Assembly (NCBI RefSeq): GCF_003008615.1
Contig: NZ_CP027657.1
Span: 4,216,001 to 4,280,000, forward strand
Reading direction: 5' to 3'
Length of the DNA: 64,000 nucleotides
Source: Pseudomonas mendocina
Lineage (GTDB): Bacteria; Pseudomonadota; Gammaproteobacteria; Pseudomonadales; Pseudomonadaceae
Part shown: positions 1 to 64,000 of the stretch, piece after piece
Numbering within the stretch: the first letter of the stretch is position 1
Layout of the letters: each line of letters starts with the position of its first letter
Notes under the pieces: model-generated
What the model saw: only the letters and a program-made list of their open reading frames with translations
Database searches by the model: none
What the model was told of the DNA's origin: nothing
Position numbers and translations under genes: made by a program

Positions 1-162
1 CATACAGCTGTTCTTGGCATTAATGCCATCTGCCGCTCCCCCCTCTTCAGAAGCCCTTTGTTCGTGTGTGCCATCCATGGGGCGTGCTCGAACAGTCTCG
101 CCTGCGGGCGAAGCTCACCTTTCCTATTCTGTGGCTCTCCGGCCTGCGGGCTTGTGGCAGTA

Positions 163-199
163 CCCCCCTTTACGGCAGCGATGCTGCCGTAAAGGGGGG
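163..199 (-). terminator. Strong hairpin behind the MFS gene
   Basis: A perfect 17-bp inverted repeat with a 3-base loop (arms 163-179 and 183-199) lies just past the stop codon of the MFS gene. The outer end is six consecutive G-C pairs. There is no clear U tract on the minus strand, so the terminator call rests on stem strength and position. Bases 1-162 hold no gene I can support. Confidence 0.55.
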
Positions 200-208
200 C
201 TCCATGAC

Positions 209-1432
209 TCAGCTATCGGGGGCGAGATTGCTGTTGTAGCGTATTCGGCGACGCAGGTTGACGATCTGCAGCAGAGCACCCAGGGTGGCGACTCCGCCGG
301 CGCTGGCGGCCAGGATCCAGGTTGGCGTTTGCAACAGCAACACGAAGCCGCCGGCAGCGGCGCCGATGGCGCTGCCTAGGTAGAGCGCTGACTCGTTCAG
401 GGCTATGGCCAGGTTACCGTCGCCCTGGGTCTCGCGCGCCAGGATCAGTTCGTTGTTCTGCGGTACCTGCAAAGCCCAGCCGACCGAGCCCCACAGGGCT
501 ATGGGTAGCATCACCAGCCAGGTGTCGAGGGCCGCTGCCAGCGGCAGCACGAACAGCGACACCGCGAGGATCAGCATGATGGCGAAGGTCAGCAGTGGCC
601 CTTTGATGCGATCCACCAGTGGGCCGATCAGAAAGCTGCCCAGCACCCCGCCGATACCCCAGACCCACAGATAGGGCGTGACCGAGCGCACAGCGCCATA
701 GGCCGGGTCGGCCAGCAGTACAGCGATGAAGGTGTACATGCCTAGGCTGGCGATTGCCGCCAGCAGCGACACCAGCAGGATGATCAGGACATGGCCATTG
801 CCCAGGATCGCCAGTTTCTTTCTCAGTGTGGTGGCGCTGTCCGCCGGTAGCGCCGGAAGCCTCAGCAGCAGGCCGAGTAATGCCACCGCTCCGAGCAGGG
901 TGACCAACCACAGTGCTGCCTGCCAGCCCAACCGCTCGGCTGTCAGCAGGCCCAGTGGTACACCCAGTACCACGCCGCTGGCCATGCCACCCATGATGAT
1001 GGCGATGGCCTTGCCGCGGTGTTGCTCGGTGGAAAGGGCGGTCGAGGCCGCGATGCCCATGGCCAGGTAGACGCCAGCGCCGATACCGGCGATGGCGCGC
1101 CAGGCCAGTAGTACGGCAAAGTTCTCGGCCAGCGTACTGGCTGCGTTGGCGATGACGAACACCCCCAGTGCTAGCAGCAGGCCGGCGCGCTGGCGATGTG
1201 CCGGTGTCAAGGCGACGAGAAGTGGTGAGCCCAGGCCATAAGCCAGGGTAAAGGCGGTCACCAGTTGGGCGGCCACCGCTACGGACACGGCGAACGAGGC
1301 TTCGATCATCGGAATCAGCCCGGCCGTGACATAGGAAGCCATACCGAGAGCGAAGGCTCCCAGAGCGATGAGGTGGATGGGAGATGGGCCCTGCAATGGC
1401 TTCTGTGATTCCCGAAGAGGTGCTTGATACAT
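209..1432 (-). CDS. MFS transporter, DHA1-like efflux permease
   Basis: A 407-residue very hydrophobic protein with about 12 predicted membrane helices, the size and pattern of the major facilitator superfamily. The basic loop between helices 2 and 3 is visible around residues 76-82 (TPAHRQR), and the glycine-rich helix GIGAGVYLAM follows near residue 115. It resembles AraJ/drug-efflux type inner-membrane antiporters; the substrate is not readable from sequence. It is divergent from an MmyB-type regulator 153 bp away, a common arrangement for a regulated efflux pump. The start is the first ATG, preceded on the minus strand by an AAGGAG-like site. The name beyond the superfamily is inference. 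Confidence 0.85.
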   Translation of the reverse strand: MYQAPLRESQKPLQGPSPIHLIALGAFALGMASYVTAGLIPMIEASFAVSVAVAAQLVTAFTLAYGLGSPLLVALTPAHRQRAGLLLALGVFVIANAASTLAENFAVLLAWRAIAGIGAGVYLAMGIAASTALSTEQHRGKAIAIIMGGMASGVVLGVPLGLLTAERLGWQAALWLVTLLGAVALLGLLLRLPALPADSATTLRKKLAILGNGHVLIILLVSLLAAIASLGMYTFIAVLLADPAYGAVRSVTPYLWVWGIGGVLGSFLIGPLVDRIKGPLLTFAIMLILAVSLFVLPLAAALDTWLVMLPIALWGSVGWALQVPQNNELILARETQGDGNLAIALNESALYLGSAIGAAAGGFVLLLQTPTWILAASAGGVATLGALLQIVNLRRRIRYNSNLAPDS

Positions 1433-1585
1433 CCGTTTCTCCTTGGTGAATGGCTAATGCGCCTCTGCGTGGTTTCTCACCACGTGAGAGTCCTGGTTTG
1501 GGCGCGCGCAGCCAGTCGGGGGTATTCTCCTCGGATTTATGAGGGGTACAATTTGACAATTTATTCTATTACTAGAGGTGATCGG
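1433..1585. promoter_or_regulatory. Divergent promoter region with palindrome
   Basis: The 153 bp between the MFS gene and its divergent regulator contain a perfect inverted repeat TCTCAC-CAC-GTGAGA at 1475-1489, a plausible operator for the regulator. A -10-like TACAAT lies at 1547-1552 for the rightward gene, and AGAGG at 1574-1578 is its ribosome binding site. The regulator-operator link is inference from position. Confidence 0.4.
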
Positions 1586-2440
1586 ATGAGCACGCCGCGC
1601 ACAGCCGAACGCACGCGCACGGAGCTGGCCGAATTCCTGCGTAGCCGCCGCGAACGTATTTCACCGCAGGAGGTGGGGCTGCCCGCCGGTAACCGACGGC
1701 GCACGCCTGGGCTGCGTCGAGAGGAAGTCGCGGCTTTGGCCGGGGTGGGCTTGTCCTGGTACACCTGGCTCGAACAAGGGCGGGATATCAGTGTGTCTGC
1801 GACCTTTCTCGACAACCTCTCGAGGGCGCTCAAGCTGGATACCTCCGAGCGGCGCCATCTGTTCCTGCTCGCCCATCAGCGCCTGCCAGCCGAGCCGGGC
1901 AAGACCTGGTGCACGGTACCGGCGCTGATTCATCGGCTGATGGGTGACCTGCCTGCGAGTCCGGCCTACGTGCTCAATCTTCGCTGGGACGTGCTGGCCT
2001 GGAATGCTGCGGCCGATCGTGTGTTCGGTTTTTCTGCGCTGCCGGCGGAGCGCCGCAATTTACTGTGGATGCTGTTCACCTATCCGGCTATGCGCGAGCT
2101 GTTCACCCCCTGGGAAGAGCAGGCACGGCAGATACTTTCCAGCTTCCGTCGCGACTTCGTGCGGGCCACGCAGGCGGCGGATATCGCTGCCCTGGTCAAG
2201 GAGCTGGAGAGGGCCTCACCAGACTTCAGGGACTGCTGGCGGCAGCAGGACATACAGGGTTCCTGCCAGGGCGTGCGTGATCTGCACATTGCCGCGCTCG
2301 GCAAGGTGACGTTCGAGCACATCACGCTGACCATCGACGAGGATCGTCATCTGAAGCTGGTCTACTACGCGGCCAGGCAAGGCTGTTCGCAGACTTGCGC
2401 TTTCGAGAGGTGGCTACAGCAAGAGGTGGTGCCAGTCTGA
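1586..2440 (+). CDS. MmyB-type helix-turn-helix transcriptional regulator
   Basis: A 284-residue protein. The N-terminus (about residues 8-85) is an XRE-type helix-turn-helix: LGxFLRSRRxRxxPxxxGLP followed by RRTPGLRREEVAALAGVG and SWYTWLEQGR are hallmarks of the MmyB/actinobacterial-type family. The C-terminal half (about 105-270) matches the ligand-binding MmyB domain, with the typical NLRWDVLAWNAAADRVFG stretch. An ATG at 1586 is chosen over the upstream in-frame ATG at 1424 because AGAGG sits 8 bases before it and the HTH begins right after. It probably controls the divergent MFS gene. Ligand unknown. Confidence 0.85.
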   Translation: MSTPRTAERTRTELAEFLRSRRERISPQEVGLPAGNRRRTPGLRREEVAALAGVGLSWYTWLEQGRDISVSATFLDNLSRALKLDTSERRHLFLLAHQRLPAEPGKTWCTVPALIHRLMGDLPASPAYVLNLRWDVLAWNAAADRVFGFSALPAERRNLLWMLFTYPAMRELFTPWEEQARQILSSFRRDFVRATQAADIAALVKELERASPDFRDCWRQQDIQGSCQGVRDLHIAALGKVTFEHITLTIDEDRHLKLVYYAARQGCSQTCAFERWLQQEVVPV

Positions 2441-2482
2441 AGTTAGCGTTAGCCAGCCCATCAGAGCGGGTGTCTGGCAAGG

Positions 2483-3355
2483 TCAGCGATTCAGATCGTG
2501 CAGATAGCTCAATACGTCAGGCGCTCCTGCCAGACGTAGGCCTTCGCCCAATGCAGTCGCTTCCAGGTGTTCTTTGGGTAGCAGAAGAAACTCGGGAGAG
2601 CCTGTGGTCTTCAGCAGTGACAGGCGAGCGTAGGGCAGACCATTGTCCAGCAACAGGCCCATGAAGCTCGGGTCGCTCCAGGCTTCACCTGGCATGGCGA
2701 GCACGTGGTAGCGCCTCTGCAGATTGTCCAATCCCGCGGTATTGAGGCTGTAGCGAACCAGATTGGCTGGCAGTAGCACTTCCAGCCCGCGCATGCGTGC
2801 GTAAGCGATGGCGCTGGCGAAGGCTTCGCCCTGTTGTTCCCCTGCCCAGAAGGTGCGAGTACCGCGCCAATTAGCCTGGCGCAGTTCGATCGAGTCGCCA
2901 GCGAGGAAGCGCGGCAACGGCAGGCTGATGGTCTTGAGGAAGTCCTTGTAGCTGATGATGCGGATCTGCTTGCAGTGTTCGCTGGCCGCATAGTCCTCGA
3001 AGCTGGCGTAACCCGGTGTCGCGGTGCTGCAGGCAAAGCCATCGATCATGCGCAGGTCGAAGGATTGCAGCTGCTGGGTCTGTGCCTCTACCACCTGAGT
3101 CAGAGCGGAGTGTGCCTGGGCCTTGTCCTCTTGAACGGGGCCGGAGAGGGCGCCGCGGGGCAGGTTGAGCAGCCGTTGCAGTTGTGGGGTTTCGTGCCAG
3201 CAGATGCTGTCGCCAGGTGTCGGCAGAGCCTTGAAGGGCAGACGCAAGGTGCTGGCCCTGGAAAAAATTTGTCGCGAGCCGCGTCCGATCAGCCCCAGGC
3301 GTTGTGCCAGGGCGGTCAGGCGAGTGCTGAGGGTGGAAGGCTCGGACAGGCTCAT
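2483..3355 (-). CDS. Conserved Pseudomonas protein of unknown function
   Basis: A 290-residue soluble protein with no signal peptide and no catalytic motif I recognise; it resembles a family I know from Pseudomonas genomes only as a domain of unknown function (possibly DUF6685, low certainty). The start at 3355 is chosen rather than the first ATG at 3418 because AGGAG lies upstream of it and the extra 21 residues look like readthrough of leader sequence. It is divergent from the small DUF2835-like gene. No function is offered. Confidence 0.6.
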   Translation of the reverse strand: MSLSEPSTLSTRLTALAQRLGLIGRGSRQIFSRASTLRLPFKALPTPGDSICWHETPQLQRLLNLPRGALSGPVQEDKAQAHSALTQVVEAQTQQLQSFDLRMIDGFACSTATPGYASFEDYAASEHCKQIRIISYKDFLKTISLPLPRFLAGDSIELRQANWRGTRTFWAGEQQGEAFASAIAYARMRGLEVLLPANLVRYSLNTAGLDNLQRRYHVLAMPGEAWSDPSFMGLLLDNGLPYARLSLLKTTGSPEFLLLPKEHLEATALGEGLRLAGAPDVLSYLHDLNR

Positions 3356-3490
3356 GGCCGGCTGATCGCTCCTGAAGCGTCTAATGCAGTGTGGCAGACA
3401 CTGGCGGCTATTGCCCATACAGTCGGGTGTGCGACGGTGGCTGTACGGGGTTGTGGCAAAATAGCCGCATTCATTTGCGAGGGTGCCTCC

Positions 3491-3712
3491 ATGCCCAGCT
3501 TGGTGCTGGATATTGCGTTATCGGCCGAACGGTTGCAGGCCATCTATCGGGGTCATGCCAACAGGATTATTGCGCAAAGTCGCGACGGCCGCCGCGTCAG
3601 TTTACCGGCCCATCACCTGCGGCCCTATCTGACTCATGCGGGCATCTATGGTTCCTTCATGCTGGAGTTCAGCAGCTCGGGCGAACTTTTGAGCTTACGC
3701 CCTTTGGCTTGA
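3491..3712 (+). CDS. Small DUF2835-family protein
   Basis: A 73-residue protein. The pattern LDIALSAERLQAIYRG, then RDGRRVSLPAHHLRPYLT and a terminal FxLEFxxxGxLLSL, is that of the DUF2835 family, a small all-beta protein of unknown role found beside pyrD in Pseudomonas. An upstream in-frame ORF continues to 2834 but it is antisense to the neighbouring gene, so the ATG at 3491, preceded by GAGGGTG, is preferred. It lies 87 bp before pyrD on the same strand and may be co-transcribed with it. Confidence 0.75.
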   Translation: MPSLVLDIALSAERLQAIYRGHANRIIAQSRDGRRVSLPAHHLRPYLTHAGIYGSFMLEFSSSGELLSLRPLA

Positions 3713-3799
3713 TCTGGCGCGCTTGCCTCGCGTCCAGTGCGTGCGCGCGGCTATAATCGGCGGTCTGCCCATCCTTTATCTGTCGAGCTGAGCCTGCCC

Positions 3800-4822
3800 A
3801 TGTACTCCCTGGCCCGCGAGCTGCTGTTCAAACTCTCCCCGGAAACCTCTCACGAGCTGTCCATCGATCTGATCGGTGCGGGCGGCCGCCTGGGGCTCAA
3901 TGGTTTGCTGACCAAGGCGCCGGCCAGTTTGCCAGTGTCGGTCATGGGCCTGGAGTTTCCCAATCCCGTCGGCCTTGCCGCCGGTTTGGACAAGAATGGC
4001 GATGCCATCGAGGGCTTTGCTCAGCTCGGTTTCGGTTTCGTCGAGATCGGTACCGTCACGCCGCGTCCTCAGCCAGGTAACCCCAAGCCACGCCTGTTCC
4101 GTTTGCCGGATGCCGAGGCGGTGATCAACCGCATGGGGTTCAACAATCTGGGCGTCGACCACCTGTTGGCGCGTGTGCAGGCGGCGAAATTCAAGGGCGT
4201 GCTGGGTATCAATATCGGCAAGAACTTCGATACGCCGGTCGAGCGAGCGGTGGACGATTATCTGACCTGCCTGGACAAGGTGTATGCCCATGCCAGTTAT
4301 GTCACGGTCAACGTCAGTTCGCCCAATACGCCTGGGCTGCGCAGTCTGCAGTTCGGTGATTCGCTCAAGGAGCTGCTCGAAGCGCTACGCCGCCGCCAGG
4401 AAGATCTGACCCAGGAGCATGGCCGGCGTGTACCGTTGGCGATCAAGATCGCGCCGGACATGAGCGACGAGGAAACCGCTCTGGTGGCTGCAGCGCTGCT
4501 GGGCGCTGACATGGATGCGGTCATCGCCACCAACACCACGCTCAGCCGTGAGGGCGTCGAGGGGCTGGCGCATGCCGACGAGTCCGGTGGTCTGTCTGGC
4601 GCGCCGGTGCGCGACAAGAGCACGCATATCGTCAAGGTGCTGGCGGGAGAGTTGAGCGGACGTTTGCCGATCATTGCCGTCGGCGGTATCACCGAGGGCA
4701 GGCACGCTGCGGAGAAGATCGCAGCAGGTGCGAGCCTGGTACAGATTTATTCGGGGTTCATCTACAAAGGGCCGGCGCTGATTCGCGAAGCGGTGGATGC
4801 CATCGCCGCCCTGCGTAAGTAG
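3800..4822 (+). CDS. pyrD: Dihydroorotate dehydrogenase (quinone), class 2
   Basis: A 340-residue FMN enzyme that oxidises dihydroorotate to orotate with ubiquinone as acceptor, the fourth step of pyrimidine synthesis, at the inner face of the cytoplasmic membrane. The N-terminal amphipathic segment (1-30) is the membrane/quinone domain of class 2 enzymes. The sequence [11 protein letters not shown] near residues 171-181 carries the catalytic serine typical of class 2, and ATNTT and VGGI motifs of the FMN barrel follow. Start ATG at 3800 matches the usual MYSLAREL start; the track of 21 extra residues upstream is not conserved-looking. A terminator follows. Confidence 0.97.
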
Positions 4823-4833
4823 ACAAATAAATA

Positions 4834-4853
4834 GGGCTCCCGAAGGAGCCCTT
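4834..4853 (+). terminator. Intrinsic terminator after pyrD
   Basis: Seven-bp GC-rich stem GGGCTCC/GGAGCCC with a CGAA tetraloop, 11 bases after the pyrD stop, followed by TT. It may also serve rmf from the other side. Confidence 0.75.
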
Positions 4854-4910
4854 GGGCTTGCGCCCGCCGCCCGGAGGGGGTCGGCATGGTGAAGTCGGGT
4901 GTGATCCTGA

Positions 4911-5126
4911 TCAGCCGACAGCGTGAAGTTCGTTGAGGCGATGAATACCGGCAGTGCCGGTCAGCCCATCCCAGTTGTCGCCACGGCCCTCACGCCAGCC
5001 ATTGAGCCAGGCCTGACGAACCGAAGGTAGGGTAAAGGGGCATAGTTCGCGGGATTTACCATTGATGCCGTACTGATAGCCGCGCAAAAAAGCTCTTTCT
5101 AACGGATCACGCTTAAGTCTTCTCAT
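4911..5126 (-). CDS. rmf: Ribosome modulation factor
   Basis: A 71-residue basic protein with the family signature RDxxERAFLRGYQYGxxGKSRELCPF near the N-terminus and WLNGWREGRGDNW in the middle. RMF binds 30S subunits in stationary phase and drives 100S dimer formation (hibernation). It is longer than the 55-residue E. coli protein, as usual in Pseudomonas. It faces pyrD, tail to tail, and its 5' leader holds a series of hairpins matching the described rmf RNA motif. Confidence 0.95.
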   Translation of the reverse strand: MRRLKRDPLERAFLRGYQYGINGKSRELCPFTLPSVRQAWLNGWREGRGDNWDGLTGTAGIHRLNELHAVG

Positions 5127-5139
5127 AGGGTGTTGCCCT

Positions 5140-5260
5140 CACTGTTGACTGTTATGTCCCGTTGGCCTTGTAGCAAGGCCTGGCAGAGAGTTTCTGCCTG
5201 CGGAGGTTCACTGCCGGCGTGGCGAACCTCCTGCGCTTTCGCCGTTGCAACGAAAGCCTG
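5140..5260 (-). ncRNA. rmf leader RNA motif (structured 5' UTR)
   Basis: Four consecutive inverted repeats precede the rmf start: 5164-5170/5174-5180 (GGCCTTG/CAAGGCC), 5182-5187/5193-5198 (GGCAGA/TCTGCC), 5202-5209/5224-5231 (GGAGGTTC/GAACCTCC) and 5235-5241/5251-5257 (GCTTTCG/CGAAAGC). A conserved rmf RNA motif upstream of rmf in Pseudomonas has been described from comparative genomics; position and hairpin succession fit. A role in growth-phase control of rmf is inference. Confidence 0.7.
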
Positions 5261-5545
5261 GGTAGAGTTCTAACGAATGCACCGGGGCCTGTGAATGATC
5301 AATTTGTCATAAGGGCTTAACCGAAGTGTAGGTGAAGCCATAACGAGCCTGGTCAAACGTCCAGGCATCTTTTGGCAGGCAGCGTGAGGCCTGGCTATGG
5401 CAGGTCGCTTGGTCAGATTGCCATTGCAAATGAGACTGCTGCTTATTCCGACGAAGGGTCGCGCTGTGACACTTTGTCACTTATTTTTAAGTCGAGGCGC
5501 TGCCTGAAGCGCGCCTCCCCGAATGCCATTGGCACTGGATACTCC

Positions 5546-7726
<2,181 letters not shown>

Positions 7727-7730
7727 TTGC

Positions 7731-7788
7731 GTAGCCCGGATGCAATCCGGGGCCAGGATAAAAGGCCCTCGGATTGCATCCGGGCTAC
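7731..7788. repeat. REP-like inverted repeat, family 1
   Basis: Inverted repeat GTAGCCCGGATGCAATCCG ... CGGATTGCATCCGGGCTAC between the convergent rlmL and dacB. A close relative occurs at 62300-62356. It may act as a bidirectional terminator. Confidence 0.8.
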
Positions 7789-7795
7789 GTGCTTG

Positions 7796-9232
7796 TCAGC
7801 GCTTGGGCTGGCTGTAGGTGTCGAGCAGCACCTGATCGAGAATCGAGGTAGCGCCCCAGGGTTTCGGGTCGTTGAGGATGGCGACCACGGCCCAGTCCTG
7901 GCCGTTACGGTCGCGGCTGTAGCCGGCAATGGCGCGTACGTTGTTCAGGGTGCCGGTCTTGATGTGCGCCTCGCCCACCAGCGGCGTACGCAGCAGGCGC
8001 CTGCGCATGGTGCCATCCATTGCTACCAGTGGCATCGAGCTGCGAAATTCCGCGGCGTAGGGGCTGCGCCAGGCTGCCTGGAGGATGGCGGCCATTTCCC
8101 GTGCGCTGATGCGCTCGGCGCGTGAAAGACCGGAGCCGTTTTCCAGCACCAGATGCGGTGCGGTGATGCCCTTGCGCGCCAACCAGCTGCGAATCACCCG
8201 TTGCGCGGCCGTGGCGTCGTCCTGGTCGGCCTCGGTGCGGAACTGCGCGCCGATGCTGAGAAACAACTGCCGGGCCATGGTGTTGTTGCTGTACTTGTTG
8301 ATGTCACGGACGATCTCCACCACGTCCGGCGAGAAGGCGCGTACCAGCAGGCGAGCATCTTCGGGCAGTTGGGCGAGGCGATCCTTGCCGAGTATCTTGC
8401 CGCCCAGTTCCTGCCAGATGCCGCGTACCGCGCCGGCGGCGTAGCTGGGGTGGTCGAGCAGCGACAGGTAGGTCTGCGCGGTGCAGCCTTCGGCCAGTTG
8501 ACCGGTGACGATCAACGTGGTGCCGTCGAACTGCTCCACGGCGTTGTAGCGCACATCGGGCCAGGCCGGGCAGGTGCCGGCCTTGAGCAGGCGCACCTGA
8601 TTGTCGATGCGTATCGTGGCGATCGGCGGATCCATGGCGATGGAGACCTTGCCACCCTCGGCGCGGGTGATGAAACGCTGCGCCTTGAGATTGACCAGCA
8701 AGGAGTCGGGCGTGACCAGGAAAGGCTTGTTGGCATCGCCGCCGTCATCGTTGAACGCCGGCAACTGCGGCGCGACGAAGAAGCTGCGGTCGAGCACCAG
8801 ATCGCCCTGAACCTGGCGTACGCCGTTGATGCGCAGGTCGCGCAGCAGCAGCCAGAGCTTTTCCATGTTCAGCTTGGGGTCGCCACCGCCCTTGAGGTAG
8901 AGGTTGCCGTGCAGCACACCGTCCTTCACCGGGCCGTCGGCGTAGAACTCGGTCTTCCACTGGTGGTTGGGGCCGAGCAGCTCCAGTGCTGCGTAGGTGG
9001 TCACCAGCTTCATGGTGGAAGCCGGGTTGACCGACACATCGGCGTTGAATTGCAGACCACCGCCCTGGCCGCCCAGGGGCACGGTCATCACCGAGAGGGA
9101 GTTGTTGGAAATCTTGTTGGCCTTCAGCGCCTGCTCGACCTTGGCAGGCAGGGCGCCATTGGCGGCATGGCAGGAGAGGGCGAGGGGAAGTAGCAGGGCG
9201 CTCAGCGCCAGTTGGCGAAACCGCTGGATCAT
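7796..9232 (-). CDS. dacB: D-alanyl-D-alanine carboxypeptidase/endopeptidase (PBP4)
   Basis: A 478-residue periplasmic class C low-molecular-weight penicillin-binding protein that trims and splits peptidoglycan cross-links. Signal peptide at about 1-24 (cut near CHA-A). The active-site motifs are all present: STMK at residues 72-75, SNN at 315-317 and KTG at 425-427, with the long insert between the first two that marks PBP4/S13 peptidases. Its stop is 8 bp from the REP element that separates it from rlmL. The start is the first ATG, just before the signal peptide. Confidence 0.95.
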   Translation of the reverse strand: MIQRFRQLALSALLLPLALSCHAANGALPAKVEQALKANKISNNSLSVMTVPLGGQGGGLQFNADVSVNPASTMKLVTTYAALELLGPNHQWKTEFYADGPVKDGVLHGNLYLKGGGDPKLNMEKLWLLLRDLRINGVRQVQGDLVLDRSFFVAPQLPAFNDDGGDANKPFLVTPDSLLVNLKAQRFITRAEGGKVSIAMDPPIATIRIDNQVRLLKAGTCPAWPDVRYNAVEQFDGTTLIVTGQLAEGCTAQTYLSLLDHPSYAAGAVRGIWQELGGKILGKDRLAQLPEDARLLVRAFSPDVVEIVRDINKYSNNTMARQLFLSIGAQFRTEADQDDATAAQRVIRSWLARKGITAPHLVLENGSGLSRAERISAREMAAILQAAWRSPYAAEFRSSMPLVAMDGTMRRRLLRTPLVGEAHIKTGTLNNVRAIAGYSRDRNGQDWAVVAILNDPKPWGATSILDQVLLDTYSQPKR

Positions 9233-9416
9233 GTTGGAAAACCTTGCGCGCTCGGGCGGTTACAACAAAGGGTGGATCAGACAGTGCAGCTGTAGCTAAC
9301 GACCGTCTGTGGCTGAAGAAAGTTGCCGTCATTATGCCGCAAGGCGGCCGGACAGCGAGCGACAACTCGGCCGATCTGCTAGAGTGCCGCGCGTTATCAC
9401 CTTTGAGGATTGTTTC

Positions 9417-9758
9417 ATGGCGACCAACCGTTCCCGCCGTCTGCGCAAGAAGCTCTGTGTCGATGAATTCCAGGAGCTGGGCTTCGAGCTGACCCTGAAC
9501 TTCAAGGCCGACCTGAGCGACAAGACCCTCGACGATTTCGTCGATCAGTTCCTCGATCAAGCCATCGCTGGCAATGGCCTGGATTACGTCGGTGGCGAAG
9601 ACTTCGGTCTGGTCTGCCTGGCCAAGCGTGGCTCGGTCAACGAAGAGCAGCGCACTGCCGTCGAGGCCTGGCTGAAAGGCCGTGACGAGCTGGAGAAGTT
9701 CGAGCTCAGCCCGCTGCAGGACGTCTGGTACCCGGAGAACCCGATCAACCAGGCGTGA
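9417..9758 (+). CDS. yggL: YggL-family 50S ribosome-associated protein
   Basis: A 113-residue acidic protein with the basic start NRSRRLRKKL, then CVDEFQELGFEL and the NGLDYVGG segment typical of YggL (DUF469). Members associate with the large ribosomal subunit in gammaproteobacteria. GAGGA precedes the ATG at 9417; the 36 residues upstream in frame do not look conserved. It is divergent from dacB (184 bp) and followed by a strong terminator. Confidence 0.9.
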   Translation: MATNRSRRLRKKLCVDEFQELGFELTLNFKADLSDKTLDDFVDQFLDQAIAGNGLDYVGGEDFGLVCLAKRGSVNEEQRTAVEAWLKGRDELEKFELSPLQDVWYPENPINQA

Positions 9759-9810
9759 TCCTGTATCGCTGCCATGCCCTCGGTTAATCCAGGCATGGCT
9801 CGCGCGTGAA

Positions 9811-9838
9811 AGGCCAGGGTTTAGCCCTGGCCTTTTTG
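9811..9838 (+). terminator. Intrinsic terminator after yggL
   Basis: Nine-bp stem AGGCCAGGG/CCCTGGCCT (9811-9819 and 9825-9833) with a 5-base loop and a T5 tract. Confidence 0.9.
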
Positions 9839-9918
9839 TTTGTCGGCGTTGCGAGTGCAGCGCGCCAATCACGTGCTGGCGATCTGCACATCGAGTCCGG
9901 CAACGGCTGCGCATGGCA

Positions 9919-11970
9919 TTACAGCTTCATGTTCACCGACAGGTACGCAGAGCGACCCGGTGCGGGTGAGAACATCGGTTGTTCGTCGCCAGCGGCCCAG
10001 AAGAAATTGTCGAACCACACGTATTCGTAATCGCGATCCGTCAGGTTCTTCAGCTGCAGGTCGAGGCTGGTGGTGGCCGACAGCTGATAACGCACGTTGG
10101 CATCCAGCACCGCGAAGCCGCCGTACTTGCCTTGTTCGTTCAACTCGTCGATGTAGTAGTCGCCCTGTGCACGGGCTGACAGGCCGAAGCGCCAGGCGTC
10201 GTTGAACTGATAATCGACCCCTGCATTGCTGATGTAGCGCGGCGTAGAGAACACCTCCTTGCCGGACAGCGACTGCCCGCCTGCGGTAAAGGCGCTGACC
10301 ACCTTGGCCTCCTGAATGGCGTGCGAGCCCCACAGCGTCCACTGGTCGTTCAACTGCGCAGTGAGCTGCATGTCTATGCCGCGTCGGCGGGTTTCACCCA
10401 GGCCGACGGTGGTGCCGGTGCTCGGCATGTTGGCCACTTCGTCGGTGGCGTCCTGTTGCCAGACGGCGATGCGTGCCTCGGAGCCGGTGAACGGCTTGAA
10501 CTTCACGCCCACCTCCTTGCCGGTGTTGATCGAAGGCCGGTACGAAGCCTGGCCGGCCGTCATGTAGGCCGGTGCAGTGGAGCCGGTGAGGATCTGGAAG
10601 GTACGGCCCCAGTTGGCATAGACGTTCACATCCGGCGTGACGCTGTAGACCACGCTGAGCTTGGGCTGCTTGATCCAGCCGTAGTCCTGCAGTTCGGCTT
10701 TCTCGCCACCCATCAGCTCGGTGTTGCCGGAGAACTTGTCCACCCGGTAAGCCGGGATGATCTTCAACTGCTCGATGGGTTGGATGATCGCCTGGGCATA
10801 GACGCCGGTGTTGTACAGCGTGTATCGGTCGTCGTTCTGCGTGCGCGCTGGTGGTGTGTCGAAATCGGTGGGAATTCCGAAGTTGTAGCGGTAGCGGCGG
10901 TATTCGTTGTGCTGCTGTTCGTAGTTGATGCCACCGTCGAGGGTGAGCATGTCGTGGGCACGCCAGGTCAGGTTGCTCAGCACGCCGGTCTGGCGTTCCT
11001 GCCACTGGCGACGCTGGCGCGGCGCGTTGCCGACCGGGTAGCTGGTGAAGGTCACGGTACGGTCATCGTCGTAGCTGTTGTAGTACAGCTTGTTGCTCAG
11101 GTTCAGGTCATCGCTGAGCTGGAAGTCGGCATGCGCGCTGAGGTGTTTCATGTCGCGGTCGTCACCGTCGTTGGCGTTCTTCGTCGGCGACTGTTTGCGA
11201 CTGGCGGCCAGCTCCCGCGCGGTGAGGAAACCGGCTTCCTCTGCCTGATGGTGGTAGAGGCGGGCGATCACGCCGAGCTTCATGGTCTGCTCGTCATCGG
11301 TGACGAACCATTTGCCGCCGAGGGAATACTTGTTGGAGTCGCTGTGGTCGCGGAAACCGTCGGAGTCCTGCTTGGCCATGAAGTAGTTCTGCGCGAAGTT
11401 GCCTTCCTCGTGACCGACTGCCAGCTGGAATTCGCGGGTATTGAAGCTGCCGTAGGTCACGCGACCGTCGGTGTAGTTGCCGCCCTGGCGGGTGACGAAA
11501 TTGATGTTGCCGCCAATGTTGTGCAGGCCGTAGCGCGGGTCGTTGGTACCCCGCACCACCTCGATGTAATCCAGCTCCAGCGGGAAGACCATGTCGATGA
11601 AGCGCTGATTGCCGCTGTTGACGTTGCTCGGCACGCCGTCGATCAGTGTCTTGATGCCGTTGATGTAACCCTCTCCGTTGAAGGCGCGGAAGGTCACCTT
11701 GCCGGACTCGGCGCCCATGCGCGTTTCGGTCAGCTGGATGCCGGGCATCTGACCCACCAGTTCCCAGCTGTTCATCACGTTCTTATCTTCGATCTTGTCG
11801 CTGCCCATGATGTCGACCGAGGTGAGGATGCTGTCGGTGCGCAACGTGCCGCCCTGATCGGGCGTGATGTACACCTCGCCGAGCGAGACGGTGGAGTTGC
11901 CGGATGCGGCGTGCAGGTCGGGCGTGATCAGGGCAGTGAGAACGGCGAGAGAGGCCGAGGTAGCTTTCAT
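9919..11970 (-). CDS. TonB-dependent outer-membrane receptor, probably zinc-regulated
   Basis: A 683-residue outer-membrane receptor. Signal peptide at about 1-21; plug domain with LVGQMPGIQLTETR, IDGVPSN, EVVRGTNDPRYG and GGNINFVTR; then a 22-strand barrel ending in an aromatic-containing C-terminal strand (YLSVNMKL). The start at 11970 is preferred over 12012 because AGGAA lies 5 bases upstream and the signal peptide begins there. A 15-bp palindrome at 12091-12105, about 120 bp upstream, matches the Zur operator consensus in 14 of 15 positions, so a role in zinc (or zinc-complex) uptake is inferred. The barrel type resembles FecA/ferric-citrate receptors, so another metal chelate is possible. 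Confidence 0.85.
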   Translation of the reverse strand: MKATSASLAVLTALITPDLHAASGNSTVSLGEVYITPDQGGTLRTDSILTSVDIMGSDKIEDKNVMNSWELVGQMPGIQLTETRMGAESGKVTFRAFNGEGYINGIKTLIDGVPSNVNSGNQRFIDMVFPLELDYIEVVRGTNDPRYGLHNIGGNINFVTRQGGNYTDGRVTYGSFNTREFQLAVGHEEGNFAQNYFMAKQDSDGFRDHSDSNKYSLGGKWFVTDDEQTMKLGVIARLYHHQAEEAGFLTARELAASRKQSPTKNANDGDDRDMKHLSAHADFQLSDDLNLSNKLYYNSYDDDRTVTFTSYPVGNAPRQRRQWQERQTGVLSNLTWRAHDMLTLDGGINYEQQHNEYRRYRYNFGIPTDFDTPPARTQNDDRYTLYNTGVYAQAIIQPIEQLKIIPAYRVDKFSGNTELMGGEKAELQDYGWIKQPKLSVVYSVTPDVNVYANWGRTFQILTGSTAPAYMTAGQASYRPSINTGKEVGVKFKPFTGSEARIAVWQQDATDEVANMPSTGTTVGLGETRRRGIDMQLTAQLNDQWTLWGSHAIQEAKVVSAFTAGGQSLSGKEVFSTPRYISNAGVDYQFNDAWRFGLSARAQGDYYIDELNEQGKYGGFAVLDANVRYQLSATTSLDLQLKNLTDRDYEYVWFDNFFWAAGDEQPMFSPAPGRSAYLSVNMKL

Positions 11971-12090
11971 GGGTATTCCTGGTAGGTCGTGCGTGAGCGG
12001 CGAGGACTTCACGGATGTGGCGATTTCTTGAGTGCGGGGTTCGGGGTTACGAGGCGCGAGCGGACATGGTCAGATCGATATCGTTAAAGA

Positions 12091-12105
12091 TGTTATATCA
12101 TAACA
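12091..12105. promoter_or_regulatory. Putative Zur operator
   Basis: TGTTATATCATAACA: six-base perfect arms around three bases, one mismatch from the gammaproteobacterial Zur core TGTTATANTATAACA. It lies upstream of the TonB receptor and 153 bp before the divergent hydrolase start, in an otherwise AT-rich patch that also holds a TATGAT -10-like hexamer on the minus strand. Confidence 0.6.
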
Positions 12106-12257
12106 ATATTATTTCGACTGACCAGCGCCTACAGCACGACAAGCTCTCCTGAATGCGCAGGGCAGAGCCCTCAACCGGTGACTGTCGGTTAGCCAACACT
12201 CTGCCGCGTTCGCTATCCAGTAAGATCAGCGCAAACAACAATGCACCGAGCCGACCC

Positions 12258-13166
12258 ATGCCCAGTCTTCGCAACCAACTGGTGATTGCCTTCTTGCGGG
12301 TGACCCGCCGCAAACGTATCTACAGCTCGGTGCAGGCGCTGCTCGATGGCATTCGCCAGGTCAGGCAAGCAGGGCCGGCGCAGCCGTCGGCCGGCATGAG
12401 GCGATGTCTAGACATCCGTGAACAGCGCCTGGCTGGCGTGCCGGTCTATCGTCTGGCGCCTCGTAGCCCAACCGCAAACGGCCAACACCTGCTCTACCTG
12501 CATGGCGGAGCGTACGTGCGGCCGATTACCCGGCATCACTGGCGCTTTCTGCGCGAACTGGTCGAGCTCTCGGGCCATACGATCAGTGTGCCGCTCTATC
12601 CACTGGCGCCGGAGAGCGACTGCCAGCGCACCGTTGCGACCGTCGTGCAGATCTACCAGCAACTGTGTGCCCAGGAGCGACTGACGGCGCTCGGGGTCAT
12701 GGGCGACTCGGCAGGCGGCGGTCTGGCGCTCGCACTCTGCGATGCGCTGCGTGGGCAGGGCATTGCCCTGCCGAACAGGCTGGTGCTGATCTGTCCCTGG
12801 GTCGATGTGCGCATGCAGCACGCTGCCATCGCGGGCAGCGAGCAGGGTGACCCTATGCTGGCTGCCGTCGGCCTGCGCGAGGCAGGGCGTTTGTATGCCG
12901 GTGAGCTGGGTGTGGATCACCCTCGCGTCAGCCCCATCGAGGGCGATCTCGGTGGTTTGCCCCCGCTGCTGATCTTTGCTGGCACGCGCGATATCGCGCA
13001 TCACGACGAGCTGCTGTTCGCCGAGCGCTGCCGTGCCGCCGGTGTGCAAGTGGATTCCGTGGTGGGTGCGGGGATGATTCACGTCTGGCCAATCCTGCCG
13101 ATTCCCGAGGGGCGCCAGGCACTGGCAGAAATCGTTCGATATCTCGACAACTCCAGCCGAGATTGA
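12258..13166 (+). CDS. Alpha/beta hydrolase, hormone-sensitive-lipase family
   Basis: A 302-residue carboxylesterase of the HSL (GDXG) family. HGGA at 82-85 is the oxyanion-hole motif, GDSAGGG at 149-155 the nucleophile elbow with Ser151, Asp245 (GTRD) and His275 (IHVW) complete the triad. No signal peptide is clear; the first 20 residues are basic and could associate with membrane. The ATG at 12258 is preferred to 12153 since the latter would run across the divergent promoter. Substrate unknown; acts on short acyl esters in known relatives. Confidence 0.85.
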   Translation: MPSLRNQLVIAFLRVTRRKRIYSSVQALLDGIRQVRQAGPAQPSAGMRRCLDIREQRLAGVPVYRLAPRSPTANGQHLLYLHGGAYVRPITRHHWRFLRELVELSGHTISVPLYPLAPESDCQRTVATVVQIYQQLCAQERLTALGVMGDSAGGGLALALCDALRGQGIALPNRLVLICPWVDVRMQHAAIAGSEQGDPMLAAVGLREAGRLYAGELGVDHPRVSPIEGDLGGLPPLLIFAGTRDIAHHDELLFAERCRAAGVQVDSVVGAGMIHVWPILPIPEGRQALAEIVRYLDNSSRD

Positions 13167-13284
13167 TCGACGTTTCATGTCCTGACGAAACACACCCACG
13201 GTGATCACGAACGATTAGACGCCGGCCCACTAATGGCGTATCAATATCAGGCGATTTCCGCGTTTCTACCCAAGCAGAATTGAT

Positions 13285-14988
13285 ATGCAGCCCCTGTGTT
13301 CGGTCTATGCGCCCGCCGGCGTCAACGATGAGCGGCTCGACGGGTTCGTGCGTCTGGTCGGTCGGTATTTCGACTCGGCCGTGATGCTGGTTTTCAGCGT
13401 AGGGAGTGCGCGACGTATCTGGGCCAGTTCTGGTCTGAGTGATGAGCAATTGGCGCAGATCATCGAGGCAGATGATGTGGCCAACGACGGCGCTCATCAT
13501 CTGCCTGGCATGCGCTCCAGGGTAACCTGGCCATTGCTGACGCAAGAGGGCGACAGGCTCGGCGCCCTGTATTTGCTCGGCGAGCAACCGCGCGAACTCG
13601 ATGCTCACCAGCGCGAAGCCCTGCAGGATTTCGCCGCCCTGGCGCTCGACCTGCTGGCGCGGGAGATTGACGAAACCCGACAACACCATGAAATCGCCGC
13701 CCTGCGCGACAGCGAGCGACGCATGGCGCTGGCCATCGCCGGCAGCGGCACCGGCATCTGGGATCGTGATGTCAGCACCGGCGAGATTCACTACTCCAGC
13801 AGCTGGAAGGCGTTGTTGGGCTATGCCGACCATGAAATTGGCAACCGCATCGAGGAGAGCTACACCCGCGTACACCCGGCCGATCTCGACTACGTCCGCG
13901 CGGCCATTCAGGCACACCTGGATCAGCACACTGACGCCTATGAGGTCGAGCACCGCCTGCGTTGCCGTGATGGCCAGTACAAATGGGTATGCAGCCGCGG
14001 CAAGGTGGTCGAGCGCGACAACCACGGCAAACCGCTGCGTATGGTCGGCACCACTACCGATATCACCGCCATGCGGCGTCTGTCCGAGCAAGTACAGCAG
14101 ACCGCTGCCCTGATGACCGACCTGACCAATGAAATCCCCGGCATCGTCTTCCAGTTTCGTCTGCAGACCGATGGCAGCTTCGCCTTCACCTATGTCAGCG
14201 CCGGCGCTCAGGCCATCTGCGGCCTCAGCGCCCTACAGCTGATGCAGGACGCACAGGCGCTGACGGCCATCGTCCATCCGGATGATCGGGCGGCATTCAT
14301 CGACTCCTTCCAGCTTTCAGCCGTCCAACTGACGCCTTGGCACCTGGAGTTCCGCGTGCAGGTGCCGGGGCGTGACATCGCCTGGTGCCAGGGAGAGGCT
14401 TGCCCGCGTCGCGAAGAAGACGGCAGCGTCATCTGGCACGGCTTCATGACCGACGTGACCGCACGCAAGCAGATCGAGGCCGAGTTGCAGGCCTTCGCCA
14501 CCACCGATTTCCTGACCCAGCTCGCCAACCGCCGGCACTTCATGCGTCAGCTCGAAGCCGAGCTCGCGCGCTTGCAGCGCAGCTCCGAGCAGAGCGCGGC
14601 GATCCTGATGTTCGACCTGGACTACTTCAAGGCCATCAACGATCGTTGGGGGCACAATGTCGGCGATCAGGCCCTGCGCCACTTCGCGGCGATTCTCTGC
14701 AGCCAGTTGCGCAAGAGCGATACGGCCGGGCGCCTGGGCGGTGAGGAGTTCGCCGTGGTGCTCAGCGAGGCGAATCTGGACAAGGCCATGCACTTCGCTA
14801 CCCGCATCCAGAGCGAACTGGCCAAGGCGCCGATCCTGCATGCCGGTGAACAGATCTACCTGGCCGTCAGCGTCGGTATCTCATCGCTCAATGCCAGCGA
14901 CGCCAGCGTCGAGGCCGCGTTGTCGCGCAGCGATATCGCCCTGTACTGCGCCAAGCGCGGCGGGCGCAATCGCATCGAGCACCACTGA
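13285..14988 (+). CDS. Diguanylate cyclase with GAF-like, PAS and GGDEF domains
   Basis: A 567-residue soluble signalling protein that should make cyclic di-GMP from two GTP. Order: GAF-like sensor (about 15-130), coiled linker, PAS/PAC (about 145-275, PAC end VGTTTDITAMRR), second PAS/PAC (about 285-400, ending FMTDVTARKQIEAEL), GGDEF (about 405-565). The catalytic motif is GGEEF at 485-489 and the product-inhibition I-site RKSD is at 476-479, five residues before it, so the enzyme looks active and feedback-inhibited. No EAL domain and no membrane helix. ATG at 13285 has no strong Shine-Dalgarno. Its signal is unknown. Confidence 0.9.
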   Translation: MQPLCSVYAPAGVNDERLDGFVRLVGRYFDSAVMLVFSVGSARRIWASSGLSDEQLAQIIEADDVANDGAHHLPGMRSRVTWPLLTQEGDRLGALYLLGEQPRELDAHQREALQDFAALALDLLAREIDETRQHHEIAALRDSERRMALAIAGSGTGIWDRDVSTGEIHYSSSWKALLGYADHEIGNRIEESYTRVHPADLDYVRAAIQAHLDQHTDAYEVEHRLRCRDGQYKWVCSRGKVVERDNHGKPLRMVGTTTDITAMRRLSEQVQQTAALMTDLTNEIPGIVFQFRLQTDGSFAFTYVSAGAQAICGLSALQLMQDAQALTAIVHPDDRAAFIDSFQLSAVQLTPWHLEFRVQVPGRDIAWCQGEACPRREEDGSVIWHGFMTDVTARKQIEAELQAFATTDFLTQLANRRHFMRQLEAELARLQRSSEQSAAILMFDLDYFKAINDRWGHNVGDQALRHFAAILCSQLRKSDTAGRLGGEEFAVVLSEANLDKAMHFATRIQSELAKAPILHAGEQIYLAVSVGISSLNASDASVEAALSRSDIALYCAKRGGRNRIEHH

Positions 14989-14995
14989 CAACTGA

Positions 14996-15283
14996 TCAGC
15001 GCGGCTTGCAGCGCTCCAGCTCGGCCTGGCTGTTCAGCTCAGTGGTGATGCCCAGACGATAACGGCAGTAGGCGATCACCTCGTCGCGCTCCTCGGGCGT
15101 CAGGCGTTCCAGCGGCTTGTCGTCGGCGTCATTGGCGAACAGGTTGCGAAACTCGACCTGCAAGGTGGGCGCCTTCTTGATGAAGAACACCCGGTTGATA
15201 TCGGCATCGTCCAGGGCGTCGTAGTACCCCACGAAGACGATGGCGAGCAGGGCGATGGCGAGCACGGCGGCAAGGGTCTTCAT
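14996..15283 (-). CDS. Small membrane-anchored protein, candidate amidase immunity protein
   Basis: A 95-residue protein: one hydrophobic helix (about 3-20) and a charged region that would lie in the periplasm, with two cysteines (CRY and ERCKPR) that could pair. The start ATG overlaps the stop of the amidase gene by four bases (ATGA), so translation is coupled. Its place right after a peptidoglycan amidase lacking a signal peptide and a PAAR protein suggests that it protects the periplasm from the amidase. I recognise no named family; the immunity role is inference from context. Confidence 0.65.
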   Translation of the reverse strand: MKTLAAVLAIALLAIVFVGYYDALDDADINRVFFIKKAPTLQVEFRNLFANDADDKPLERLTPEERDEVIAYCRYRLGITTELNSQAELERCKPR

Positions 15284-15996
15284 GAGCTGGGCGGCACCTG
15301 CAAACCACTGCCGGTACGGATCTGCTGCACCAGCTCCATGCCGACGTTGCCGGGGCAGACCTTGCCGTCGTTCTGCTGCTTGGGATACTCGCGATGACCG
15401 CCGAAATGGCGGATTTCGAACACGCTTCTCAGCGCGGCGAGCAAGTCGAGCACCCCCTGGCGCTGCGCTGCAGGAATGGCATTGGTGGTGTTGTAGCCGA
15501 AGGATTCCTGCAATTGTCGGCCGATGGCGACGATGCCACCGCCTTCCTCGGCCGTGGTCAGGTTGTTGAGCATCACGATGCCGATCACGCCAGTGTTGAA
15601 GTTGCTCACGTTCGAACCTTTCAGGCGAATGTCGCGGCCTTCGTAAACGATGCCCGAGCAATCGACGCCGTAGTGATAGCCGATGTCGTCATAGCCCTGG
15701 CCCATGTGCTTGCTCTGGGTTTCCAGCATCTGATCGGCGCCGCTGCTGCAGGCATAACTGCGGCCGGCGTGGTGAAGGGCGACCATGCTGTAGTCCCAGT
15801 CGCTATCCTCGGCCCGACCTTTCACCGCACCCCATTGCGAGCGCTCGATGAATTGGTGGTTCATCTCACGCACCTTGCGGATGATCGCTTCGCGCGTCGC
15901 CGCACGGTCGTTGACGGTAATCGCCACCGGTGCCTGCGGTTGGCCCGGCTGCACCTGTTGCGCCGGTGCCGTGGTTTCGAATGCCGTGCCTCCCAT
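15280..15996 (-). CDS. Peptidoglycan amidase (PGRP/amidase_2 fold), putative T6SS effector
   Basis: A 238-residue protein with a zinc amidase fold: the ligands and catalytic set appear as His75/His76 (ALHHAG), Tyr107-His108 (GYHYGV), His201 (GGHREY) and Cys214 (KVCPG), the pattern of N-acetylmuramoyl-L-alanine amidases related to peptidoglycan recognition proteins. There is no signal peptide; the proline/glutamine-rich first 25 residues look like a linker. It starts one base after the PAAR gene stop and overlaps the small membrane protein, so it is probably delivered by a type VI tip and cleaves the stem peptide from murein in a target cell. The delivery route is inference. Confidence 0.8.
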   Translation of the reverse strand: MGGTAFETTAPAQQVQPGQPQAPVAITVNDRAATREAIIRKVREMNHQFIERSQWGAVKGRAEDSDWDYSMVALHHAGRSYACSSGADQMLETQSKHMGQGYDDIGYHYGVDCSGIVYEGRDIRLKGSNVSNFNTGVIGIVMLNNLTTAEEGGGIVAIGRQLQESFGYNTTNAIPAAQRQGVLDLLAALRSVFEIRHFGGHREYPKQQNDGKVCPGNVGMELVQQIRTGSGLQVPPSS

Positions 15997-15997
15997 C

Positions 15998-16537
15998 TCA
16001 GGCGCCCTCCTGGAATTCGGTCAACTGGCGAGCAGGGGACTGGAAGTACACGTGGATGGAGATCTGATCGCTCTCGCTGTTGGCCCGCACCGTGGCGATG
16101 CCAGCGGCATCGGTGGTGCCGTATTGCTGTCGACCATTGACCGTGGCGGCGAAGCTGCGATTGGCCAGCGGTGCGCCGGTTTCGCTATCGGTGATGGCGA
16201 AGCTGCGGGCGTAGGACATGGCGATATCCAGCGGCGCTGGCGCAACGAAGGGCGCAGCCGCGTGACTATCTCCGATCAGCACGCTGCCAGAGCCGGCGAT
16301 CACCGTATTGCCATGGGCTCCGACGCTGCCGACGGTCGCGGCCGGACGGCCATTGATCAGCACGGTAGAAGCGAGTGCACCAACCAGCGGGCTGCCGCAG
16401 GCGCTTGGATCACCCTGGCGGGCGGCGGGCAGGCTGTCGAACAGCACATCGCCCGAGCCGGCCGCGACGGGGTTTACGCCGTGGCCCGGCACGGGGCAAC
16501 TGGTGGGGTCGGAAAGACGGGCAGCAGGCTTGGCCAT
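15998..16537 (-). CDS. PAAR-domain protein with C-terminal extension
   Basis: A 179-residue protein. Residues 1-100 form a PAAR repeat domain: AKPAARLSDPTSCPVPGHG, then GSGDVLFDSLPAARQGD and GSVLIGDSHAA are family patterns of the sharp cap that sits on the VgrG spike of type VI secretion. Residues 105-179 form a predicted beta-sandwich-like extension (GAPLANRSFAATVNGRQ, TDAAGIATV) that may hold the downstream amidase. No vgrG, hcp or other secretion genes are in the window, so this is an orphan cassette that would rely on a machine encoded elsewhere. Confidence 0.85.
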   Translation of the reverse strand: MAKPAARLSDPTSCPVPGHGVNPVAAGSGDVLFDSLPAARQGDPSACGSPLVGALASTVLINGRPAATVGSVGAHGNTVIAGSGSVLIGDSHAAAPFVAPAPLDIAMSYARSFAITDSETGAPLANRSFAATVNGRQQYGTTDAAGIATVRANSESDQISIHVYFQSPARQLTEFQEGA

Positions 16538-16701
16538 ACGAGTTCCCTTCGTAGTCGGTGAGTGGCGGGTAAAAAGACCCTAGCAAGGCAGGCAAGTTCT
16601 ATCGACCCGCCATCCCGCGGAATTCGACCCGTTTAACATTTTCGCCTGCGCAGGCTGCCGGTCGTCGGGTGCTCACGCTGGGCGGCGCGCATCAGCTGCG
16701 T

Positions 16702-17262
16702 TCATGCGGCCAACAGCGCCTGGCTGATCGCCGCGTTGAAGGCCGGAATATCGTCCGGGGTGCGCGAGGTGATCAGCGTCCAGTTCTGCCCAGGGCAGAC
16801 CTGCACCTCGGCGTCCACCCAGCTTGCGCCGGCGTTGGCCAGATCCAGTCGTACGCTGGCGTAAGAGGTCATCACCTTGCCCGGCGCCACGCCGGCATCG
16901 ATCAGCAGCCAGGGGCCGTGGCAGATCGCTGCGACCGTCTTGCCGGCGTCACGAAATTCCTGCACCAGACGCTGCGCGTCTTCGTCCTGGCGCAGGGTGT
17001 CGGCATTCACCGTACCGCCGGGGATCACCAGCAGGTCGTAGTTCGCAGCGCTGAGCCCCTTGAGCGGGGTGTCGGACTGCACGGTAACGTCCTTCTCGCT
17101 GTCCTTGATCCAGGTCTCGGCTGCGCCACCCTTGATGCTGGCGTGGGTCACGCTGGCGCCCTGATCCTTCAGCGACTGCATCGGTTCGAGCAGTTCATCG
17201 CGCTCGATGCCGCTGTTGGCGGTGATGAACAGCACTTTCTTGCCTTGCAGATTCGAACTCAT
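16702..17262 (-). CDS. DJ-1/PfpI family protein
   Basis: A 186-residue class I glutamine-amidotransferase-like protein. AICHGPWLL holds the nucleophilic cysteine on the elbow, and VIPGGTVNADTLRQD is typical of the PfpI/YhbO branch, whose members act as deglycases or chaperone/protease-like stress proteins. The start at 17262 is supported by GGAGG five bases upstream; the ORF runs 20 codons further but without a site. It stands alone between the PAAR cassette and a LysR gene. Confidence 0.88.
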   Translation of the reverse strand: MSSNLQGKKVLFITANSGIERDELLEPMQSLKDQGASVTHASIKGGAAETWIKDSEKDVTVQSDTPLKGLSAANYDLLVIPGGTVNADTLRQDEDAQRLVQEFRDAGKTVAAICHGPWLLIDAGVAPGKVMTSYASVRLDLANAGASWVDAEVQVCPGQNWTLITSRTPDDIPAFNAAISQALLAA

Positions 17263-17390
17263 GAATACCTCCCGGATGCGCCGCATGGACGCAGTGAGTG
17301 GCCGCGTTGACGAACGCGGCATGCATCAGGGTTGAGACATGTGAAGCGCAGAAGTTCGAATTGATTGGTCGATGGGCGAGGGTTCTGGTG

Positions 17391-18293
17391 TTAGTGACCG
17401 CGGCCTTCCAGTTCGGCAAACAGCCAGTCCTGAAAGCTGCGTATCTTCGGCAGCTCCGCCCGTGAGCGCAGCAGGTTAAAGGTGTAGCCCTGCACCTTGG
17501 GCCCGGTCATGCCAAGCGGTGCAATCAACTGCCCGCTGGCCAGCTCACGCTGCGCGAGCAGCAGGCTTTCGAGGCAGATGCCCAGGCCGTCGACGGCGGC
17601 GCTGATGGCCATGAACGAGCGGTCGAAGCGCGGCCCGCGCGAGATATCCAGGGGAACCTTGCGATGCTGGCGCATCCAGTCGCGCCAGCTGACCAGGCAC
17701 ACCTCGCTGTGAATCAGGGTGTGATGGCGCAAATCCTCGGGGGCGCGGATCGCCTGCGGCCCATTCGCAAGCGCGGGCGCGCAGAGCGGCACGATGGTCT
17801 CGGCGGGGAAGGGCAGCACCATGGTGCCGGCAGGCTGCAGCCGCTTCATGCCGTAGCGGATGTCGATGTCCACGCCCTGGGTCAGCAGGTCGGCAGGTGG
17901 TGGATAGGACGAGTTCAACCGCACGTCGATATCGGGTTCCAGGGCGCTGAAACGGGCCAGCCGCGGCATCAGCCACTGGGTCGCAAAACTGGGCGTCGAG
18001 TGCACGGTGAGGATGTCGCTTTTCGCAGTTCGCCCCAGCTCGCGGGTCGCCAGATCGATCTTGGCGAAGGCCGCCGAGACCTCCTCGGCGTAGAAGCGGC
18101 CAGCATCGGTCAGCACCACCGCACGGTGAACGCGGTGGAACAGACGAACGCCGAATTGCTCTTCGAGCAACTTGATCTGATGGCTTATCGCCGACGGCGT
18201 GACGAACAGCTCCTCCGCCGCGAGTGCGAAGGAAGATAGCCGCGCCGCAGCCTCGAACGCCTGAATGGCCTTGAGCGATACCCGGTTTTGCAT
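17391..18293 (-). CDS. LysR-family regulator, GcvA-like
   Basis: A 300-residue LysR protein: N-terminal winged helix (about 5-65; LKAIQAFEAAARLSSFALAAEELFVTPSAISHQIKLLE) and an effector-binding domain (about 90-295) with the GcvA-type stretches FATQWLMPRL and IDIRYG. It is divergent from the split transketolase/TRAP cluster with 193 bp between them, so it most likely activates that cluster in response to its substrate. The effector is unknown. Confidence 0.88.
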   Translation of the reverse strand: MQNRVSLKAIQAFEAAARLSSFALAAEELFVTPSAISHQIKLLEEQFGVRLFHRVHRAVVLTDAGRFYAEEVSAAFAKIDLATRELGRTAKSDILTVHSTPSFATQWLMPRLARFSALEPDIDVRLNSSYPPPADLLTQGVDIDIRYGMKRLQPAGTMVLPFPAETIVPLCAPALANGPQAIRAPEDLRHHTLIHSEVCLVSWRDWMRQHRKVPLDISRGPRFDRSFMAISAAVDGLGICLESLLLAQRELASGQLIAPLGMTGPKVQGYTFNLLRSRAELPKIRSFQDWLFAELEGRGH

Positions 18294-18486
18294 GGCTTTT
18301 TCACATGAGTTCAGTTCACCTATCTGCCTTAACTATTCGTTTGAGCTCAAAAAAGCAAGGGCATAGGCTTTCTCTCACTCGCCAAGCGTGCAGTTGAGGC
18401 GCTTGGCAGGCCTGGAGATTCACGCTCCAACCGAGACGAATGAGGCCCGGCAGCAGCAGGCGTCGGGACATATCAAGGAGAACTGC

Positions 18487-19338
18487 GTGCAGAACAATAA
18501 TTCCTTAGTTCACGCCAGCGTTGCCGAGGGTGCCTACCGCATCCGCCGCTTTGCGCTACAGATGGGCGAGGTGCAGGGCCAGGGCTACGTCGGCCAGGCA
18601 CTGGGCTATGCCGATGTGCTGGCGACCGCTTACTGCCATGCGCTGAACCTGCGCCCCGAAGACCCGACCTGGGAAGGTCGCGACCGCTTCCTGCTGTCCC
18701 ACGGTCACTACGCCATCGCCTTCTACGCAGCGCTGATCGAGGCGAAGGTCATCCCCGAAGAAGAACTGGAAACCTACGGCAGCGATGACAGCCGCCTACC
18801 GATGTCGGGCATGGCGACCTACACGCCAGGCATGGAAATGTCCGGCGGCTCGCTCGGCCAGGGCCTGCCGATTGCCGTGGGCATGGCACTCGGCCTGCGC
18901 CTGAAGGGCAACCCGGCGTTCGTCTACAACTCGATGTCCGATGGCGAGCTGGACGAAGGCTCGACCTGGGAAGCGGCGATGAGCGCGGCCCACCACGGCC
19001 TGGGCAACCTGATCTGCCTGGTCGACATCAACAACCAGCAGGCCGATGGCCCCTCGACCAAGGTGCTGGGCTTCGAGCCGCTGGCCGACAAGTGGGCAGC
19101 CTTCGGCTGGCACGTGCAGCGCGTGGACGGCAATGACCTCGCCGCCGTGATCGCCGCCTTCGACGCTGCGCGCAATCTCACCGAAGCCAAGCCTCGCGTG
19201 ATCCTCTTCGACACCCTGATGGGCAAGGGCGTGCCGTTCCTCGAAGCCCGCGAGAAGAACCACTTCATTCGCGTCGACCAGGCCGAGTGGCAGCAAGCCC
19301 TCGATGTTCTTGACCAAGCCCAGGGAGCCACGCAATGA
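18487..19338 (+). CDS. Transketolase N-terminal (thiamine diphosphate) subunit
   Basis: A 283-residue protein equal to the N-terminal half of transketolase, which binds the diphosphate of ThDP. HGHYA, GGSLGQGLPIAVGMALG and MSDGELDEGSTWEAAM...VDINNQQ are visible; the usual GDG of the ThDP motif is SDG here. GTG at 18487 is chosen: AAGGAG stands six bases upstream and the in-frame ATG at 18388 lies in the divergent promoter. It overlaps the C-terminal subunit gene by four bases, so the two form an alpha/beta enzyme. Similar split transketolases serve special sugar pathways (e.g. apulose-4-phosphate, sulfofructose); the substrate here is not known. Confidence 0.88.
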   Translation: MQNNNSLVHASVAEGAYRIRRFALQMGEVQGQGYVGQALGYADVLATAYCHALNLRPEDPTWEGRDRFLLSHGHYAIAFYAALIEAKVIPEEELETYGSDDSRLPMSGMATYTPGMEMSGGSLGQGLPIAVGMALGLRLKGNPAFVYNSMSDGELDEGSTWEAAMSAAHHGLGNLICLVDINNQQADGPSTKVLGFEPLADKWAAFGWHVQRVDGNDLAAVIAAFDAARNLTEAKPRVILFDTLMGKGVPFLEAREKNHFIRVDQAEWQQALDVLDQAQGATQ

Positions 19339-20333
19339 GCACCACCGCCAAGAAACCACGCCTGACCACCTCGGCGATGATCGCCTCGATTGCCTCCGAA
19401 GGGCAGCGCGTACAGTCAGCTCCGTTCGGCAAGGCCCTGGTCGAGCTGGCCGCCAACCGCCCCGAGATCGTTGGCCTGACCGCTGACCTGGCCAAGTACA
19501 CAGACCTGCACCTGTTCGGCCAGGCTTACCCGGATCGCTTCTTCCAGATGGGCATGGCCGAGCAACTGCTGATGGCCGCCGCGGGGGGCATGGCCAAGGA
19601 AGGCTTCGTGCCGTTCGCCACCACCTACGCGGTATTCGGCACCCGTCGCGCCTATGACTTCGTGCACCAGGTGATCGCCGAGGAAAACCTCAACGTCAAA
19701 CTGTGCTGCGCGCTGCCCGGCCTCACCACCGGCTACGGCCCCAGCCACCAGGCCACCGAGGATATCGCGCTGATGCGTGGCATCCCAGGCATGACCATCG
19801 TCGACCCCTGCGATGCGCTCGATACCGAACAGGCCGTGGCGCAGATCGCCGATCACAAAGGCCCGGTGTATATGCGCCTGCTGCGTGGCAACGTGCCGCT
19901 GGTGCTCGACGAATACGGCTACAGCTTCGAACTGGGCAAGGCCAAGATGCTGCGCGACGGCCGTGATGTGCTGGTGATCTCGACCGGGATTCTGACCATG
20001 CGCGCACTGGAAGTGGCCAAGGCACTGGAGGCGGACAAGGTCGACGTCGGCGTGCTGCACGTGCCGACCATCAAGCCGCTGGATGTCACGACCATCCTGC
20101 GTGAGGCCGGCCGCTCCGGGCGTCTGGTGGTCGTGGCCGAGAACCACAGCTCGATTGGTGGCCTTGGCGAAGCCGTCGCGACCGCGCTGCTGACGGCTGG
20201 TGTGACCCCGCAATTTCGCCAGATCGCGCTGCCCGATGCCTTCCTCGACGCCGGCGCGCTGCCGACCCTGCACGACCGCTACGGGATTTCCACCGAGGTG
20301 ATGTCGGCCACCATCAAGGGCTGGCTCGGCTGA
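19335..20333 (+). CDS. Transketolase C-terminal (pyrimidine-binding) subunit
   Basis: A 332-residue protein matching the central and C-terminal domains of transketolase: PFGKALVELAANRPEIVG, then FFQMGMAEQLLMAAAGGMAKEG with the glutamate that activates ThDP, ATTYAVFGTRRAYDF, and the C-terminal domain VAENHSSIGGLGEAVA. Starts at an ATGA overlap with the N-terminal subunit gene. The intact pair should transfer two-carbon ketol units. It is followed after 66 bp by an SDR gene in the same direction. Confidence 0.9.
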   Translation: MSTTAKKPRLTTSAMIASIASEGQRVQSAPFGKALVELAANRPEIVGLTADLAKYTDLHLFGQAYPDRFFQMGMAEQLLMAAAGGMAKEGFVPFATTYAVFGTRRAYDFVHQVIAEENLNVKLCCALPGLTTGYGPSHQATEDIALMRGIPGMTIVDPCDALDTEQAVAQIADHKGPVYMRLLRGNVPLVLDEYGYSFELGKAKMLRDGRDVLVISTGILTMRALEVAKALEADKVDVGVLHVPTIKPLDVTTILREAGRSGRLVVVAENHSSIGGLGEAVATALLTAGVTPQFRQIALPDAFLDAGALPTLHDRYGISTEVMSATIKGWLG

Positions 20334-20399
20334 ACGCGGCGCCACGCTGACCCACATTTCCACGCGCCGCTTGCCGGCGCTACTGCAAGGATCTTTTGC

Positions 20400-21164
20400 A
20401 TGAACAACGCTCTTCTTCTCGCTGGCAAGGTCGCCATGATCTCGGGCGCGGCCTCGGCACGCGGTATCGGCCTGGCCACCGCGCGCCTGTTCGCCAGCCA
20501 CGGCGCCAAGGTGGCGATTCTCGATCTGGATGAAGGGGCTGCCATCGAGGCCGCTGCCGCCATCGGCCCCGAGCATCGCGGCTACGCCTGCAACGTCGCG
20601 GACAAGGACGCCTGCTTCAAGGCCACCGAGCGCGCCATCGCTGACTTCGGCCAGATCGATGTGCTGATCAACAACGCCGGCATCACCCAGCCGGTGAAGA
20701 CCCTGGAGATCGATCCGGCGAGCTGGGATCGCATCCTCGACGTCAACCTGCGCGGCGTGCTCTACCTGTCCCAGGCGGTCATCCCGCACATGCAGGCGCA
20801 GGGCGGCGGCGCGATTGCCTGCATGTCCTCGGTATCGGCCCAGCGCGGCGGCGGTATCCTCGGCGGCCCGCATTACTCGGCGGCCAAAGCCGGTGTGCTG
20901 GGCCTGGCCAAGGCCATGGCGCGCGAGTTCGGCCCGAGCAACATTCGCGTCAACTGCGTCACCCCTGGGCTGATCCAGACCGATATCAGCGCTGGCAAGC
21001 TCAGCGATCAGCAGAAGGCCGAGATCGCCGCCAGCATCCCGCTCAACCGCCTGGGCAACGCCGAGGAAGTGGCCGGTGCCTACCTGTTCCTGGCCTCGAA
21101 CCTGTCGGCCTACATCACCGGCGCCGTGATTGACGTCAACGGAGGCATGCTCATCCACGGCTGA
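20400..21164 (+). CDS. Short-chain dehydrogenase/reductase
   Basis: A 254-residue classical SDR. The cofactor motif is present in altered form (ISGAASARGIGLATARLF instead of TGxxxGIG), NNAG follows near residue 93, the catalytic Ser (SSVSAQRGGG), Tyr and Lys (YSAAKAG) are in order, and the C-terminal GxxxDVNGG is intact. It should oxidise or reduce a hydroxyl of the pathway substrate with NAD(P). AAGGATCTTTTGC gives the ribosome site. It sits between the transketolase and TRAP genes of one cluster. Confidence 0.88.
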   Translation: MNNALLLAGKVAMISGAASARGIGLATARLFASHGAKVAILDLDEGAAIEAAAAIGPEHRGYACNVADKDACFKATERAIADFGQIDVLINNAGITQPVKTLEIDPASWDRILDVNLRGVLYLSQAVIPHMQAQGGGAIACMSSVSAQRGGGILGGPHYSAAKAGVLGLAKAMAREFGPSNIRVNCVTPGLIQTDISAGKLSDQQKAEIAASIPLNRLGNAEEVAGAYLFLASNLSAYITGAVIDVNGGMLIHG

Positions 21165-21183
21165 GGATCACACCGGTTGTTTA

Positions 21184-21210
21184 CGTGCAGGCCAAAAGAG
21201 GGCCTGCACG
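21184..21210 (+). other. Hairpin between SDR gene and dctP
   Basis: Perfect 10-bp inverted repeat CGTGCAGGCC/GGCCTGCACG with a 7-base loop in the 102-bp gap between the SDR gene and the TRAP binding-protein gene. No T run follows, so it looks more like an mRNA processing or stability structure than a full terminator. Confidence 0.6.
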
Positions 21211-21266
21211 AGTAATGTGCAGTACTTAATACAGACAATATCAATAAGAAAAGTAGGGTTAAGCTC

Positions 21267-22238
21267 ATGAAGAAGACACTGATCGCAATCGCGGCGACCT
21301 TCGCACTGGCTACTGCCTCCACCAGCTGGGCTCAGCAAGTGCTGCGCCTCTCCCATAACGCCGCACCGGGCAACCCGAAGTCGGTGGCCTCGCAGAAATT
21401 CGCCGAACTGGTTGCCGAGAAGACCGAGGGCCGGGTCAAGGTCGAGGTGGGCGGCAGCGCGCAATTCGGCGACGACGTCGAGTCCCTGACCAACATGCGT
21501 CTGGGCTCGCTGGCCTTCAGCACCAACTCCCAGGGCAGCACCGCCGGCGTGGTGCCGGAGTTCAACGTGGTCGGCCTGCCGTTCCTGTTCCGCGATCTCG
21601 AACATGCCTACCAGGTGGTCGACGGCCCGGTCGGCGCCAAACTCGACGAGGCCGCCAACAAGAAAGGGCTGGTGGTATTGGCGCTGTGGGACAACGGCAT
21701 CCGCCACACCAGCAACAACAAGCGCCCCATCGTCAAACCCGAAGACCTGCAGGGCATCAAGGTGCGTACCCCGCCTGACACCATGACCCTCGACATCTTC
21801 AAGGCGCTGGGTGCCAACCCGGGCCCGCTGGCCTTCTCCGAGCTGTACATCGCACTGCAGCAGGGCGTCTTTGACGGTCAGGAGAACCCGCTGATGAACG
21901 TCTACTCGTCCAAGCTGCACGAGGTGCAGAAGTACATCTCGCTGACCGGGCACAAATACGAGACCACGCCACTGCTGGCCAGCAAGATGATCTGGGCAGG
22001 GCTGTCCAAGGCCGATCAGGCGGCGATCAAGGAAGCGGCGGTGGAAGCCGGCAAGCTCAACCGCGAGATGTCGCTGGCGGCCGATATCGAGCTGCGCAGC
22101 AAGCTCACCGAGGCCGGTGTGCAGATCAACGAGATCGACCAGGCTGCCTTCGCTGCCAAGACCCAGCCTGTCTACGACAAGTGGTCGAAGCAGTACCCCG
22201 AGCTCGTCGAGCTGATCGTTTCGCAAGCGAGCAAGTAA
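21267..22238 (+). CDS. TRAP transporter substrate-binding protein (DctP family)
   Basis: A 323-residue periplasmic binding protein. Signal peptide at about 1-23 (ends TSWA). The DctP pattern follows: LRLSHNAAPGNPKSVA, FAELVAEKTEGRVKVEV, GIKVRTPPD and the ENPLMNVYSSKLHEVQKYISLTGH-like helix region. The conserved arginine of GIKVRTPP usually pairs with a carboxylate, so an organic acid ligand is likely. Membrane subunits follow directly; spacing to dctQ is 2 bp. Preceded by GTAGGG as weak ribosome site. Confidence 0.92.
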   Translation: MKKTLIAIAATFALATASTSWAQQVLRLSHNAAPGNPKSVASQKFAELVAEKTEGRVKVEVGGSAQFGDDVESLTNMRLGSLAFSTNSQGSTAGVVPEFNVVGLPFLFRDLEHAYQVVDGPVGAKLDEAANKKGLVVLALWDNGIRHTSNNKRPIVKPEDLQGIKVRTPPDTMTLDIFKALGANPGPLAFSELYIALQQGVFDGQENPLMNVYSSKLHEVQKYISLTGHKYETTPLLASKMIWAGLSKADQAAIKEAAVEAGKLNREMSLAADIELRSKLTEAGVQINEIDQAAFAAKTQPVYDKWSKQYPELVELIVSQASK

Positions 22239-22240
22239 GC

Positions 22241-22804
22241 ATGGCCGCGCATATTTCTTCCAGCGCTGCGGCGCCTGGGGGCGTCATCACCGTGGCTGCG
22301 AAGTGGGTAGACACGCTCATCGTGGCCATCAGCACGGTGGTCGCACTCACCGCCATGGTCGTCATGTTCCTGTCCCTGATGGCTGAGGTGGTGGCGCGCT
22401 ACATCACCAACCAGAGCATGGGTTGGCCCACCGAGATCCCCAACCTGCTGTTCCCGTGGCTGATCATGGGCGGCATCGTCCTGGCTGCCCAACGCGGCCA
22501 GCACATCGCCGTTACCGCATTGCAGAGCATGATCGGGCGCGTCGGCAACCGGCTACTGGTGGCCGGACATCAGGTGCTGATTGCCGTGGCCTTCCTTTAC
22601 CTGGCGTGGGTCGGGCTCGACGTCGTCGAGATCACCGGCAGTGAAATCTACCCAATGACCGGCATCACGGCGAAATGGGCCTACCTGTCGCTGATCGTCG
22701 GCTTCGTCGGGCTGGGCATCACTGCGCTGACCACGCTCGTTCACCTGTTGCGGGCAAGCGACCCGCTAGCGGTACGTGCCCAGCAGATCGAGGAGGGTGT
22801 ATGA
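22241..22804 (+). CDS. TRAP transporter small membrane subunit (DctQ family)
   Basis: A 187-residue inner-membrane protein with four predicted helices (roughly 25-50, 62-80, 98-122, 143-165). The motif RYITNQSMGWPTEIPNLLFPW, split here by its first helix end, is typical for DctQ. It stabilises the large subunit and docks the binding protein. The start ATG at 22241 is two bases behind the dctP stop; its stop overlaps the dctM start. Confidence 0.9.
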   Translation: MAAHISSSAAAPGGVITVAAKWVDTLIVAISTVVALTAMVVMFLSLMAEVVARYITNQSMGWPTEIPNLLFPWLIMGGIVLAAQRGQHIAVTALQSMIGRVGNRLLVAGHQVLIAVAFLYLAWVGLDVVEITGSEIYPMTGITAKWAYLSLIVGFVGLGITALTTLVHLLRASDPLAVRAQQIEEGV

Positions 22805-24060
22805 CCTTAATGATGCTTCTGGTCTTCGGTGTCCTGATGGCACTGGCCCTTCCGGTGGGCTATGCGCTGATCATCAGCGCAGGCCTGGCGGCGGTGACCA
22901 TCGGCGAAATGCCCAGCGTGGCCGCGGTGGTGAAGATCTTCCAGCCGACGCAGAGCTTCCCGCTGCTGGCGATTCCGTTCTTCATGCTCTCGGGCAGCCT
23001 GATGATGGGCGGCACGCTGGGCAAGCGCTTGATCCACTTCGCCACTATGTTGGTCGGCCGTTTTCACGGTGGCCTGGGCCAGGTGACGGTGGTTGGCTCC
23101 ACGGTGTTCGGTGGCGTATCCGGCTCGGCGGTGGCGGAAGCCTCGGCGCTCGGCTCGATGCTGATCCCCTGGCAGAAACGCGAAGGCTATCCGGGTGCTT
23201 TCGCCGCGGCGGCCACGGCCTCGTCGGCGACCATCGCCTGCCTGATTCCGCCGTCGATCCCGCTGATCCTGTTCGCCACGGTATCCAACCAGTCGATTGC
23301 CTCGCTGTTTCTCGCCGGCATCCTGCCTGGTCTGATGCTCGCTGCTGGCTTCATGATCGTCTGCTACCTGTCGGGCCGTCTGCGCGGCTTCAAGCGCCTG
23401 ACCGATGAGGTAACGCTTAAAGGCGTGCTGCGTGCGACCCTGGCAGCCGCCCCAGCGTTGGGGATGCCGGCGTTCATCGTGATCCTGCTGCGTACCGGTA
23501 TCGCCACGCCGACCGAGGTCAGCGCGCTGGCGGTGTTCTACGGTCTGCTGGTGAGCACGCTGGTCTATCGCGACCTGACCCTGCGCCGCATCTACGATGC
23601 GCTGGTGCATACAGCCGTGACGACGGGCGTGGTGATGCTGGTGATCGCCGCTTCCAACCTGGTGGGCTATGTGCTGACCGTCGAAGCGATCCCGACCGCA
23701 GTGGCCGAATGGACGGCGCAAACCCTGCAGTCGCCATGGATGGTCATCCTGATGCTGAACCTGATCATGCTGACGGTGGGGATGTTTCTCGACCTGCCAG
23801 CGGCGATCCTGCTGCTCGGCCCGACCCTGGTGGCCATCGGCAACGCCATCGGCCTGGATCCGATCCAGCTCGGCATCATGATGGCGGTGAACCTGAGCAT
23901 GGGCCTCTTCACTCCGCCGGTCGGTACCACGCTGTTCATCGCAGCGGCGATCTCGCGCGAGCGGGTCGGCGCGGTAGTGCGTGAGCTATGGCCCTTCTAC
24001 CTGGTGGCATTCGCCGTGCTCGGGCTGATCTCTTTCGTACCAGCCTTCACCCTCTACTGA
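22801..24060 (+). CDS. TRAP transporter large permease (DctM family)
   Basis: A 419-residue sodium-coupled permease with about 12 helices. PFFMLSGSLMMGG, GGVSGSAVAEASALGSML, SSATIACLIPPSIPLILFA and GMFLDLPAAILLLGPTLV are DctM hallmarks, the second covering the substrate/ion site. Starts in an ATGA overlap with dctQ. With the two preceding genes it makes a full transporter for the pathway substrate. Confidence 0.93.
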   Translation: MTLMMLLVFGVLMALALPVGYALIISAGLAAVTIGEMPSVAAVVKIFQPTQSFPLLAIPFFMLSGSLMMGGTLGKRLIHFATMLVGRFHGGLGQVTVVGSTVFGGVSGSAVAEASALGSMLIPWQKREGYPGAFAAAATASSATIACLIPPSIPLILFATVSNQSIASLFLAGILPGLMLAAGFMIVCYLSGRLRGFKRLTDEVTLKGVLRATLAAAPALGMPAFIVILLRTGIATPTEVSALAVFYGLLVSTLVYRDLTLRRIYDALVHTAVTTGVVMLVIAASNLVGYVLTVEAIPTAVAEWTAQTLQSPWMVILMLNLIMLTVGMFLDLPAAILLLGPTLVAIGNAIGLDPIQLGIMMAVNLSMGLFTPPVGTTLFIAAAISRERVGAVVRELWPFYLVAFAVLGLISFVPAFTLY

Positions 24061-24065
24061 TTGGT

Positions 24066-24091
24066 ACGGCCCCTGCGTGTGCAGGGGCCGT
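24066..24091 (+). other. Hairpin after dctM
   Basis: Perfect 11-bp inverted repeat ACGGCCCCTGC/GCAGGGGCCGT with loop GTGT in the 49-bp gap between dctM and the next gene. No T run follows; possible weak terminator or processing site inside the operon. Confidence 0.6.
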
Positions 24092-24109
24092 GCAAGGCAA
24101 GGAACCTCC

Positions 24110-24997
24110 ATGACCATAATTGCATTTGCCGGGCTTGGCTCGATGGGCCTGCCCATGGCCAAGAACCTGCTCGCCGCCGGCCATCGTGTGCGCGGTATCG
24201 ATCTCAACCCTGTGGCGCTTGCCACGCTCGCCCAGGCCGGTGCGGAGCCGGCAGCGGACGCAGCCTCTGCCGCCAAAGACGCCGATGTACTGATCCTGAT
24301 GGTGGTCAATGCCGCCCAGGCCGAGCAGGTGCTGTTCGACAACGGCGCGCTGGATGCGCTGGCCGAGAATGGCATCGTCTGCCTGATGGCCACCTGTCCA
24401 CCCGCTGCGGTCGAGCGCATCGCCGCGCGGGTAAGCGCAGCGGGGCGCCGCTTCGTCGATGCTCCAGTCTCGGGCGGCACCGCTGGCGCCATCGCTGCTT
24501 CGCTGACCATCATGGCCGCCTGCGAACGTGCCACCTTCGAGGCGCTGCAGCCAGTGTTCGAAGGCATCGGCCAACGCCTCTTCCATGTCGGCGAGCGTGC
24601 CGGCCAGGGCGCCACGGTCAAAGCCGTCAACCAACTGCTGTGCGGCGTGCACATCGCTGTGGTGGCCGAAGCCTTTGCGCTGGCGGCCAAGGTCGGTGTC
24701 GATCTACCGGTGTTGCTGGAAATCATGGGCGGCTCAGCGGCATCGAGCTGGATGCTCAAGGATCGCGGCCCGCGCATGTTGCAGGCTGAGCCTGAGGTCA
24801 GCAGTGCGGTGGACATCTTCGTCAAGGATCTGGGCATCGTCCTCGAAGCCGGGCGCGACGCGCAGGCCGCGTTGCCGATTGCTGCGGTGGCGCATCAGCT
24901 ATTCCTCGCCACCTCCGGGCGCGGCGAGGGGCGGGCTGACGACAGCCAGGTGATTCGCAGCTACTACGCCCTCAACGGTACGCCCACGCAGGGCTGA
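24110..24997 (+). CDS. NAD(P)-dependent 3-hydroxyacid dehydrogenase (HIBADH family)
   Basis: A 295-residue beta-hydroxyacid dehydrogenase. The N-terminal Rossmann motif is FAGLGSMGLPMAKNL (about 4-18), DAPVSGGTAGA near 117 is the substrate-binding loop, and KAVNQLL near 170 carries the catalytic lysine. Relatives include 3-hydroxyisobutyrate dehydrogenase, tartronate semialdehyde reductase and L-threonate or sulfolactaldehyde enzymes, so a short-chain hydroxyacid or semialdehyde is the expected substrate. It lies in the TRAP/transketolase cluster after a hairpin. Confidence 0.88.
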   Translation: MTIIAFAGLGSMGLPMAKNLLAAGHRVRGIDLNPVALATLAQAGAEPAADAASAAKDADVLILMVVNAAQAEQVLFDNGALDALAENGIVCLMATCPPAAVERIAARVSAAGRRFVDAPVSGGTAGAIAASLTIMAACERATFEALQPVFEGIGQRLFHVGERAGQGATVKAVNQLLCGVHIAVVAEAFALAAKVGVDLPVLLEIMGGSAASSWMLKDRGPRMLQAEPEVSSAVDIFVKDLGIVLEAGRDAQAALPIAAVAHQLFLATSGRGEGRADDSQVIRSYYALNGTPTQG

Positions 24998-25039
24998 GTC
25001 GCCCAGCACCACCCACTCGCCAGCGGCTAAGGTTGCCCC

Positions 25040-25915
25040 ATGCTCGTGCAGATCGTGAGCATCGTCTTCCCCGTGTTCACGGTCATTGCAGTTGGCTACC
25101 TGTATGGCCGCAAGCATCGTCCTGACATGCTCGCGACCAACCAGGTCAACATGGGCATCTTCGTGCCCGCGTTGATCTTCTCCGCGCTGGCGGGCAAATC
25201 CGTCGACCTGGCCGAGGTGCAGATGATCGCCCTCGGCGGCCTGGTCATCGTGCTCGGCTCCGGCCTGCTCGGCTGGCCCATCGCCAGCCGGCTGGGTTAT
25301 GCACCGAAAACCCTGCTACCGCCGATGATGTTCAAGAACGCCGGCAACATGGGCTTGCCGCTGCTGTTGTTCGCCTTCGGCGAGCAGGTGCTGCCGGCGG
25401 CGGTGGTGCTGTTCCTGGTGGAGAACATCCTGCATTTCGCCATTGCCACCTGGTGGCTAGGGCGTAACGCCAAGGTCTGGCTCCTGTTGCGCGAACCGGT
25501 GATCATCGCGGGGATCGCAGGCGTGCTGGTGAGCCTGTCGGACATCGCGCTGTGGCCGCCTTTTCTGTCCGCGATCAAGATCATCGCCGACGTGTCCACC
25601 GGCCTGATGCTGTTCGCTCTTGGTGTGCGACTGAACACCGCGCCATTCGCACAATGGCGCATCGGCACGGTCGGCGCGGTGGCCACGCCGCTGACCGGCA
25701 TGCTGATCGCCTACCTGTTCTGCCTGGCCTTCGACCTATCGGATCGCGAGACGGACATCCTGCTGATCTTCGGCGCGCTACCGCCTGCGGTGCTCAACTT
25801 CATGTTCGCCGAGCGCTACGCCCAGGAACCGGAAAAGGTCGCGTCGATCGTTATCCTCGGCAATCTGGTTGCGCTGCTTTCCATCTCGCTGGCGTTGGCT
25901 TTACGGCTGGCATAG
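25040..25915 (+). CDS. AEC-family (auxin efflux carrier type) permease
   Basis: A 291-residue protein with about ten helices in two repeats of five. PVFTVIAVGYLYGRKH at the start, then MMFKNAGNMGLPLLLFAFGE (the conserved N-x-G-N-x-G-LP helix break) and a C-terminal GALPPAVLNFMFAERY are typical. Bacterial relatives move malonate, malate or other small anions. It is the last gene of the cluster, 42 bp after the dehydrogenase; export of a pathway by-product or second uptake route is possible. Confidence 0.85.
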   Translation: MLVQIVSIVFPVFTVIAVGYLYGRKHRPDMLATNQVNMGIFVPALIFSALAGKSVDLAEVQMIALGGLVIVLGSGLLGWPIASRLGYAPKTLLPPMMFKNAGNMGLPLLLFAFGEQVLPAAVVLFLVENILHFAIATWWLGRNAKVWLLLREPVIIAGIAGVLVSLSDIALWPPFLSAIKIIADVSTGLMLFALGVRLNTAPFAQWRIGTVGAVATPLTGMLIAYLFCLAFDLSDRETDILLIFGALPPAVLNFMFAERYAQEPEKVASIVILGNLVALLSISLALALRLA

Positions 25916-26040
25916 AGGCTTGCGTGCATGCCGTTGGCGATGCGGCGTTATGGCTGATCAAAACAGAACGAAGCCCACTCGCTCGGCACTCACTGAGTGC
26001 GAGCAAGTGGCCTTCTCTATTTCAAACGCAGGCCACAAAC

Positions 26041-26343
26041 CTATAACTTCAACTCCGTACGCCTGGCCTGATGCTCACCGCCTAGCGGCGAGCACAAGCG
26101 TTGGTGGATGCGGCTGAGAAAGCCCAGCTCGAAGGCATGGCGCTGAGCACCCGGCGGGTACAGCTGGCGCTCCAGCAACAGATTGGCCCATAGCCAGCCG
26201 CTGTTGGCGTCGTCCAGCCAGGACTGCGCGGTTTGCACACCGTGGCCGAAGCTCGCCTGGCAATCTGCGTTCCAGCCGAAGTTGGCAGGCGGTTGTCCGT
26301 CATGGGCGGGCAGGTGGGTGAGATAGCGTTGCAGTTCAATCAT
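26041..26343 (-). CDS. Small hypothetical protein
   Basis: A 100-residue protein rich in Trp, Gln and Leu, without membrane helix or signal peptide. I do not recognise a family. Its ATG overlaps the end of the 80-residue gene by eight bases, so the two are co-translated. The pair follows a structured leader resembling those ahead of small genes in phage-like and island regions, which suggests accessory origin. Confidence 0.55.
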   Translation of the reverse strand: MIELQRYLTHLPAHDGQPPANFGWNADCQASFGHGVQTAQSWLDDANSGWLWANLLLERQLYPPGAQRHAFELGFLSRIHQRLCSPLGGEHQARRTELKL

Positions 26344-26578
26344 GGGCTGCCCTCCCGGATGCCTGTGCGATGGCCCGGCGGTAAAGCACGATCAACTCGC
26401 TCAGCAGCGCACTGGTGCTATTGGCCAACTCCGGCTCCGGCATTCGCCGCAACAGCTTGGCCAGTAACGCTGCCCGATACTCGGCTGCTGCCTGCAACGG
26501 ACACTCGTCCGCGACAAAGCTCTGCAATGGATTACGTGGTGAAGGGAAGGGGATAACGACGGATTCAGACTTGGTCAC
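26336..26578 (-). CDS. Small hypothetical protein behind structured leader
   Basis: An 80-residue, mostly alpha-helical protein (LLAKLLRRMPEPELANSTSALLSELIVLYRRAIAQA). Family unknown. The start is GTG at 26578, supported by GGAGG seven bases upstream. It is the first gene after the structured leader at 26667-26793 and overlaps the following 100-residue gene. Confidence 0.55.
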   Translation of the reverse strand: MTKSESVVIPFPSPRNPLQSFVADECPLQAAAEYRAALLAKLLRRMPEPELANSTSALLSELIVLYRRAIAQASGRAAHD

Positions 26579-26666
26579 GCAGCACCTCCAAATTGGAAGT
26601 CGGCACGACAGCCAGCAGCCCAGGGCGGAGCCCTTGGGTAAAAGGGGGATAGTGCATTTTCCTTAT

Positions 26667-26793
26667 GCTCCTCGGACGATTTAAGGAGCCGCCATCCAAC
26701 CTTCCTACGGGCGTGGGTGGCGGACCGTGCAAGGGTAGGAAACCGGCGTCCGAGGGAACCGGCCAGGCCGAAGCCTGCCTCACACGGCCCGCC
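26667..26793 (-). ncRNA. Structured leader RNA of phage/island type
   Basis: The minus strand folds into a long-range stem GGCGGGCCGTG/CACGGTCCGCC (26783-26793 with 26719-26729, one G-U pair) closing a UUCG-capped hairpin CAGGC-TTCG-GCCTG (26764-26777), followed by a second hairpin GCTCCT/AGGAGC (26684-26689 with 26667-26672). A similar arrangement stands ahead of small genes and icd-like/P4-like regions in other proteobacteria; that resemblance is from memory. The rest of 26579-27105 holds no gene I can support. Confidence 0.45.
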
Positions 26794-27105
26794 ATAAATG
26801 CACGAGAAAACAGCAGGCACAAAAAAAGCGCCTGCTCTCGACTATGGCGCTACCGCGCCCGGACAAAACGGGTTCCTACACCCGGTCACGGGATTGACCG
26901 TGACGGGCGGACTGTAGCGTGGGGGAGATGGAAGGGCAAGTTTGTGAGGGGCTGCTATCGGCCAGAAGCAGCCAGTCAACGGCGAAGCGGATATTGGGTG
27001 GTTCTGTGGCTGTCCCCCAGCCGCTTCCTGGTGATGACGCTAGGTCACGCCTTCTCGCGAGGCGGGCCACTAATCCTCTACTGGATATGCGCACGGACGA
27101 AATAC

Positions 27106-27559
27106 ATGAATGAGTCCTTCGTGTCCGACCTCGCACTCGGAGTTTTGACTAAACGAGTGGTTGACCAAGCGACGCAAAGTTGGAGCGCAGCAGAGGTGTC
27201 TGACGCGTTCGCCACCGACTTGGTACTCTGCGAATTGATTCAGGTTGCCCAGCACACTAATCTCCTGAAAAATCGCCAATTGGTCATACGGGCAATGGGC
27301 ATTTCAGCGCGAACGCTGCAGCGATGGCTCAGGGTGCCGCCTGCAAGCCTCACACCCGAAAACGGCATCCATTTGCTCCGATTGCTCGCCGTACTCGCAC
27401 GCGGAGCCCATGTTTGGTTCGGGGATCAAAGCAGAGCGATGGCTTAGCAAATCAAAACTGGGGCTGGAGCAGCGGATCCCACAGGATCTACTCAAAGCCC
27501 CCTCTGACTATGAGGTATTGGCCTCATTCCTCGTGAGTACGGTGTGTATCACTGACTAA
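27106..27559 (+). pseudogene. Frameshifted MbcA/ParS/Xre-type antitoxin
   Basis: The ORF from 27106 encodes 113 residues ending at 27447, with a Xre-like helix-turn-helix MGISARTLQRWL and the following LTPENGIHLLRLLAVLARG. Switching frame around 27424-27430 continues it as KAERWLSKSKLGLEQR then IPQDLLKAPSDYEVLASFL up to a stop at 27557-27559, which is the toxin-binding C-terminal pattern (xxWLxxPNxxLGxxxPxDLL) of ParS/MbcA antitoxins. One extra base, or two missing, restores the full 150-residue protein. No RES-domain toxin gene follows; the next gene is on the other strand and overlaps the last four bases. Read as a broken orphan antitoxin. Confidence 0.7.
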
Positions 27560-28479
27560 TTGCTGAGGCTACTCTTGAGCTTGGATCCGTCCTGGATAGC
27601 AGATCGGACTATCTTTAGTGCTTCCTTCTTGTTCGCGTAGACAGTGTCCGAGTAGATCTCCCGCCTTGTCGCGTCCATGATGATCAGCCGGCAGTCTTCC
27701 AGCGGATCATCGTCGGGAATCAGGGCCTGCAGCGAAGGCAATGAGCTTGAACCTAGCACCGCTACAAAATGCTCATCCACAAGGCGCTTTGTGAGCTCAT
27801 AACCCATGAAGTAGCCCAAGCGATAGGTCAAATCGCTTTTTGTGGAGTGAAGTTCGTCGTACACGACAACGAAGACCATGGCATCCCTGGCCGCGGCTTC
27901 CGAAAGTGCGGTTTCCAATGACGAGTGGGGCTCACGGAGAAAGAAGCGATCCTTGATGGCACTTGCTGTGGCCGGTGCCTCGGCGTATTGAGAGGCAAGT
28001 ACCCAGCGTTGGAATGACACTGGCATATACCTGGCAGCGAGCGCACGCCCCTTTGGCGAGTCGAGCAGCTTGGCTTCGATTAATTCGTTGTCGAATACCA
28101 GAAGACCGTATTCGGGGGGTAAGGCTTTTAGGTGTGTCGCGAGGGTACTGCTGGCCAAGGTCGAGTAAAAGGCGATGAAGCCATTGCAGCGATGAGTCCC
28201 CAGTCGATCGCGTAGATTGATGTCTTCATTGTGACCGACAGATTCGCCCGATCCCGCTTTGTGTTTGCAGCTGACGAGCCAACGGTACTCGGACTGCCCT
28301 CCTGGACCAAATCTGATTTCACTCACGATAAGATCCCGCCCCGCGTCCTGTCCTCGATCAGGGCCTACGACAACGGAAAAGCCTTCCGCTTCCAGAAAAT
28401 CACGTGCGAACAGCTCAAACTGATCACGCTCCGTGCCTTTGTGAGCCGGAGCGATTTCCTTGAAATTCAGAGCTGGCAT
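27556..28479 (-). CDS. Restriction-endonuclease-like (Mrr-type PD-(D/E)XK) protein
   Basis: A 307-residue protein. Its N-terminal 110 residues fit the Mrr/PD-(D/E)XK nuclease fold: a helix FELFARDFLEAEGF with Glu22, then GRDLIV with Asp49 and WLVSCKHK with Lys72, followed by SVGHNEDINLRDRL. The (D/E/Q) before the lysine is Ser here, which may lower or alter activity. Residues 150-307 are a separate alpha/beta domain I do not recognise. The start at 28479 has AGGA five bases upstream; 28533 and 28494 lack one. It lies 76 bp after a zinc-hook ATPase gene on the same strand, and I read the two as one defence-type operon. Confidence 0.7.
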   Translation of the reverse strand: MPALNFKEIAPAHKGTERDQFELFARDFLEAEGFSVVVGPDRGQDAGRDLIVSEIRFGPGGQSEYRWLVSCKHKAGSGESVGHNEDINLRDRLGTHRCNGFIAFYSTLASSTLATHLKALPPEYGLLVFDNELIEAKLLDSPKGRALAARYMPVSFQRWVLASQYAEAPATASAIKDRFFLREPHSSLETALSEAAARDAMVFVVVYDELHSTKSDLTYRLGYFMGYELTKRLVDEHFVAVLGSSSLPSLQALIPDDDPLEDCRLIIMDATRREIYSDTVYANKKEALKIVRSAIQDGSKLKSSLSN

Positions 28480-28555
28480 GGCATTCCTATCCATTGACTC
28501 GAAGGAGATTAAAGGCTTCGCCTTATAAGTCATTTGACCACTGAGGCGACCACGC

Positions 28556-31129
28556 CTAAGCCGCTTCAGCGCGTCGCTTGGTCAAACCGTCACGCCAGGC
28601 CTTGAGTGCTTCCAAGTCCTGACGCAGCTCTGGCTCATGCGGAATAAATACGGGTATTTCACTAGATTGACTGTGCTCGTAGCAGCTGTATTTGGTCATC
28701 AACGTATCAATCAGTTTGCAGTCCTGTGGCTCGATGCCCTGAATAGCATGCAGTCGGTTATCGGTGGTAATGCTACGCCGATGCCGGAGCACGACCTTGT
28801 TAAGCAAATCCTCTTCAACTGACCGCTCAATCAACTTGCGAAACTCACTGCAAATTCCTTGGGCGAGCATCCGGTAGGCCGCAGCACCACCCGTCTCACC
28901 CGCCTTGCGCGCGGCATCCAGCTTGGTGATCAAAAGGTTGTTGGCCTTTTTTGTATTGGCGTTCCAAACGTCCTGGTCTGCCGGGTGGCCAGCAACACCA
29001 GCGTAGGCTTCGATACACATAGGTTGATAGTGATCTGCTTTCCACTTATCGCCTTGTTTTCGGGCCAAGTCTTCCAGAATTCCGTAAAGGGACAATCGGT
29101 GAGTGAGCACAATCACCTGCCTGGTTTTGGCAAGCTCAACGAGGCGGCATGCCACAAACCATTCAAAATCATGGTCGAGGGAGGAGATAGGATCATCAAA
29201 TAGGAAAGGGGCCGCGCCCGGCTTATCACAGACATCGGCCAGAAATGCCGCAAGGGAAATGATGCGACGCTCTCCGTCACTCAAGACACTGTCGGGCATG
29301 GCACGACCGTTTTGAGCACCTTTGAGCTTGAGCTGATGCAGTACCTTGGCGTTGCGAGTTCTGGTCTTGACCAGTTCAACTTGTATGCGGGTTGCTCCGA
29401 GTGCCAGGAGCTCCCGATTGAATCGTTCAACGTACGCCTCGGTGACGACAGCTTGGGTCACCTCTGCTGATTTCATCGATATCGTTCGGGTGCCTGCCAA
29501 CCCTTTCCAGGACTCATAGTCTTTCACCTGGCGCAGTCGATCGACCTCAACACGAATAGCCGCAGCTTGCTCTGTAATCCACTTCTTGGCTTCCAGCGCT
29601 AGCTTTTGATTGGTCGCCTGCGCTCTATCAAACCCCAGAGCATCCTGATCGTACTGAGCTGCGGTCGCTTCCAGTTCATCTCGATAACCCGTCAACTTAA
29701 TGATGGCTTCATCGACTGCGTGAACTGGGGTTGCAAGCTGCTCGACTTCATGAGCAATCAGAGCGTTTTTTGCTGAAAGCGCTTGCTGCCAGAAGCCATT
29801 GAGGTAATTCCACCAAGCCTCATCTGTCACGCCGGCAGCCTGGCACTGGGTCTGTATATCTTGTTCAGCTGTGATGCCTGGCAGCTGATCAAGGCCCGCT
29901 TTGTACTTTGCTTCAGCGGTCTTCGCATCTGATTCAAGCTTGCTATGCACGAATGATTCAAAGTCCTTCAACCGCTGCTGCGCATCTTCAGAAAGTTCTT
30001 GGTGACATAGCACGCACCGTGCATCCGCAGTCGCCGGAAAGGCAGTTTCCGGATATGGCGTTGCGGAATAGAGCCTGGCAGCCTCCCACATCGCACGCCA
30101 TGTGGCGGTGCCCACCCCTTCAAGCACGGCTGACTTTACCTTGGCGCCCTCGACAGCAATTTGTCGTTTGGACACCGCATCCTGTCTGAGGAGGCGCAGT
30201 GCCTGAATGTTATCGACTCCAAAAGCAGTAGACGCTTGCTGGAGTGCACTGATGATTTTTTGGAGCTCGACCTTAGTGCGTCGTTTCTGTTGTGCCAACG
30301 CGGAGGGATCTTCGGTCTTGAGGCGCTCCACTAGCTCTACAAGCCTAAGCTCATCTTCAGCGGCCCAATGCAAGGCCGTTTCAAGTTCAGCCACGGACAA
30401 TTTGCCGAGCTCGCTGTACAGCTTTTGGGAGGGGGTTGTACCGTAAATCGGTGGGAGCACGGGTAATACGCTGACCAGTTTGTCTTGCTCGGACTCCAGA
30501 GTCTGCCGAACCATTTCGACTGCGGAAGCAAGCTTCTCAAAGAGACTAAGGACGGGAGGGATATAGGTCGCAGCGCTTTCAGCTGTCAGATAATGACTGG
30601 CCTCGTCACTGTCGAAGATGTCGATGCCTCGCAGTGTGTCGACGGCGTCGCCTCCTACGCTCCACTCATGCAAGCTCTCTACGCCGTTGAGCTGAGAGGT
30701 GATATGGCATTTGCTGTGCGCCGGAGCCGCCTTGAACACGTTGGTTTTTAGGTCAACGGCCCTTGGCTTGCCCGAGACCTTTTTGAGAATGCGGGTATAG
30801 CTGGATTTACCTGATCCGTTGTGGCCGTAGATCACGGTGAGGTTCGCGCTGCCAAACTCAAGTGGAGCACGGGGCTCCAGGTTCTCGATCCCGACAACCT
30901 CGGCGATTCGAACCAACCGCAGCTCATCTCCTACCTTTGGATTGTTGGTCAATTCCACGAAGCCGCGGTGCTTGGTAGGCTTTTGGCCTGCTGGAGTCTT
31001 GAGGATGGCCACCAGGGCAGCAATATCCGCCGGACTCAGCTCTCCATTTTTCAGAAGTCTGTCAGCGGCCTCTTGTAGCCAATCATTTTGCTTGAGCAGC
31101 CATGTACGAATCTCTGCCTGAACGTCCAC
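28556..31129 (-). CDS. RloC/PrrC-like AAA (ABC-type) ATPase with zinc hook
   Basis: An 857-residue ABC/SMC-type ATPase. Walker A GHNGSGKSS is at 102-110, signature LSDGERR at 616-622, Walker B FLFDDP at 642-647 and the switch histidine LTHR at 675-678. Between the halves runs a long coiled coil interrupted by CVLC at 372-375, a zinc-hook like those of Rad50 and RloC. The C-terminal 150 residues hold Arg764-x3-Glu768 and a distant His819, reminiscent of the Arg-Glu-His set of PrrC/RloC tRNA anticodon nucleases, but this is weak. The GTG at 31129 is chosen since GGGAGG stands seven bases upstream. The likely role is phage defence; the neighbouring nuclease may be its effector. Confidence 0.75.
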   Translation of the reverse strand: MDVQAEIRTWLLKQNDWLQEAADRLLKNGELSPADIAALVAILKTPAGQKPTKHRGFVELTNNPKVGDELRLVRIAEVVGIENLEPRAPLEFGSANLTVIYGHNGSGKSSYTRILKKVSGKPRAVDLKTNVFKAAPAHSKCHITSQLNGVESLHEWSVGGDAVDTLRGIDIFDSDEASHYLTAESAATYIPPVLSLFEKLASAVEMVRQTLESEQDKLVSVLPVLPPIYGTTPSQKLYSELGKLSVAELETALHWAAEDELRLVELVERLKTEDPSALAQQKRRTKVELQKIISALQQASTAFGVDNIQALRLLRQDAVSKRQIAVEGAKVKSAVLEGVGTATWRAMWEAARLYSATPYPETAFPATADARCVLCHQELSEDAQQRLKDFESFVHSKLESDAKTAEAKYKAGLDQLPGITAEQDIQTQCQAAGVTDEAWWNYLNGFWQQALSAKNALIAHEVEQLATPVHAVDEAIIKLTGYRDELEATAAQYDQDALGFDRAQATNQKLALEAKKWITEQAAAIRVEVDRLRQVKDYESWKGLAGTRTISMKSAEVTQAVVTEAYVERFNRELLALGATRIQVELVKTRTRNAKVLHQLKLKGAQNGRAMPDSVLSDGERRIISLAAFLADVCDKPGAAPFLFDDPISSLDHDFEWFVACRLVELAKTRQVIVLTHRLSLYGILEDLARKQGDKWKADHYQPMCIEAYAGVAGHPADQDVWNANTKKANNLLITKLDAARKAGETGGAAAYRMLAQGICSEFRKLIERSVEEDLLNKVVLRHRRSITTDNRLHAIQGIEPQDCKLIDTLMTKYSCYEHSQSSEIPVFIPHEPELRQDLEALKAWRDGLTKRRAEAA

Positions 31130-31352
31130 TGTATTACCTCCCTGATGGTAGACCATGTCAAAAAGCTATCAGAGCCAACGAGGCGGAGCTAGGTCATTTA
31201 CAGATGTAGAGTGAATCGGCCATAGATTCGTAGACTCCTTCAAGCAGCTGTTTCTGGCTAGGAACGACCACTTTTGGCCGAAAGCGGCCCGATCATTGAG
31301 GCCGGACCGCTAGAGCTCGCCCGTGAAGTAGGTCCCAGATTCAAGGCCACCC

Positions 31353-32159
31353 CTAGGTTATTCGTGCGCAAATCCTGGGAGCTGCGGCATATAGGCAAGA
31401 GTAATGAGAGAGCTCCTCCATACGCTCGATGCGCGTATTGCCAGGGATGCGCCCGGCGAGATGCTCCGACATGCCGAAAGGCGACCAGTTATCCTCTGTG
31501 CCATGCCATAGGCAGACATTTGCTTCGCTGGTGAGGACGCTGGCTGACCAAGGCTGGAGATACTGCTGAATATCCCGCGTGTAGCCGGAAGAGCCTTGTG
31601 CAAAACATTGCTGCAATACCCGGCAGATAAGCGCTTTGAACTCAGGTGATTTCGCCAGCTTCCGATCCTGCCCCTGGGCGCTGGCGAACAGCATGCGAAA
31701 CAGCATCTGCGGTGCGCGTTTTGCCAACAGTGCCTGCCACTTCACCAGCCACTGGAACAAACCTGGGTTGCGCTTGGCCATCGAGAACACGGCTTTGCCG
31801 GCCATTTCATCCAGAAAGTCCCCTCCGTCGATCGGAGCAACTGCGGAAACCAGATGCAGGCTGCGCACTTGGTTCTGCATAAGCGCACTGACCTCCAGCG
31901 CTACATGAGTGCCGAGGGAAAAACCGATAACGTCGATGGGAGCACCATGCACCGTCTCGTTGATCGATTGCGCAATATGAAGGAAGTAGTCACCGCCGGT
32001 GATGGAAGGGGCGATGGCGAAGCGGTCGAAACAGAGAATGCGCAGGCTATGCGCTTGGGCGGGTGCGTCGAATACGAAACTCTCATATGGCGAGCCCGGC
32101 ACCCCGTGGAAGTAAACGACCGGTTTGCCTGCGGGGTTTCCGTACTCGGTGAATTCCAT
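31353..32159 (-). CDS. Alpha/beta hydrolase
   Basis: A 268-residue alpha/beta-hydrolase fold protein. VVYFHGVPGSPYE near the start is the oxyanion-hole segment, GFSLG near residue 99 the nucleophile elbow, WHGTEDNWSP near 218 carries the acidic residue, and the histidine is in LSHYSCLY near the end. No signal peptide. Substrate unknown. It lies in the accessory stretch, separated by 223 bp from the ATPase gene start and by 140 bp from the phosphatase gene. The stretch between it and the ATPase gene shows nothing clear. Confidence 0.75.
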   Translation of the reverse strand: MEFTEYGNPAGKPVVYFHGVPGSPYESFVFDAPAQAHSLRILCFDRFAIAPSITGGDYFLHIAQSINETVHGAPIDVIGFSLGTHVALEVSALMQNQVRSLHLVSAVAPIDGGDFLDEMAGKAVFSMAKRNPGLFQWLVKWQALLAKRAPQMLFRMLFASAQGQDRKLAKSPEFKALICRVLQQCFAQGSSGYTRDIQQYLQPWSASVLTSEANVCLWHGTEDNWSPFGMSEHLAGRIPGNTRIERMEELSHYSCLYAAAPRICARIT

Positions 32160-32299
32160 CTCTGATTCCGCGTAGCTTGATGTCTCGGTCTTTTATCACC
32201 GCCACGATGAATGTGCGCTAGGACGAACTGCCGCATTTGCGGTTGCAGAAAAGGTAGTTTGGATTACCGCAATGCTGATGTGCAGATGAGGCGATTGCT

Positions 32300-32632
32300 T
32301 CAATCCTGCTCGGCCAAGTATGCAGTCACCATATCGTCGAGCATCTCCACCAGTTCCGGATCCATGAAACGGTAGTCATCGGGGATATCCAGAATGTGCA
32401 GCCGCTTGTGTTCGAGCAGGCGGGCGTATTCTGCACGCAGGCGATTGGCGTGCTTGTGCTCCATGACGAAGATAACGTCGGCCCAGCGGATATCCGCTGG
32501 GCCGACGGGTTTGCGGGCGTTCGGGCTGGTGCCGGCCGAGCGCGCTTCGAAGCCCGGCCGACGGCGCCAGACCGCTTCTGCCGTGGGGCTACGCCATTGA
32601 TTGCGACTGCAGATGAAAAGAAGTTTGGTCAC
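32300..32632 (-). CDS. Low-molecular-weight protein tyrosine phosphatase-like protein
   Basis: A 110-residue protein. LLFICSRNQWRSPTAE fits the CX5R phosphatase loop (C-S-R-N-Q-W-R), and WADVIFVME with IPDDYRFMDPEL gives the downstream Asp-Asp/DPY-like loop. It is shorter than classic 150-residue enzymes, as in the family found in Pseudomonas next to a small gene. The GTG start overlaps the stop of the 64-residue gene (GTGA), so translation is coupled. Its substrate is unknown. Confidence 0.75.
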   Translation of the reverse strand: MTKLLFICSRNQWRSPTAEAVWRRRPGFEARSAGTSPNARKPVGPADIRWADVIFVMEHKHANRLRAEYARLLEHKRLHILDIPDDYRFMDPELVEMLDDMVTAYLAEQD

Positions 32633-32823
32633 TCTTGATCCAGCAGTTGGCGGGTGGTGCGAATGGGATAGCTGATGCCGAGTTGGCGTGCCCTGAGCAA
32701 TTTTTCCGCTCGGGTGTACATCAGTTTCCAATTCTTCTCTGGTCGCTGGTACGGCAAGCGCAGCAGCGTTTGAGGTGCATCTTTGTGGGCCTGTGAACGT
32801 CTCCAGGCGCGGGTTCTTTCCAT
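32629..32823 (-). CDS. Small basic protein coupled to the phosphatase
   Basis: A 64-residue basic protein rich in Arg, Gln and Leu, no known family. GAGGA seven bases before the ATG and a GTGA overlap with the phosphatase gene support it as a real gene. A regulatory or partner role for the phosphatase is possible but not shown. Confidence 0.5.
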   Translation of the reverse strand: MERTRAWRRSQAHKDAPQTLLRLPYQRPEKNWKLMYTRAEKLLRARQLGISYPIRTTRQLLDQE

Positions 32824-32933
32824 GATGGTGTCCTCGTGAATACCGGGTTCAGCAGCCGCGGTAGTACGAGTCCGGTATAGAGTAGTTGCGAATCAATACC
32901 CTGAAAAGCTATTTTCAGTCGCTCTAGCAAAGG

Positions 32934-33023
32934 TGGGAGTCCAGGCATTTTGTGGTCTATGGATGGTTTTCTTTCGCTCTGTTCAGCGGTGAAGACGCTG
33001 TCCCGCTTTCGCGGGAATGACGA
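32934..33023. repeat. Diverged copy of an intergenic inverted-repeat element
   Basis: GGGAGTCCAGG at 32935-32945 and TCCCGCTTTCGCGGGAATGAC at 33001-33021 match the two ends of the element at 57350-57416; the right part is itself a perfect TCCCGC-TTTC-GCGGGA palindrome. Confidence 0.5.
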
Positions 33024-33376
33024 CTGTTTCAGACCTTCCCTCAAGGGTAATCGCGGCGGCTTGTACGAACGAGATGACTCCTAAGGGTGGTCAGTGGAAC
33101 TGTGTCACATTCATGGTAGCCGTTGCTTTCTGCTCGAATCAGGCTGCTATGATTCTTTCGCGGTATGTGCTCCATAAAGGGAATTAGTGTGTCGCTTCGG
33201 GAGTGAAGCTATTGTTCATGCCATACCGCCTATCGCTGTTAAATATCAATACATCGATATTGGTAGGCATGCTCTTGCCGGCAGCTTTTCTTATGCCCTT
33301 GTGCGGCAGCGTTTGGCTTGCTTCTCCCGACTCACATCACTGATGCATACACTACTTGGAAGGCAAGAGTCATCAT
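33024..33376. other. Non-coding stretch before the RHS locus
   Basis: A 353-bp stretch with falling GC content. The open frame 33187-33447 does not look like a protein. The promoter of the RHS locus probably lies here, but I see no clear -35/-10 pair. Confidence 0.4.
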
Positions 33377-33529
33377 ATGGACAGGATAGGCTTCGAAAAA
33401 CTGTATTTGCAAGCGTACTTCATAGGTCTGAAAACCTCCCTGAATAGTCAGGAGATCAGTCAGGTTCTATGCCTGAAAAATTTGCGAATGCGCAGGGAAT
33501 TGAAAGAATTGATAGCAGGGAGAAAGTGA
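33377..33529 (+). CDS. Possible 50-residue small protein ahead of the RHS genes
   Basis: An ATG at 33377 opens a 51-codon frame ending three bases before the first RHS gene. The product is amphipathic and basic (LNSQEISQVLCLKNLRMRRE in its second half) with good helical pattern. It would be translationally linked to the RHS prefix gene, whose ribosome site AGGGAG lies inside it. Family unknown; could be a leader peptide or chance ORF. Confidence 0.35.
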   Translation: MDRIGFEKLYLQAYFIGLKTSLNSQEISQVLCLKNLRMRRELKELIAGRK

Positions 33530-33532
33530 AGA

Positions 33533-35089
33533 ATGAGGCGGATTTTTTTCAGCAGCGTATTGCTCGTGGTGTCTTCTTTTAGTGGTGCGGCGGAGTTTCG
33601 TTGGCAATACATGCTGGGTGGGCGTATAGGGAATTTTACCAGTCCTTACTATGCATGTGCCGCAGCTGTTGCATCTACTTGGTTTAATGGTAAGAAAGAA
33701 CTTGTTGATGTGGTTTTTACCAGTCCATCCAAGACCACAGCGCACTGTTATGTCCGGCTAAGCCAGTGCAGTGGAACTCAATGTGGAGAATGGTATACGC
33801 CAGAGCCTCCTAACTCGATTGATGGACACCGGGTTAACGCTCTACGAGATGGAGAGGCTTGCTTTCCTGGGCGTACTCTGGATGCTGATCTGGGTATATG
33901 CGTAGATCTTGGCGCTGGCTTACAAGCCGGCGGTGGAGACGCCTCTTGTAAGGTGAGTAATACCGGGCCAGGTGTGTATGCTGGTAATCCTATAAATTTC
34001 TCTGCTGCAAACAAATATGAAAAAATTACTCCATACCGGGCTTCCGTAGGGCGCCTTGAATTTTCCTTGCATTATAATAGTGCGAAGTTGGCTTGGTCTA
34101 ATAGCTACTCTGATCATTTGACGGAGTTTCAAGCGAGGACTTATGTGACCTTGTCGGATGGTAGGATAATCGCGTTTACGGGCACGAGCGGTCGGATGGT
34201 TGCAAAAGAGACTGCTGATATTCTGCAAAAAAATACAGGCGAGTGGGTGCTATACCGCGAAACAGGTGAGAGGCTCTACTTTGATGCCTACGGGCAACTC
34301 AAAAAGGCCGCTTGGCCAGATGATGAATTGGTAATTACAAAAACCAATTATCCTCTGACGACTACTGTGACCTCTCGTCATGGCGAGTCCATTAGTTTCG
34401 TCAGAGGAGGGAATGGGAATCTTCTGAGTGTCAATAGTCCGCAAGGAATCATAACGTTCGAGTATTACACGGATAAAATAACCAAAATAAACCGAAATAT
34501 CGGTGGTGTGCTGTCAACCCAGCTTCTGCATTACGAGCATACACACAAGGGATTGCTGACAGGGATAACGGATGAGCGCGGTATCCGTTACGTGACGTGG
34601 GGGTATGACGAGCAGCGGAGGCCTATTCTCAGTGATAGTTCTTTAGAAGGGGGCGCTACGCATATCCAGTACTCGGAAGATGGGAGTGTCACCGTCACCA
34701 ATCCCTTGGGAAAAAAGACTACTTACACCTTTTTGACTGTAGCTAGTGCCGGTGGATGGATTGATGTAGGTGTCAAGCGAGTTACATCAATCCTAGGTGA
34801 ACCATCACCAAATTGTGCAAGTAGCAATTCAAACTTCACTTATGACACTCGCGGTTTGCTCAAGACCAAGATCGACAACAAGGGTAATCGAACCACTTAC
34901 GATTACAACACCCGTGGTCTTGAGATATCCCGCACTGAGGCCAGTGGTACACCCCAGGCGCGTACTGTTACCACCGCATGGCACCCTGAGTTGTTCTTGC
35001 CGGTGACGATCACGGAGCCTGATCGCATTACCCAATACACCTATGACAACCAGGGGCGGCAGACCAGTCAGTCTGTCACTTCGCGCTGA
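33533..35089 (+). CDS. Exported RHS prefix protein, copy 1
   Basis: A 518-residue protein. Signal peptide at about 1-20; a cysteine-bearing exported domain at about 21-130; then SGNPINFS-like entry into a DUF6531/RHS-type region and YD repeats (TYDTRGLLKT, TYDYNTRGLE, QYTYDNQGRQT). It ends where RHS proteins normally continue into the long YD-repeat shell. It has no core domain and no toxin. A paralogue follows at 35308, and the last 100 residues of the two are nearly identical. Codon use is AT-richer than the surroundings, a sign of transfer. A separate N-terminal module of a split RHS particle is my reading; a relic is the alternative. Confidence 0.75.
   Translation: MRRIFFSSVLLVVSSFSGAAEFRWQYMLGGRIGNFTSPYYACAAAVASTWFNGKKELVDVVFTSPSKTTAHCYVRLSQCSGTQCGEWYTPEPPNSIDGHRVNALRDGEACFPGRTLDADLGICVDLGAGLQAGGGDASCKVSNTGPGVYAGNPINFSAANKYEKITPYRASVGRLEFSLHYNSAKLAWSNSYSDHLTEFQARTYVTLSDGRIIAFTGTSGRMVAKETADILQKNTGEWVLYRETGERLYFDAYGQLKKAAWPDDELVITKTNYPLTTTVTSRHGESISFVRGGNGNLLSVNSPQGIITFEYYTDKITKINRNIGGVLSTQLLHYEHTHKGLLTGITDERGIRYVTWGYDEQRRPILSDSSLEGGATHIQYSEDGSVTVTNPLGKKTTYTFLTVASAGGWIDVGVKRVTSILGEPSPNCASSNSNFTYDTRGLLKTKIDNKGNRTTYDYNTRGLEISRTEASGTPQARTVTTAWHPELFLPVTITEPDRITQYTYDNQGRQTSQSVTSR
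34952..35048 (+). repeat. 97-bp direct repeat, copy 1
   Basis: Identical over 97 bases to 36788-36884; lies in the 3' part of the first RHS prefix gene. Flanking bases are also similar. Confidence 0.95.
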
Positions 35090-35307
35090 CGTGGCATGTA
35101 TTTGTTTGGAAAACCATTTGATTAAGAATGTAGTGCGGTTTTATCGTGGCTAATTATTTTAAAATAAATTTGTACTTTTTTGAGGGTGTTCTGTGTGATG
35201 ACTTGTAAGTGTATAGAGTGCCTTAGTTTTTAGCGTTGTGCTCGGGTTAATATTAAATTCTTTTGGGTTTTTAATGTCATTTGGCAAGGCTTGGTTGGGG
35301 GAGGGGT

Positions 35308-36925
35308 ATGAGGGATAAGGAATCGTGTCGTTTGTTTTGTGGTTTTTATTTGCAGCTGATTCTGATGTTTACGGTGTTCTTCGTACCCGTGCATGCGTGG
35401 GCGGACTATGGGTGGTGGGACTTTATTGGCATAAATTCGCCGGATGTTAAGGGGCCTTATCCAAATGCTGAAATTGCCTGTCAAGTGGCAGTTGCCAGTA
35501 TCTGGTATAGGGGGGAGAAAAGGTTCACTCATCATGTAATGGGCAGCAGCGGTGATTCTGCAACTTGTCATGTAGAGCTCAAAGCATGCAGTACCTGTGA
35601 ATGGCAAGTTCCACAGCCTCCGCACTGGATTGACGGGGGGGGCTATATTGGCAATACGTAAGGGAACGCCTTGTTCATCGGGTAAGGGGGCTGACATCAA
35701 GAGTGGGGCGTGTTTCTTTGACCAGGGGAACCGTCAGGGGAGTCCTCCTGTTAGCTGTGCCACTCCACAGGACAAGAAAGGCAACCCCATATCGATACTG
35801 AGTGGTAACAAATACGCTCAAGAGTCCTTCTATCAAGGGAGCGATCCTTTTCCCGTGAAGCTGGAGTTGGTTTATAACAGTTTGGATAGGCAGTGGCGCC
35901 ACAATTACTCTACTACCCTTCATGAGACCAGTAGTGCGCTTGTTGTTGTATTCGCAGATGGACGATCCGCTGGCTATGATAAGCAAACGGGTGTACCGAT
36001 AAATGGTAGTGAACTCAGTCGTTTGGAAAGGATTGCAGATGGGTGGGTGCATTATTCTCACGGCGGCGAGCAGACGTTCTTTAATGCATCGGGTCGAGTG
36101 GTTCGTATAACGTTTCCTGGGCGGGGCACTGTAGAGTTGTCGTATTCGCCGGCCACCATCATTCGTTACCAATATAATGGTAGGAATTACACGCAGTCGC
36201 AGCGAAATATAAAGGTCAAAGGAAAAACTCAAGAATTGATGGTCGTGGAAAGGGATCAGGCGCGAGTTGTTTCTGCGAGTGTTGATGATAGTAGGTTTTA
36301 CTTTGATTGGGATGTGTCATTGATGCGTTTGAGCGAAGTTTCTTTCAGGTCGTCCCAAACTTCAGATTTGCAGAGCCGCAAGTACCACTACGAATCGATC
36401 TATGGCTCTCAACTTCTAACAGGTATTACCGATGAACGGGGTGTTAGGTATTCGACATGGACTTATGACCCGCAAGGGCGCGCGACCTCCAGCGAGCATT
36501 CCAGCGGGGCGGACAAGGTATCGATTATCTATAGCAACGACGACAGTTCTACCGTCATCAATCCTTTAGGTCAGAGGACGGTTTATCGCTTCGCTGATTT
36601 TGGCGGCGTAAGGCGAATCACGGCAATTGAGGGGGAGCCGTCTCCAAATTGCTCAAGCAGCAACTCGATCTTCACTTATGATGAACGTGGCTTGCTCAAG
36701 ACCAGGATCGACAACAAGGGCAACCGTACGACCTACGAGTACAACTCTCGTGGCCTTGAGGTATCCCGCACTGAAGCCAGTGGTACGCCCCAGGCGCGTA
36801 CTGTTACCACCGCATGGCACCCTGAGTTGTTCTTGCCGGTGACGATCACGGAGCCTGATCGCATTACCCAATACACCTATGACAGCCAGGGGCGGCAGAC
36901 CAGTCAGTCCATCACTCAACGCTGA
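35308..36925 (+). pseudogene. Exported RHS prefix protein, copy 2, with poly-G frameshift
   Basis: ATG at 35308 (site GGGGAGGGG) opens a 117-residue frame with a signal peptide (about 1-34) that ends at 35661. Within the run of eight G at 35635-35642 the frame that continues is shifted by one: seven G would join ...PPHWIDGG to AILAIRKGTPCSSG and give an intact protein of about 538 residues ending at 36925. The restored protein matches copy 1: the same Cys pattern in the first 110 residues, an RHS entry (GNPISILSGNKY), and YD repeats ending QYTYDSQGRQT. It may be phase-variable, a pseudogene or a sequencing error in the homopolymer. Confidence 0.75.
36788..36884 (+). repeat. 97-bp direct repeat, copy 2
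   Basis: Identical over 97 bases to 34952-35048; lies 41 bp before the end of the second prefix gene. Confidence 0.95.
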
Positions 36926-36944
36926 CCACAGAAGGAACTGAACA

Positions 36945-39602
36945 ATGAAAACCTTGTATTGCGGCAGCCTTCTATCGCTGGCTTTGGCTGTTGCTCTCGG
37001 TGCTGCGGGTGTGCAGGCCGCCGAGCGGAACTGGAGTTACACCTACAACAGCCAGGGTCTGATCGAAACGGCCAACGGACCTCGTACCGATGTCTCCGAC
37101 ATCACCACCTACGCCTATGACTCCCAGGGCCGCCTGACGACAGTTACCAATGCACTGAGCCATATCACCCAGCTGTCTAACTTCGACAATTACGGCAATC
37201 CCCAGACGGTGGTGGATGCCAATGGGGTAACCACATCGCTGGGCTATAGCCCCCAAGGTTGGCTGGCCTCGGTCAGTACGGCAGGCAGCACCACTAGTTT
37301 CGAGCACGATGCGATTGGGCAGATCACCAAGGTTACGCGTGGCGATGGAAGCTGGTTGGAATACAGTTGGAGCGCTGCGCGTCGCCTTACCGCGATCACC
37401 AACAACCGTGGGGAAAAAATCGAATATGACTATGACCCCATGGGTAACCGCACAGCCCAGCGGCTACGTGATGCCAGCAACAATCTGAGCCTGCAGCAGA
37501 GCTGGGCTTACGACGAGCTGGGCCGCCTGCTGCGTAGCGTGGGAGCAGCAGGACAGACCTCCCAATACGGCTACGACCTCAATGACAACTCCACGTTGAG
37601 TCGAACGCCCAAACAGCACAACACCACCCGCAGCTTCGATGCACTGGATCGCCTGGTTTCGAGCACCGATCCACTCAATGGCGTTACCCAACTGGCTTAT
37701 GACGCGCAGGACAACCTGACTCAGGTTCAGGATCCGCGCGGCATCACGACGCAATACGAGTACGACGGCCTGGGCAACCTGACTAGGCTGATCAGCCCGG
37801 ACAGCGGCACCACTACCTATGCCCACGATGCTGCGGGCAATGTGCTCAGCAAGACCGATGCTCGGGGCGTAGTCACTACCTACACCTACGATGCACTCAA
37901 TCGTCTGACTGGGCGCCAATATCCGGCAACTCCAGCCCTGAACGTCCAGTACCACTACGACATGACCGCCGATGGCAACCATGGCGTAGGCCGTTTGACC
38001 GCTATCCAGGATGCCAGTGGTGTACTGGGTTATTACTATGACGCGCGCGGAAATCTGACCGGGCAACTGCGATCAGTCGAAGTGGCCGGCACAGATCGCT
38101 ATAGCGGGCTTGGCTACGAATACGATGGCGCCAACCAACTGGCCAAGATCAGTTACTCCCTGGGGTTCAACATCCTCTATGCCCGCAACAGTGCCGGGCA
38201 GGTCAGCCAGGTACAGCTACAAATTGGCGACAATCCTCCTGATGCCCTTGCAAGCCAGATCGAATACCTGCCGTTTGGTCCGCTCAAAAGCCTGACTTGG
38301 GCCAACGGTCTGAGCCTGTCGCGAAGCTACGACCAGGACTACAGGCTGACTCACCAAGAGGTCGCTACCTGGACCAGCACCTACGGTTACGACGCCAACA
38401 GCAATATCGAATCACTGCAAAGCAGCTTGTTCGGAGATCTCACCTACAGCTACGACGCACTGGATCGGCTCACGTCTGAGCATAAGGAAGACCTGCAGCA
38501 GAGCTATAGCTATGACGCTGTAGGGAACCGGCTCAGCAGAACTTCGACCCCGATCGTTAATGGCAGCCCGCAGGCCGGCTCGACTGTAGCGCTCAACTAC
38601 GCGACCAGTAGTAACCGCCTCAGCGAAATCGCGGGCTTTCCTGTCATTAGCGATGCTGCAGGCAACCTGACTCAGGATCGCCCAGCCCGACAGATGGAGT
38701 ACGACGAACAGAACCGGCTGGCACGGGTAAAAAGTGGTGGCGTAACGGTTGCCGAGTACCGTTACAACGCCTTGGGACAGCGTACCCACAAGATCACCAC
38801 GACCGGTACCACGACCTTCCTCTATGACCCCAGTGGTCAGTTGCTGGAGGAGACCTTCTACAACACCGCAGGCCAGCAGCAGAGCAGTCAATTCTACGTC
38901 TGGTTGGATAACCTCCCGCTCGGCGGCATTACCGTCATCTATGGTGCCAATGGTGCAATTGCCTCGAGCGAGCCGTTCTTTTTGCATTTCGATCATCTGG
39001 GCACACCGCGGGTTGCTACCAACGCCAATCTGCAACCTGTATGGACGTGGGCATCTGATGCCTTTGGTATTGGCGCTGCAAGTGGCAGCCTGACCATCAA
39101 TCTGCGTTTCCCAGGGCAGTACTATGACCAAGAAAGTGGTCTGCACTACAACTACTTCAGGGATTACGACCCCGAAACCGGGCGGTACGTGGAAAGCGAT
39201 CCGATTGGGCTATTTGATGGCCCCAACACCTACAGTTATGTATATGGAAACCCTCTCGTCTATTCAGATCCAAGCGGGTTATGCGGAGTTGGCTCAAGCA
39301 TGGAAATTTACTTTGATCGATATAAGGGATTTCAAACTCGCTGTGTTCTAAATCCGCCCCCGCCAAACCCTGAAGCAAAGTGCATGACTGCAGAGTGTGT
39401 AATGCGTAACGGGGATGGTCGAGACACAAGGGGTACTCCAAACTGTCAAATCATGTGTAGGATTCCGACCCTACCTTGCGCCCTTGCCGGGGGGCCATTT
39501 ACACCTCAAGGGGTTGCTTGCAGAGCATCAGTGACTGCAGTGGTGTGCTCAACTATTTGTGACAACGATGAAGAGGCGAAACAGTGTCCAAATGATCAGT
39601 AA
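36945..39602 (+). CDS. Exported RHS core protein with cysteine-rich C-terminal domain
   Basis: An 885-residue protein with a signal peptide at about 1-25 (QAA-E). About 30 YD repeats (e.g. TYAYDSQGRLT, TQYEYDGLGNLTRL) form the shell, and the RHS-associated core with LRFPGQYYDQESGLHYNYFR and GRYVESDPIGL lies near 725-755; it ends at YSDPSGL near residue 780. The remaining 105 residues carry about ten cysteines and have no homology I recognise; by analogy with RHS toxins this is the polymorphic toxin tip. The gene starts 19 bp after copy 2 of the prefix with its own AAGGAA site. The stop overlaps the next small gene. Confidence 0.85.
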   Translation: MKTLYCGSLLSLALAVALGAAGVQAAERNWSYTYNSQGLIETANGPRTDVSDITTYAYDSQGRLTTVTNALSHITQLSNFDNYGNPQTVVDANGVTTSLGYSPQGWLASVSTAGSTTSFEHDAIGQITKVTRGDGSWLEYSWSAARRLTAITNNRGEKIEYDYDPMGNRTAQRLRDASNNLSLQQSWAYDELGRLLRSVGAAGQTSQYGYDLNDNSTLSRTPKQHNTTRSFDALDRLVSSTDPLNGVTQLAYDAQDNLTQVQDPRGITTQYEYDGLGNLTRLISPDSGTTTYAHDAAGNVLSKTDARGVVTTYTYDALNRLTGRQYPATPALNVQYHYDMTADGNHGVGRLTAIQDASGVLGYYYDARGNLTGQLRSVEVAGTDRYSGLGYEYDGANQLAKISYSLGFNILYARNSAGQVSQVQLQIGDNPPDALASQIEYLPFGPLKSLTWANGLSLSRSYDQDYRLTHQEVATWTSTYGYDANSNIESLQSSLFGDLTYSYDALDRLTSEHKEDLQQSYSYDAVGNRLSRTSTPIVNGSPQAGSTVALNYATSSNRLSEIAGFPVISDAAGNLTQDRPARQMEYDEQNRLARVKSGGVTVAEYRYNALGQRTHKITTTGTTTFLYDPSGQLLEETFYNTAGQQQSSQFYVWLDNLPLGGITVIYGANGAIASSEPFFLHFDHLGTPRVATNANLQPVWTWASDAFGIGAASGSLTINLRFPGQYYDQESGLHYNYFRDYDPETGRYVESDPIGLFDGPNTYSYVYGNPLVYSDPSGLCGVGSSMEIYFDRYKGFQTRCVLNPPPPNPEAKCMTAECVMRNGDGRDTRGTPNCQIMCRIPTLPCALAGGPFTPQGVACRASVTAVVCSTICDNDEEAKQCPNDQ

Positions 39603-39879
39603 ACTGACATCACAGTGCCCGCACTGCGGGAAATTTATGCACTCCATGAACTTCGACAGCAACGGCATGGCGACATGTAATCGCTGCCACTCAAAAGTCA
39701 AGTCAGAAAATTACCGGACAGTAACGCTGGCAGCAAACCTATTGTTCTTCTTTGCAATACTTCCATTCAATTCGATTGTTTTCTCAGGAGTTAGCTTTTG
39801 GATTGCCGACGTTGTCGGAGCTGCGTTAGCTTTTATCTTCACGACCCTATGGCTAGAAGTTAGCCTTGTAGAAGAGTAA
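39592..39879 (+). CDS. Zinc-ribbon two-helix membrane protein, candidate RHS immunity protein
   Basis: A 95-residue protein: an N-terminal zinc ribbon with CPHC and CNRC pairs at about 9-12 and 28-31, then two predicted membrane helices (about 42-60 and 63-83). The ATG at 39592 overlaps the RHS stop by 11 bases. Small genes directly after RHS toxins usually encode the immunity protein; a membrane location fits a toxin acting at the envelope. No family recognised. Confidence 0.6.
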   Translation: MISKLTSQCPHCGKFMHSMNFDSNGMATCNRCHSKVKSENYRTVTLAANLLFFFAILPFNSIVFSGVSFWIADVVGAALAFIFTTLWLEVSLVEE

Positions 39880-39884
39880 CTCTC

Positions 39885-39922
39885 ATTTATGCTGTACGAA
39901 TGCCAGCCCGTGCAGCATAAAT
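39885..39922 (+). terminator. Hairpin after the RHS locus
   Basis: Ten-bp inverted repeat ATTTATGCTG/CAGCATAAAT around an 18-base loop, six bases after the stop of the membrane protein gene. No T run directly follows. The rest of 39923-40092 holds nothing clear. Confidence 0.4.
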
Positions 39923-40092
39923 ATGTACACTCTTTTAGTTGTCACTAACAGTCTGGTCATATCATATTTACCAGCACCTCGTTCAGACTTTTTCGATTCT
40001 AGAGTGTCAGGTTTTACCGGCACAGCGTTCAAGTGGGTGCAGCGCCTGCAGATATGGCGCTGTAGGCAGCATCCACTGGCCTTTCGCAGTCC

Positions 40093-41154
40093 TCACTCCG
40101 GCAACCGAACCTTCTTCTTCGCCCCAAACAGATTCCAGCTGGCCACGAACAGCGCCGCGACCAGCGGCCCGATCACGAAGCCGTTGAGGCCCAGCAGGGC
40201 CAGGCCGCCGAGGGTGGAAATCAGGATCAGGTAGTCGGGCATGCGGGTGTCCTTGCCGACCAGGATGGGGCGCAGGATGTTGTCCACCAGGCCGATTACC
40301 AGCACGCCGAAGACGGTAAGGGTTATACCTTGCCAAAGGCTACCGCTGAGCAATAGGTAAGCCGCAACTGGCGCCCAGACGATGCCGGCGCCGGCCGCTG
40401 GCAGCAGTGACAGAAAGGCCATCAGTACACCCCACAGCAGCGGGCTGTAGATACCCAGAACCCAGAAAATCAGGCCGCCGAGTGCACCCTGTAGCGCGGC
40501 GATCACGACGTTGCCCTTCACCGTGGCACGCACCACGCGGGTGAACTTGATCTGCAGGCGACGTTTGGTGCTATCGGCCAGCGGAATGGTCGCGCGGATT
40601 TTGTGTACCAGATCCTTGCCGTCGCGCAGCAGGAAGAACAGCAGGTACAGCATCACGAAGAAGCCGATGAAGAACTCGAAGGTGCCCTGGCCGATGGCGA
40701 ACACCTTGGTGGCCAGGTATTGGCTGCCGGCCATGGCGCCTTTGGAGATCTGTTCGCGCAAGCCTTCGAGGTTGGAAATACCGACACGGTCGAGTTGTTC
40801 CTGCATCGAGGGGGGCAGCATCTGGATGATGCTGGTGACGTAGGCGCCGGCATCCAGCTCACCTGACTCCAGCTTCTGATAGAGGCTGGTGCCTTCGGCC
40901 ACTACCGCCGATGTGATGAAGATCACCGGCAGAATCGCCACCAGCAGGCAGATGATCAATGTCAGCAGGGCGGCAAGGTTGCGTTTGTCGCCGATACGCC
41001 GTGTCAGACGCTGTTGCAGCGGCGCGAACACCACGGCCAGCACCACGGCCCAGAACACGGCGCCGTAGAACGGCAGCAGTATCCAGAAGAAGGCAACCGT
41101 CACCAGGACGAGCAGCAGGATGAAGGTTTTCTGTTCGAAGGTCGGGCTTGGCAT
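40093..41154 (-). CDS. AI-2E family (PerM-type) transporter
   Basis: A 353-residue membrane protein with about eight helices. FAPLQQRLTRRIGDKRNLAA near residue 45, GSQYLATKVFAIGQGTFEFFIGFFVMLYLLFFLLRDG-like helices and the terminal DNILRPILVGKDTRMPDYLI with GLALLGLNGFVIGPLVAAL are signature parts of the AI-2E exporter family (YdiK/PerM/TqsA). The start at 41154 replaces the ORF start 41322, which overlaps the divergent methyltransferase promoter. Its real substrate is unknown. Confidence 0.88.
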   Translation of the reverse strand: MPSPTFEQKTFILLLVLVTVAFFWILLPFYGAVFWAVVLAVVFAPLQQRLTRRIGDKRNLAALLTLIICLLVAILPVIFITSAVVAEGTSLYQKLESGELDAGAYVTSIIQMLPPSMQEQLDRVGISNLEGLREQISKGAMAGSQYLATKVFAIGQGTFEFFIGFFVMLYLLFFLLRDGKDLVHKIRATIPLADSTKRRLQIKFTRVVRATVKGNVVIAALQGALGGLIFWVLGIYSPLLWGVLMAFLSLLPAAGAGIVWAPVAAYLLLSGSLWQGITLTVFGVLVIGLVDNILRPILVGKDTRMPDYLILISTLGGLALLGLNGFVIGPLVAALFVASWNLFGAKKKVRLPE

Positions 41155-41302
41155 ATCGGGCTCGTCGGGAAGGGGCATGCCAGTTAGTCCCCCGAAGCTC
41201 TGGCAAAGTGCCCACAAAGTTGGATTGGAGCGAGGCGCGGCAGGGTTTGACAGCTCTGGGATACTGAAAAGCGTGAGCACGATCATTCGGCGGAGGTTTG
41301 CC

Positions 41303-42007
41303 ATGCGTGACGAGGAACTCAAGGCGCTGTTCGACCAGCAGGCGGCTGGTTATGACAAGCAGTGGGCGGGGATGGCGCCGATTCGCGAGGCGCTGTATCG
41401 GCTGCTCGACTCGCTGTTCGTAGGGCTGCCGGCCGATGCGCGGATTCTTTGCGTGGGCGCTGGCACGGGAGCGGAAATCGCGCATCTGGCCGAGCGCTTT
41501 CCCGCTTGGCGCTTCACTGCGCTCGACCCGTCCGGGGCGATGCTGGAGGTGTGCCGCCAGCGTGCGCAGCGGGGCGGCTTCCTGCAGCGTTGCGAGTTTC
41601 ACGAAGGCTACCTCGATACGCTGGCAGCGGGGCCGGCCTATGACGGCGCTACCTGTTTTCTGGTGTCGCAGTTCCTGCTTGAACCGGCGGCACGCACTGG
41701 CTTCTTCCGCCAGATCGCGCAGCGCCTGAAACCGGGAGGGCTGCTGGCCAATGCCGACCTGGCATCGGACATTCACTCGCCAGCCTACGAGATGCTGCTG
41801 CCTGGCTGGATGACGCTGATGTCATCGGCTGGCGTCGATGCGCAGATGCTGGAGCGGGCGCGAGCAGCCTATGCCCGTGATGTGGCGGTGCTGCCGACGC
41901 AGCAGGTGGCCGACATCATCCAGGCGGCGGGCTTCGAGGCGCCCGTGCAGTTCTTCCAGGCGGGGCTGATGCACGGTTGGTTATGCCGGCGCGAAGCTGG
42001 CGTTTGA
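41303..42007 (+). CDS. Class I SAM-dependent methyltransferase
   Basis: A 234-residue Rossmann methyltransferase. Motif I is ILCVGAGTGAE near residue 50, motif II FTALDPSGAM near 75, and LKPGGLLANADL near 148 is the post-motif III loop. An N-terminal FDQQAAGYDKQW is typical of the small-molecule/tRNA cmoA-like relatives. CGGAGG eight bases upstream supports ATG at 41303. The acceptor substrate is unknown. Confidence 0.85.
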   Translation: MRDEELKALFDQQAAGYDKQWAGMAPIREALYRLLDSLFVGLPADARILCVGAGTGAEIAHLAERFPAWRFTALDPSGAMLEVCRQRAQRGGFLQRCEFHEGYLDTLAAGPAYDGATCFLVSQFLLEPAARTGFFRQIAQRLKPGGLLANADLASDIHSPAYEMLLPGWMTLMSSAGVDAQMLERARAAYARDVAVLPTQQVADIIQAAGFEAPVQFFQAGLMHGWLCRREAGV

Positions 42008-42017
42008 GAAGAACTCT

Positions 42018-42407
42018 CTACTCGTAGCGTGTATTGCCTTCGCGGTCGCGCTGGTAGTGGCGGTCGAAGGGGAAGGGCGGCAGCCAGGCTTCACGGCGGA
42101 TCGTCCACAGCTCATAGGTGGGCGTGAACTGATCCGGTGCATCCAGCGAGCCGACGTTCACTTCGATTTCATCCGCCGAGCGCGAGAACACTGGCGAGCC
42201 ACAACGGGGGCAGAAATGGCGACCGGCATAGTGGCCAGTCTCGCCCTCTATCGTGACCGCCTCCTGCGGGAAGATGGCCGAGGTGTGGAAGAGGGCGCCG
42301 TGGTGCTTGCGACAGTCCAGGCAGTGGCAGACGCCGACCCGATAAGGCTGGCCGCGGGTTTCGAAACGTACCTGGCCGCACAGGCAACCGCCGCTGTGTC
42401 GATCCAT
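42018..42407 (-). CDS. GFA-family zinc protein
   Basis: A 129-residue protein of the glutathione-dependent formaldehyde-activating (GFA/CENP-V) fold. The zinc cysteines appear as GGCLCGQVRF, CHCLDCRK and FCPRCGSP, in the family order. ATG at 42407 is preferred over the ORF start 42449 since the domain begins right there. Despite the family name, most members have no proven formaldehyde role. It is convergent with the methyltransferase gene. Confidence 0.88.
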   Translation of the reverse strand: MDRHSGGCLCGQVRFETRGQPYRVGVCHCLDCRKHHGALFHTSAIFPQEAVTIEGETGHYAGRHFCPRCGSPVFSRSADEIEVNVGSLDAPDQFTPTYELWTIRREAWLPPFPFDRHYQRDREGNTRYE

Positions 42408-42461
42408 CTTCTTGTCCTCTGGTGATGGGGGCACCCGCCAGCCTAGCAAAGGCTTGCCGCG

Positions 42462-43079
42462 CTATCGGTGCTGACTGGCAAGCGCCAGCAGGGCGCCGAA
42501 GCCGATCAGCAGGCCACCGAACAGGCGGTCGATCCACAGCCTGGCGGCCAGCAGTCGGTCGCGCACGGCGCCGGTGGAAAAGCACAGGGCGACCAGCGTG
42601 AACCAGCCGATATGAGCCAGGGCGATGAAAGCGCCATAGCCCAGTTGCGTGGCCAGGCCCGTGCCAGGCTGCACCACCTGCATGAACAGGCTGACGATGA
42701 ACACCGCTGTCTTCGGGTTGAGTGCGTTGGTCAGCAGGCCGGTGCGTAGTGCGGCACTGTCTGCCGGCGGGGGTTGCTGACTGTTGGTTGCTGCGCTGTC
42801 GGGTTTGCTCAGCAGCAGCTTCACGCCAAGGTAGATCAGGTAGGCCGCTCCGGCCAGTTTGAGAGCGTTGAACAGCCAGGTCGATTGCTGCAGCAGCAGA
42901 CCGACGCCGAGCAGGGTGTAGCCAACGTGGATCAATACACCCAGGCCGATGCCCAGCGCCGTTAGCACACCGGCACGGCGCGACAACAGCAGGCTGTTGC
43001 GGGTGACCAGGGCGAAATCCGCTCCGGGGCTGATCACGGCAAGCAGGGTAATGGTGATTACAGCTATCCATTCGGTCAT
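42462..43079 (-). CDS. LysE/RhtB-family exporter
   Basis: A 205-residue inner-membrane exporter with about six helices. ISPGADFALVTRNSL near residue 15 and GLLTNALNPKTAVFIVSLFMQ near 118 are the two conserved family motifs. Members export amino acids or homoserine lactones. Start ATG at 43079; it is divergent from a LysR gene that could regulate it (64 bp gap), as often seen in this family. Confidence 0.9.
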   Translation of the reverse strand: MTEWIAVITITLLAVISPGADFALVTRNSLLLSRRAGVLTALGIGLGVLIHVGYTLLGVGLLLQQSTWLFNALKLAGAAYLIYLGVKLLLSKPDSAATNSQQPPPADSAALRTGLLTNALNPKTAVFIVSLFMQVVQPGTGLATQLGYGAFIALAHIGWFTLVALCFSTGAVRDRLLAARLWIDRLFGGLLIGFGALLALASQHR

Positions 43080-43143
43080 GGCGTACTCTTGCGTTCGTTG
43101 AGGCTTAGCCAATTATTCCGATGATCAACAGCGATGAATAACG

Positions 43144-44058
43144 ATGAGTTCTGACATAGATGGTGAGCTAAACGCACAGATGGGTGATGCGCGTTTGCCC
43201 TCGCTGCTGGCGCTGCGCTGTTTCGAAGCGGCGGCGCGCTGCGAGAACTTCAGCCGCGCCGCTCAGGAGCTGCACCTGACCCATGGCGCGGTCAGTCGGG
43301 CGGTGCGTTTGCTGGAAGACGACCTGGGCGTCGAGTTGTTCGAGCGGCGCAATCGTCGGGTGTTTCTCAACGACGCGGGACGCAAGCTGGCGCGCGCGGT
43401 GAGCGATGGAATGGGGCTGATGCGCCAGGCCACGCGCGAGCTTCGTGCCAGTGTCCGGCAGATGCGACCGCTGGCGTTGTCCTGTGAGCCGACGCTGTTG
43501 ATGCGCTGGCTGATACCGCGCTGGAGCGCGTTTCAGGCGCGTCAGCCGGAGCGGGAGATTCATCTGCTGGCGGGCGGTGGGCCGTTCTCCTTCGAGGCGG
43601 GGATCGACCTGGCCATCCGCCGCGATGACTTCCCCTGGCCGGCTGGCTATCACGCCGAAACGCTGTTTGCCGAGCGGGTCGGGCCGGTCTGCCGGGCGGA
43701 CAAGGTCGAGCAATGGTTCACTGCCAGCGGCCTGCGCTCGGATGCGCCGCTGTTGCATACGCGCACTCGGCCGAGCGCCTGGGCGGAGTGGGCGAATGCC
43801 GCTGGTGCCAGCGCTGCCGATGGCCCTGCGCAGACCTTCGAACATTTCTACTTCAGCCTGCAGGCTGCGGTGGCCGGCCTGGGCGTGGCCATCGGGCCAT
43901 GGCACCTGGTGCGCGACGACATCGACAGCGGGTTGTTGGTCGCACCGCTTGGTTTCGTCGAGGACGGTTCGCGCTACTGCCTGCTCTCACCCGATGCGCC
44001 GGCGCCTGAGAGCCTGCAGGCCGAATTGCTGGCCTGGCTGCGGGAAGTGGGAAGGTAG
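43144..44058 (+). CDS. LysR-family regulator
   Basis: A 304-residue LysR protein. The winged helix is at about 17-75 (LLALRCFEAAARCENFSRAA, VSRAVRLLEDDLGVELF), the effector domain follows with RWLIPRWSAFQA and GLGVAIGPWHLV, close to the GcvA/AmpR subgroup. No good Shine-Dalgarno stands before 43144; the in-frame ATG at 43180 is an alternative. It is divergent from the LysE exporter and probably controls it. Confidence 0.85.
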   Translation: MSSDIDGELNAQMGDARLPSLLALRCFEAAARCENFSRAAQELHLTHGAVSRAVRLLEDDLGVELFERRNRRVFLNDAGRKLARAVSDGMGLMRQATRELRASVRQMRPLALSCEPTLLMRWLIPRWSAFQARQPEREIHLLAGGGPFSFEAGIDLAIRRDDFPWPAGYHAETLFAERVGPVCRADKVEQWFTASGLRSDAPLLHTRTRPSAWAEWANAAGASAADGPAQTFEHFYFSLQAAVAGLGVAIGPWHLVRDDIDSGLLVAPLGFVEDGSRYCLLSPDAPAPESLQAELLAWLREVGR

Positions 44059-44066
44059 CCGGTTCT

Positions 44067-44420
44067 TTACAGGCGATCCAGCTCGCGCACGACCTTCGCC
44101 CATTCCGATCTCAGGGTGCGGCGCAGGCAGGCGATGAAGAGGCGGTCGCGCAGGCGCCGCAGCGGCCAGCGTTGTCGGGCGGCCTGGTTACGCTCGATGG
44201 TTTCGCTGAGCCAGACGCTGTCGAAGCCTGTCCAGATCGGTGGGATGGGCGCGAGCAGGTTGGTGTAGCACGCCGGGGCAACGTCTTCGTAGAAGGCAGC
44301 TTCCGCCGTGGTACGGTCGAAATTGGCGAGCTGGCGGGCAATGCCGGCGTAGTCGACTTCGTTGTCGACGAATACCTCCGACAGCGCCGACCACAGCTGG
44401 ATGCGTTCTTCGCGGGTCAT
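44067..44420 (-). CDS. Conserved small protein of unknown function (DUF7079-like)
   Basis: A 117-residue helical protein: REERIQLWSALSEVFVDNEV at the start and YTNLLAPIPPIWTGFD in the middle. The layout recalls a family of unknown function (DUF7079), recalled with low certainty. Several Trp and Arg residues, no signal peptide. It is convergent with the LysR gene (8 bp between stops). Confidence 0.6.
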   Translation of the reverse strand: MTREERIQLWSALSEVFVDNEVDYAGIARQLANFDRTTAEAAFYEDVAPACYTNLLAPIPPIWTGFDSVWLSETIERNQAARQRWPLRRLRDRLFIACLRRTLRSEWAKVVRELDRL

Positions 44421-44646
44421 CTCGTTCTGCTCAATTGCGTGTCATGAATGCCGCCTGGTACAGGGTGAGACTGTAAGGGCTGGCGTGCATCCTGGCCATC
44501 GGCTGTGGGCTGCTGCGAAGCCTTGGCGGCATGTATCATCGGGAGTCTGTTTTCGCGTTCGAACCTGCATGTGGGGTTCGGCCACGCCGCTACTGTTTCG
44601 TATCCGGGGCCATGACACCGGCCCGTCCTTTGCGAGTGATGACACC

Positions 44647-46350
44647 ATGATCGAGGTAACCGAAGTTTCCATTGCCGAGCTGCGCGCCGCGCTGGAGTCC
44701 GGCCGCACCACGGCGGTCGAGCTGGTCAAGGCCTACCTGGCGCGAATCGACGCCTACGATGGCCCGGATACGCCGACCCGGCTCAACGCGGTGGTGGTGC
44801 GTAACCCCGACGCGTTGAAGGAAGCCGAGGCCTCCGATGCGCGCCGCGCCCGTGGCGAAACCCTCGGGCCATTGGATGGGATTCCCTATACCGCCAAGGA
44901 CAGTTATCTGGTCAAGGGGCTGACGGCCGCCTCTGGCAGCCCGGCGTTCAAGGATCTGGTGGCGCAGCGCGATGCCTTCACCGTCGAGCGCCTGCGCGCG
45001 GCCGGTGCCATCTGCCTGGGCAAGACCAACATGCCACCGATGGCCAATGGCGGCATGCAGCGTGGCGTTTATGGCCGCGCCGAAAGCCCCTACAACGCCG
45101 ATTACCTGCCCGCGCCGTTCGCCTCGGGCTCGTCCAATGGTGCCGGTACGGCAACCGCTGCCAGCTTCTCCGCCTTCGGCCTGGCCGAGGAAACCTGGTC
45201 TAGCGGGCGCGGCCCGGCCTCCAACAACGGCCTGTGCGCCTACACCCCGTCGCGTGGGGTGATCTCGGTACGCGGTAACTGGCCGCTGACGCCGACCATG
45301 GACGTGGTGGTGCCTTACGCCCGCACCATGGCCGATCTGCTGGAAGTGCTCGACGTGGTCGTGGCCGACGATGCCGATTCCCGTGGTGACCTGTGGCGTT
45401 TGCAGCCCTGGGTGCCGATCCCGCGGGCCTCCGAAGTACGCCCCGAGTCTTACCTGGCACTGGCGGCCAAGGCCGATGCACTGGCCGGCAAGCGCCTGGG
45501 CGTGCCGCGCATGTTCATCAACAAGGACGAAGAGGCCGGTACCAGCGAAGCACCGGGTATCGGCGGGCCGACCGGCCAGCGCATTCACACCCGGCCGACG
45601 GTGATCGCCCTGTGGGAGGCCGCGCGCCAGGCGCTGGAAGCGGCCGGTGCCGAAGTAGTGGAGGTGGACTTCCCGCTGGTGTCCAACTGCGAGGGCGATC
45701 GCCCCGGCGCTCCGACCGTGTTCAATCGCGGCATCGTCACGCCCGAGTTCCTGCATGACGAACTGTGGGAACTGAGCGGTTGGGCCTTCGATGACTTCCT
45801 GCGTGCCAACGGCGACCCCAAGCTCAATCGCCTGGCCGACGTGGATGGCCCGCAGATCTTCCCGCACGACCCCGGCACGCTGCCGAACCGTGAGGGCGAT
45901 CTGGCGGCGGGCATGGACGAATACGTCAACATGGCCAAGCGTGGCATCAAGCCCTGGGATCAGATCGCTACGCTGCCCGACGGCCTGCGCGGCCTGGAGC
46001 AGATTCGCAAGATCGATCTGGAAGACTGGATGGATCGGTTGGGGCTGGATGCGGTGCTGTTCCCCACCGTGGCCGACGTGGGCCCAGCTGATGCCGATGT
46101 GAACCCGGCTTCCGCCGATATCGCCTGGAGCAACGGCGTGTGGGTGGCCAACGGCAATCTGGCGATCCGTCACCAGGGCGTGCCGACCGTCACCGTGCCG
46201 ATGGGGGTGATGGCCGATATCGGAATGCCGGTGGGCCTGACCTTCGCGGGGCGTGCCTACGATGATTCGGCGTTGCTGCAACTGGCAGCGGCGTATGAGT
46301 CGACCGGCAACAAGCGTCAGGTACCGCCGCGTACGCCGCCGTTGGGGTGA
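44647..46350 (+). CDS. Amidase-signature family hydrolase
   Basis: A 567-residue amidase. The Ser-cis-Ser-Lys triad can be read as Lys in PYTAKDSYLVKG (near residue 87), Ser in SGSSNGAGT (near 163) and Ser in TWSSGRGPASNNG (near 188), a variant of the usual GSIRxPA loop. The N-terminus VTEVSIAELRAALESG is typical. The ATG at 44647 is used instead of 44362 because the family starts here. It is longer than most amidases by a mid insert (about 275-345). Substrate unknown; cytoplasmic. Confidence 0.85.
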   Translation: MIEVTEVSIAELRAALESGRTTAVELVKAYLARIDAYDGPDTPTRLNAVVVRNPDALKEAEASDARRARGETLGPLDGIPYTAKDSYLVKGLTAASGSPAFKDLVAQRDAFTVERLRAAGAICLGKTNMPPMANGGMQRGVYGRAESPYNADYLPAPFASGSSNGAGTATAASFSAFGLAEETWSSGRGPASNNGLCAYTPSRGVISVRGNWPLTPTMDVVVPYARTMADLLEVLDVVVADDADSRGDLWRLQPWVPIPRASEVRPESYLALAAKADALAGKRLGVPRMFINKDEEAGTSEAPGIGGPTGQRIHTRPTVIALWEAARQALEAAGAEVVEVDFPLVSNCEGDRPGAPTVFNRGIVTPEFLHDELWELSGWAFDDFLRANGDPKLNRLADVDGPQIFPHDPGTLPNREGDLAAGMDEYVNMAKRGIKPWDQIATLPDGLRGLEQIRKIDLEDWMDRLGLDAVLFPTVADVGPADADVNPASADIAWSNGVWVANGNLAIRHQGVPTVTVPMGVMADIGMPVGLTFAGRAYDDSALLQLAAAYESTGNKRQVPPRTPPLG

Positions 46351-46360
46351 GTCTCCGTCC

Positions 46361-46423
46361 CCGTGGGAGGGGCTTTAGCCGCGACTGCTTTCGAAAATGT
46401 CGCCGTTAAAGCGCCTCCCACGG
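46361..46423. repeat. REP-like inverted repeat, family 2
   Basis: CCGTGGGAGG ... CCTCCCACGG with internal GGCTTTAGCCGCGA; close relative at 63862-63913. Confidence 0.8.
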
Positions 46424-46448
46424 TTTATGGCTCTCTACATCTCTGTAC

Positions 46449-46501
46449 GTAGGGTGAGTGCAACCCGCCGCGATGGTAATGGCGGGTTGCACCCGCCCTA
46501 C
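46449..46501. repeat. Imperfect palindromic repeat, family 3
   Basis: GTAGGGTGAGTGCAACCCGCC paired with GGCGGGTTGCACCCGCCCTAC around an 11-base loop, just before the xcpQ stop; may terminate transcription. Confidence 0.75.
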
Positions 46502-46518
46502 GAATGAATCGCCCTAAG

Positions 46519-48456
46519 TTACTCTCGTAGATCCACTGCCGGTGCGCCCTGGCCGTCGAACAGCTGGCCTGGGGTGCTGGGCAGGATGCTGGGGCGGCCA
46601 TTTGTGCCGTCGCCGAGGATGCGGATATCGCTGTACTTCTTGCCCGATAGCGCGGCCAAGCCGGCGCCGTCGCGTACCACGGTGGGCCGCAGGAAGACCA
46701 TCAGGTTGCGCTTGATGTGCGAGTCGCGGGTGGAGCGGAACAGGCCGCCAATCAGAGGAATGTCACCGAGCAGCGGTACCTTGGAGGTGGCCTGGGTGAC
46801 GTCGTCCTGAATCAGCCCGCCGAGCACGATCACCTGGCCGTCATCGGCGAGGATGGTGCTCTTGATCGAGCGTTTGTTGGTCACCAGGTCGACCGCCTGG
46901 GCGTTGAGCCCGGTACTGGGGGCTATGGAGGAGATCTCCTGCTCGATCTCCAGGCGCAGGGTGGCGCCTTCGTTGATGCTTGGCGTGACCTTGAGGGTGA
47001 CGCCGATGTCCTTGCGCTCGATGGTGGTGAAGGGGTTGCCGGCGCCCGAGGCGTCGGTGGTGTAGGAGCCGGTCTGGAAGGGCACGTTCTGCCCGACGAG
47101 GATTTCCGCCTTCTGGTTGTCCAGGGTGAGCAGGCTCGGTGTGGACAGCAGGTTGCTCTTGCTGTTGGCCGACAGTGCGGTGATCAGCGCGCCGAAGCGA
47201 TCGCTGCCGACGCCGATGATGGCGCCGTCGGGCAGTGTGGTGTTCTCCGGCACTTCGCCGCTTTGCAGAATCTGCAGCACGGTGCCGACCGACAGACCAG
47301 TGCCGCCGAAATTCACTCCGCCCAGGCCGCCGGTGCTGCCACGGGCGTCCACTGCCCACTGCACGCCGACAGCGTCGGTGATGTCGCCGGAAATCTCCAC
47401 GATGGCCGCCTCGACCATCACCTGGGCGCGTGGCACGTCGAGTTGGCGCACGATGTCCTCGAGGGTGGCGACCAGATCCGGCTCGGCCAGCAGCACCAGG
47501 GCATTGAGGCTCTCGTCGGCGCGGATGAGGATGTTCGATTGCTTGCCGGTGGTTTCGCCAGTTTGCTGGTTCTTCAGGCCTTCGGAGATTTCCCCGAGGG
47601 TTTCGGCCAGGGATTTGGCGTTGTTGTGGCGCAGGCGAATTACCCGGGTGTTGGCCGAGCGGCTGGTGGGGCTGTCCAGCGAGCGGGCGAGGTCGGCCAG
47701 TTTGGCACGGGCATCCGGCGGGCCGAGCAGGATCAGGCGGTTGGTGCGCGCGTCGGCCACCACCTGGGTGGCGCTGGTGCCCTTGGCCTGGCCGCGAGCG
47801 ATGGCGGTGTTGAGCACCTCGGCGGCGTCCATCACCCAGGCGTGTTGCAGGGTGACTACGCTGAAGTCCTGCGCGCCGCTCTGATCGAGCTGGCGCATCA
47901 GGTCTTCGATGCGTTCGATGTTGGCGCTGCGGTCACTGATGATCAGTGCGTTGGACGAGGTGACGGCTGCCAGGTGGCCGTATTGCGGCACCAGTGGACG
48001 GATCAGCGGAATCAGCTCGGCAACCGGCGCGTGCTGCACCTGGATCAGGCGGGTTTCCAGGCGATCCGGTGCGGGCCGGCCGGCGTCGGCTTCGGCCTTG
48101 GCCTCGGCGTTGGGCACGATGCGCGCCTGGTCGCCCTGGGTCAGTACGCTGAAACCATGGGTGGCCATCACCGAAAGGAACAACTGGTAGACCTCGGACA
48201 GGCCCAGCGGTGTGCTCGATACCACGTTGACCTGGCCCTTCACCCGAGGGTCGACGACGAAGGTCTGCCCGGTGATGCTGGCGATCTGGTCGATGAACTC
48301 GCGTATGTCCGCGCCCTTGAGGTTGATGGTCCAGCTTTCTTCCTGCTGGTTGGCGCTGGCCGGCGCCTGTTGGATCTGCGCGAGCAGAGGCAGTGGTGCG
48401 ACGGCCAGGCTGGCGGCGAGGAGGGCGAGGGTCAGTCGGCTTCGGAGAACAGGCAT
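46519..48456 (-). CDS. xcpQ: Type II secretion secretin (GspD/XcpQ)
   Basis: A 645-residue outer-membrane secretin. Signal peptide at about 1-26 (LLA-Q). N0 domain (WTINLKGADIREFIDQIASITG), N1-N3 repeats, then the C-terminal secretin domain with SNLLSTPSLLTLDNQKAEILVG, and the VPLLGDIPLIGGLFRS signature near 560. An S-domain-like tail follows. Start ATG at 48456 is preferred over the ORF start because the signal peptide begins there. It lies directly after xcpP with 4 bp between, opposite to the xcpR operon. Confidence 0.95.
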   Translation of the reverse strand: MPVLRSRLTLALLAASLAVAPLPLLAQIQQAPASANQQEESWTINLKGADIREFIDQIASITGQTFVVDPRVKGQVNVVSSTPLGLSEVYQLFLSVMATHGFSVLTQGDQARIVPNAEAKAEADAGRPAPDRLETRLIQVQHAPVAELIPLIRPLVPQYGHLAAVTSSNALIISDRSANIERIEDLMRQLDQSGAQDFSVVTLQHAWVMDAAEVLNTAIARGQAKGTSATQVVADARTNRLILLGPPDARAKLADLARSLDSPTSRSANTRVIRLRHNNAKSLAETLGEISEGLKNQQTGETTGKQSNILIRADESLNALVLLAEPDLVATLEDIVRQLDVPRAQVMVEAAIVEISGDITDAVGVQWAVDARGSTGGLGGVNFGGTGLSVGTVLQILQSGEVPENTTLPDGAIIGVGSDRFGALITALSANSKSNLLSTPSLLTLDNQKAEILVGQNVPFQTGSYTTDASGAGNPFTTIERKDIGVTLKVTPSINEGATLRLEIEQEISSIAPSTGLNAQAVDLVTNKRSIKSTILADDGQVIVLGGLIQDDVTQATSKVPLLGDIPLIGGLFRSTRDSHIKRNLMVFLRPTVVRDGAGLAALSGKKYSDIRILGDGTNGRPSILPSTPGQLFDGQGAPAVDLRE

Positions 48457-48460
48457 CGGT

Positions 48461-49108
48461 TCAGTCGCTTTCCATGGGCTGATCGGAGGGCGTTTCCACG
48501 GGCAGGGTGCCAGAGGCTTCCATCTGTTCGCGCAGCGCTTGCATGCGCTGGCGCAGTTGTTCGAGGTTGTCCTGGCCGAGTTGATCGAACTGCTGCAGCG
48601 GGTCTTCCGTTGCGGCTTCGACCGGCGGGGTATAGCTGTATTGCCCGCTTTGCGAGCGGGGGAAGGTAAGGCTTTCGCGGCGGCCGTTGCGCACCAGTTC
48701 GACGCGGTCGGCGTAGACGGCATCGAGGCGCACGCCGTTGTCCACGTCCGTACCGATGGCATAACGCTGGGGGCTCTGACCCTGGCGCTGAATCATCGCG
48801 CTGGAGCGCTGCGGGTCGCTGTGCACGAAACTGCCGAGCAAGGTCAGCTGCAGATTGGTGGCTGGCGGTGGGCCACTGTCGGCCTGGCGGGGCGTACCGA
48901 ACAACTGGGCGATGGGCGCCTGAGCGCGTTGTTCGAGGCCGGGGGCTGCTTGGCTGGGGGGCTGTTCCACTGGGCCGCGCACCAGACGCAACAGTTCGGC
49001 GCTCTGCCAGGCCAGGCTGACGCTCAGGGCGATCAGCACGAGCATGCCGATCAGGCTCGGGGCATTGTCCTTGAGCCGCTGGGAAAGGGCCGAGATGGGC
49101 AAAAGCAT
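48461..49108 (-). CDS. xcpP: Type II secretion inner-membrane protein GspC/XcpP
   Basis: A 215-residue protein with one membrane helix (about 20-38), a Pro/Gln-rich periplasmic linker, and an HR domain (about 70-145; QLTLLGSFVHSDPQRSSAMI, RYAIGTDVDNGVRLDAVYADRVEL) that contacts the secretin. The C-terminus holds a coiled coil (QQFDQLGQDNLEQLRQRMQAL) instead of a PDZ domain, as in P. aeruginosa XcpP. A GTG one codon upstream is an alternative start. First gene of the xcpPQ operon. Confidence 0.92.
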   Translation of the reverse strand: MLLPISALSQRLKDNAPSLIGMLVLIALSVSLAWQSAELLRLVRGPVEQPPSQAAPGLEQRAQAPIAQLFGTPRQADSGPPPATNLQLTLLGSFVHSDPQRSSAMIQRQGQSPQRYAIGTDVDNGVRLDAVYADRVELVRNGRRESLTFPRSQSGQYSYTPPVEAATEDPLQQFDQLGQDNLEQLRQRMQALREQMEASGTLPVETPSDQPMESD

Positions 49109-49228
49109 CACTCCGGAAACGACGTTCTAATTCTTCTTATGTGTGCTGGGCGTCGCGCGCTGATCATAGCAGTCTGCGCGCGGTTGGCATCCCCCAAATA
49201 GGGTGGGTGTGCTGTTCCTGGCAATGTG

Positions 49229-49419
49229 TTAGAACCTGCTCACGATCTGCTGCACGTCGGCCCTACTGCGTTAAAAACAGGCTGGAACGCCAGCCCGGTC
49301 GGAATGCTCATTTACAGCTCGTAAAGTCGAGCGCGACTCCGACCGCTCCTCGCCTGTTTTTGCGGGGCCGCCATCGGTATTGTATGGCTCTAGCTCGCGA
49401 GATCCTGAACAGGTTCTTA
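49229..49419. mobile_element. MITE-like element in the xcpP-xcpR promoter region
   Basis: Ends TTAGAACCTG (49229-49238) and CAGGTTCT (49410-49417) form near-perfect terminal inverted repeats. The core 49265-49361, read on the minus strand, contains CGGAGTCGCGCTCGACTTTA and CGAGCTGTAAATGAGCA and the ACAGGC/GCCTGT blocks, also seen in the element at 52371-52523. No ORF; it occupies nearly half of the 420-bp gap between xcpP and xcpR. Remaining bases show only a GGCCCATTGGGCC palindrome near 49459. Confidence 0.7.
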
Positions 49420-49528
49420 AAGATAATTGCATAAACATACAAGAAGACCGTCCTAGAGGTGGCCCATTGGGCCAAAACGGCCAGGTTAGGCTGTAATACC
49501 GGGATAAGGTTCTGTTCTAAGGTCACGC

Positions 49529-51016
49529 ATGAACGCTTCGTTGCTCGAAACCCCGCTGCGCCGCCTGCCCTTCAGCTTTGCCAAGCGTCACGGCCTGGTG
49601 TTCGTCACGCATGATGGGCGCACCAGTCTGGCCCATCGCGTCGACTGTGACCTGGCCGCGTTGGCCGAGGCCCAGCGTTTCGCCGGGCGCAGCCTGCCGC
49701 TGCAGGTGCTAGATGCCCAGGCGTTCGCCCAGGCACTGGGCGCGGCCTATCAACATGACTCCGCCTCCATGCAGCTGGCCGAGGACATCGGTGGCAGTCT
49801 CGATCTGGCCTCGCTGGCCGACCAGGTGCCGGAAACCGAGGATCTGCTGGAGCAGGAGGACGATGCGCCGATCATCCGCCTGATCAACGCTATCCTCGGC
49901 GAAGCGATCAAGGAAAACGCCTCTGACATCCACCTGGAAACCTTCGAGAAGCGCCTTGTCGTGCGCTTTCGGGTGGACGGCATCCTGCGCGAGGTGCTCG
50001 AGCCCAAGCGCGAGCTGGCGGCGCTGCTGGTATCGCGAGTGAAGGTGATGGCGCGCCTGGACATCGCCGAGAAACGCATCCCGCAGGACGGGCGCATTTC
50101 GCTCAAGGTCGGAGGGCGCGAGGTGGACATTCGCGTGTCGACGCTGCCGTCGGCCAATGGCGAGCGGGTGGTGCTGCGACTGCTCGACAAACAGGCCGGG
50201 CGGTTGTCGCTGCAGCATCTGGGCATGCGCGCCGAGGATCGCGCGCTGATGGAAGAAACCGTGCGCAAGCCGCACGGCATTCTGCTGGTCACCGGGCCCA
50301 CCGGCTCGGGCAAGACCACCACGCTGTACGCCAGCCTGGTCAGCCTCAACGATCACACGCGCAACATCCTCACCGTCGAAGATCCCATCGAATACCACCT
50401 CGAAGGTATCGGTCAGACCCAGGTCAACACCAAGGTGGATATGACCTTCGCTCGCGGCCTGCGCGCCATCCTGCGCCAGGATCCGGACGTGGTGATGGTC
50501 GGCGAGATTCGCGACAAGGAAACCGCCGAGATCGCCGTGCAGGCCTCGCTGACCGGCCACCTGGTGCTGTCCACGCTGCACACCAACAGCGCCATCGGAG
50601 CCATTACCCGTTTGGTGGACATGGGCGTGGAGCCCTTCCTGCTGTCGTCATCACTGCTCGGCGTGCTGGCCCAGCGCCTGGTGCGCGTGCTGTGCCCGTC
50701 ATGCAAGGAGCCCTATGCCGCCGATTCGGCCGAATGCGCGTTGCTTGGCGTGCCGGCCAGTTCGCCACCGACCCTGTACCGCGCCCGTGGTTGTGCGCAT
50801 TGTCATCAGCAGGGCTACCGTGGACGTACCGGCATCTATGAGCTGGTGGTGTTCGACGAAAGCATGCGCTCCCTGGTGCATAGCCGCGCTTCCGAACAGG
50901 ACATGACCCGTCATGCTCGCACGCTGGGGCCGAGCATCCGCGACGATGGTCGGCGCAAGGTGCTGGAAGGGGTGACCACGGTCGAGGAAGTGCTACGTGT
51001 GACGCGAGAGGAATGA
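49529..51016 (+). CDS. xcpR: Type II secretion ATPase GspE/XcpR
   Basis: A 495-residue cytoplasmic hexameric ATPase that powers pseudopilus assembly. The N1/N2 region binds XcpY; Walker [10 protein letters not shown] starts at residue 256, the Asp box is EDPIEYH, Walker B-like [14 protein letters not shown] and the His box [10 protein letters not shown] follow, and a four-cysteine zinc loop (LCPSCKEP ... CAHCHQQGY) sits near 390-425. First gene of the rightward xcpR-Z set, divergent from xcpPQ. Confidence 0.97.
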
Positions 51017-51045
51017 TGGCGATTGGGATGTTGGCATCGGCTCTT

Positions 51046-51091
51046 GTAGGAGCGGTTTTAGCCGCGAGTCGTTGTGAATCGCGGCTGAAGC
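51046..51091. repeat. REP-like repeat between xcpR and xcpS
   Basis: GTAGGAGCGGTTTTAGCCGCGA followed by TCGCGGCTGAAGC; the TAGCCGCGA/TCGCGGCTG arms pair. This is the common Pseudomonas REP type and lies inside the 123-bp gap, an unusually wide spacing for this operon. Confidence 0.7.
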
Positions 51092-51139
51092 GCAATGCCG
51101 CCCAACCGTTCCTATGGGGACAACTGGAGCGATTTGCCG

Positions 51140-52357
51140 ATGGCGGCCTTTGAATATATCGCCCTCGACGGGCGCGGCCGTCAGCAGAAGGGCGTGCTGG
51201 AGGCCGACAGCGCGCGCCAGGTGCGTCAGTTGTTGCGCGAGCGCCAGCTGGCGCCGCTGGAGGTCAAGGCCACGCGCAGCCGTGAGCAGGGCAGTGGCGG
51301 AGCGCGTCTTAGCTTTGCTCGTGGCCTGTCGGCGCGTGATCTGGCGCTGGTCACGCGGCAGTTGGCGACGCTGATCCAGGCAGCGCTGCCCATCGAAGAG
51401 GCGCTGCGTGCGGCCGCCGCGCAATCCACCAACTCGCGTATCCAGGGCATGTTGCTGGCGGTGCGCGCTCGCGTGCTGGAGGGCCACAGCCTGGCCGGCA
51501 GCCTCAAGGAGTTTCCCGCCGCCTTCCCCGAGCTGTACCGCGCCACGGTGGCGGCCGGCGAGCATGCCGGGCACCTCGGCCCGGTGCTGGAGCAACTGGC
51601 CGACTACACCGAGCAGCGTCAGCAGTCGCGGCAGAAGGTGCAGTTGGCGCTGCTCTATCCGGTGATCCTGATGTGCGCGTCGTTGCTGATCGTCGGCTTT
51701 CTGCTCGGCTACGTGGTGCCGGACGTGGTCAAGGTCTTCGTCGATTCCGGTCAGACCCTGCCGGCGCTGACGCGCGGGCTGATCGCCCTCAGTGATTGGG
51801 TCAAGGCCTGGGGCCTGGTCGCGTTGGTGGCGCTGGCGCTGGCGGTCTTCGCCTTGCGTGCAGCCCTGCGTGACGAGGCATTCAAGCTACGCTGGCATCG
51901 ATTCCTGCTGCGCATGCCGCTGATTGGGCGACTGGGTCGCGCCACCGATTGCGCGCGTTTCGCCTCGACCCTGGCCATCCTTACCCGCAGTGGCGTACCA
52001 CTGGTGGAGGCACTGGCGATTGCTGGTGAGGTGATCGGCAATCGAGTGATCCGTGGCGAGGTCGTGGTGGCGGCGCAGAAGGTGCGCGAAGGCGGCAGCC
52101 TGACCCGCTCGCTGGAGGCCACTGGGCAGTTTCCGCCGATGATGCTGCACATGATCGCCAGCGGCGAACGTTCGGGCGAGCTGGATCAGATGTTGGCGCG
52201 TACGGCGAAGAACCAGGAAAACGACCTCAGCGCGCAGATCGCCCTGCTGGTCGGGCTGTTCGAGCCGTTCATGCTGGTATTCATGGGGGCAGTGGTGCTG
52301 GTGATCGTGCTGGCCATCCTGTTGCCGATTCTTTCTTTGAACCAAATGGTGGGGTAG
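51140..52357 (+). CDS. xcpS: Type II secretion inner-membrane platform protein GspF/XcpS
   Basis: A 405-residue polytopic protein with three helices (about 172-195, 222-242, 376-400) between two cytoplasmic GspF domains (about 70-190 and 275-395). RQLATLIQAALPIEEALRAA and the second repeat FASTLAILTRSGVPLVEALA show the duplication. The N-terminus FEYIALDGRGRQQKG is typical. ATG at 51140 is chosen, with GGAGCG 12 bases upstream; it is separated from xcpR by a REP element. Confidence 0.95.
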   Translation: MAAFEYIALDGRGRQQKGVLEADSARQVRQLLRERQLAPLEVKATRSREQGSGGARLSFARGLSARDLALVTRQLATLIQAALPIEEALRAAAAQSTNSRIQGMLLAVRARVLEGHSLAGSLKEFPAAFPELYRATVAAGEHAGHLGPVLEQLADYTEQRQQSRQKVQLALLYPVILMCASLLIVGFLLGYVVPDVVKVFVDSGQTLPALTRGLIALSDWVKAWGLVALVALALAVFALRAALRDEAFKLRWHRFLLRMPLIGRLGRATDCARFASTLAILTRSGVPLVEALAIAGEVIGNRVIRGEVVVAAQKVREGGSLTRSLEATGQFPPMMLHMIASGERSGELDQMLARTAKNQENDLSAQIALLVGLFEPFMLVFMGAVVLVIVLAILLPILSLNQMVG

Positions 52358-52370
52358 CTAGGTGAAAAGC

Positions 52371-52523
52371 AGACTGTTGAAACACGTAGGCGAGGAAGCC
52401 AGTGCAAGGCAAAAACAGGCGAGGATCCGGTCGGAGTCGCGTTCGACTTTACGAGCTGTAAATGAGCAGTCCGAGCCTGTTTTTAACGCAGCAATGGCAA
52501 CGCAGGTAGTGTTTCGACGGTCT
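52371..52523. mobile_element. 153-bp MITE-like element inserted at the xcpT start
   Basis: AGACTGTTGAAACAC (52371-52385) and GTGTTTCGACGGTCT (52509-52523) are terminal inverted repeats matching at 13 of 15 positions. The interior shares the CGACTTTACGAGCTGTAAAT core with the element at 49229-49419 but in reverse orientation. Length 153 bp is divisible by three and its sequence has no stop in the xcpT frame. Confidence 0.75.
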
Positions 52524-52946
52524 GCTAGAAGGCAGGCGGGTTTCACACTTATCGAAATCATGGTGGTAGTGGTGATTCTGGGCATTCTGGCGGCGCTGGT
52601 AGTGCCGCAGGTGATGAGCCGGCCGGATCAGGCCAAGGTCACTGCCGCCCAGAACGACATCCGCGCCATCGGCGCGGCGCTGGATATGTACAAGCTCGAC
52701 AACCACAACTACCCCAGCACCCAGCAGGGCCTGGAAGCGCTGGTGAGCAAGCCGAGCGGCAACCCGCCAGCGAAGAACTGGAACAAGGACGGCTACCTCA
52801 AGCGCCTGCCCATCGATCCCTGGGGTAACCCTTATCAATACCTCGCCCCTGGCACCAAGGGCGCCTTCGATCTCTACTCGCTCGGCGCCGACGGCAAGCA
52901 GGGCGGCAGCGACCTGAACGCCGATATCGGTAACTGGGATCTCTGA
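52494..52946 (+). CDS. xcpT: Major pseudopilin GspG/XcpT, start region inside a repeat element
   Basis: A 150-residue prepseudopilin. The processing site is QAG-FTLIEIMVVVVILGI, and SRPDQAKVTAAQNDI, LDMYKLDNHNYPSTQQGLEA and DPWGNPYQYLAPGTKG are the canonical GspG body with the calcium-binding tail DLYSLGADGKQGGSDLNADI. With ATG at 52494 the leader is 16 residues, a normal length, but this ATG lies in the 153-bp element and has no ribosome site. The reading frame stays open back to a GTG at 52362, five bases past xcpS, which may be the old native start; from there the leader would be about 60 residues. Cleavage by the prepilin peptidase is needed. Confidence 0.88.
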   Translation: MATQVVFRRSARRQAGFTLIEIMVVVVILGILAALVVPQVMSRPDQAKVTAAQNDIRAIGAALDMYKLDNHNYPSTQQGLEALVSKPSGNPPAKNWNKDGYLKRLPIDPWGNPYQYLAPGTKGAFDLYSLGADGKQGGSDLNADIGNWDL

Positions 52947-52953
52947 CCCGAGC

Positions 52954-53475
52954 ATGATCGGCGTGCCGGCAAAAACGCGCGGCTTCACCCTCATCGAGCT
53001 ATTGGTGGTGCTGGTGATTCTCGGCAGCCTGATCGGTCTGGCGGTGTTCAGCACCGGCATCGCCGGGCCCGGGCGCGAACTGCGCAGCGAAGCCGAGCGC
53101 CTCAGTGGGCTGATTGGCGTGCTGCTCGACGAAGCGGTGCTGGATAACCGTGAGTACGGCCTGAGTTTCACCCGCGAAGGCTATCGAGTCCTGCGTTATG
53201 ACCCACTGCGTGCCGAGTGGCAGGCCCTCGATCGCCAGGCCCATCGCCTGCCAGAATGGGCCATGCTGGAGTTCGAGGTCGAAGGTGAGGCCCTTAGCCT
53301 ACCTGTGACGGCCAGTGCCGCCGCGCCGCAGTTGCTGATTCTCTCCAGTGGCGAGCTGACACCGTTTCGCCTGCGCCTGGCCGAACGTCGTCGCGATGGC
53401 TTGCGCCTGCAATTGTCCAGCGATGGCTTCGGCCTGCCGCGTGTCGAGGAACTGGGCGCGGGACGTGCCGGATGA
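52954..53475 (+). CDS. xcpU: Minor pseudopilin GspH/XcpU
   Basis: A 173-residue prepseudopilin. Leader KTRG-FTLIELLVVLVILGSL is processed after the glycine; Glu5 is present. The body has the GspH domain with LRSEAERLSGLIGVLLDEAV and REYGLSFTREGYRVL. It starts 7 bp after xcpT and overlaps xcpV by four bases. It helps build the pseudopilus. Confidence 0.92.
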   Translation: MIGVPAKTRGFTLIELLVVLVILGSLIGLAVFSTGIAGPGRELRSEAERLSGLIGVLLDEAVLDNREYGLSFTREGYRVLRYDPLRAEWQALDRQAHRLPEWAMLEFEVEGEALSLPVTASAAAPQLLILSSGELTPFRLRLAERRRDGLRLQLSSDGFGLPRVEELGAGRAG

Positions 53476-53855
53476 GGTCGGCGCGCGGCTTTACTCTGCT
53501 CGAGGTACTGGTGGCCCTGGCCATCTTCGCTCTGGTCGCCGCCAGCGTGCTTACTGCCAGCGCGCGCAGTGTCCGTACCGCCAGCCAACTGGAAGACAAG
53601 ACCCTGGCCATGTGGGTGGCCGACAATCGCCTGACGGAGTTGCAACTGGCCGATACGCCACCGGCCGATGGCCGCGACCAGGGCCAGGTGGAGTTCGCCG
53701 GGCGCCGCTGGGTGTGGCAGAGCGAAATCCAGGCCACCAGCGAACCGGCCATGCGCCGAGTGACGCTGTGGGTTGTCGCTGAAGAACGCGGCGTCAGCGG
53801 TGATCTGCGTGAGCGGGCGCTGGTGACCCTCAGCGGTTTCCTGGGGGCGCCATGA
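53472..53855 (+). CDS. xcpV: Minor pseudopilin GspI/XcpV
   Basis: A 127-residue prepseudopilin: RSARG-FTLLEVLVALAIFALVAASVL leader and helix, then LEDKTLAMWVADNRLTELQL and FAGRRWVWQSEIQAT, characteristic of GspI. It nucleates the pseudopilus tip with XcpW and XcpX. Its 3' end lies in a duplicated 48-bp block (see the repeat at 53820). Confidence 0.92.
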   Translation: MRSARGFTLLEVLVALAIFALVAASVLTASARSVRTASQLEDKTLAMWVADNRLTELQLADTPPADGRDQGQVEFAGRRWVWQSEIQATSEPAMRRVTLWVVAEERGVSGDLRERALVTLSGFLGAP

Positions 53856-54038
53856 TGCGTAGGAGCGAGCTCTGCTCGCGAATCCGTTCGCTCGCGACGC
53901 TCGCTCCAGCCCGTAGGATGGGCCGGGCGGTGCTCCGCTTCAGCCCACCAACAGCGGCCAGCCTTGGTGGGCTAAAGCCCACCCTGCCAACTGGTGACCC
54001 TCAGCGGTTTTCTGGGGGGGCCATGATGTGTGGGAGCG
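53820..54038 (+). repeat. Junction duplication with inserted palindromes between xcpV and xcpW
   Basis: 53820-53867 and 53991-54038 are direct repeats matching at 44 of 48 positions; each holds the xcpV end/xcpW start (CTGGTGACCCTCAGCGG ... CCATGATG). The 123 bp between contain a GGAGCGA/TCGCTCC palindrome (53862-53907) and a second inverted repeat with GGTGGGCT ends. The offset is 171 bp, so the xcpW frame stays open across the block. Confidence 0.85.
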
Positions 54039-54697
54039 CTCAGCGCGGCTTCACCCTGCTGGAGCTGCTGATCGCCATCGTCATCTTCGCCCTGCTGGGC
54101 TTGGCCACCTACCGCATGCTCGACAGCGTGCTCAGCGCCGATGCCGTCACCCGTGAACACGAACGCCAGCTGCGTGAACTGACGCGCGCCTTGTCAGCTT
54201 TCGAGCGTGACCTGCGCCAGGTGACGGTACGGCCGATTCGCGATGGTTTCGGCGATCCACAACCGGCGCTGCATGGTGATCTGGCCGATGCCACGACGCT
54301 GGAGCTGACCCGCGCCGGCTGGCGCAACCCGCTCGGCCAGCCGCGTGCCGAGGTGCAGCGAGTGCGCTGGCAGCTCAGTGGCGAGCAGTGGCAGCGGCGT
54401 TACTGGCGTGTGCTGGATCGCGCGCAGGACAGCGCGCCGCAGATCCAGCAGGCGCTCGATGGTGTCGAGTCATTGAGCCTGCGCTTTCTGGACAAGGAGG
54501 GGCAGTGGCAGCCCGACTGGCCGCCGGCCAATGCCTCGGGTGATGGGCTGCTCACCGATTTGCCGCGCGCGATCGAGCTGCGTCTGCAGCATCGGCGTTA
54601 TGGCGAATTGCGCCGCCTGCTGCGCTTGCCGGATCTGCCGGCGGAAAACCGTGATGGTGCCCCGCCGGATGATTCGAATGAGGTGCCGCAGTCATGA
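54023..54697 (+). CDS. xcpW: Minor pseudopilin GspJ/XcpW
   Basis: A 224-residue prepseudopilin. From ATG at 54023 the leader is MMCGSAQRG-FTLLELLIAIVIFALLGLATY, a normal length; the ORF also opens at 53852, in an ATGA overlap with xcpV, which would give a 65-residue leader through the duplicated block. The body shows RELTRALSAFERDLRQV and the Asp-rich C-terminus typical of GspJ. It ends in an ATGA overlap with xcpX. Confidence 0.9.
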   Translation: MMCGSAQRGFTLLELLIAIVIFALLGLATYRMLDSVLSADAVTREHERQLRELTRALSAFERDLRQVTVRPIRDGFGDPQPALHGDLADATTLELTRAGWRNPLGQPRAEVQRVRWQLSGEQWQRRYWRVLDRAQDSAPQIQQALDGVESLSLRFLDKEGQWQPDWPPANASGDGLLTDLPRAIELRLQHRRYGELRRLLRLPDLPAENRDGAPPDDSNEVPQS

Positions 54698-55668
54698 GGC
54701 GGCAGAATGGGGTGGCCCTGATTACCGTATTGCTGGTGGTCGCCGTGGTGACGGTGGTCTGCGCCGGCTTGATCGCTCGCCAGCAACTGTCGATCCGCAG
54801 CAGCGCCAACCAGTTGCACGTGACTCAGGCCTGGCATTACGCGCTGGGGGGCGAGACGCTGGCCAAGGCGATCCTCGAGCGCGACCTGCGCCAGGGCGAT
54901 CCGCGCCAGCCGGTGGATCATCCGCTGGAGCCCTGGGCTCGGCCGCTGGCGCCGTTCCCGCTGGATGAGGGCGGCGAGCTGCGTGTGCGTATCGTCGACC
55001 CCAGCGGTCGTTTCAACCTCAACAGCCTGGTGCGTCAGGGCCGGCCCAACGAGCTGGCGGTGCTGCGTTTGCGCCGTCTGTTGCTGCGCTTGGGGATAGA
55101 CAAGCCTTATGCCGAGCGCCTGCTGGACTGGCTGGATACCGACAGCGAGCAACAAGGTGGCAATGGCGCCGAGGATGGCCAATACCTGTTGGCGACGCCG
55201 CCTTACCGCACGGCCAATCGCGAGATCACAGACGTGTCCGAACTGCGCCTGCTGCTGGAGATGGAGGAAGCCGACTATCGCCGCCTGCAGCCCTTCGTCA
55301 GCGCCTTGCCGGGCGAGGCGCTGCTCAACGTCAACACGGCCAGCGCGATGGTGCTCTCCAGCCTGTCCGACGGATTGAGTCCGGATGCGGCTGTGTCGTT
55401 GATCGCCGGGCGCGGTGCCGAAGGCTATCCCAGTGCTGCCGCATTCGCTGCTCAGCCTGCACTCGCGGGGCTGGGCGAGCAGGTGGTGCAAGGGCTGGCG
55501 GTCGGCAGCCAGTATTTCGAAGTGTTCAGTGAAGTGAGCCTGGGCGAACGCCGGGTGGTCTTGCGCAGCCTGTTGCAGCGCAGCAATGATGGCCAGGTCA
55601 GTGTCCTGGCGCGTGATCTGGGGCAGGGCGGCATGCCGCCACGTCCTATCGAGGAAGAACAAGAATGA
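54694..55668 (+). CDS. xcpX: Minor pseudopilin GspK/XcpX
   Basis: A 324-residue prepseudopilin, the largest. Leader RRQNG-VALITVLLVVAVVTVV lacks the Glu5 of other pseudopilins, as is normal for GspK. The large alpha domain (about 100-240) holds DWLDTDSEQQGGNG and LLNVNTASAMVLSSL patterns. It caps the pseudopilus tip. Overlaps both neighbours by four bases. Confidence 0.94.
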   Translation: MRRQNGVALITVLLVVAVVTVVCAGLIARQQLSIRSSANQLHVTQAWHYALGGETLAKAILERDLRQGDPRQPVDHPLEPWARPLAPFPLDEGGELRVRIVDPSGRFNLNSLVRQGRPNELAVLRLRRLLLRLGIDKPYAERLLDWLDTDSEQQGGNGAEDGQYLLATPPYRTANREITDVSELRLLLEMEEADYRRLQPFVSALPGEALLNVNTASAMVLSSLSDGLSPDAAVSLIAGRGAEGYPSAAAFAAQPALAGLGEQVVQGLAVGSQYFEVFSEVSLGERRVVLRSLLQRSNDGQVSVLARDLGQGGMPPRPIEEEQE

Positions 55669-56804
55669 ACCCGACATGGATATTCCTGCCGCCCGAGGCG
55701 TGTCACGACTTGTCAGCGGATTTACCCGTGCAGCGGGTCACGCCTGATGAGTGTCGCGCCATGAGTTTGGCCGAGGCTCTAGCTGAGTTGCCTGTGCACT
55801 GGGAGCTGGTATTGCCGGTGGAGGTGGTCACCGCCTGCGCCGTGCTGCTGCCGACGCAGAAGGCACGCTGGATGCGCCAGGCGCTACCGTTCGCGGTGGA
55901 GGAACTGCTGGCTGAGGATGTCGAGCTGATGCACCTGGCGCTGGGTGAACAGCTGGCCGATGGTCGTCATCGCGTCTATGCGCTGCGCGCCAACTGGTTG
56001 CGCGAGTGCCTGGCGCTGTTCGCGGTGCAGCCGCCGAAGGCGATCCGTGTCGATGCCGACCTGTTGCCGCGCCAGGGCAGTCAGTTGCTCTGGCTGCACT
56101 CGCGTTGGTTGCTTGGCGGCGAGGCGCCCTGGCGTCTGGCCTTGCAGGCGGAGGACTGGCCGGCGCTGGCGGGGCGTTGTCCATCGCCGTGCATCGTCAG
56201 TGCGCCGGCTGGTCAGGCACTGCCGGAGCAGGTTGACGAGGTGCATCTGCTGGAGGATGCGCATCAATGGCTGGTGCGTCAGGGCGGTGGTGCCGATCTG
56301 GCTCAGGGGGAGTTCGCCTTGCGCCAGAGTGGTGATGGCTGGCGGCGCTGGCGTCCGCTGGCCGGCGTGTTGGCGCTGTGTCTCTTTCTGCAGTGGGGGT
56401 TCAGTCTGGCTCAGGGCTGGTATCTGCAGCGTGAGGCCGATGCCTATGCAGCTTCCAGCGAGGCCCTGTACCGCGAGCTGTTTCCGCAGGACAACAAGTT
56501 GATCAACCTGCGTGCGCAGTTCGATCAACATCTCGCGCAGTCTGCTGGTCGCGACAGTCCGGTTCTGGGTCTGCTGGCCGAGGTAGCGGCAGCGCTGCAT
56601 GCCGAGGGCGCACCACAGGTGCAGGTCAATCAGCTCGACTACAGCGCGACCCGGGCCGATATGTCGCTGCAATTGCAGGCGCCAGGCTTCGCCGAACTGG
56701 AGCGCTTGCGTGAGCGCCTGGAAGCGTCTGGCCTGTCGGTACAGATGGGCTCGGCCAGCCGTGAAGCCGAAGGCGTCAGCGCACGCGTGGTGATAGGAGG
56801 ATGA
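55665..56804 (+). CDS. xcpY: Type II secretion platform protein GspL/XcpY
   Basis: A 379-residue protein: cytoplasmic actin-like domain (about 1-225; KARWMRQALPFAVEELLAED), one membrane helix (about 232-250) and a ferredoxin-like periplasmic domain (about 290-379). It links the ATPase XcpR to the membrane platform. Start in an ATGA overlap with xcpX, stop overlapping xcpZ. Confidence 0.93.
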   Translation: MNPTWIFLPPEACHDLSADLPVQRVTPDECRAMSLAEALAELPVHWELVLPVEVVTACAVLLPTQKARWMRQALPFAVEELLAEDVELMHLALGEQLADGRHRVYALRANWLRECLALFAVQPPKAIRVDADLLPRQGSQLLWLHSRWLLGGEAPWRLALQAEDWPALAGRCPSPCIVSAPAGQALPEQVDEVHLLEDAHQWLVRQGGGADLAQGEFALRQSGDGWRRWRPLAGVLALCLFLQWGFSLAQGWYLQREADAYAASSEALYRELFPQDNKLINLRAQFDQHLAQSAGRDSPVLGLLAEVAAALHAEGAPQVQVNQLDYSATRADMSLQLQAPGFAELERLRERLEASGLSVQMGSASREAEGVSARVVIGG

Positions 56805-57331
56805 GTGGCATGGCGAGAACAGGGTTGACCGAAAGCCTGCAACTGCACTGGCAGCGCTCGCCGCTGGCGCAACGCTGGCAGACGTTGCCAGCGCGTGATC
56901 GCCTGGCACTGATGGCGCTGAGCGTCTTCCTGCTGCTGGTGCTGTTCTATCTGGTGTTGTGGCAGCCAGCGCAACGCCATGCGCAGGCAGCGCGCGCCGC
57001 GTTCGAGGAGCAGCGGGCTCTTTATGCTTACATGCAAAGCCGTGCGCCGCAGGTACAGGGGCGTGATCTGCAGCCGCGTGCCAGCCTCGATCCGGCGCGT
57101 TTGCAGGGTGTGGTCACGGCAAGCGCAGCGCAGCAGGGACTGGTGATCGAGCGCCTGGATACTGAGGGCTACGGCGCGGTGCAGGTCAACCTGCAGCCGG
57201 TGGCGTTTGCTCAGTTGCTGCGTTGGATCGAAGCGCTGGAAGCGCAGGGCGTGCGCGTCGAGGAGGCTGGGCTGGATCGCGCGGAGGAAAACCGCGTGAC
57301 CGCGCGTCTCAGTTTGCGTGTGGGCGATTGA
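56801..57331 (+). CDS. xcpZ: Type II secretion platform protein GspM/XcpZ
   Basis: A 176-residue protein with one membrane helix (about 38-56; ALMAVLSVFLLLVLFYLVLW-type) after a short cytoplasmic part, and a ferredoxin-like periplasmic domain (about 85-175). It stabilises XcpY. Last gene of the set; no gspN follows. A second ATG at 56810 is possible. Confidence 0.93.
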   Translation: MSGMARTGLTESLQLHWQRSPLAQRWQTLPARDRLALMALSVFLLLVLFYLVLWQPAQRHAQAARAAFEEQRALYAYMQSRAPQVQGRDLQPRASLDPARLQGVVTASAAQQGLVIERLDTEGYGAVQVNLQPVAFAQLLRWIEALEAQGVRVEEAGLDRAEENRVTARLSLRVGD

Positions 57332-57349
57332 TCCATGGATTTATTGACC

Positions 57350-57416
57350 GTCACTCCCGCGAAGGCGGGAGTCCAGACACCATGTGACTTCTGGGTTCCC
57401 GCCTTCGCGGGAATGA
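57350..57416. repeat. Inverted-repeat element behind xcpZ
   Basis: GTCACTCCCGCGAAGGCGGGA and TCCCGCCTTCGCGGGAATGAC arms; a diverged copy is at 32934-33023. In the same gap a GTAGCTGTGCGCGCGGCGCAC repeat follows near 57438-57465. The rest of 57466-57700 shows nothing clear. Confidence 0.8.
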
Positions 57417-57710
57417 CAGCTGTTGCATGGAGTGGTGTAGCTGTGCGCGCGGCGCACCCTACGGTTTGCATGGCGCCACGGTAACAGCGCGCACCCGATT
57501 GGGCGGTTAGGGAACGTCTGTGCCCTGATAAGGTGCCGTCAGTGGCTCCATGGAAAACTACGAAGTAGCTCTAACGCCCGCGTTTCGCGTGTTATGTGAT
57601 TTGTGGCCTGAGTATTGCTGTAGATATCCGTTTACCCTTTTCTGCTTGATCACTCCTTTTGTGGGCTGTCAATATCTGCGCCCGACGCATCCAGTGCTTC
57701 TGTAATTAGT

Positions 57711-57753
57711 TGTCGCATTGAGGAAATATCGCCTCATTGCCTGCCGCTAGAAT
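57711..57753 (+). promoter_or_regulatory. ArgR half-site and -10 box of the aot promoter
   Basis: TGTCGC-N8-AA at 57711-57726 fits the P. aeruginosa ArgR half-site consensus. TAGAAT at 57748-57753 is a good -10; no -35 match exists 17 bp above it, where the ArgR site ends, as expected for activation. A weak half-site (TGTGGG at 57660) lies 51 bp upstream. Confidence 0.65.
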
Positions 57754-57882
57754 GCCGCTCACCCAGCCAAGGCCCCTTTGTCGCTCGTCCACCACGACAG
57801 CGCAGCACCGCCTTCTACAATCCATAAAAGGCCCGGGCCCCTCCCTGCCATCGATGCCATACCCAATTCGAAGGAGCAAAGA

Positions 57883-58656
57883 ATGAAGAAGATCGCACTG
57901 CTCGGCGCCCTGGCGCTGTCCCTGATGTCGCCCCTGGCGCTGGCCGAGAAGCCGCTGCGCATTGGCATCGAGGCGGCTTACCCGCCCTTCGCATTCAAGA
58001 CTCCCGATGGCCAGATCGCCGGCTTCGACTACGACATCGGCAACGCCCTGTGCGAAGAGATGAAGGTCGAGTGCAAGTGGATCGAGCAGGAGTTCGACGG
58101 CCTGATCCCGGCGCTGAAAGTGCGCAAGTTCGACGCCGTGCTGTCGTCGATGTCGATCACCGAAGATCGCAAGAAGTCCGTGGACTTCACCGGCAAGTAC
58201 TACGCCACCCCGGCCAAGCTGGCGATGAAAGCCGGCACCGAGCTGAAAGATCCGCTGGTCGACCTCAAAGGCAAGAAGGTTGGCGTGCAGCGCTCGTCCG
58301 TCTATGACCGTTACGCCACCGACATCTTCGCCCCGGCTGGCGCTGAAATCGTGCGTTACAGCTCGCAGAACGAAATCTTCCTCGACATGCAGTCCGGCCG
58401 CCTGGACGCCACCCTGGCCGACTCGGTGAACATCGATGACGGTTTCCTCAAAACCGACGGCGGCAAGGGTTTCGCCTTCGTAGGCCCGGATTTCACCGAC
58501 GTGAAGTACTTCGGCGAAGGCCAGGGCATCGCCGTGCGCAAGGGCGACAAGGCGCTGGCTGACAAGATCAGTGCTGCCATCCTGGCCATCCGCGCCAACG
58601 GCAAGTACAAGGAAGTACAGGACAAGTACTTCGACTTCGACGTTTACGGCGAGTAA
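57883..58656 (+). CDS. aotJ: Arginine/ornithine ABC transporter binding protein AotJ
   Basis: A 257-residue periplasmic binding protein. Signal peptide at about 1-21 (ALA-E). The family 3 solute-binding signature is [14 protein letters not shown] near residue 47, and [11 protein letters not shown] and [15 protein letters not shown] are typical of arginine/ornithine/histidine binders. AAGGAG lies five bases upstream of the ATG. First gene of aotJQMP-argR; a terminator-like hairpin after it probably lets it be made in excess. Confidence 0.95.
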
Positions 58657-58673
58657 GCGCTCCGAGGCAGATG

Positions 58674-58712
58674 AAGTGGCACTAACCTTTACCGAGGTTG
58701 TGCCACTTTTTT
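58674..58712 (+). terminator. Attenuating terminator between aotJ and aotQ
   Basis: Stem AAGTGGCA/TGCCACTT (58674-58681 and 58701-58708) with inner AACC/GGTT pairing and a T run to 58712. Sits after the binding-protein gene, where partial termination is common. Confidence 0.85.
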
Positions 58713-58842
58713 CTTGGCTAATCCTGTAGAAATCGGCTGCCCGTTCGCCTGTGCTGGCGTTCAGGCGTTGTGCGTCGCTCGGGCGACATCAATTTCCTTT
58801 GTGCTATACGGCGCCGTCGTGGTGCCTGAGAGGTATTGGCGC

Positions 58843-59532
58843 ATGCTTCAAGGCTACGGCTCGACCATTCTCGACGGTGTCTGGCTCACCGTGCAGTTGG
58901 CGCTGCTGTCGATGGCGGTTGCTGTCGCACTTGGCCTGCTCGGCGCAGCGTTTCGTCTGTCGCCGGTGAAATGGCTGGCCCTGATGGGCGAGACCTACGC
59001 CACGGTGATTCGCGGTATTCCCGAACTGGTGCTGATTCTGCTGATTTTCTTTGGCGGCCAGGATCTGGTGAACCGCATCGCTCCGCTGCTGGGCTATGAG
59101 GATTACATCGACATCAATCCATTCGTGGCCGGTGTCGGTACGCTGGGCTTCATTTACGGTGCCTATCTGTCGGAGACCTTCCGCGGCGCCTTCATGGCCA
59201 TCCCCAAGGGGCAGGGCGAGGCCGGCATGGCCTATGGCATGAGCCCGCTGCGGGTGTTCTTTCGCATCCTCGTGCCGCAGATGATCCGTCTGGCGATTCC
59301 CGGCCTCACCAACAACTGGCTGGTGCTGGTCAAGGCCACTGCGCTGATCTCCCTGGTCGGCCTGCAGGATATGATGGCCCGTGCCAAGAGTGCCGGTGAT
59401 GCGACGCGCGAGCCGTTCACCTACATCCTCCTGGCGGCGGCCGTGTACCTGGCGATCACCAGCGTTTCGCTGCTGGTGTTGCGCTATCTCGAGCGCCGCT
59501 ATTCGGTCGGCGTGAAAGCCGCCGAGCTCTGA
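58843..59532 (+). CDS. aotQ: Arginine/ornithine ABC transporter permease AotQ
   Basis: A 229-residue inner-membrane permease with about five helices. TYATVIRGIPELVLILLIFFGG and the EAA loop ESTFRGAF ... KGQGEAGMAYGMSPLRVFFRI-like region (near 120-150) are typical of HisQ/ArtQ proteins. The start at 58843 follows GAGAGG; the longer ORF start at 58714 is non-coding-like. Forms a heterodimer with AotM. Confidence 0.94.
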   Translation: MLQGYGSTILDGVWLTVQLALLSMAVAVALGLLGAAFRLSPVKWLALMGETYATVIRGIPELVLILLIFFGGQDLVNRIAPLLGYEDYIDINPFVAGVGTLGFIYGAYLSETFRGAFMAIPKGQGEAGMAYGMSPLRVFFRILVPQMIRLAIPGLTNNWLVLVKATALISLVGLQDMMARAKSAGDATREPFTYILLAAAVYLAITSVSLLVLRYLERRYSVGVKAAEL

Positions 59533-59542
59533 GGGAGTCACC

Positions 59543-60241
59543 ATGCTTTTCGATTACAACGTGGTACTCGACAGCCTGCCGCTGTACTTCGGTGGTGTGC
59601 TGGTGACCCTCAAGCTGTTGCTCGTCGCCCTGGCCGTGGGCCTGCTGCTGGCGGTGCCGCTGGCGATCATGCGGGTATCCAGGCAAGCGTTGATCAATTT
59701 CCCCGCCTGGCTCTACACCTATGTGATCCGCGGCACGCCGATGCTGGTGCAGTTGTACCTGCTGTACTACGGCCTGGCTCAGTTCGAGGCCGTGCGCGAG
59801 AGTTTCATGTGGCCTTACCTGTCCAGTGCCACCTTCTGCGCCTGCCTGGCCTTCGCCATCAATACCAGTGCCTACACCGCTGAAATCCTGGCGGGCAGCC
59901 TCAAGGCCACGCCGCCGGGCGAGATCGAGGCGGCCAAGGCCATGGGCATGTCGCGTGGCAAGCTGTATCGGCGCATCCTGTTGCCTTCGGCGTTGCGCCG
60001 CGCGCTGCCGCAGTACAGCAATGAGGTGATCATGATGCTGCACACGACGAGCCTGGCTTCGGTAGTGACCCTTATCGACATCACTGGCGCGGCCAAGACC
60101 GTCAGCTCGCAGTATTACCTGCCGTTCGAAGCCTACGTCACCGCCGGTCTGTTCTATCTGGCGCTGACGTTCATCCTGGTGCGCCTGTTCAAGCTGGCCG
60201 AGCGCCGCTGGCTGGCCTATCTGGCACCGCGCAAGGCCTGA
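59543..60241 (+). CDS. aotM: Arginine/ornithine ABC transporter permease AotM
   Basis: A 232-residue permease paired with AotQ. TYVIRGTPMLVQLYLLYYGL near 58 and the EAA loop EAAKAMGMSRGKLYRRILLP near 135 mark the HisM-like group. Begins 10 bp after aotQ; aotP begins 4 bp after its stop, so there is no room for the extra aotO gene seen in P. aeruginosa. Confidence 0.94.
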   Translation: MLFDYNVVLDSLPLYFGGVLVTLKLLLVALAVGLLLAVPLAIMRVSRQALINFPAWLYTYVIRGTPMLVQLYLLYYGLAQFEAVRESFMWPYLSSATFCACLAFAINTSAYTAEILAGSLKATPPGEIEAAKAMGMSRGKLYRRILLPSALRRALPQYSNEVIMMLHTTSLASVVTLIDITGAAKTVSSQYYLPFEAYVTAGLFYLALTFILVRLFKLAERRWLAYLAPRKA

Positions 60242-60245
60242 TGCC

Positions 60246-61034
60246 ATGACGATTCAAGAGAAGCCGAACATGTACAAACTCGAAGTTCAGGATCTGCACA
60301 AACGTTACGGCAGCCATGAGGTGATCAAGGGCGTGTCGATGGCGGCCAAGGCTGGCGACGTGATCAGCATCATCGGCTCCAGCGGCTCGGGCAAGAGCAC
60401 CTTCCTGCGCTGTCTGAACCTGCTGGAGCAGCCGCATGCCGGCAAGATCCTGCTCAACAACGAAGAGCTGAAGCTGGTGCCGGCCAAGGACGGTTCGCTG
60501 CGTGCCGCCGATGCCAAGCAGCTGCAGCGCATGCGCTCGCGTCTGGCGATGGTGTTCCAGCACTTCAATCTGTGGTCGCACATGAGCGCCCTGGAAAACG
60601 TCATGGAAGCGCCGGTACACGTGCTCGGCATGAGCAAGGCCGAGGCTCGTGACAAGGCCGAGCATTACCTGGCCAAGGTCGGTGTGGCACATCGCAAGGA
60701 CGCCTACCCGGCGCACATGTCCGGTGGCGAGCAGCAGCGCGTTGCCATCGCGCGCGCCCTGGCGATGGAGCCGGAGGTGATGCTGTTCGACGAGCCGACC
60801 TCGGCGCTTGACCCGGAGCTGGTCGGCGAAGTGCTCAAGGTCATGCAGGATCTGGCCACCGAAGGCCGCACCATGGTGGTGGTGACCCACGAGATGGGGT
60901 TCGCCCGCGAGGTGTCGAACCAGTTGGTATTCCTGCACAAGGGGCTGGTGGAAGAGCGCGGTTGTCCCAAAGAAGTGTTGGCCAATCCGCAATCCGAGCG
61001 ACTGCAGCAGTTCCTTTCCGGCAGTCTCAAATAA
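60246..61034 (+). CDS. aotP: Arginine/ornithine ABC transporter ATPase AotP
   Basis: A 262-residue ABC ATPase. Walker A GSSGSGKST at 44-52, Q-loop VFQHFNLWSHM, signature MSGGEQQR, Walker B MLFDEPTSALD and switch histidine VVTHEMG are all in place. The amino-acid-importer (HisP/GlnQ) type. An internal ATG at 60270 gives the start seen in relatives (MYKLEVQDL) and is an alternative. Confidence 0.95.
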   Translation: MTIQEKPNMYKLEVQDLHKRYGSHEVIKGVSMAAKAGDVISIIGSSGSGKSTFLRCLNLLEQPHAGKILLNNEELKLVPAKDGSLRAADAKQLQRMRSRLAMVFQHFNLWSHMSALENVMEAPVHVLGMSKAEARDKAEHYLAKVGVAHRKDAYPAHMSGGEQQRVAIARALAMEPEVMLFDEPTSALDPELVGEVLKVMQDLATEGRTMVVVTHEMGFAREVSNQLVFLHKGLVEERGCPKEVLANPQSERLQQFLSGSLK

Positions 61035-61089
61035 TAAGAAGCTAGACTTCGCACTGAACTGGTGCGCAGCGGACGTTTGACAGGCACTC

Positions 61090-62070
61090 ATGACCCCCCA
61101 TCGAATCGGCTTTCTCTACTGGCCCGGCACCAAGCCTCTGACCTTGTCCCTGGCTGAGGAAGCGTTGCGTGTTGCCCAGCGCGTGCATCCGGAAGTGCTG
61201 TACGAACTGGTCTTCCTTCAGGCCGAGCCGCTGGCCGCCGGTGATTGGCGCCTGCCGGGCGAGCCCTGGGCAGGGCACATGGATGGGCTGGACAAGCTGT
61301 TTCTGCTTGCCGATGCACCGCCAGCGCAGGTTTCCGCCGGCCTGGCCGCTGCGCTCAAGCAGCAGGTGCGCAGCGGTTGCGTGATTGGCGGCCTGTCTGC
61401 CGGGGTTTATCCGCTGGCTCAGCTCGGTTTGCTCGATGGTTATCGCGCAGCGGTGCACTGGCGCTGGCAGGACGATTTTTCCGAACGCTTCCCCAAGGTC
61501 ATCGCCACCAGTCATCTGTTCGACTGGGATCGTGATCGACTGACCGCTTGTGGCGGCCTGGCAGTGCTCGACCTGTTGCTGGCGGTGCTGGCACGCGACC
61601 ACGGCGCCGAGCTGGCCGGTGCGGTGAGCGAAGAGCTGGTGGTCGAGCGCATTCGTGAGGGCGGGGAGCGTCAGCGCATTCCGTTGCAGAACCGCCTCGG
61701 TTCCAGCCATCCGAAGCTGACCCAGGCGGTGCTGCTGATGGAGGCCAATATCGAGGAGCCGCTGACCACCGACGAGATCGCTCAGCACGTGTGCGTGTCG
61801 CGTCGCCAGTTGGAGCGCATCTTCAAGCAGTACCTCAATCGCGTGCCCAGCCAGTACTACCTGGAACTGCGCCTGAACAAGGCGCGCCAGTTGTTGATGC
61901 AGACCAGCAAGTCGATCATCCAGATCGGTCTGTCCTGCGGTTTCTCCTCGGGGCCGCACTTCTCCAGTGCCTACCGCAATTTCTTCGGCGCCACGCCGCG
62001 TGATGACCGCAACCAGCGGCGCAGCAATAGCCCCTTCGAGCTGACCTCCACGCCGATTGAGCGCGGCTGA
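61090..62070 (+). CDS. argR: Arginine-responsive regulator ArgR (AraC/XylS family)
   Basis: A 326-residue regulator. Residues 1-195 form a GATase/DJ-1-like sensor domain (HRIGFLYWPGTKPLTLSLAEE, GCVIGGLSAGVYPLAQLG) and 220-310 two helix-turn-helix motifs of AraC type (TDEIAQHVCVSRRQLERIFK, IIQIGLSCGFSSGPHFSSAY). In Pseudomonas it activates aot and aru and represses biosynthesis with arginine. It is the last gene of the aot operon, and its own binding sites appear upstream of aotJ and aruC. Confidence 0.95.
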   Translation: MTPHRIGFLYWPGTKPLTLSLAEEALRVAQRVHPEVLYELVFLQAEPLAAGDWRLPGEPWAGHMDGLDKLFLLADAPPAQVSAGLAAALKQQVRSGCVIGGLSAGVYPLAQLGLLDGYRAAVHWRWQDDFSERFPKVIATSHLFDWDRDRLTACGGLAVLDLLLAVLARDHGAELAGAVSEELVVERIREGGERQRIPLQNRLGSSHPKLTQAVLLMEANIEEPLTTDEIAQHVCVSRRQLERIFKQYLNRVPSQYYLELRLNKARQLLMQTSKSIIQIGLSCGFSSGPHFSSAYRNFFGATPRDDRNQRRSNSPFELTSTPIERG

Positions 62071-62460
62071 GACGGTTTTCGTTGTGCATCGTGGGTGCAC
62101 AATCTGCTCCCTCTCCCATTAATGGGAGAGGGCTGGGGAGAGAGTGGTGCAGTCGACTCGGCGGTATTGATAGGCCCTCTCCCCGGCCCCCGCACCGCGC
62201 CCCAGCCCTTCGCAGAGCTCAGGGCGCTCCAGCGGGCGAAGCAGTGCTTCGCTTTTTCCGCTTCCGCCCCGCAAGCGGGAGAGGGGAGAAAAGCTAGTCG
62301 TAGCCCGGATGAAATCCGGGGAAATTGGTGCCAGCCCCGGATTTCATCCGGGCTACGCGAGCAGGACTTTCGATACTGTACGGTCAGCCTGCGGAGATTT
62401 TTTCCTGCGGCGTGCTCCGAGCCGTGATCTGCGATTAAACTGCGCCTTTCCGACGCTTTC
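62071..62460. other. Intergenic region full of palindromes between argR and aruC
   Basis: No gene. It holds CTCTCCCATTAATGGGAGAG near 62112-62131, a partial CCCTCTCC/GGAGAGGG block (62175-62290) and a REP-like repeat (62300-62356). Confidence 0.6.
62300..62356. repeat. REP-like inverted repeat, family 1
   Basis: GTAGCCCGGATGAAATCCGG paired with CCGGATTTCATCCGGGCTAC; relative of 7731-7788. Confidence 0.8.
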
Positions 62461-63847
<1,387 letters not shown>

Positions 63848-63861
63848 GTCCTTGCTGACTT

Positions 63862-63913
63862 ACTGTGGGAGGGGCTTTAGCCGCGACAATCGCCGCTAAA
63901 GCGCCTCCCACGG
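63862..63913. repeat. REP-like inverted repeat, family 2
   Basis: CTGTGGGAGGGGCTTTAGCC with GCTAAAGCGCCTCCCACGG, relative of 46361-46423. Confidence 0.8.
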
Positions 63914-63971
63914 TTGTCCGCCCGACCCTGGCTGCGAGTCCTACAGATTCCGTGTTTAGAGGAGTGACCCC

Positions 63972-64000
63972 ATGCTGGTGATGCGCCCCGCGCAAATGGC
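63972..64000 (+). CDS. aruF: Start of arginine N-succinyltransferase alpha subunit (partial)
   Basis: Only the first nine codons (MLVMRPAQM) are inside the window, preceded by GAGGAG nine bases upstream. The start and position right after aruC match aruF, which makes N2-succinylarginine. Truncated by the window edge. Confidence 0.75.

What the first reader, a model, noticed from the sequence alone, without database searches (positions are those of the whole stretch)
33533..39879. Split RHS locus with two paralogous exported prefix proteins and a separately exported core
Normally one RHS polypeptide carries the N-terminal region, YD repeats, core and toxin tip. Here the prefix ends with a stop right after QYTYDSQGRQT, and the next gene has its own signal peptide and begins at the point where the YD repeats would go on. 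The prefix exists twice, with diverged exported domains of shared Cys pattern and near-identical 3' ends. I read this as a two-part exported particle with interchangeable prefixes, which I have not seen described. Decay of a once single gene is the alternative.
Basis: partly seen in the sequence, partly recalled or inferred. Interest (0 to 1): 0.75.

Follow-up and report, generated by a model that had tools for sequence, protein, structure and literature searches.

The report
Two-part exported Rhs toxin shell
A bacterial toxin capsule normally made as one giant protein is here encoded as two separately exported proteins, an arrangement kept in many species, often with several alternative front pieces beside one toxin-bearing back piece.

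Summary
The break is real and conserved, not decay in one strain. All 20 genus genomes (of 298 searched) with a full-length close core have separate prefix and core genes, the core with its own signal peptide; so do 18 of 80 named loci. The cut falls in the same loop. Split cores do not form one clade (AU p 1e-91), so split and fused forms interconverted repeatedly. One core may have one to four tandem prefixes; their N-domains are diverse, their last ~100 residues are homogenised and track the core. The AlphaFold core is a cocoon that starts at the cut and matches the C-terminal two thirds of solved Rhs cocoons; Tc toxins are cut about 195 residues further on. Type II secretion genes adjoin several loci, and a fused Rhs bacteriocin, Bcn-A, needs that system (PMC7259588, passages). 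Best reading: a Sec-exported two-part Rhs shell with exchangeable front ends, probably secreted by T2SS. Assembly and secretion are inferred.

The parts
33533..35089 (+). Prefix 1: signal peptide, Cys-bearing N-domain (about residues 21-145), DUF6531-like cork region, YD repeats; ends 13 residues after the last YD
   Evidence: ORF; RHS_repeat; relatives; AlphaFold pLDDT 82.9, body above 90 in most blocks, last strand 510-517
35308..35661 (+). Prefix 2, first open piece (signal peptide and N-domain)
   Evidence: frame ends after the G run 35636-35643
35597..36925 (+). Prefix 2, second open piece in another frame (DUF6531, YD repeats)
   Evidence: DUF6531 36.1 bits and RHS_repeat 64.1 bits
35636..35643 (+). 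Run of eight G at or near which the frame of prefix 2 changes
   Evidence: sequence
34769..35068 (+). 3' repeat, copy in prefix 1
   Evidence: 86% with 36605-36904; codon-level identity
36605..36904 (+). 3' repeat, copy in prefix 2
36926..36944 (+). 19-nt gap between prefix stop and core start, with an AGAAGGA ribosome-binding-like sequence
36945..37019 (+). Predicted signal peptide of the core (25 residues, ends AxA-like VQA)
   Evidence: heuristic
36945..39602 (+). Core: YD shell, Rhs-associated core, toxin tip
   Evidence: RHS_repeat 13 stretches; TIGR03696 78.7 bits, cut-off 32.5; AlphaFold pLDDT 85.1; structural match to Rhs cocoons
39285..39599 (+). Variable C-terminal tip after the DPSGL motif, Cys-rich, predicted disordered
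   Evidence: alignment A1 falls apart here; pLDDT under 50 for 781-885; no Pfam match
39559..39879 (+). Overlapping small gene, zinc-ribbon-like with hydrophobic stretches; putative immunity gene (inferred from position)
   Evidence: weak zinc-ribbon matches only
46519..57331 (.). Type II secretion cluster (gspC-M), about 7 kb downstream; context, not part of the locus

Best explanation
A polymorphic Rhs toxin whose cocoon is encoded in two pieces. Prefix and core are translated separately and each carries a Sec signal peptide (shown by sequence). In the periplasm they are inferred to fold and join at the cut hairpin, the prefix giving the cork and first strands and the core the rest of the shell, the aspartyl autoprotease motif and the enclosed toxin tip. 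The variable N-domain of the prefix is inferred to be an outward targeting or anchoring module; tandem prefixes would let one toxin core be dressed with different front ends, while gene conversion keeps their core-facing ends matched. The assembled particle is inferred to leave the cell by the type II secretion system, as published for the fused Rhs bacteriocin Bcn-A.
For: Conserved two-gene layout: 20 of 20 close genus genomes, 18 of 80 named loci. Gap 15-26 nt in 19 of 20 genus loci, one 180 nt, with a ribosome-binding-like sequence, and all three frame offsets occur, so no read-through. Same cut: tail after the last YD is 13-14 residues in 35 of 42 loci; with the mature core start the modal sum to the GPRTD motif is 32, against 33-35 in 7 of 9 fused relatives measured (the pattern misplaced some rows). 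Interconversion: 8 changes on 76 rows, 9 on 89 rows, AU test rejects one split clade. Within arrays N-domains are 10-32% identical and residues 421-518 56-91%. Residues 421-518 of the prefix correlate with the core (Mantel rho 0.68, p 0.0002); the N-domain does not (0.08). Core model 24-779 aligns to Tse5 371-1168, Tse15 603-1403, Tre23 551-1357, RhsA 581-1461, leaving the cork side for the prefix; prefix profile matches Tre23 251-560. T2SS genes adjoin RHS in L064, L065, L089, L104, L084, L086.
Against: No complex was predicted or measured. Prefix structure could not be searched (fold search busy). Linkage and gene conversion could give the Mantel signal without contact, and only 5 of 21 loci had a different 'farthest' prefix. 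In two of seven arrays (L067, L079) the last block is closer to another locus than to its own partner. L135 has a core with signal peptide and no recognisable prefix beside it. L239 has a second core frame without a clear signal peptide. In this assembly prefix 2 is broken. Most split loci (for example 36 of 39 genomes judged by gspE position) have their T2SS elsewhere.
Confidence: 0.6

Rival explanations
1. Decay: one ancestral gene broken by stops in this strain, the signal peptide being chance.
For: Prefix 2 is frame-broken here; broken prefix or core copies exist in G192 and G212 loci.
Against: The same break with signal peptide, ribosome-binding-like sequence and open frames recurs in 20 of 20 close genus genomes and 18 of 80 named loci. 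A real break elsewhere (L160) has no signal peptide at the break. Signal-peptide codons differ mostly at position 3 in 60 related pairs, 0.33, 0.24, 0.56 (pairs not independent).
Confidence: 0.03
2. Prefix and core are two independent exported YD proteins (for example adhesins) that merely descend from one gene and do not assemble.
For: Each has its own signal peptide; some prefixes of family f215 carry long C-terminal extensions beyond the cut; L135 core lacks an adjacent prefix.
Against: Complementary ends, repeated split and fusion at one point, and covariation of the prefix end with the core. The core model alone lacks the cork side of known cocoons.
Confidence: 0.2
3. The pair assembles, but leaves the cell or acts by another route: surface display, outer membrane vesicles, lysis, or T6SS.
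For: Most T2SS clusters lie elsewhere; this genome has two T6SS VipB genes; GspE over the cut-off is common in the genus anyway (215 of 298).
Against: Signal peptides on both proteins do not fit cytoplasmic loading of T6SS; T2SS genes directly beside RHS in several lineages; Bcn-A activity is lost in an xpsD mutant (PMC7259588, passages).
Confidence: 0.25

Closest known systems
Bcn-A of Xanthomonas perforans (PMC7259588, passages seen)
   Same: Rhs/YD protein, extracellular antibacterial activity, over 100 kDa in supernatant, T2SS-dependent, inner-membrane immunity protein (as reported)
   Different: One 1,398-aa protein; no separate prefix or prefix array described in the passages seen; the paper calls it devoid of a signal sequence; its sequence was not compared here
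Tc toxin TcB-TcC cocoon
   Same: An Rhs cocoon made from two separately encoded chains
   Different: TccC2 and YenC2 begin at core model residue about 220, some 195 residues after this cut; no SpvB or propeller found here in the proteins scanned
T6SS Rhs effectors RhsA, Tse5, Tre23, Tse15
   Different: Single translated chains, loaded from the cytoplasm; here two genes with signal peptides and no PAAR match
Polymorphic toxins with a signal peptide and RHS repeats (PMC3482391, passages seen)
   Same: Sec signal, RHS repeats, variable tip
   Different: No two-gene shell or prefix array in the passages seen

Membership tests
Rhs/YD polymorphic toxin | YD repeats | tested here: met
   RHS_repeat in prefix 1, prefix 2b and core
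Rhs/YD polymorphic toxin | Rhs-associated core and PxxxxDPxGL-type motif | tested here: met
   TIGR03696 78.7 bits, cut-off 32.5; P770, D775, G778 invariant in 21 cores; autoproteolysis itself not testable
Rhs/YD polymorphic toxin | Variable C-terminal tip | tested here: met
   A1 conserved to about residue 780, variable after
Rhs/YD polymorphic toxin | Cognate immunity gene | tested here: inconclusive
   Overlapping small gene 39559-39879; no family
Rhs/YD polymorphic toxin | Single polypeptide | tested here: not met
   Two genes
T6SS Rhs effector | N-terminal PAAR or related T6SS-loading domain, no signal peptide | tested here: not met
   No such Pfam match in the window proteins; signal-peptide-like N-termini
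Tc toxin B-C pair | Cocoon split between two chains | tested here: met
   Two genes; fold match (core only)
Tc toxin B-C pair | TcB SpvB and beta-propeller parts | tested here: not met
   No such Pfam match in window prefixes or ten other prefixes
Tc toxin B-C pair | Same cut position | tested here: not met
   TcC chains align from model residue 220 on
T2SS-secreted Rhs bacteriocin (Bcn-A type) | T2SS-dependent extracellular antibacterial activity | not testable with these tools
   Only gene neighbourhood evidence

The most novel reading that the evidence does not exclude
A two-ended combinatorial toxin system: one toxin-bearing core, exported alone, is completed in the periplasm by one of several alternative exported prefixes that aim it, and the closed particle is secreted by T2SS, in some lineages with a GspC of its own. 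Polymorphism then exists at both ends, cargo at the 3' end and targeting at the 5' end, with gene conversion keeping the joint compatible.
Probability: 0.4. Interest if true: 0.88.

Novelty: new variant of a known kind. Interest (0 to 1): 0.75.

Why it matters
If true, an Rhs shell can be assembled from two exported chains, the front end can be changed without touching the toxin, and large Rhs cocoons have a plausible route (Sec, assembly in the periplasm, T2SS) independent of T6SS and Tc injection. The array makes a testable prediction about how one toxin could meet several targets, and the repeated cut at one loop marks a natural joint of the cocoon.

Tried and rejected
Decay was tested first and rejected. 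Stop read-through was rejected by frame offsets of 0, 1 and 2. One clade of split cores was rejected (69 of 89 rows after dropping 20 near-copies and long branches). Tip families: none in Pfam for the window tip. Promoter and terminator scan gave no more than chance. T2SS neighbourhood: 124 loci scanned, including at least four contigs held twice; L138 matched gspE and gspF weakly on opposite strands and was not counted; L066 has the window's amidase (91%) but no gsp gene in the fetched stretch. The chance estimate (1.15 expected with any T2SS gene, p 0.03 for four lineages; 0.023 expected adjacent, p 2e-6 for three) is rough, uses assumed genome and operon sizes, and was made after seeing the data. 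Fisher p 0.011 for GspE over the cut-off (19 of 20 against 196 of 278) ignores relatedness. Prefix model could not be compared with PDB (fold search busy each time); viral library not searched.

Full report
What is there. On the + strand lie prefix 1 (33533-35089), a second prefix in two open pieces (35281-35661 and 35597-36925, frame change at or near a run of eight G), the core (36945-39602) and an overlapping small gene (39559-39879). G+C drops to about 0.47-0.59 over 33-40 kb against 0.60-0.68 in most of the window outside 27-40 kb. The core occurs once in this 5.77-Mb genome. The window genome belongs to a genus whose named relatives in these searches are mostly Pseudomonas.

The split is conserved. 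Of 298 genus genomes, 20 (this one included) have a full-length core match of 48% identity or more, and all 20 have it as a separate frame of about 885-970 aa with a separate upstream prefix. G154 and G212 held only partial or contig-broken cores; fused relatives in the genus are more distant (G130 and G148 at 35%, G054:C14 at 44%). The gap is 15-26 nt in 19 of 20 fetched genus loci and 180 nt in one, with all three frame offsets. Of 80 named loci, 18 are split (four of them the same contigs as genus loci), L135 has a core with no recognisable prefix, and the others are fused or incomplete. A class-wide search (369 genomes, 26 with a match) added G647 and an order-wide search (293 genomes, 44 with a match) added several families, among them f215 with five full-length split-size cores each in G698 and G788.

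The cut is always at one place. Fused relatives read on through a short loop. In 42 split loci the prefix tail after its last YD is 13 or 14 residues in 35; the pattern missed four and gave other lengths in three. Tail plus mature core start is typically 32 residues, against 33-35 in 7 of 9 fused proteins (40 in one, pattern misplaced in one). The label changes 8 times on a 76-row tree and 9 times on 89 rows (49 split, 40 fused); branches with high support force at least 5 and 8, 4 on the 69-row tree, and one split clade is rejected. A fused Nitrotoga sequence sits among split Pseudomonas ones.

Prefix arrays. G194 and G715 have four prefixes, Amphritea pacifica three, G054:C31, G018, G056, G647, G730 and G754 two (G056 has one downstream of the core; G754 has a truncated core between). 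Among 60 prefixes N-domains form 25 phmmer clusters, the largest with 25 members. Within arrays the N-domain is 10-32% identical and residues 421-518 are 56-91%; in L067 and L079 another locus is closer. In the window codon identity at shared residues climbs to 33 of 34 at the 3' end, which points to recent gene conversion. Prefix residues 421-518 correlate with the core over 21 genus loci (rho 0.68, p 0.0002), also without the deep clade (0.61, n 17); the N-domain and residues 341-420 do not; residues 150-340 do weakly (0.31, p 0.016). Physical linkage is an alternative cause.

Export. Both proteins have signal-peptide-like N-termini. This genome has one T2SS gspD over the cut-off, in a gspC-M cluster about 7 kb from the core. 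In Marinobacterium stanieri (L104) a gspD-M operon ends about 600 nt before the prefix, same strand. A gspC-like gene (Pfam T2SSC) lies 100-300 nt before the prefix in L064, L065 and L089, a related group. Two fused loci, L084 and L086, also adjoin gsp genes. Most loci do not. Passages of PMC7259588 report that Bcn-A, a fused Rhs bacteriocin, loses activity in an xpsD mutant. This makes T2SS the most likely route, unproven here.

Verdict. A conserved two-gene variant of Rhs toxins, with arrays of alternative exported front ends. Separate translation, signal peptides, position of the cut and recurrence are shown by sequence; assembly, targeting role and T2SS export are inferred.

Noticed in passing
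window 27556-31156 (-): Candidate defence genes in the same low-GC stretch: PDC-S06 (1094.6 bits, full length) and an Mrr_cat protein with a partial PD-T4-6 match.
   Followed up: partly
L230, L231, L235, L229 (family f215): Prefixes run on for hundreds of residues after the cut; in the two read out (L231, L235) the extension has an Asp-rich repeat-like stretch and a further domain.
   Followed up: partly
L136/L241 2034-5640: Possible three-part split: the Rhs-associated core and tip are a third 216-residue frame with its own signal-peptide-like start.
   Followed up: partly
L227 8284-14719: Prefix, 144-residue truncated core with signal peptide, second prefix, full core: looks like a tandem insertion step.
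   Followed up: no
L084 5432-9416: A small gene after a fused Rhs gene overlaps a gspK-like gene followed by gspE and gspF.
   Followed up: partly
L104 14467-15315; L197 15339-15881: Displaced 3' Rhs core fragments downstream, like spare toxin-tip cassettes.
   Followed up: no
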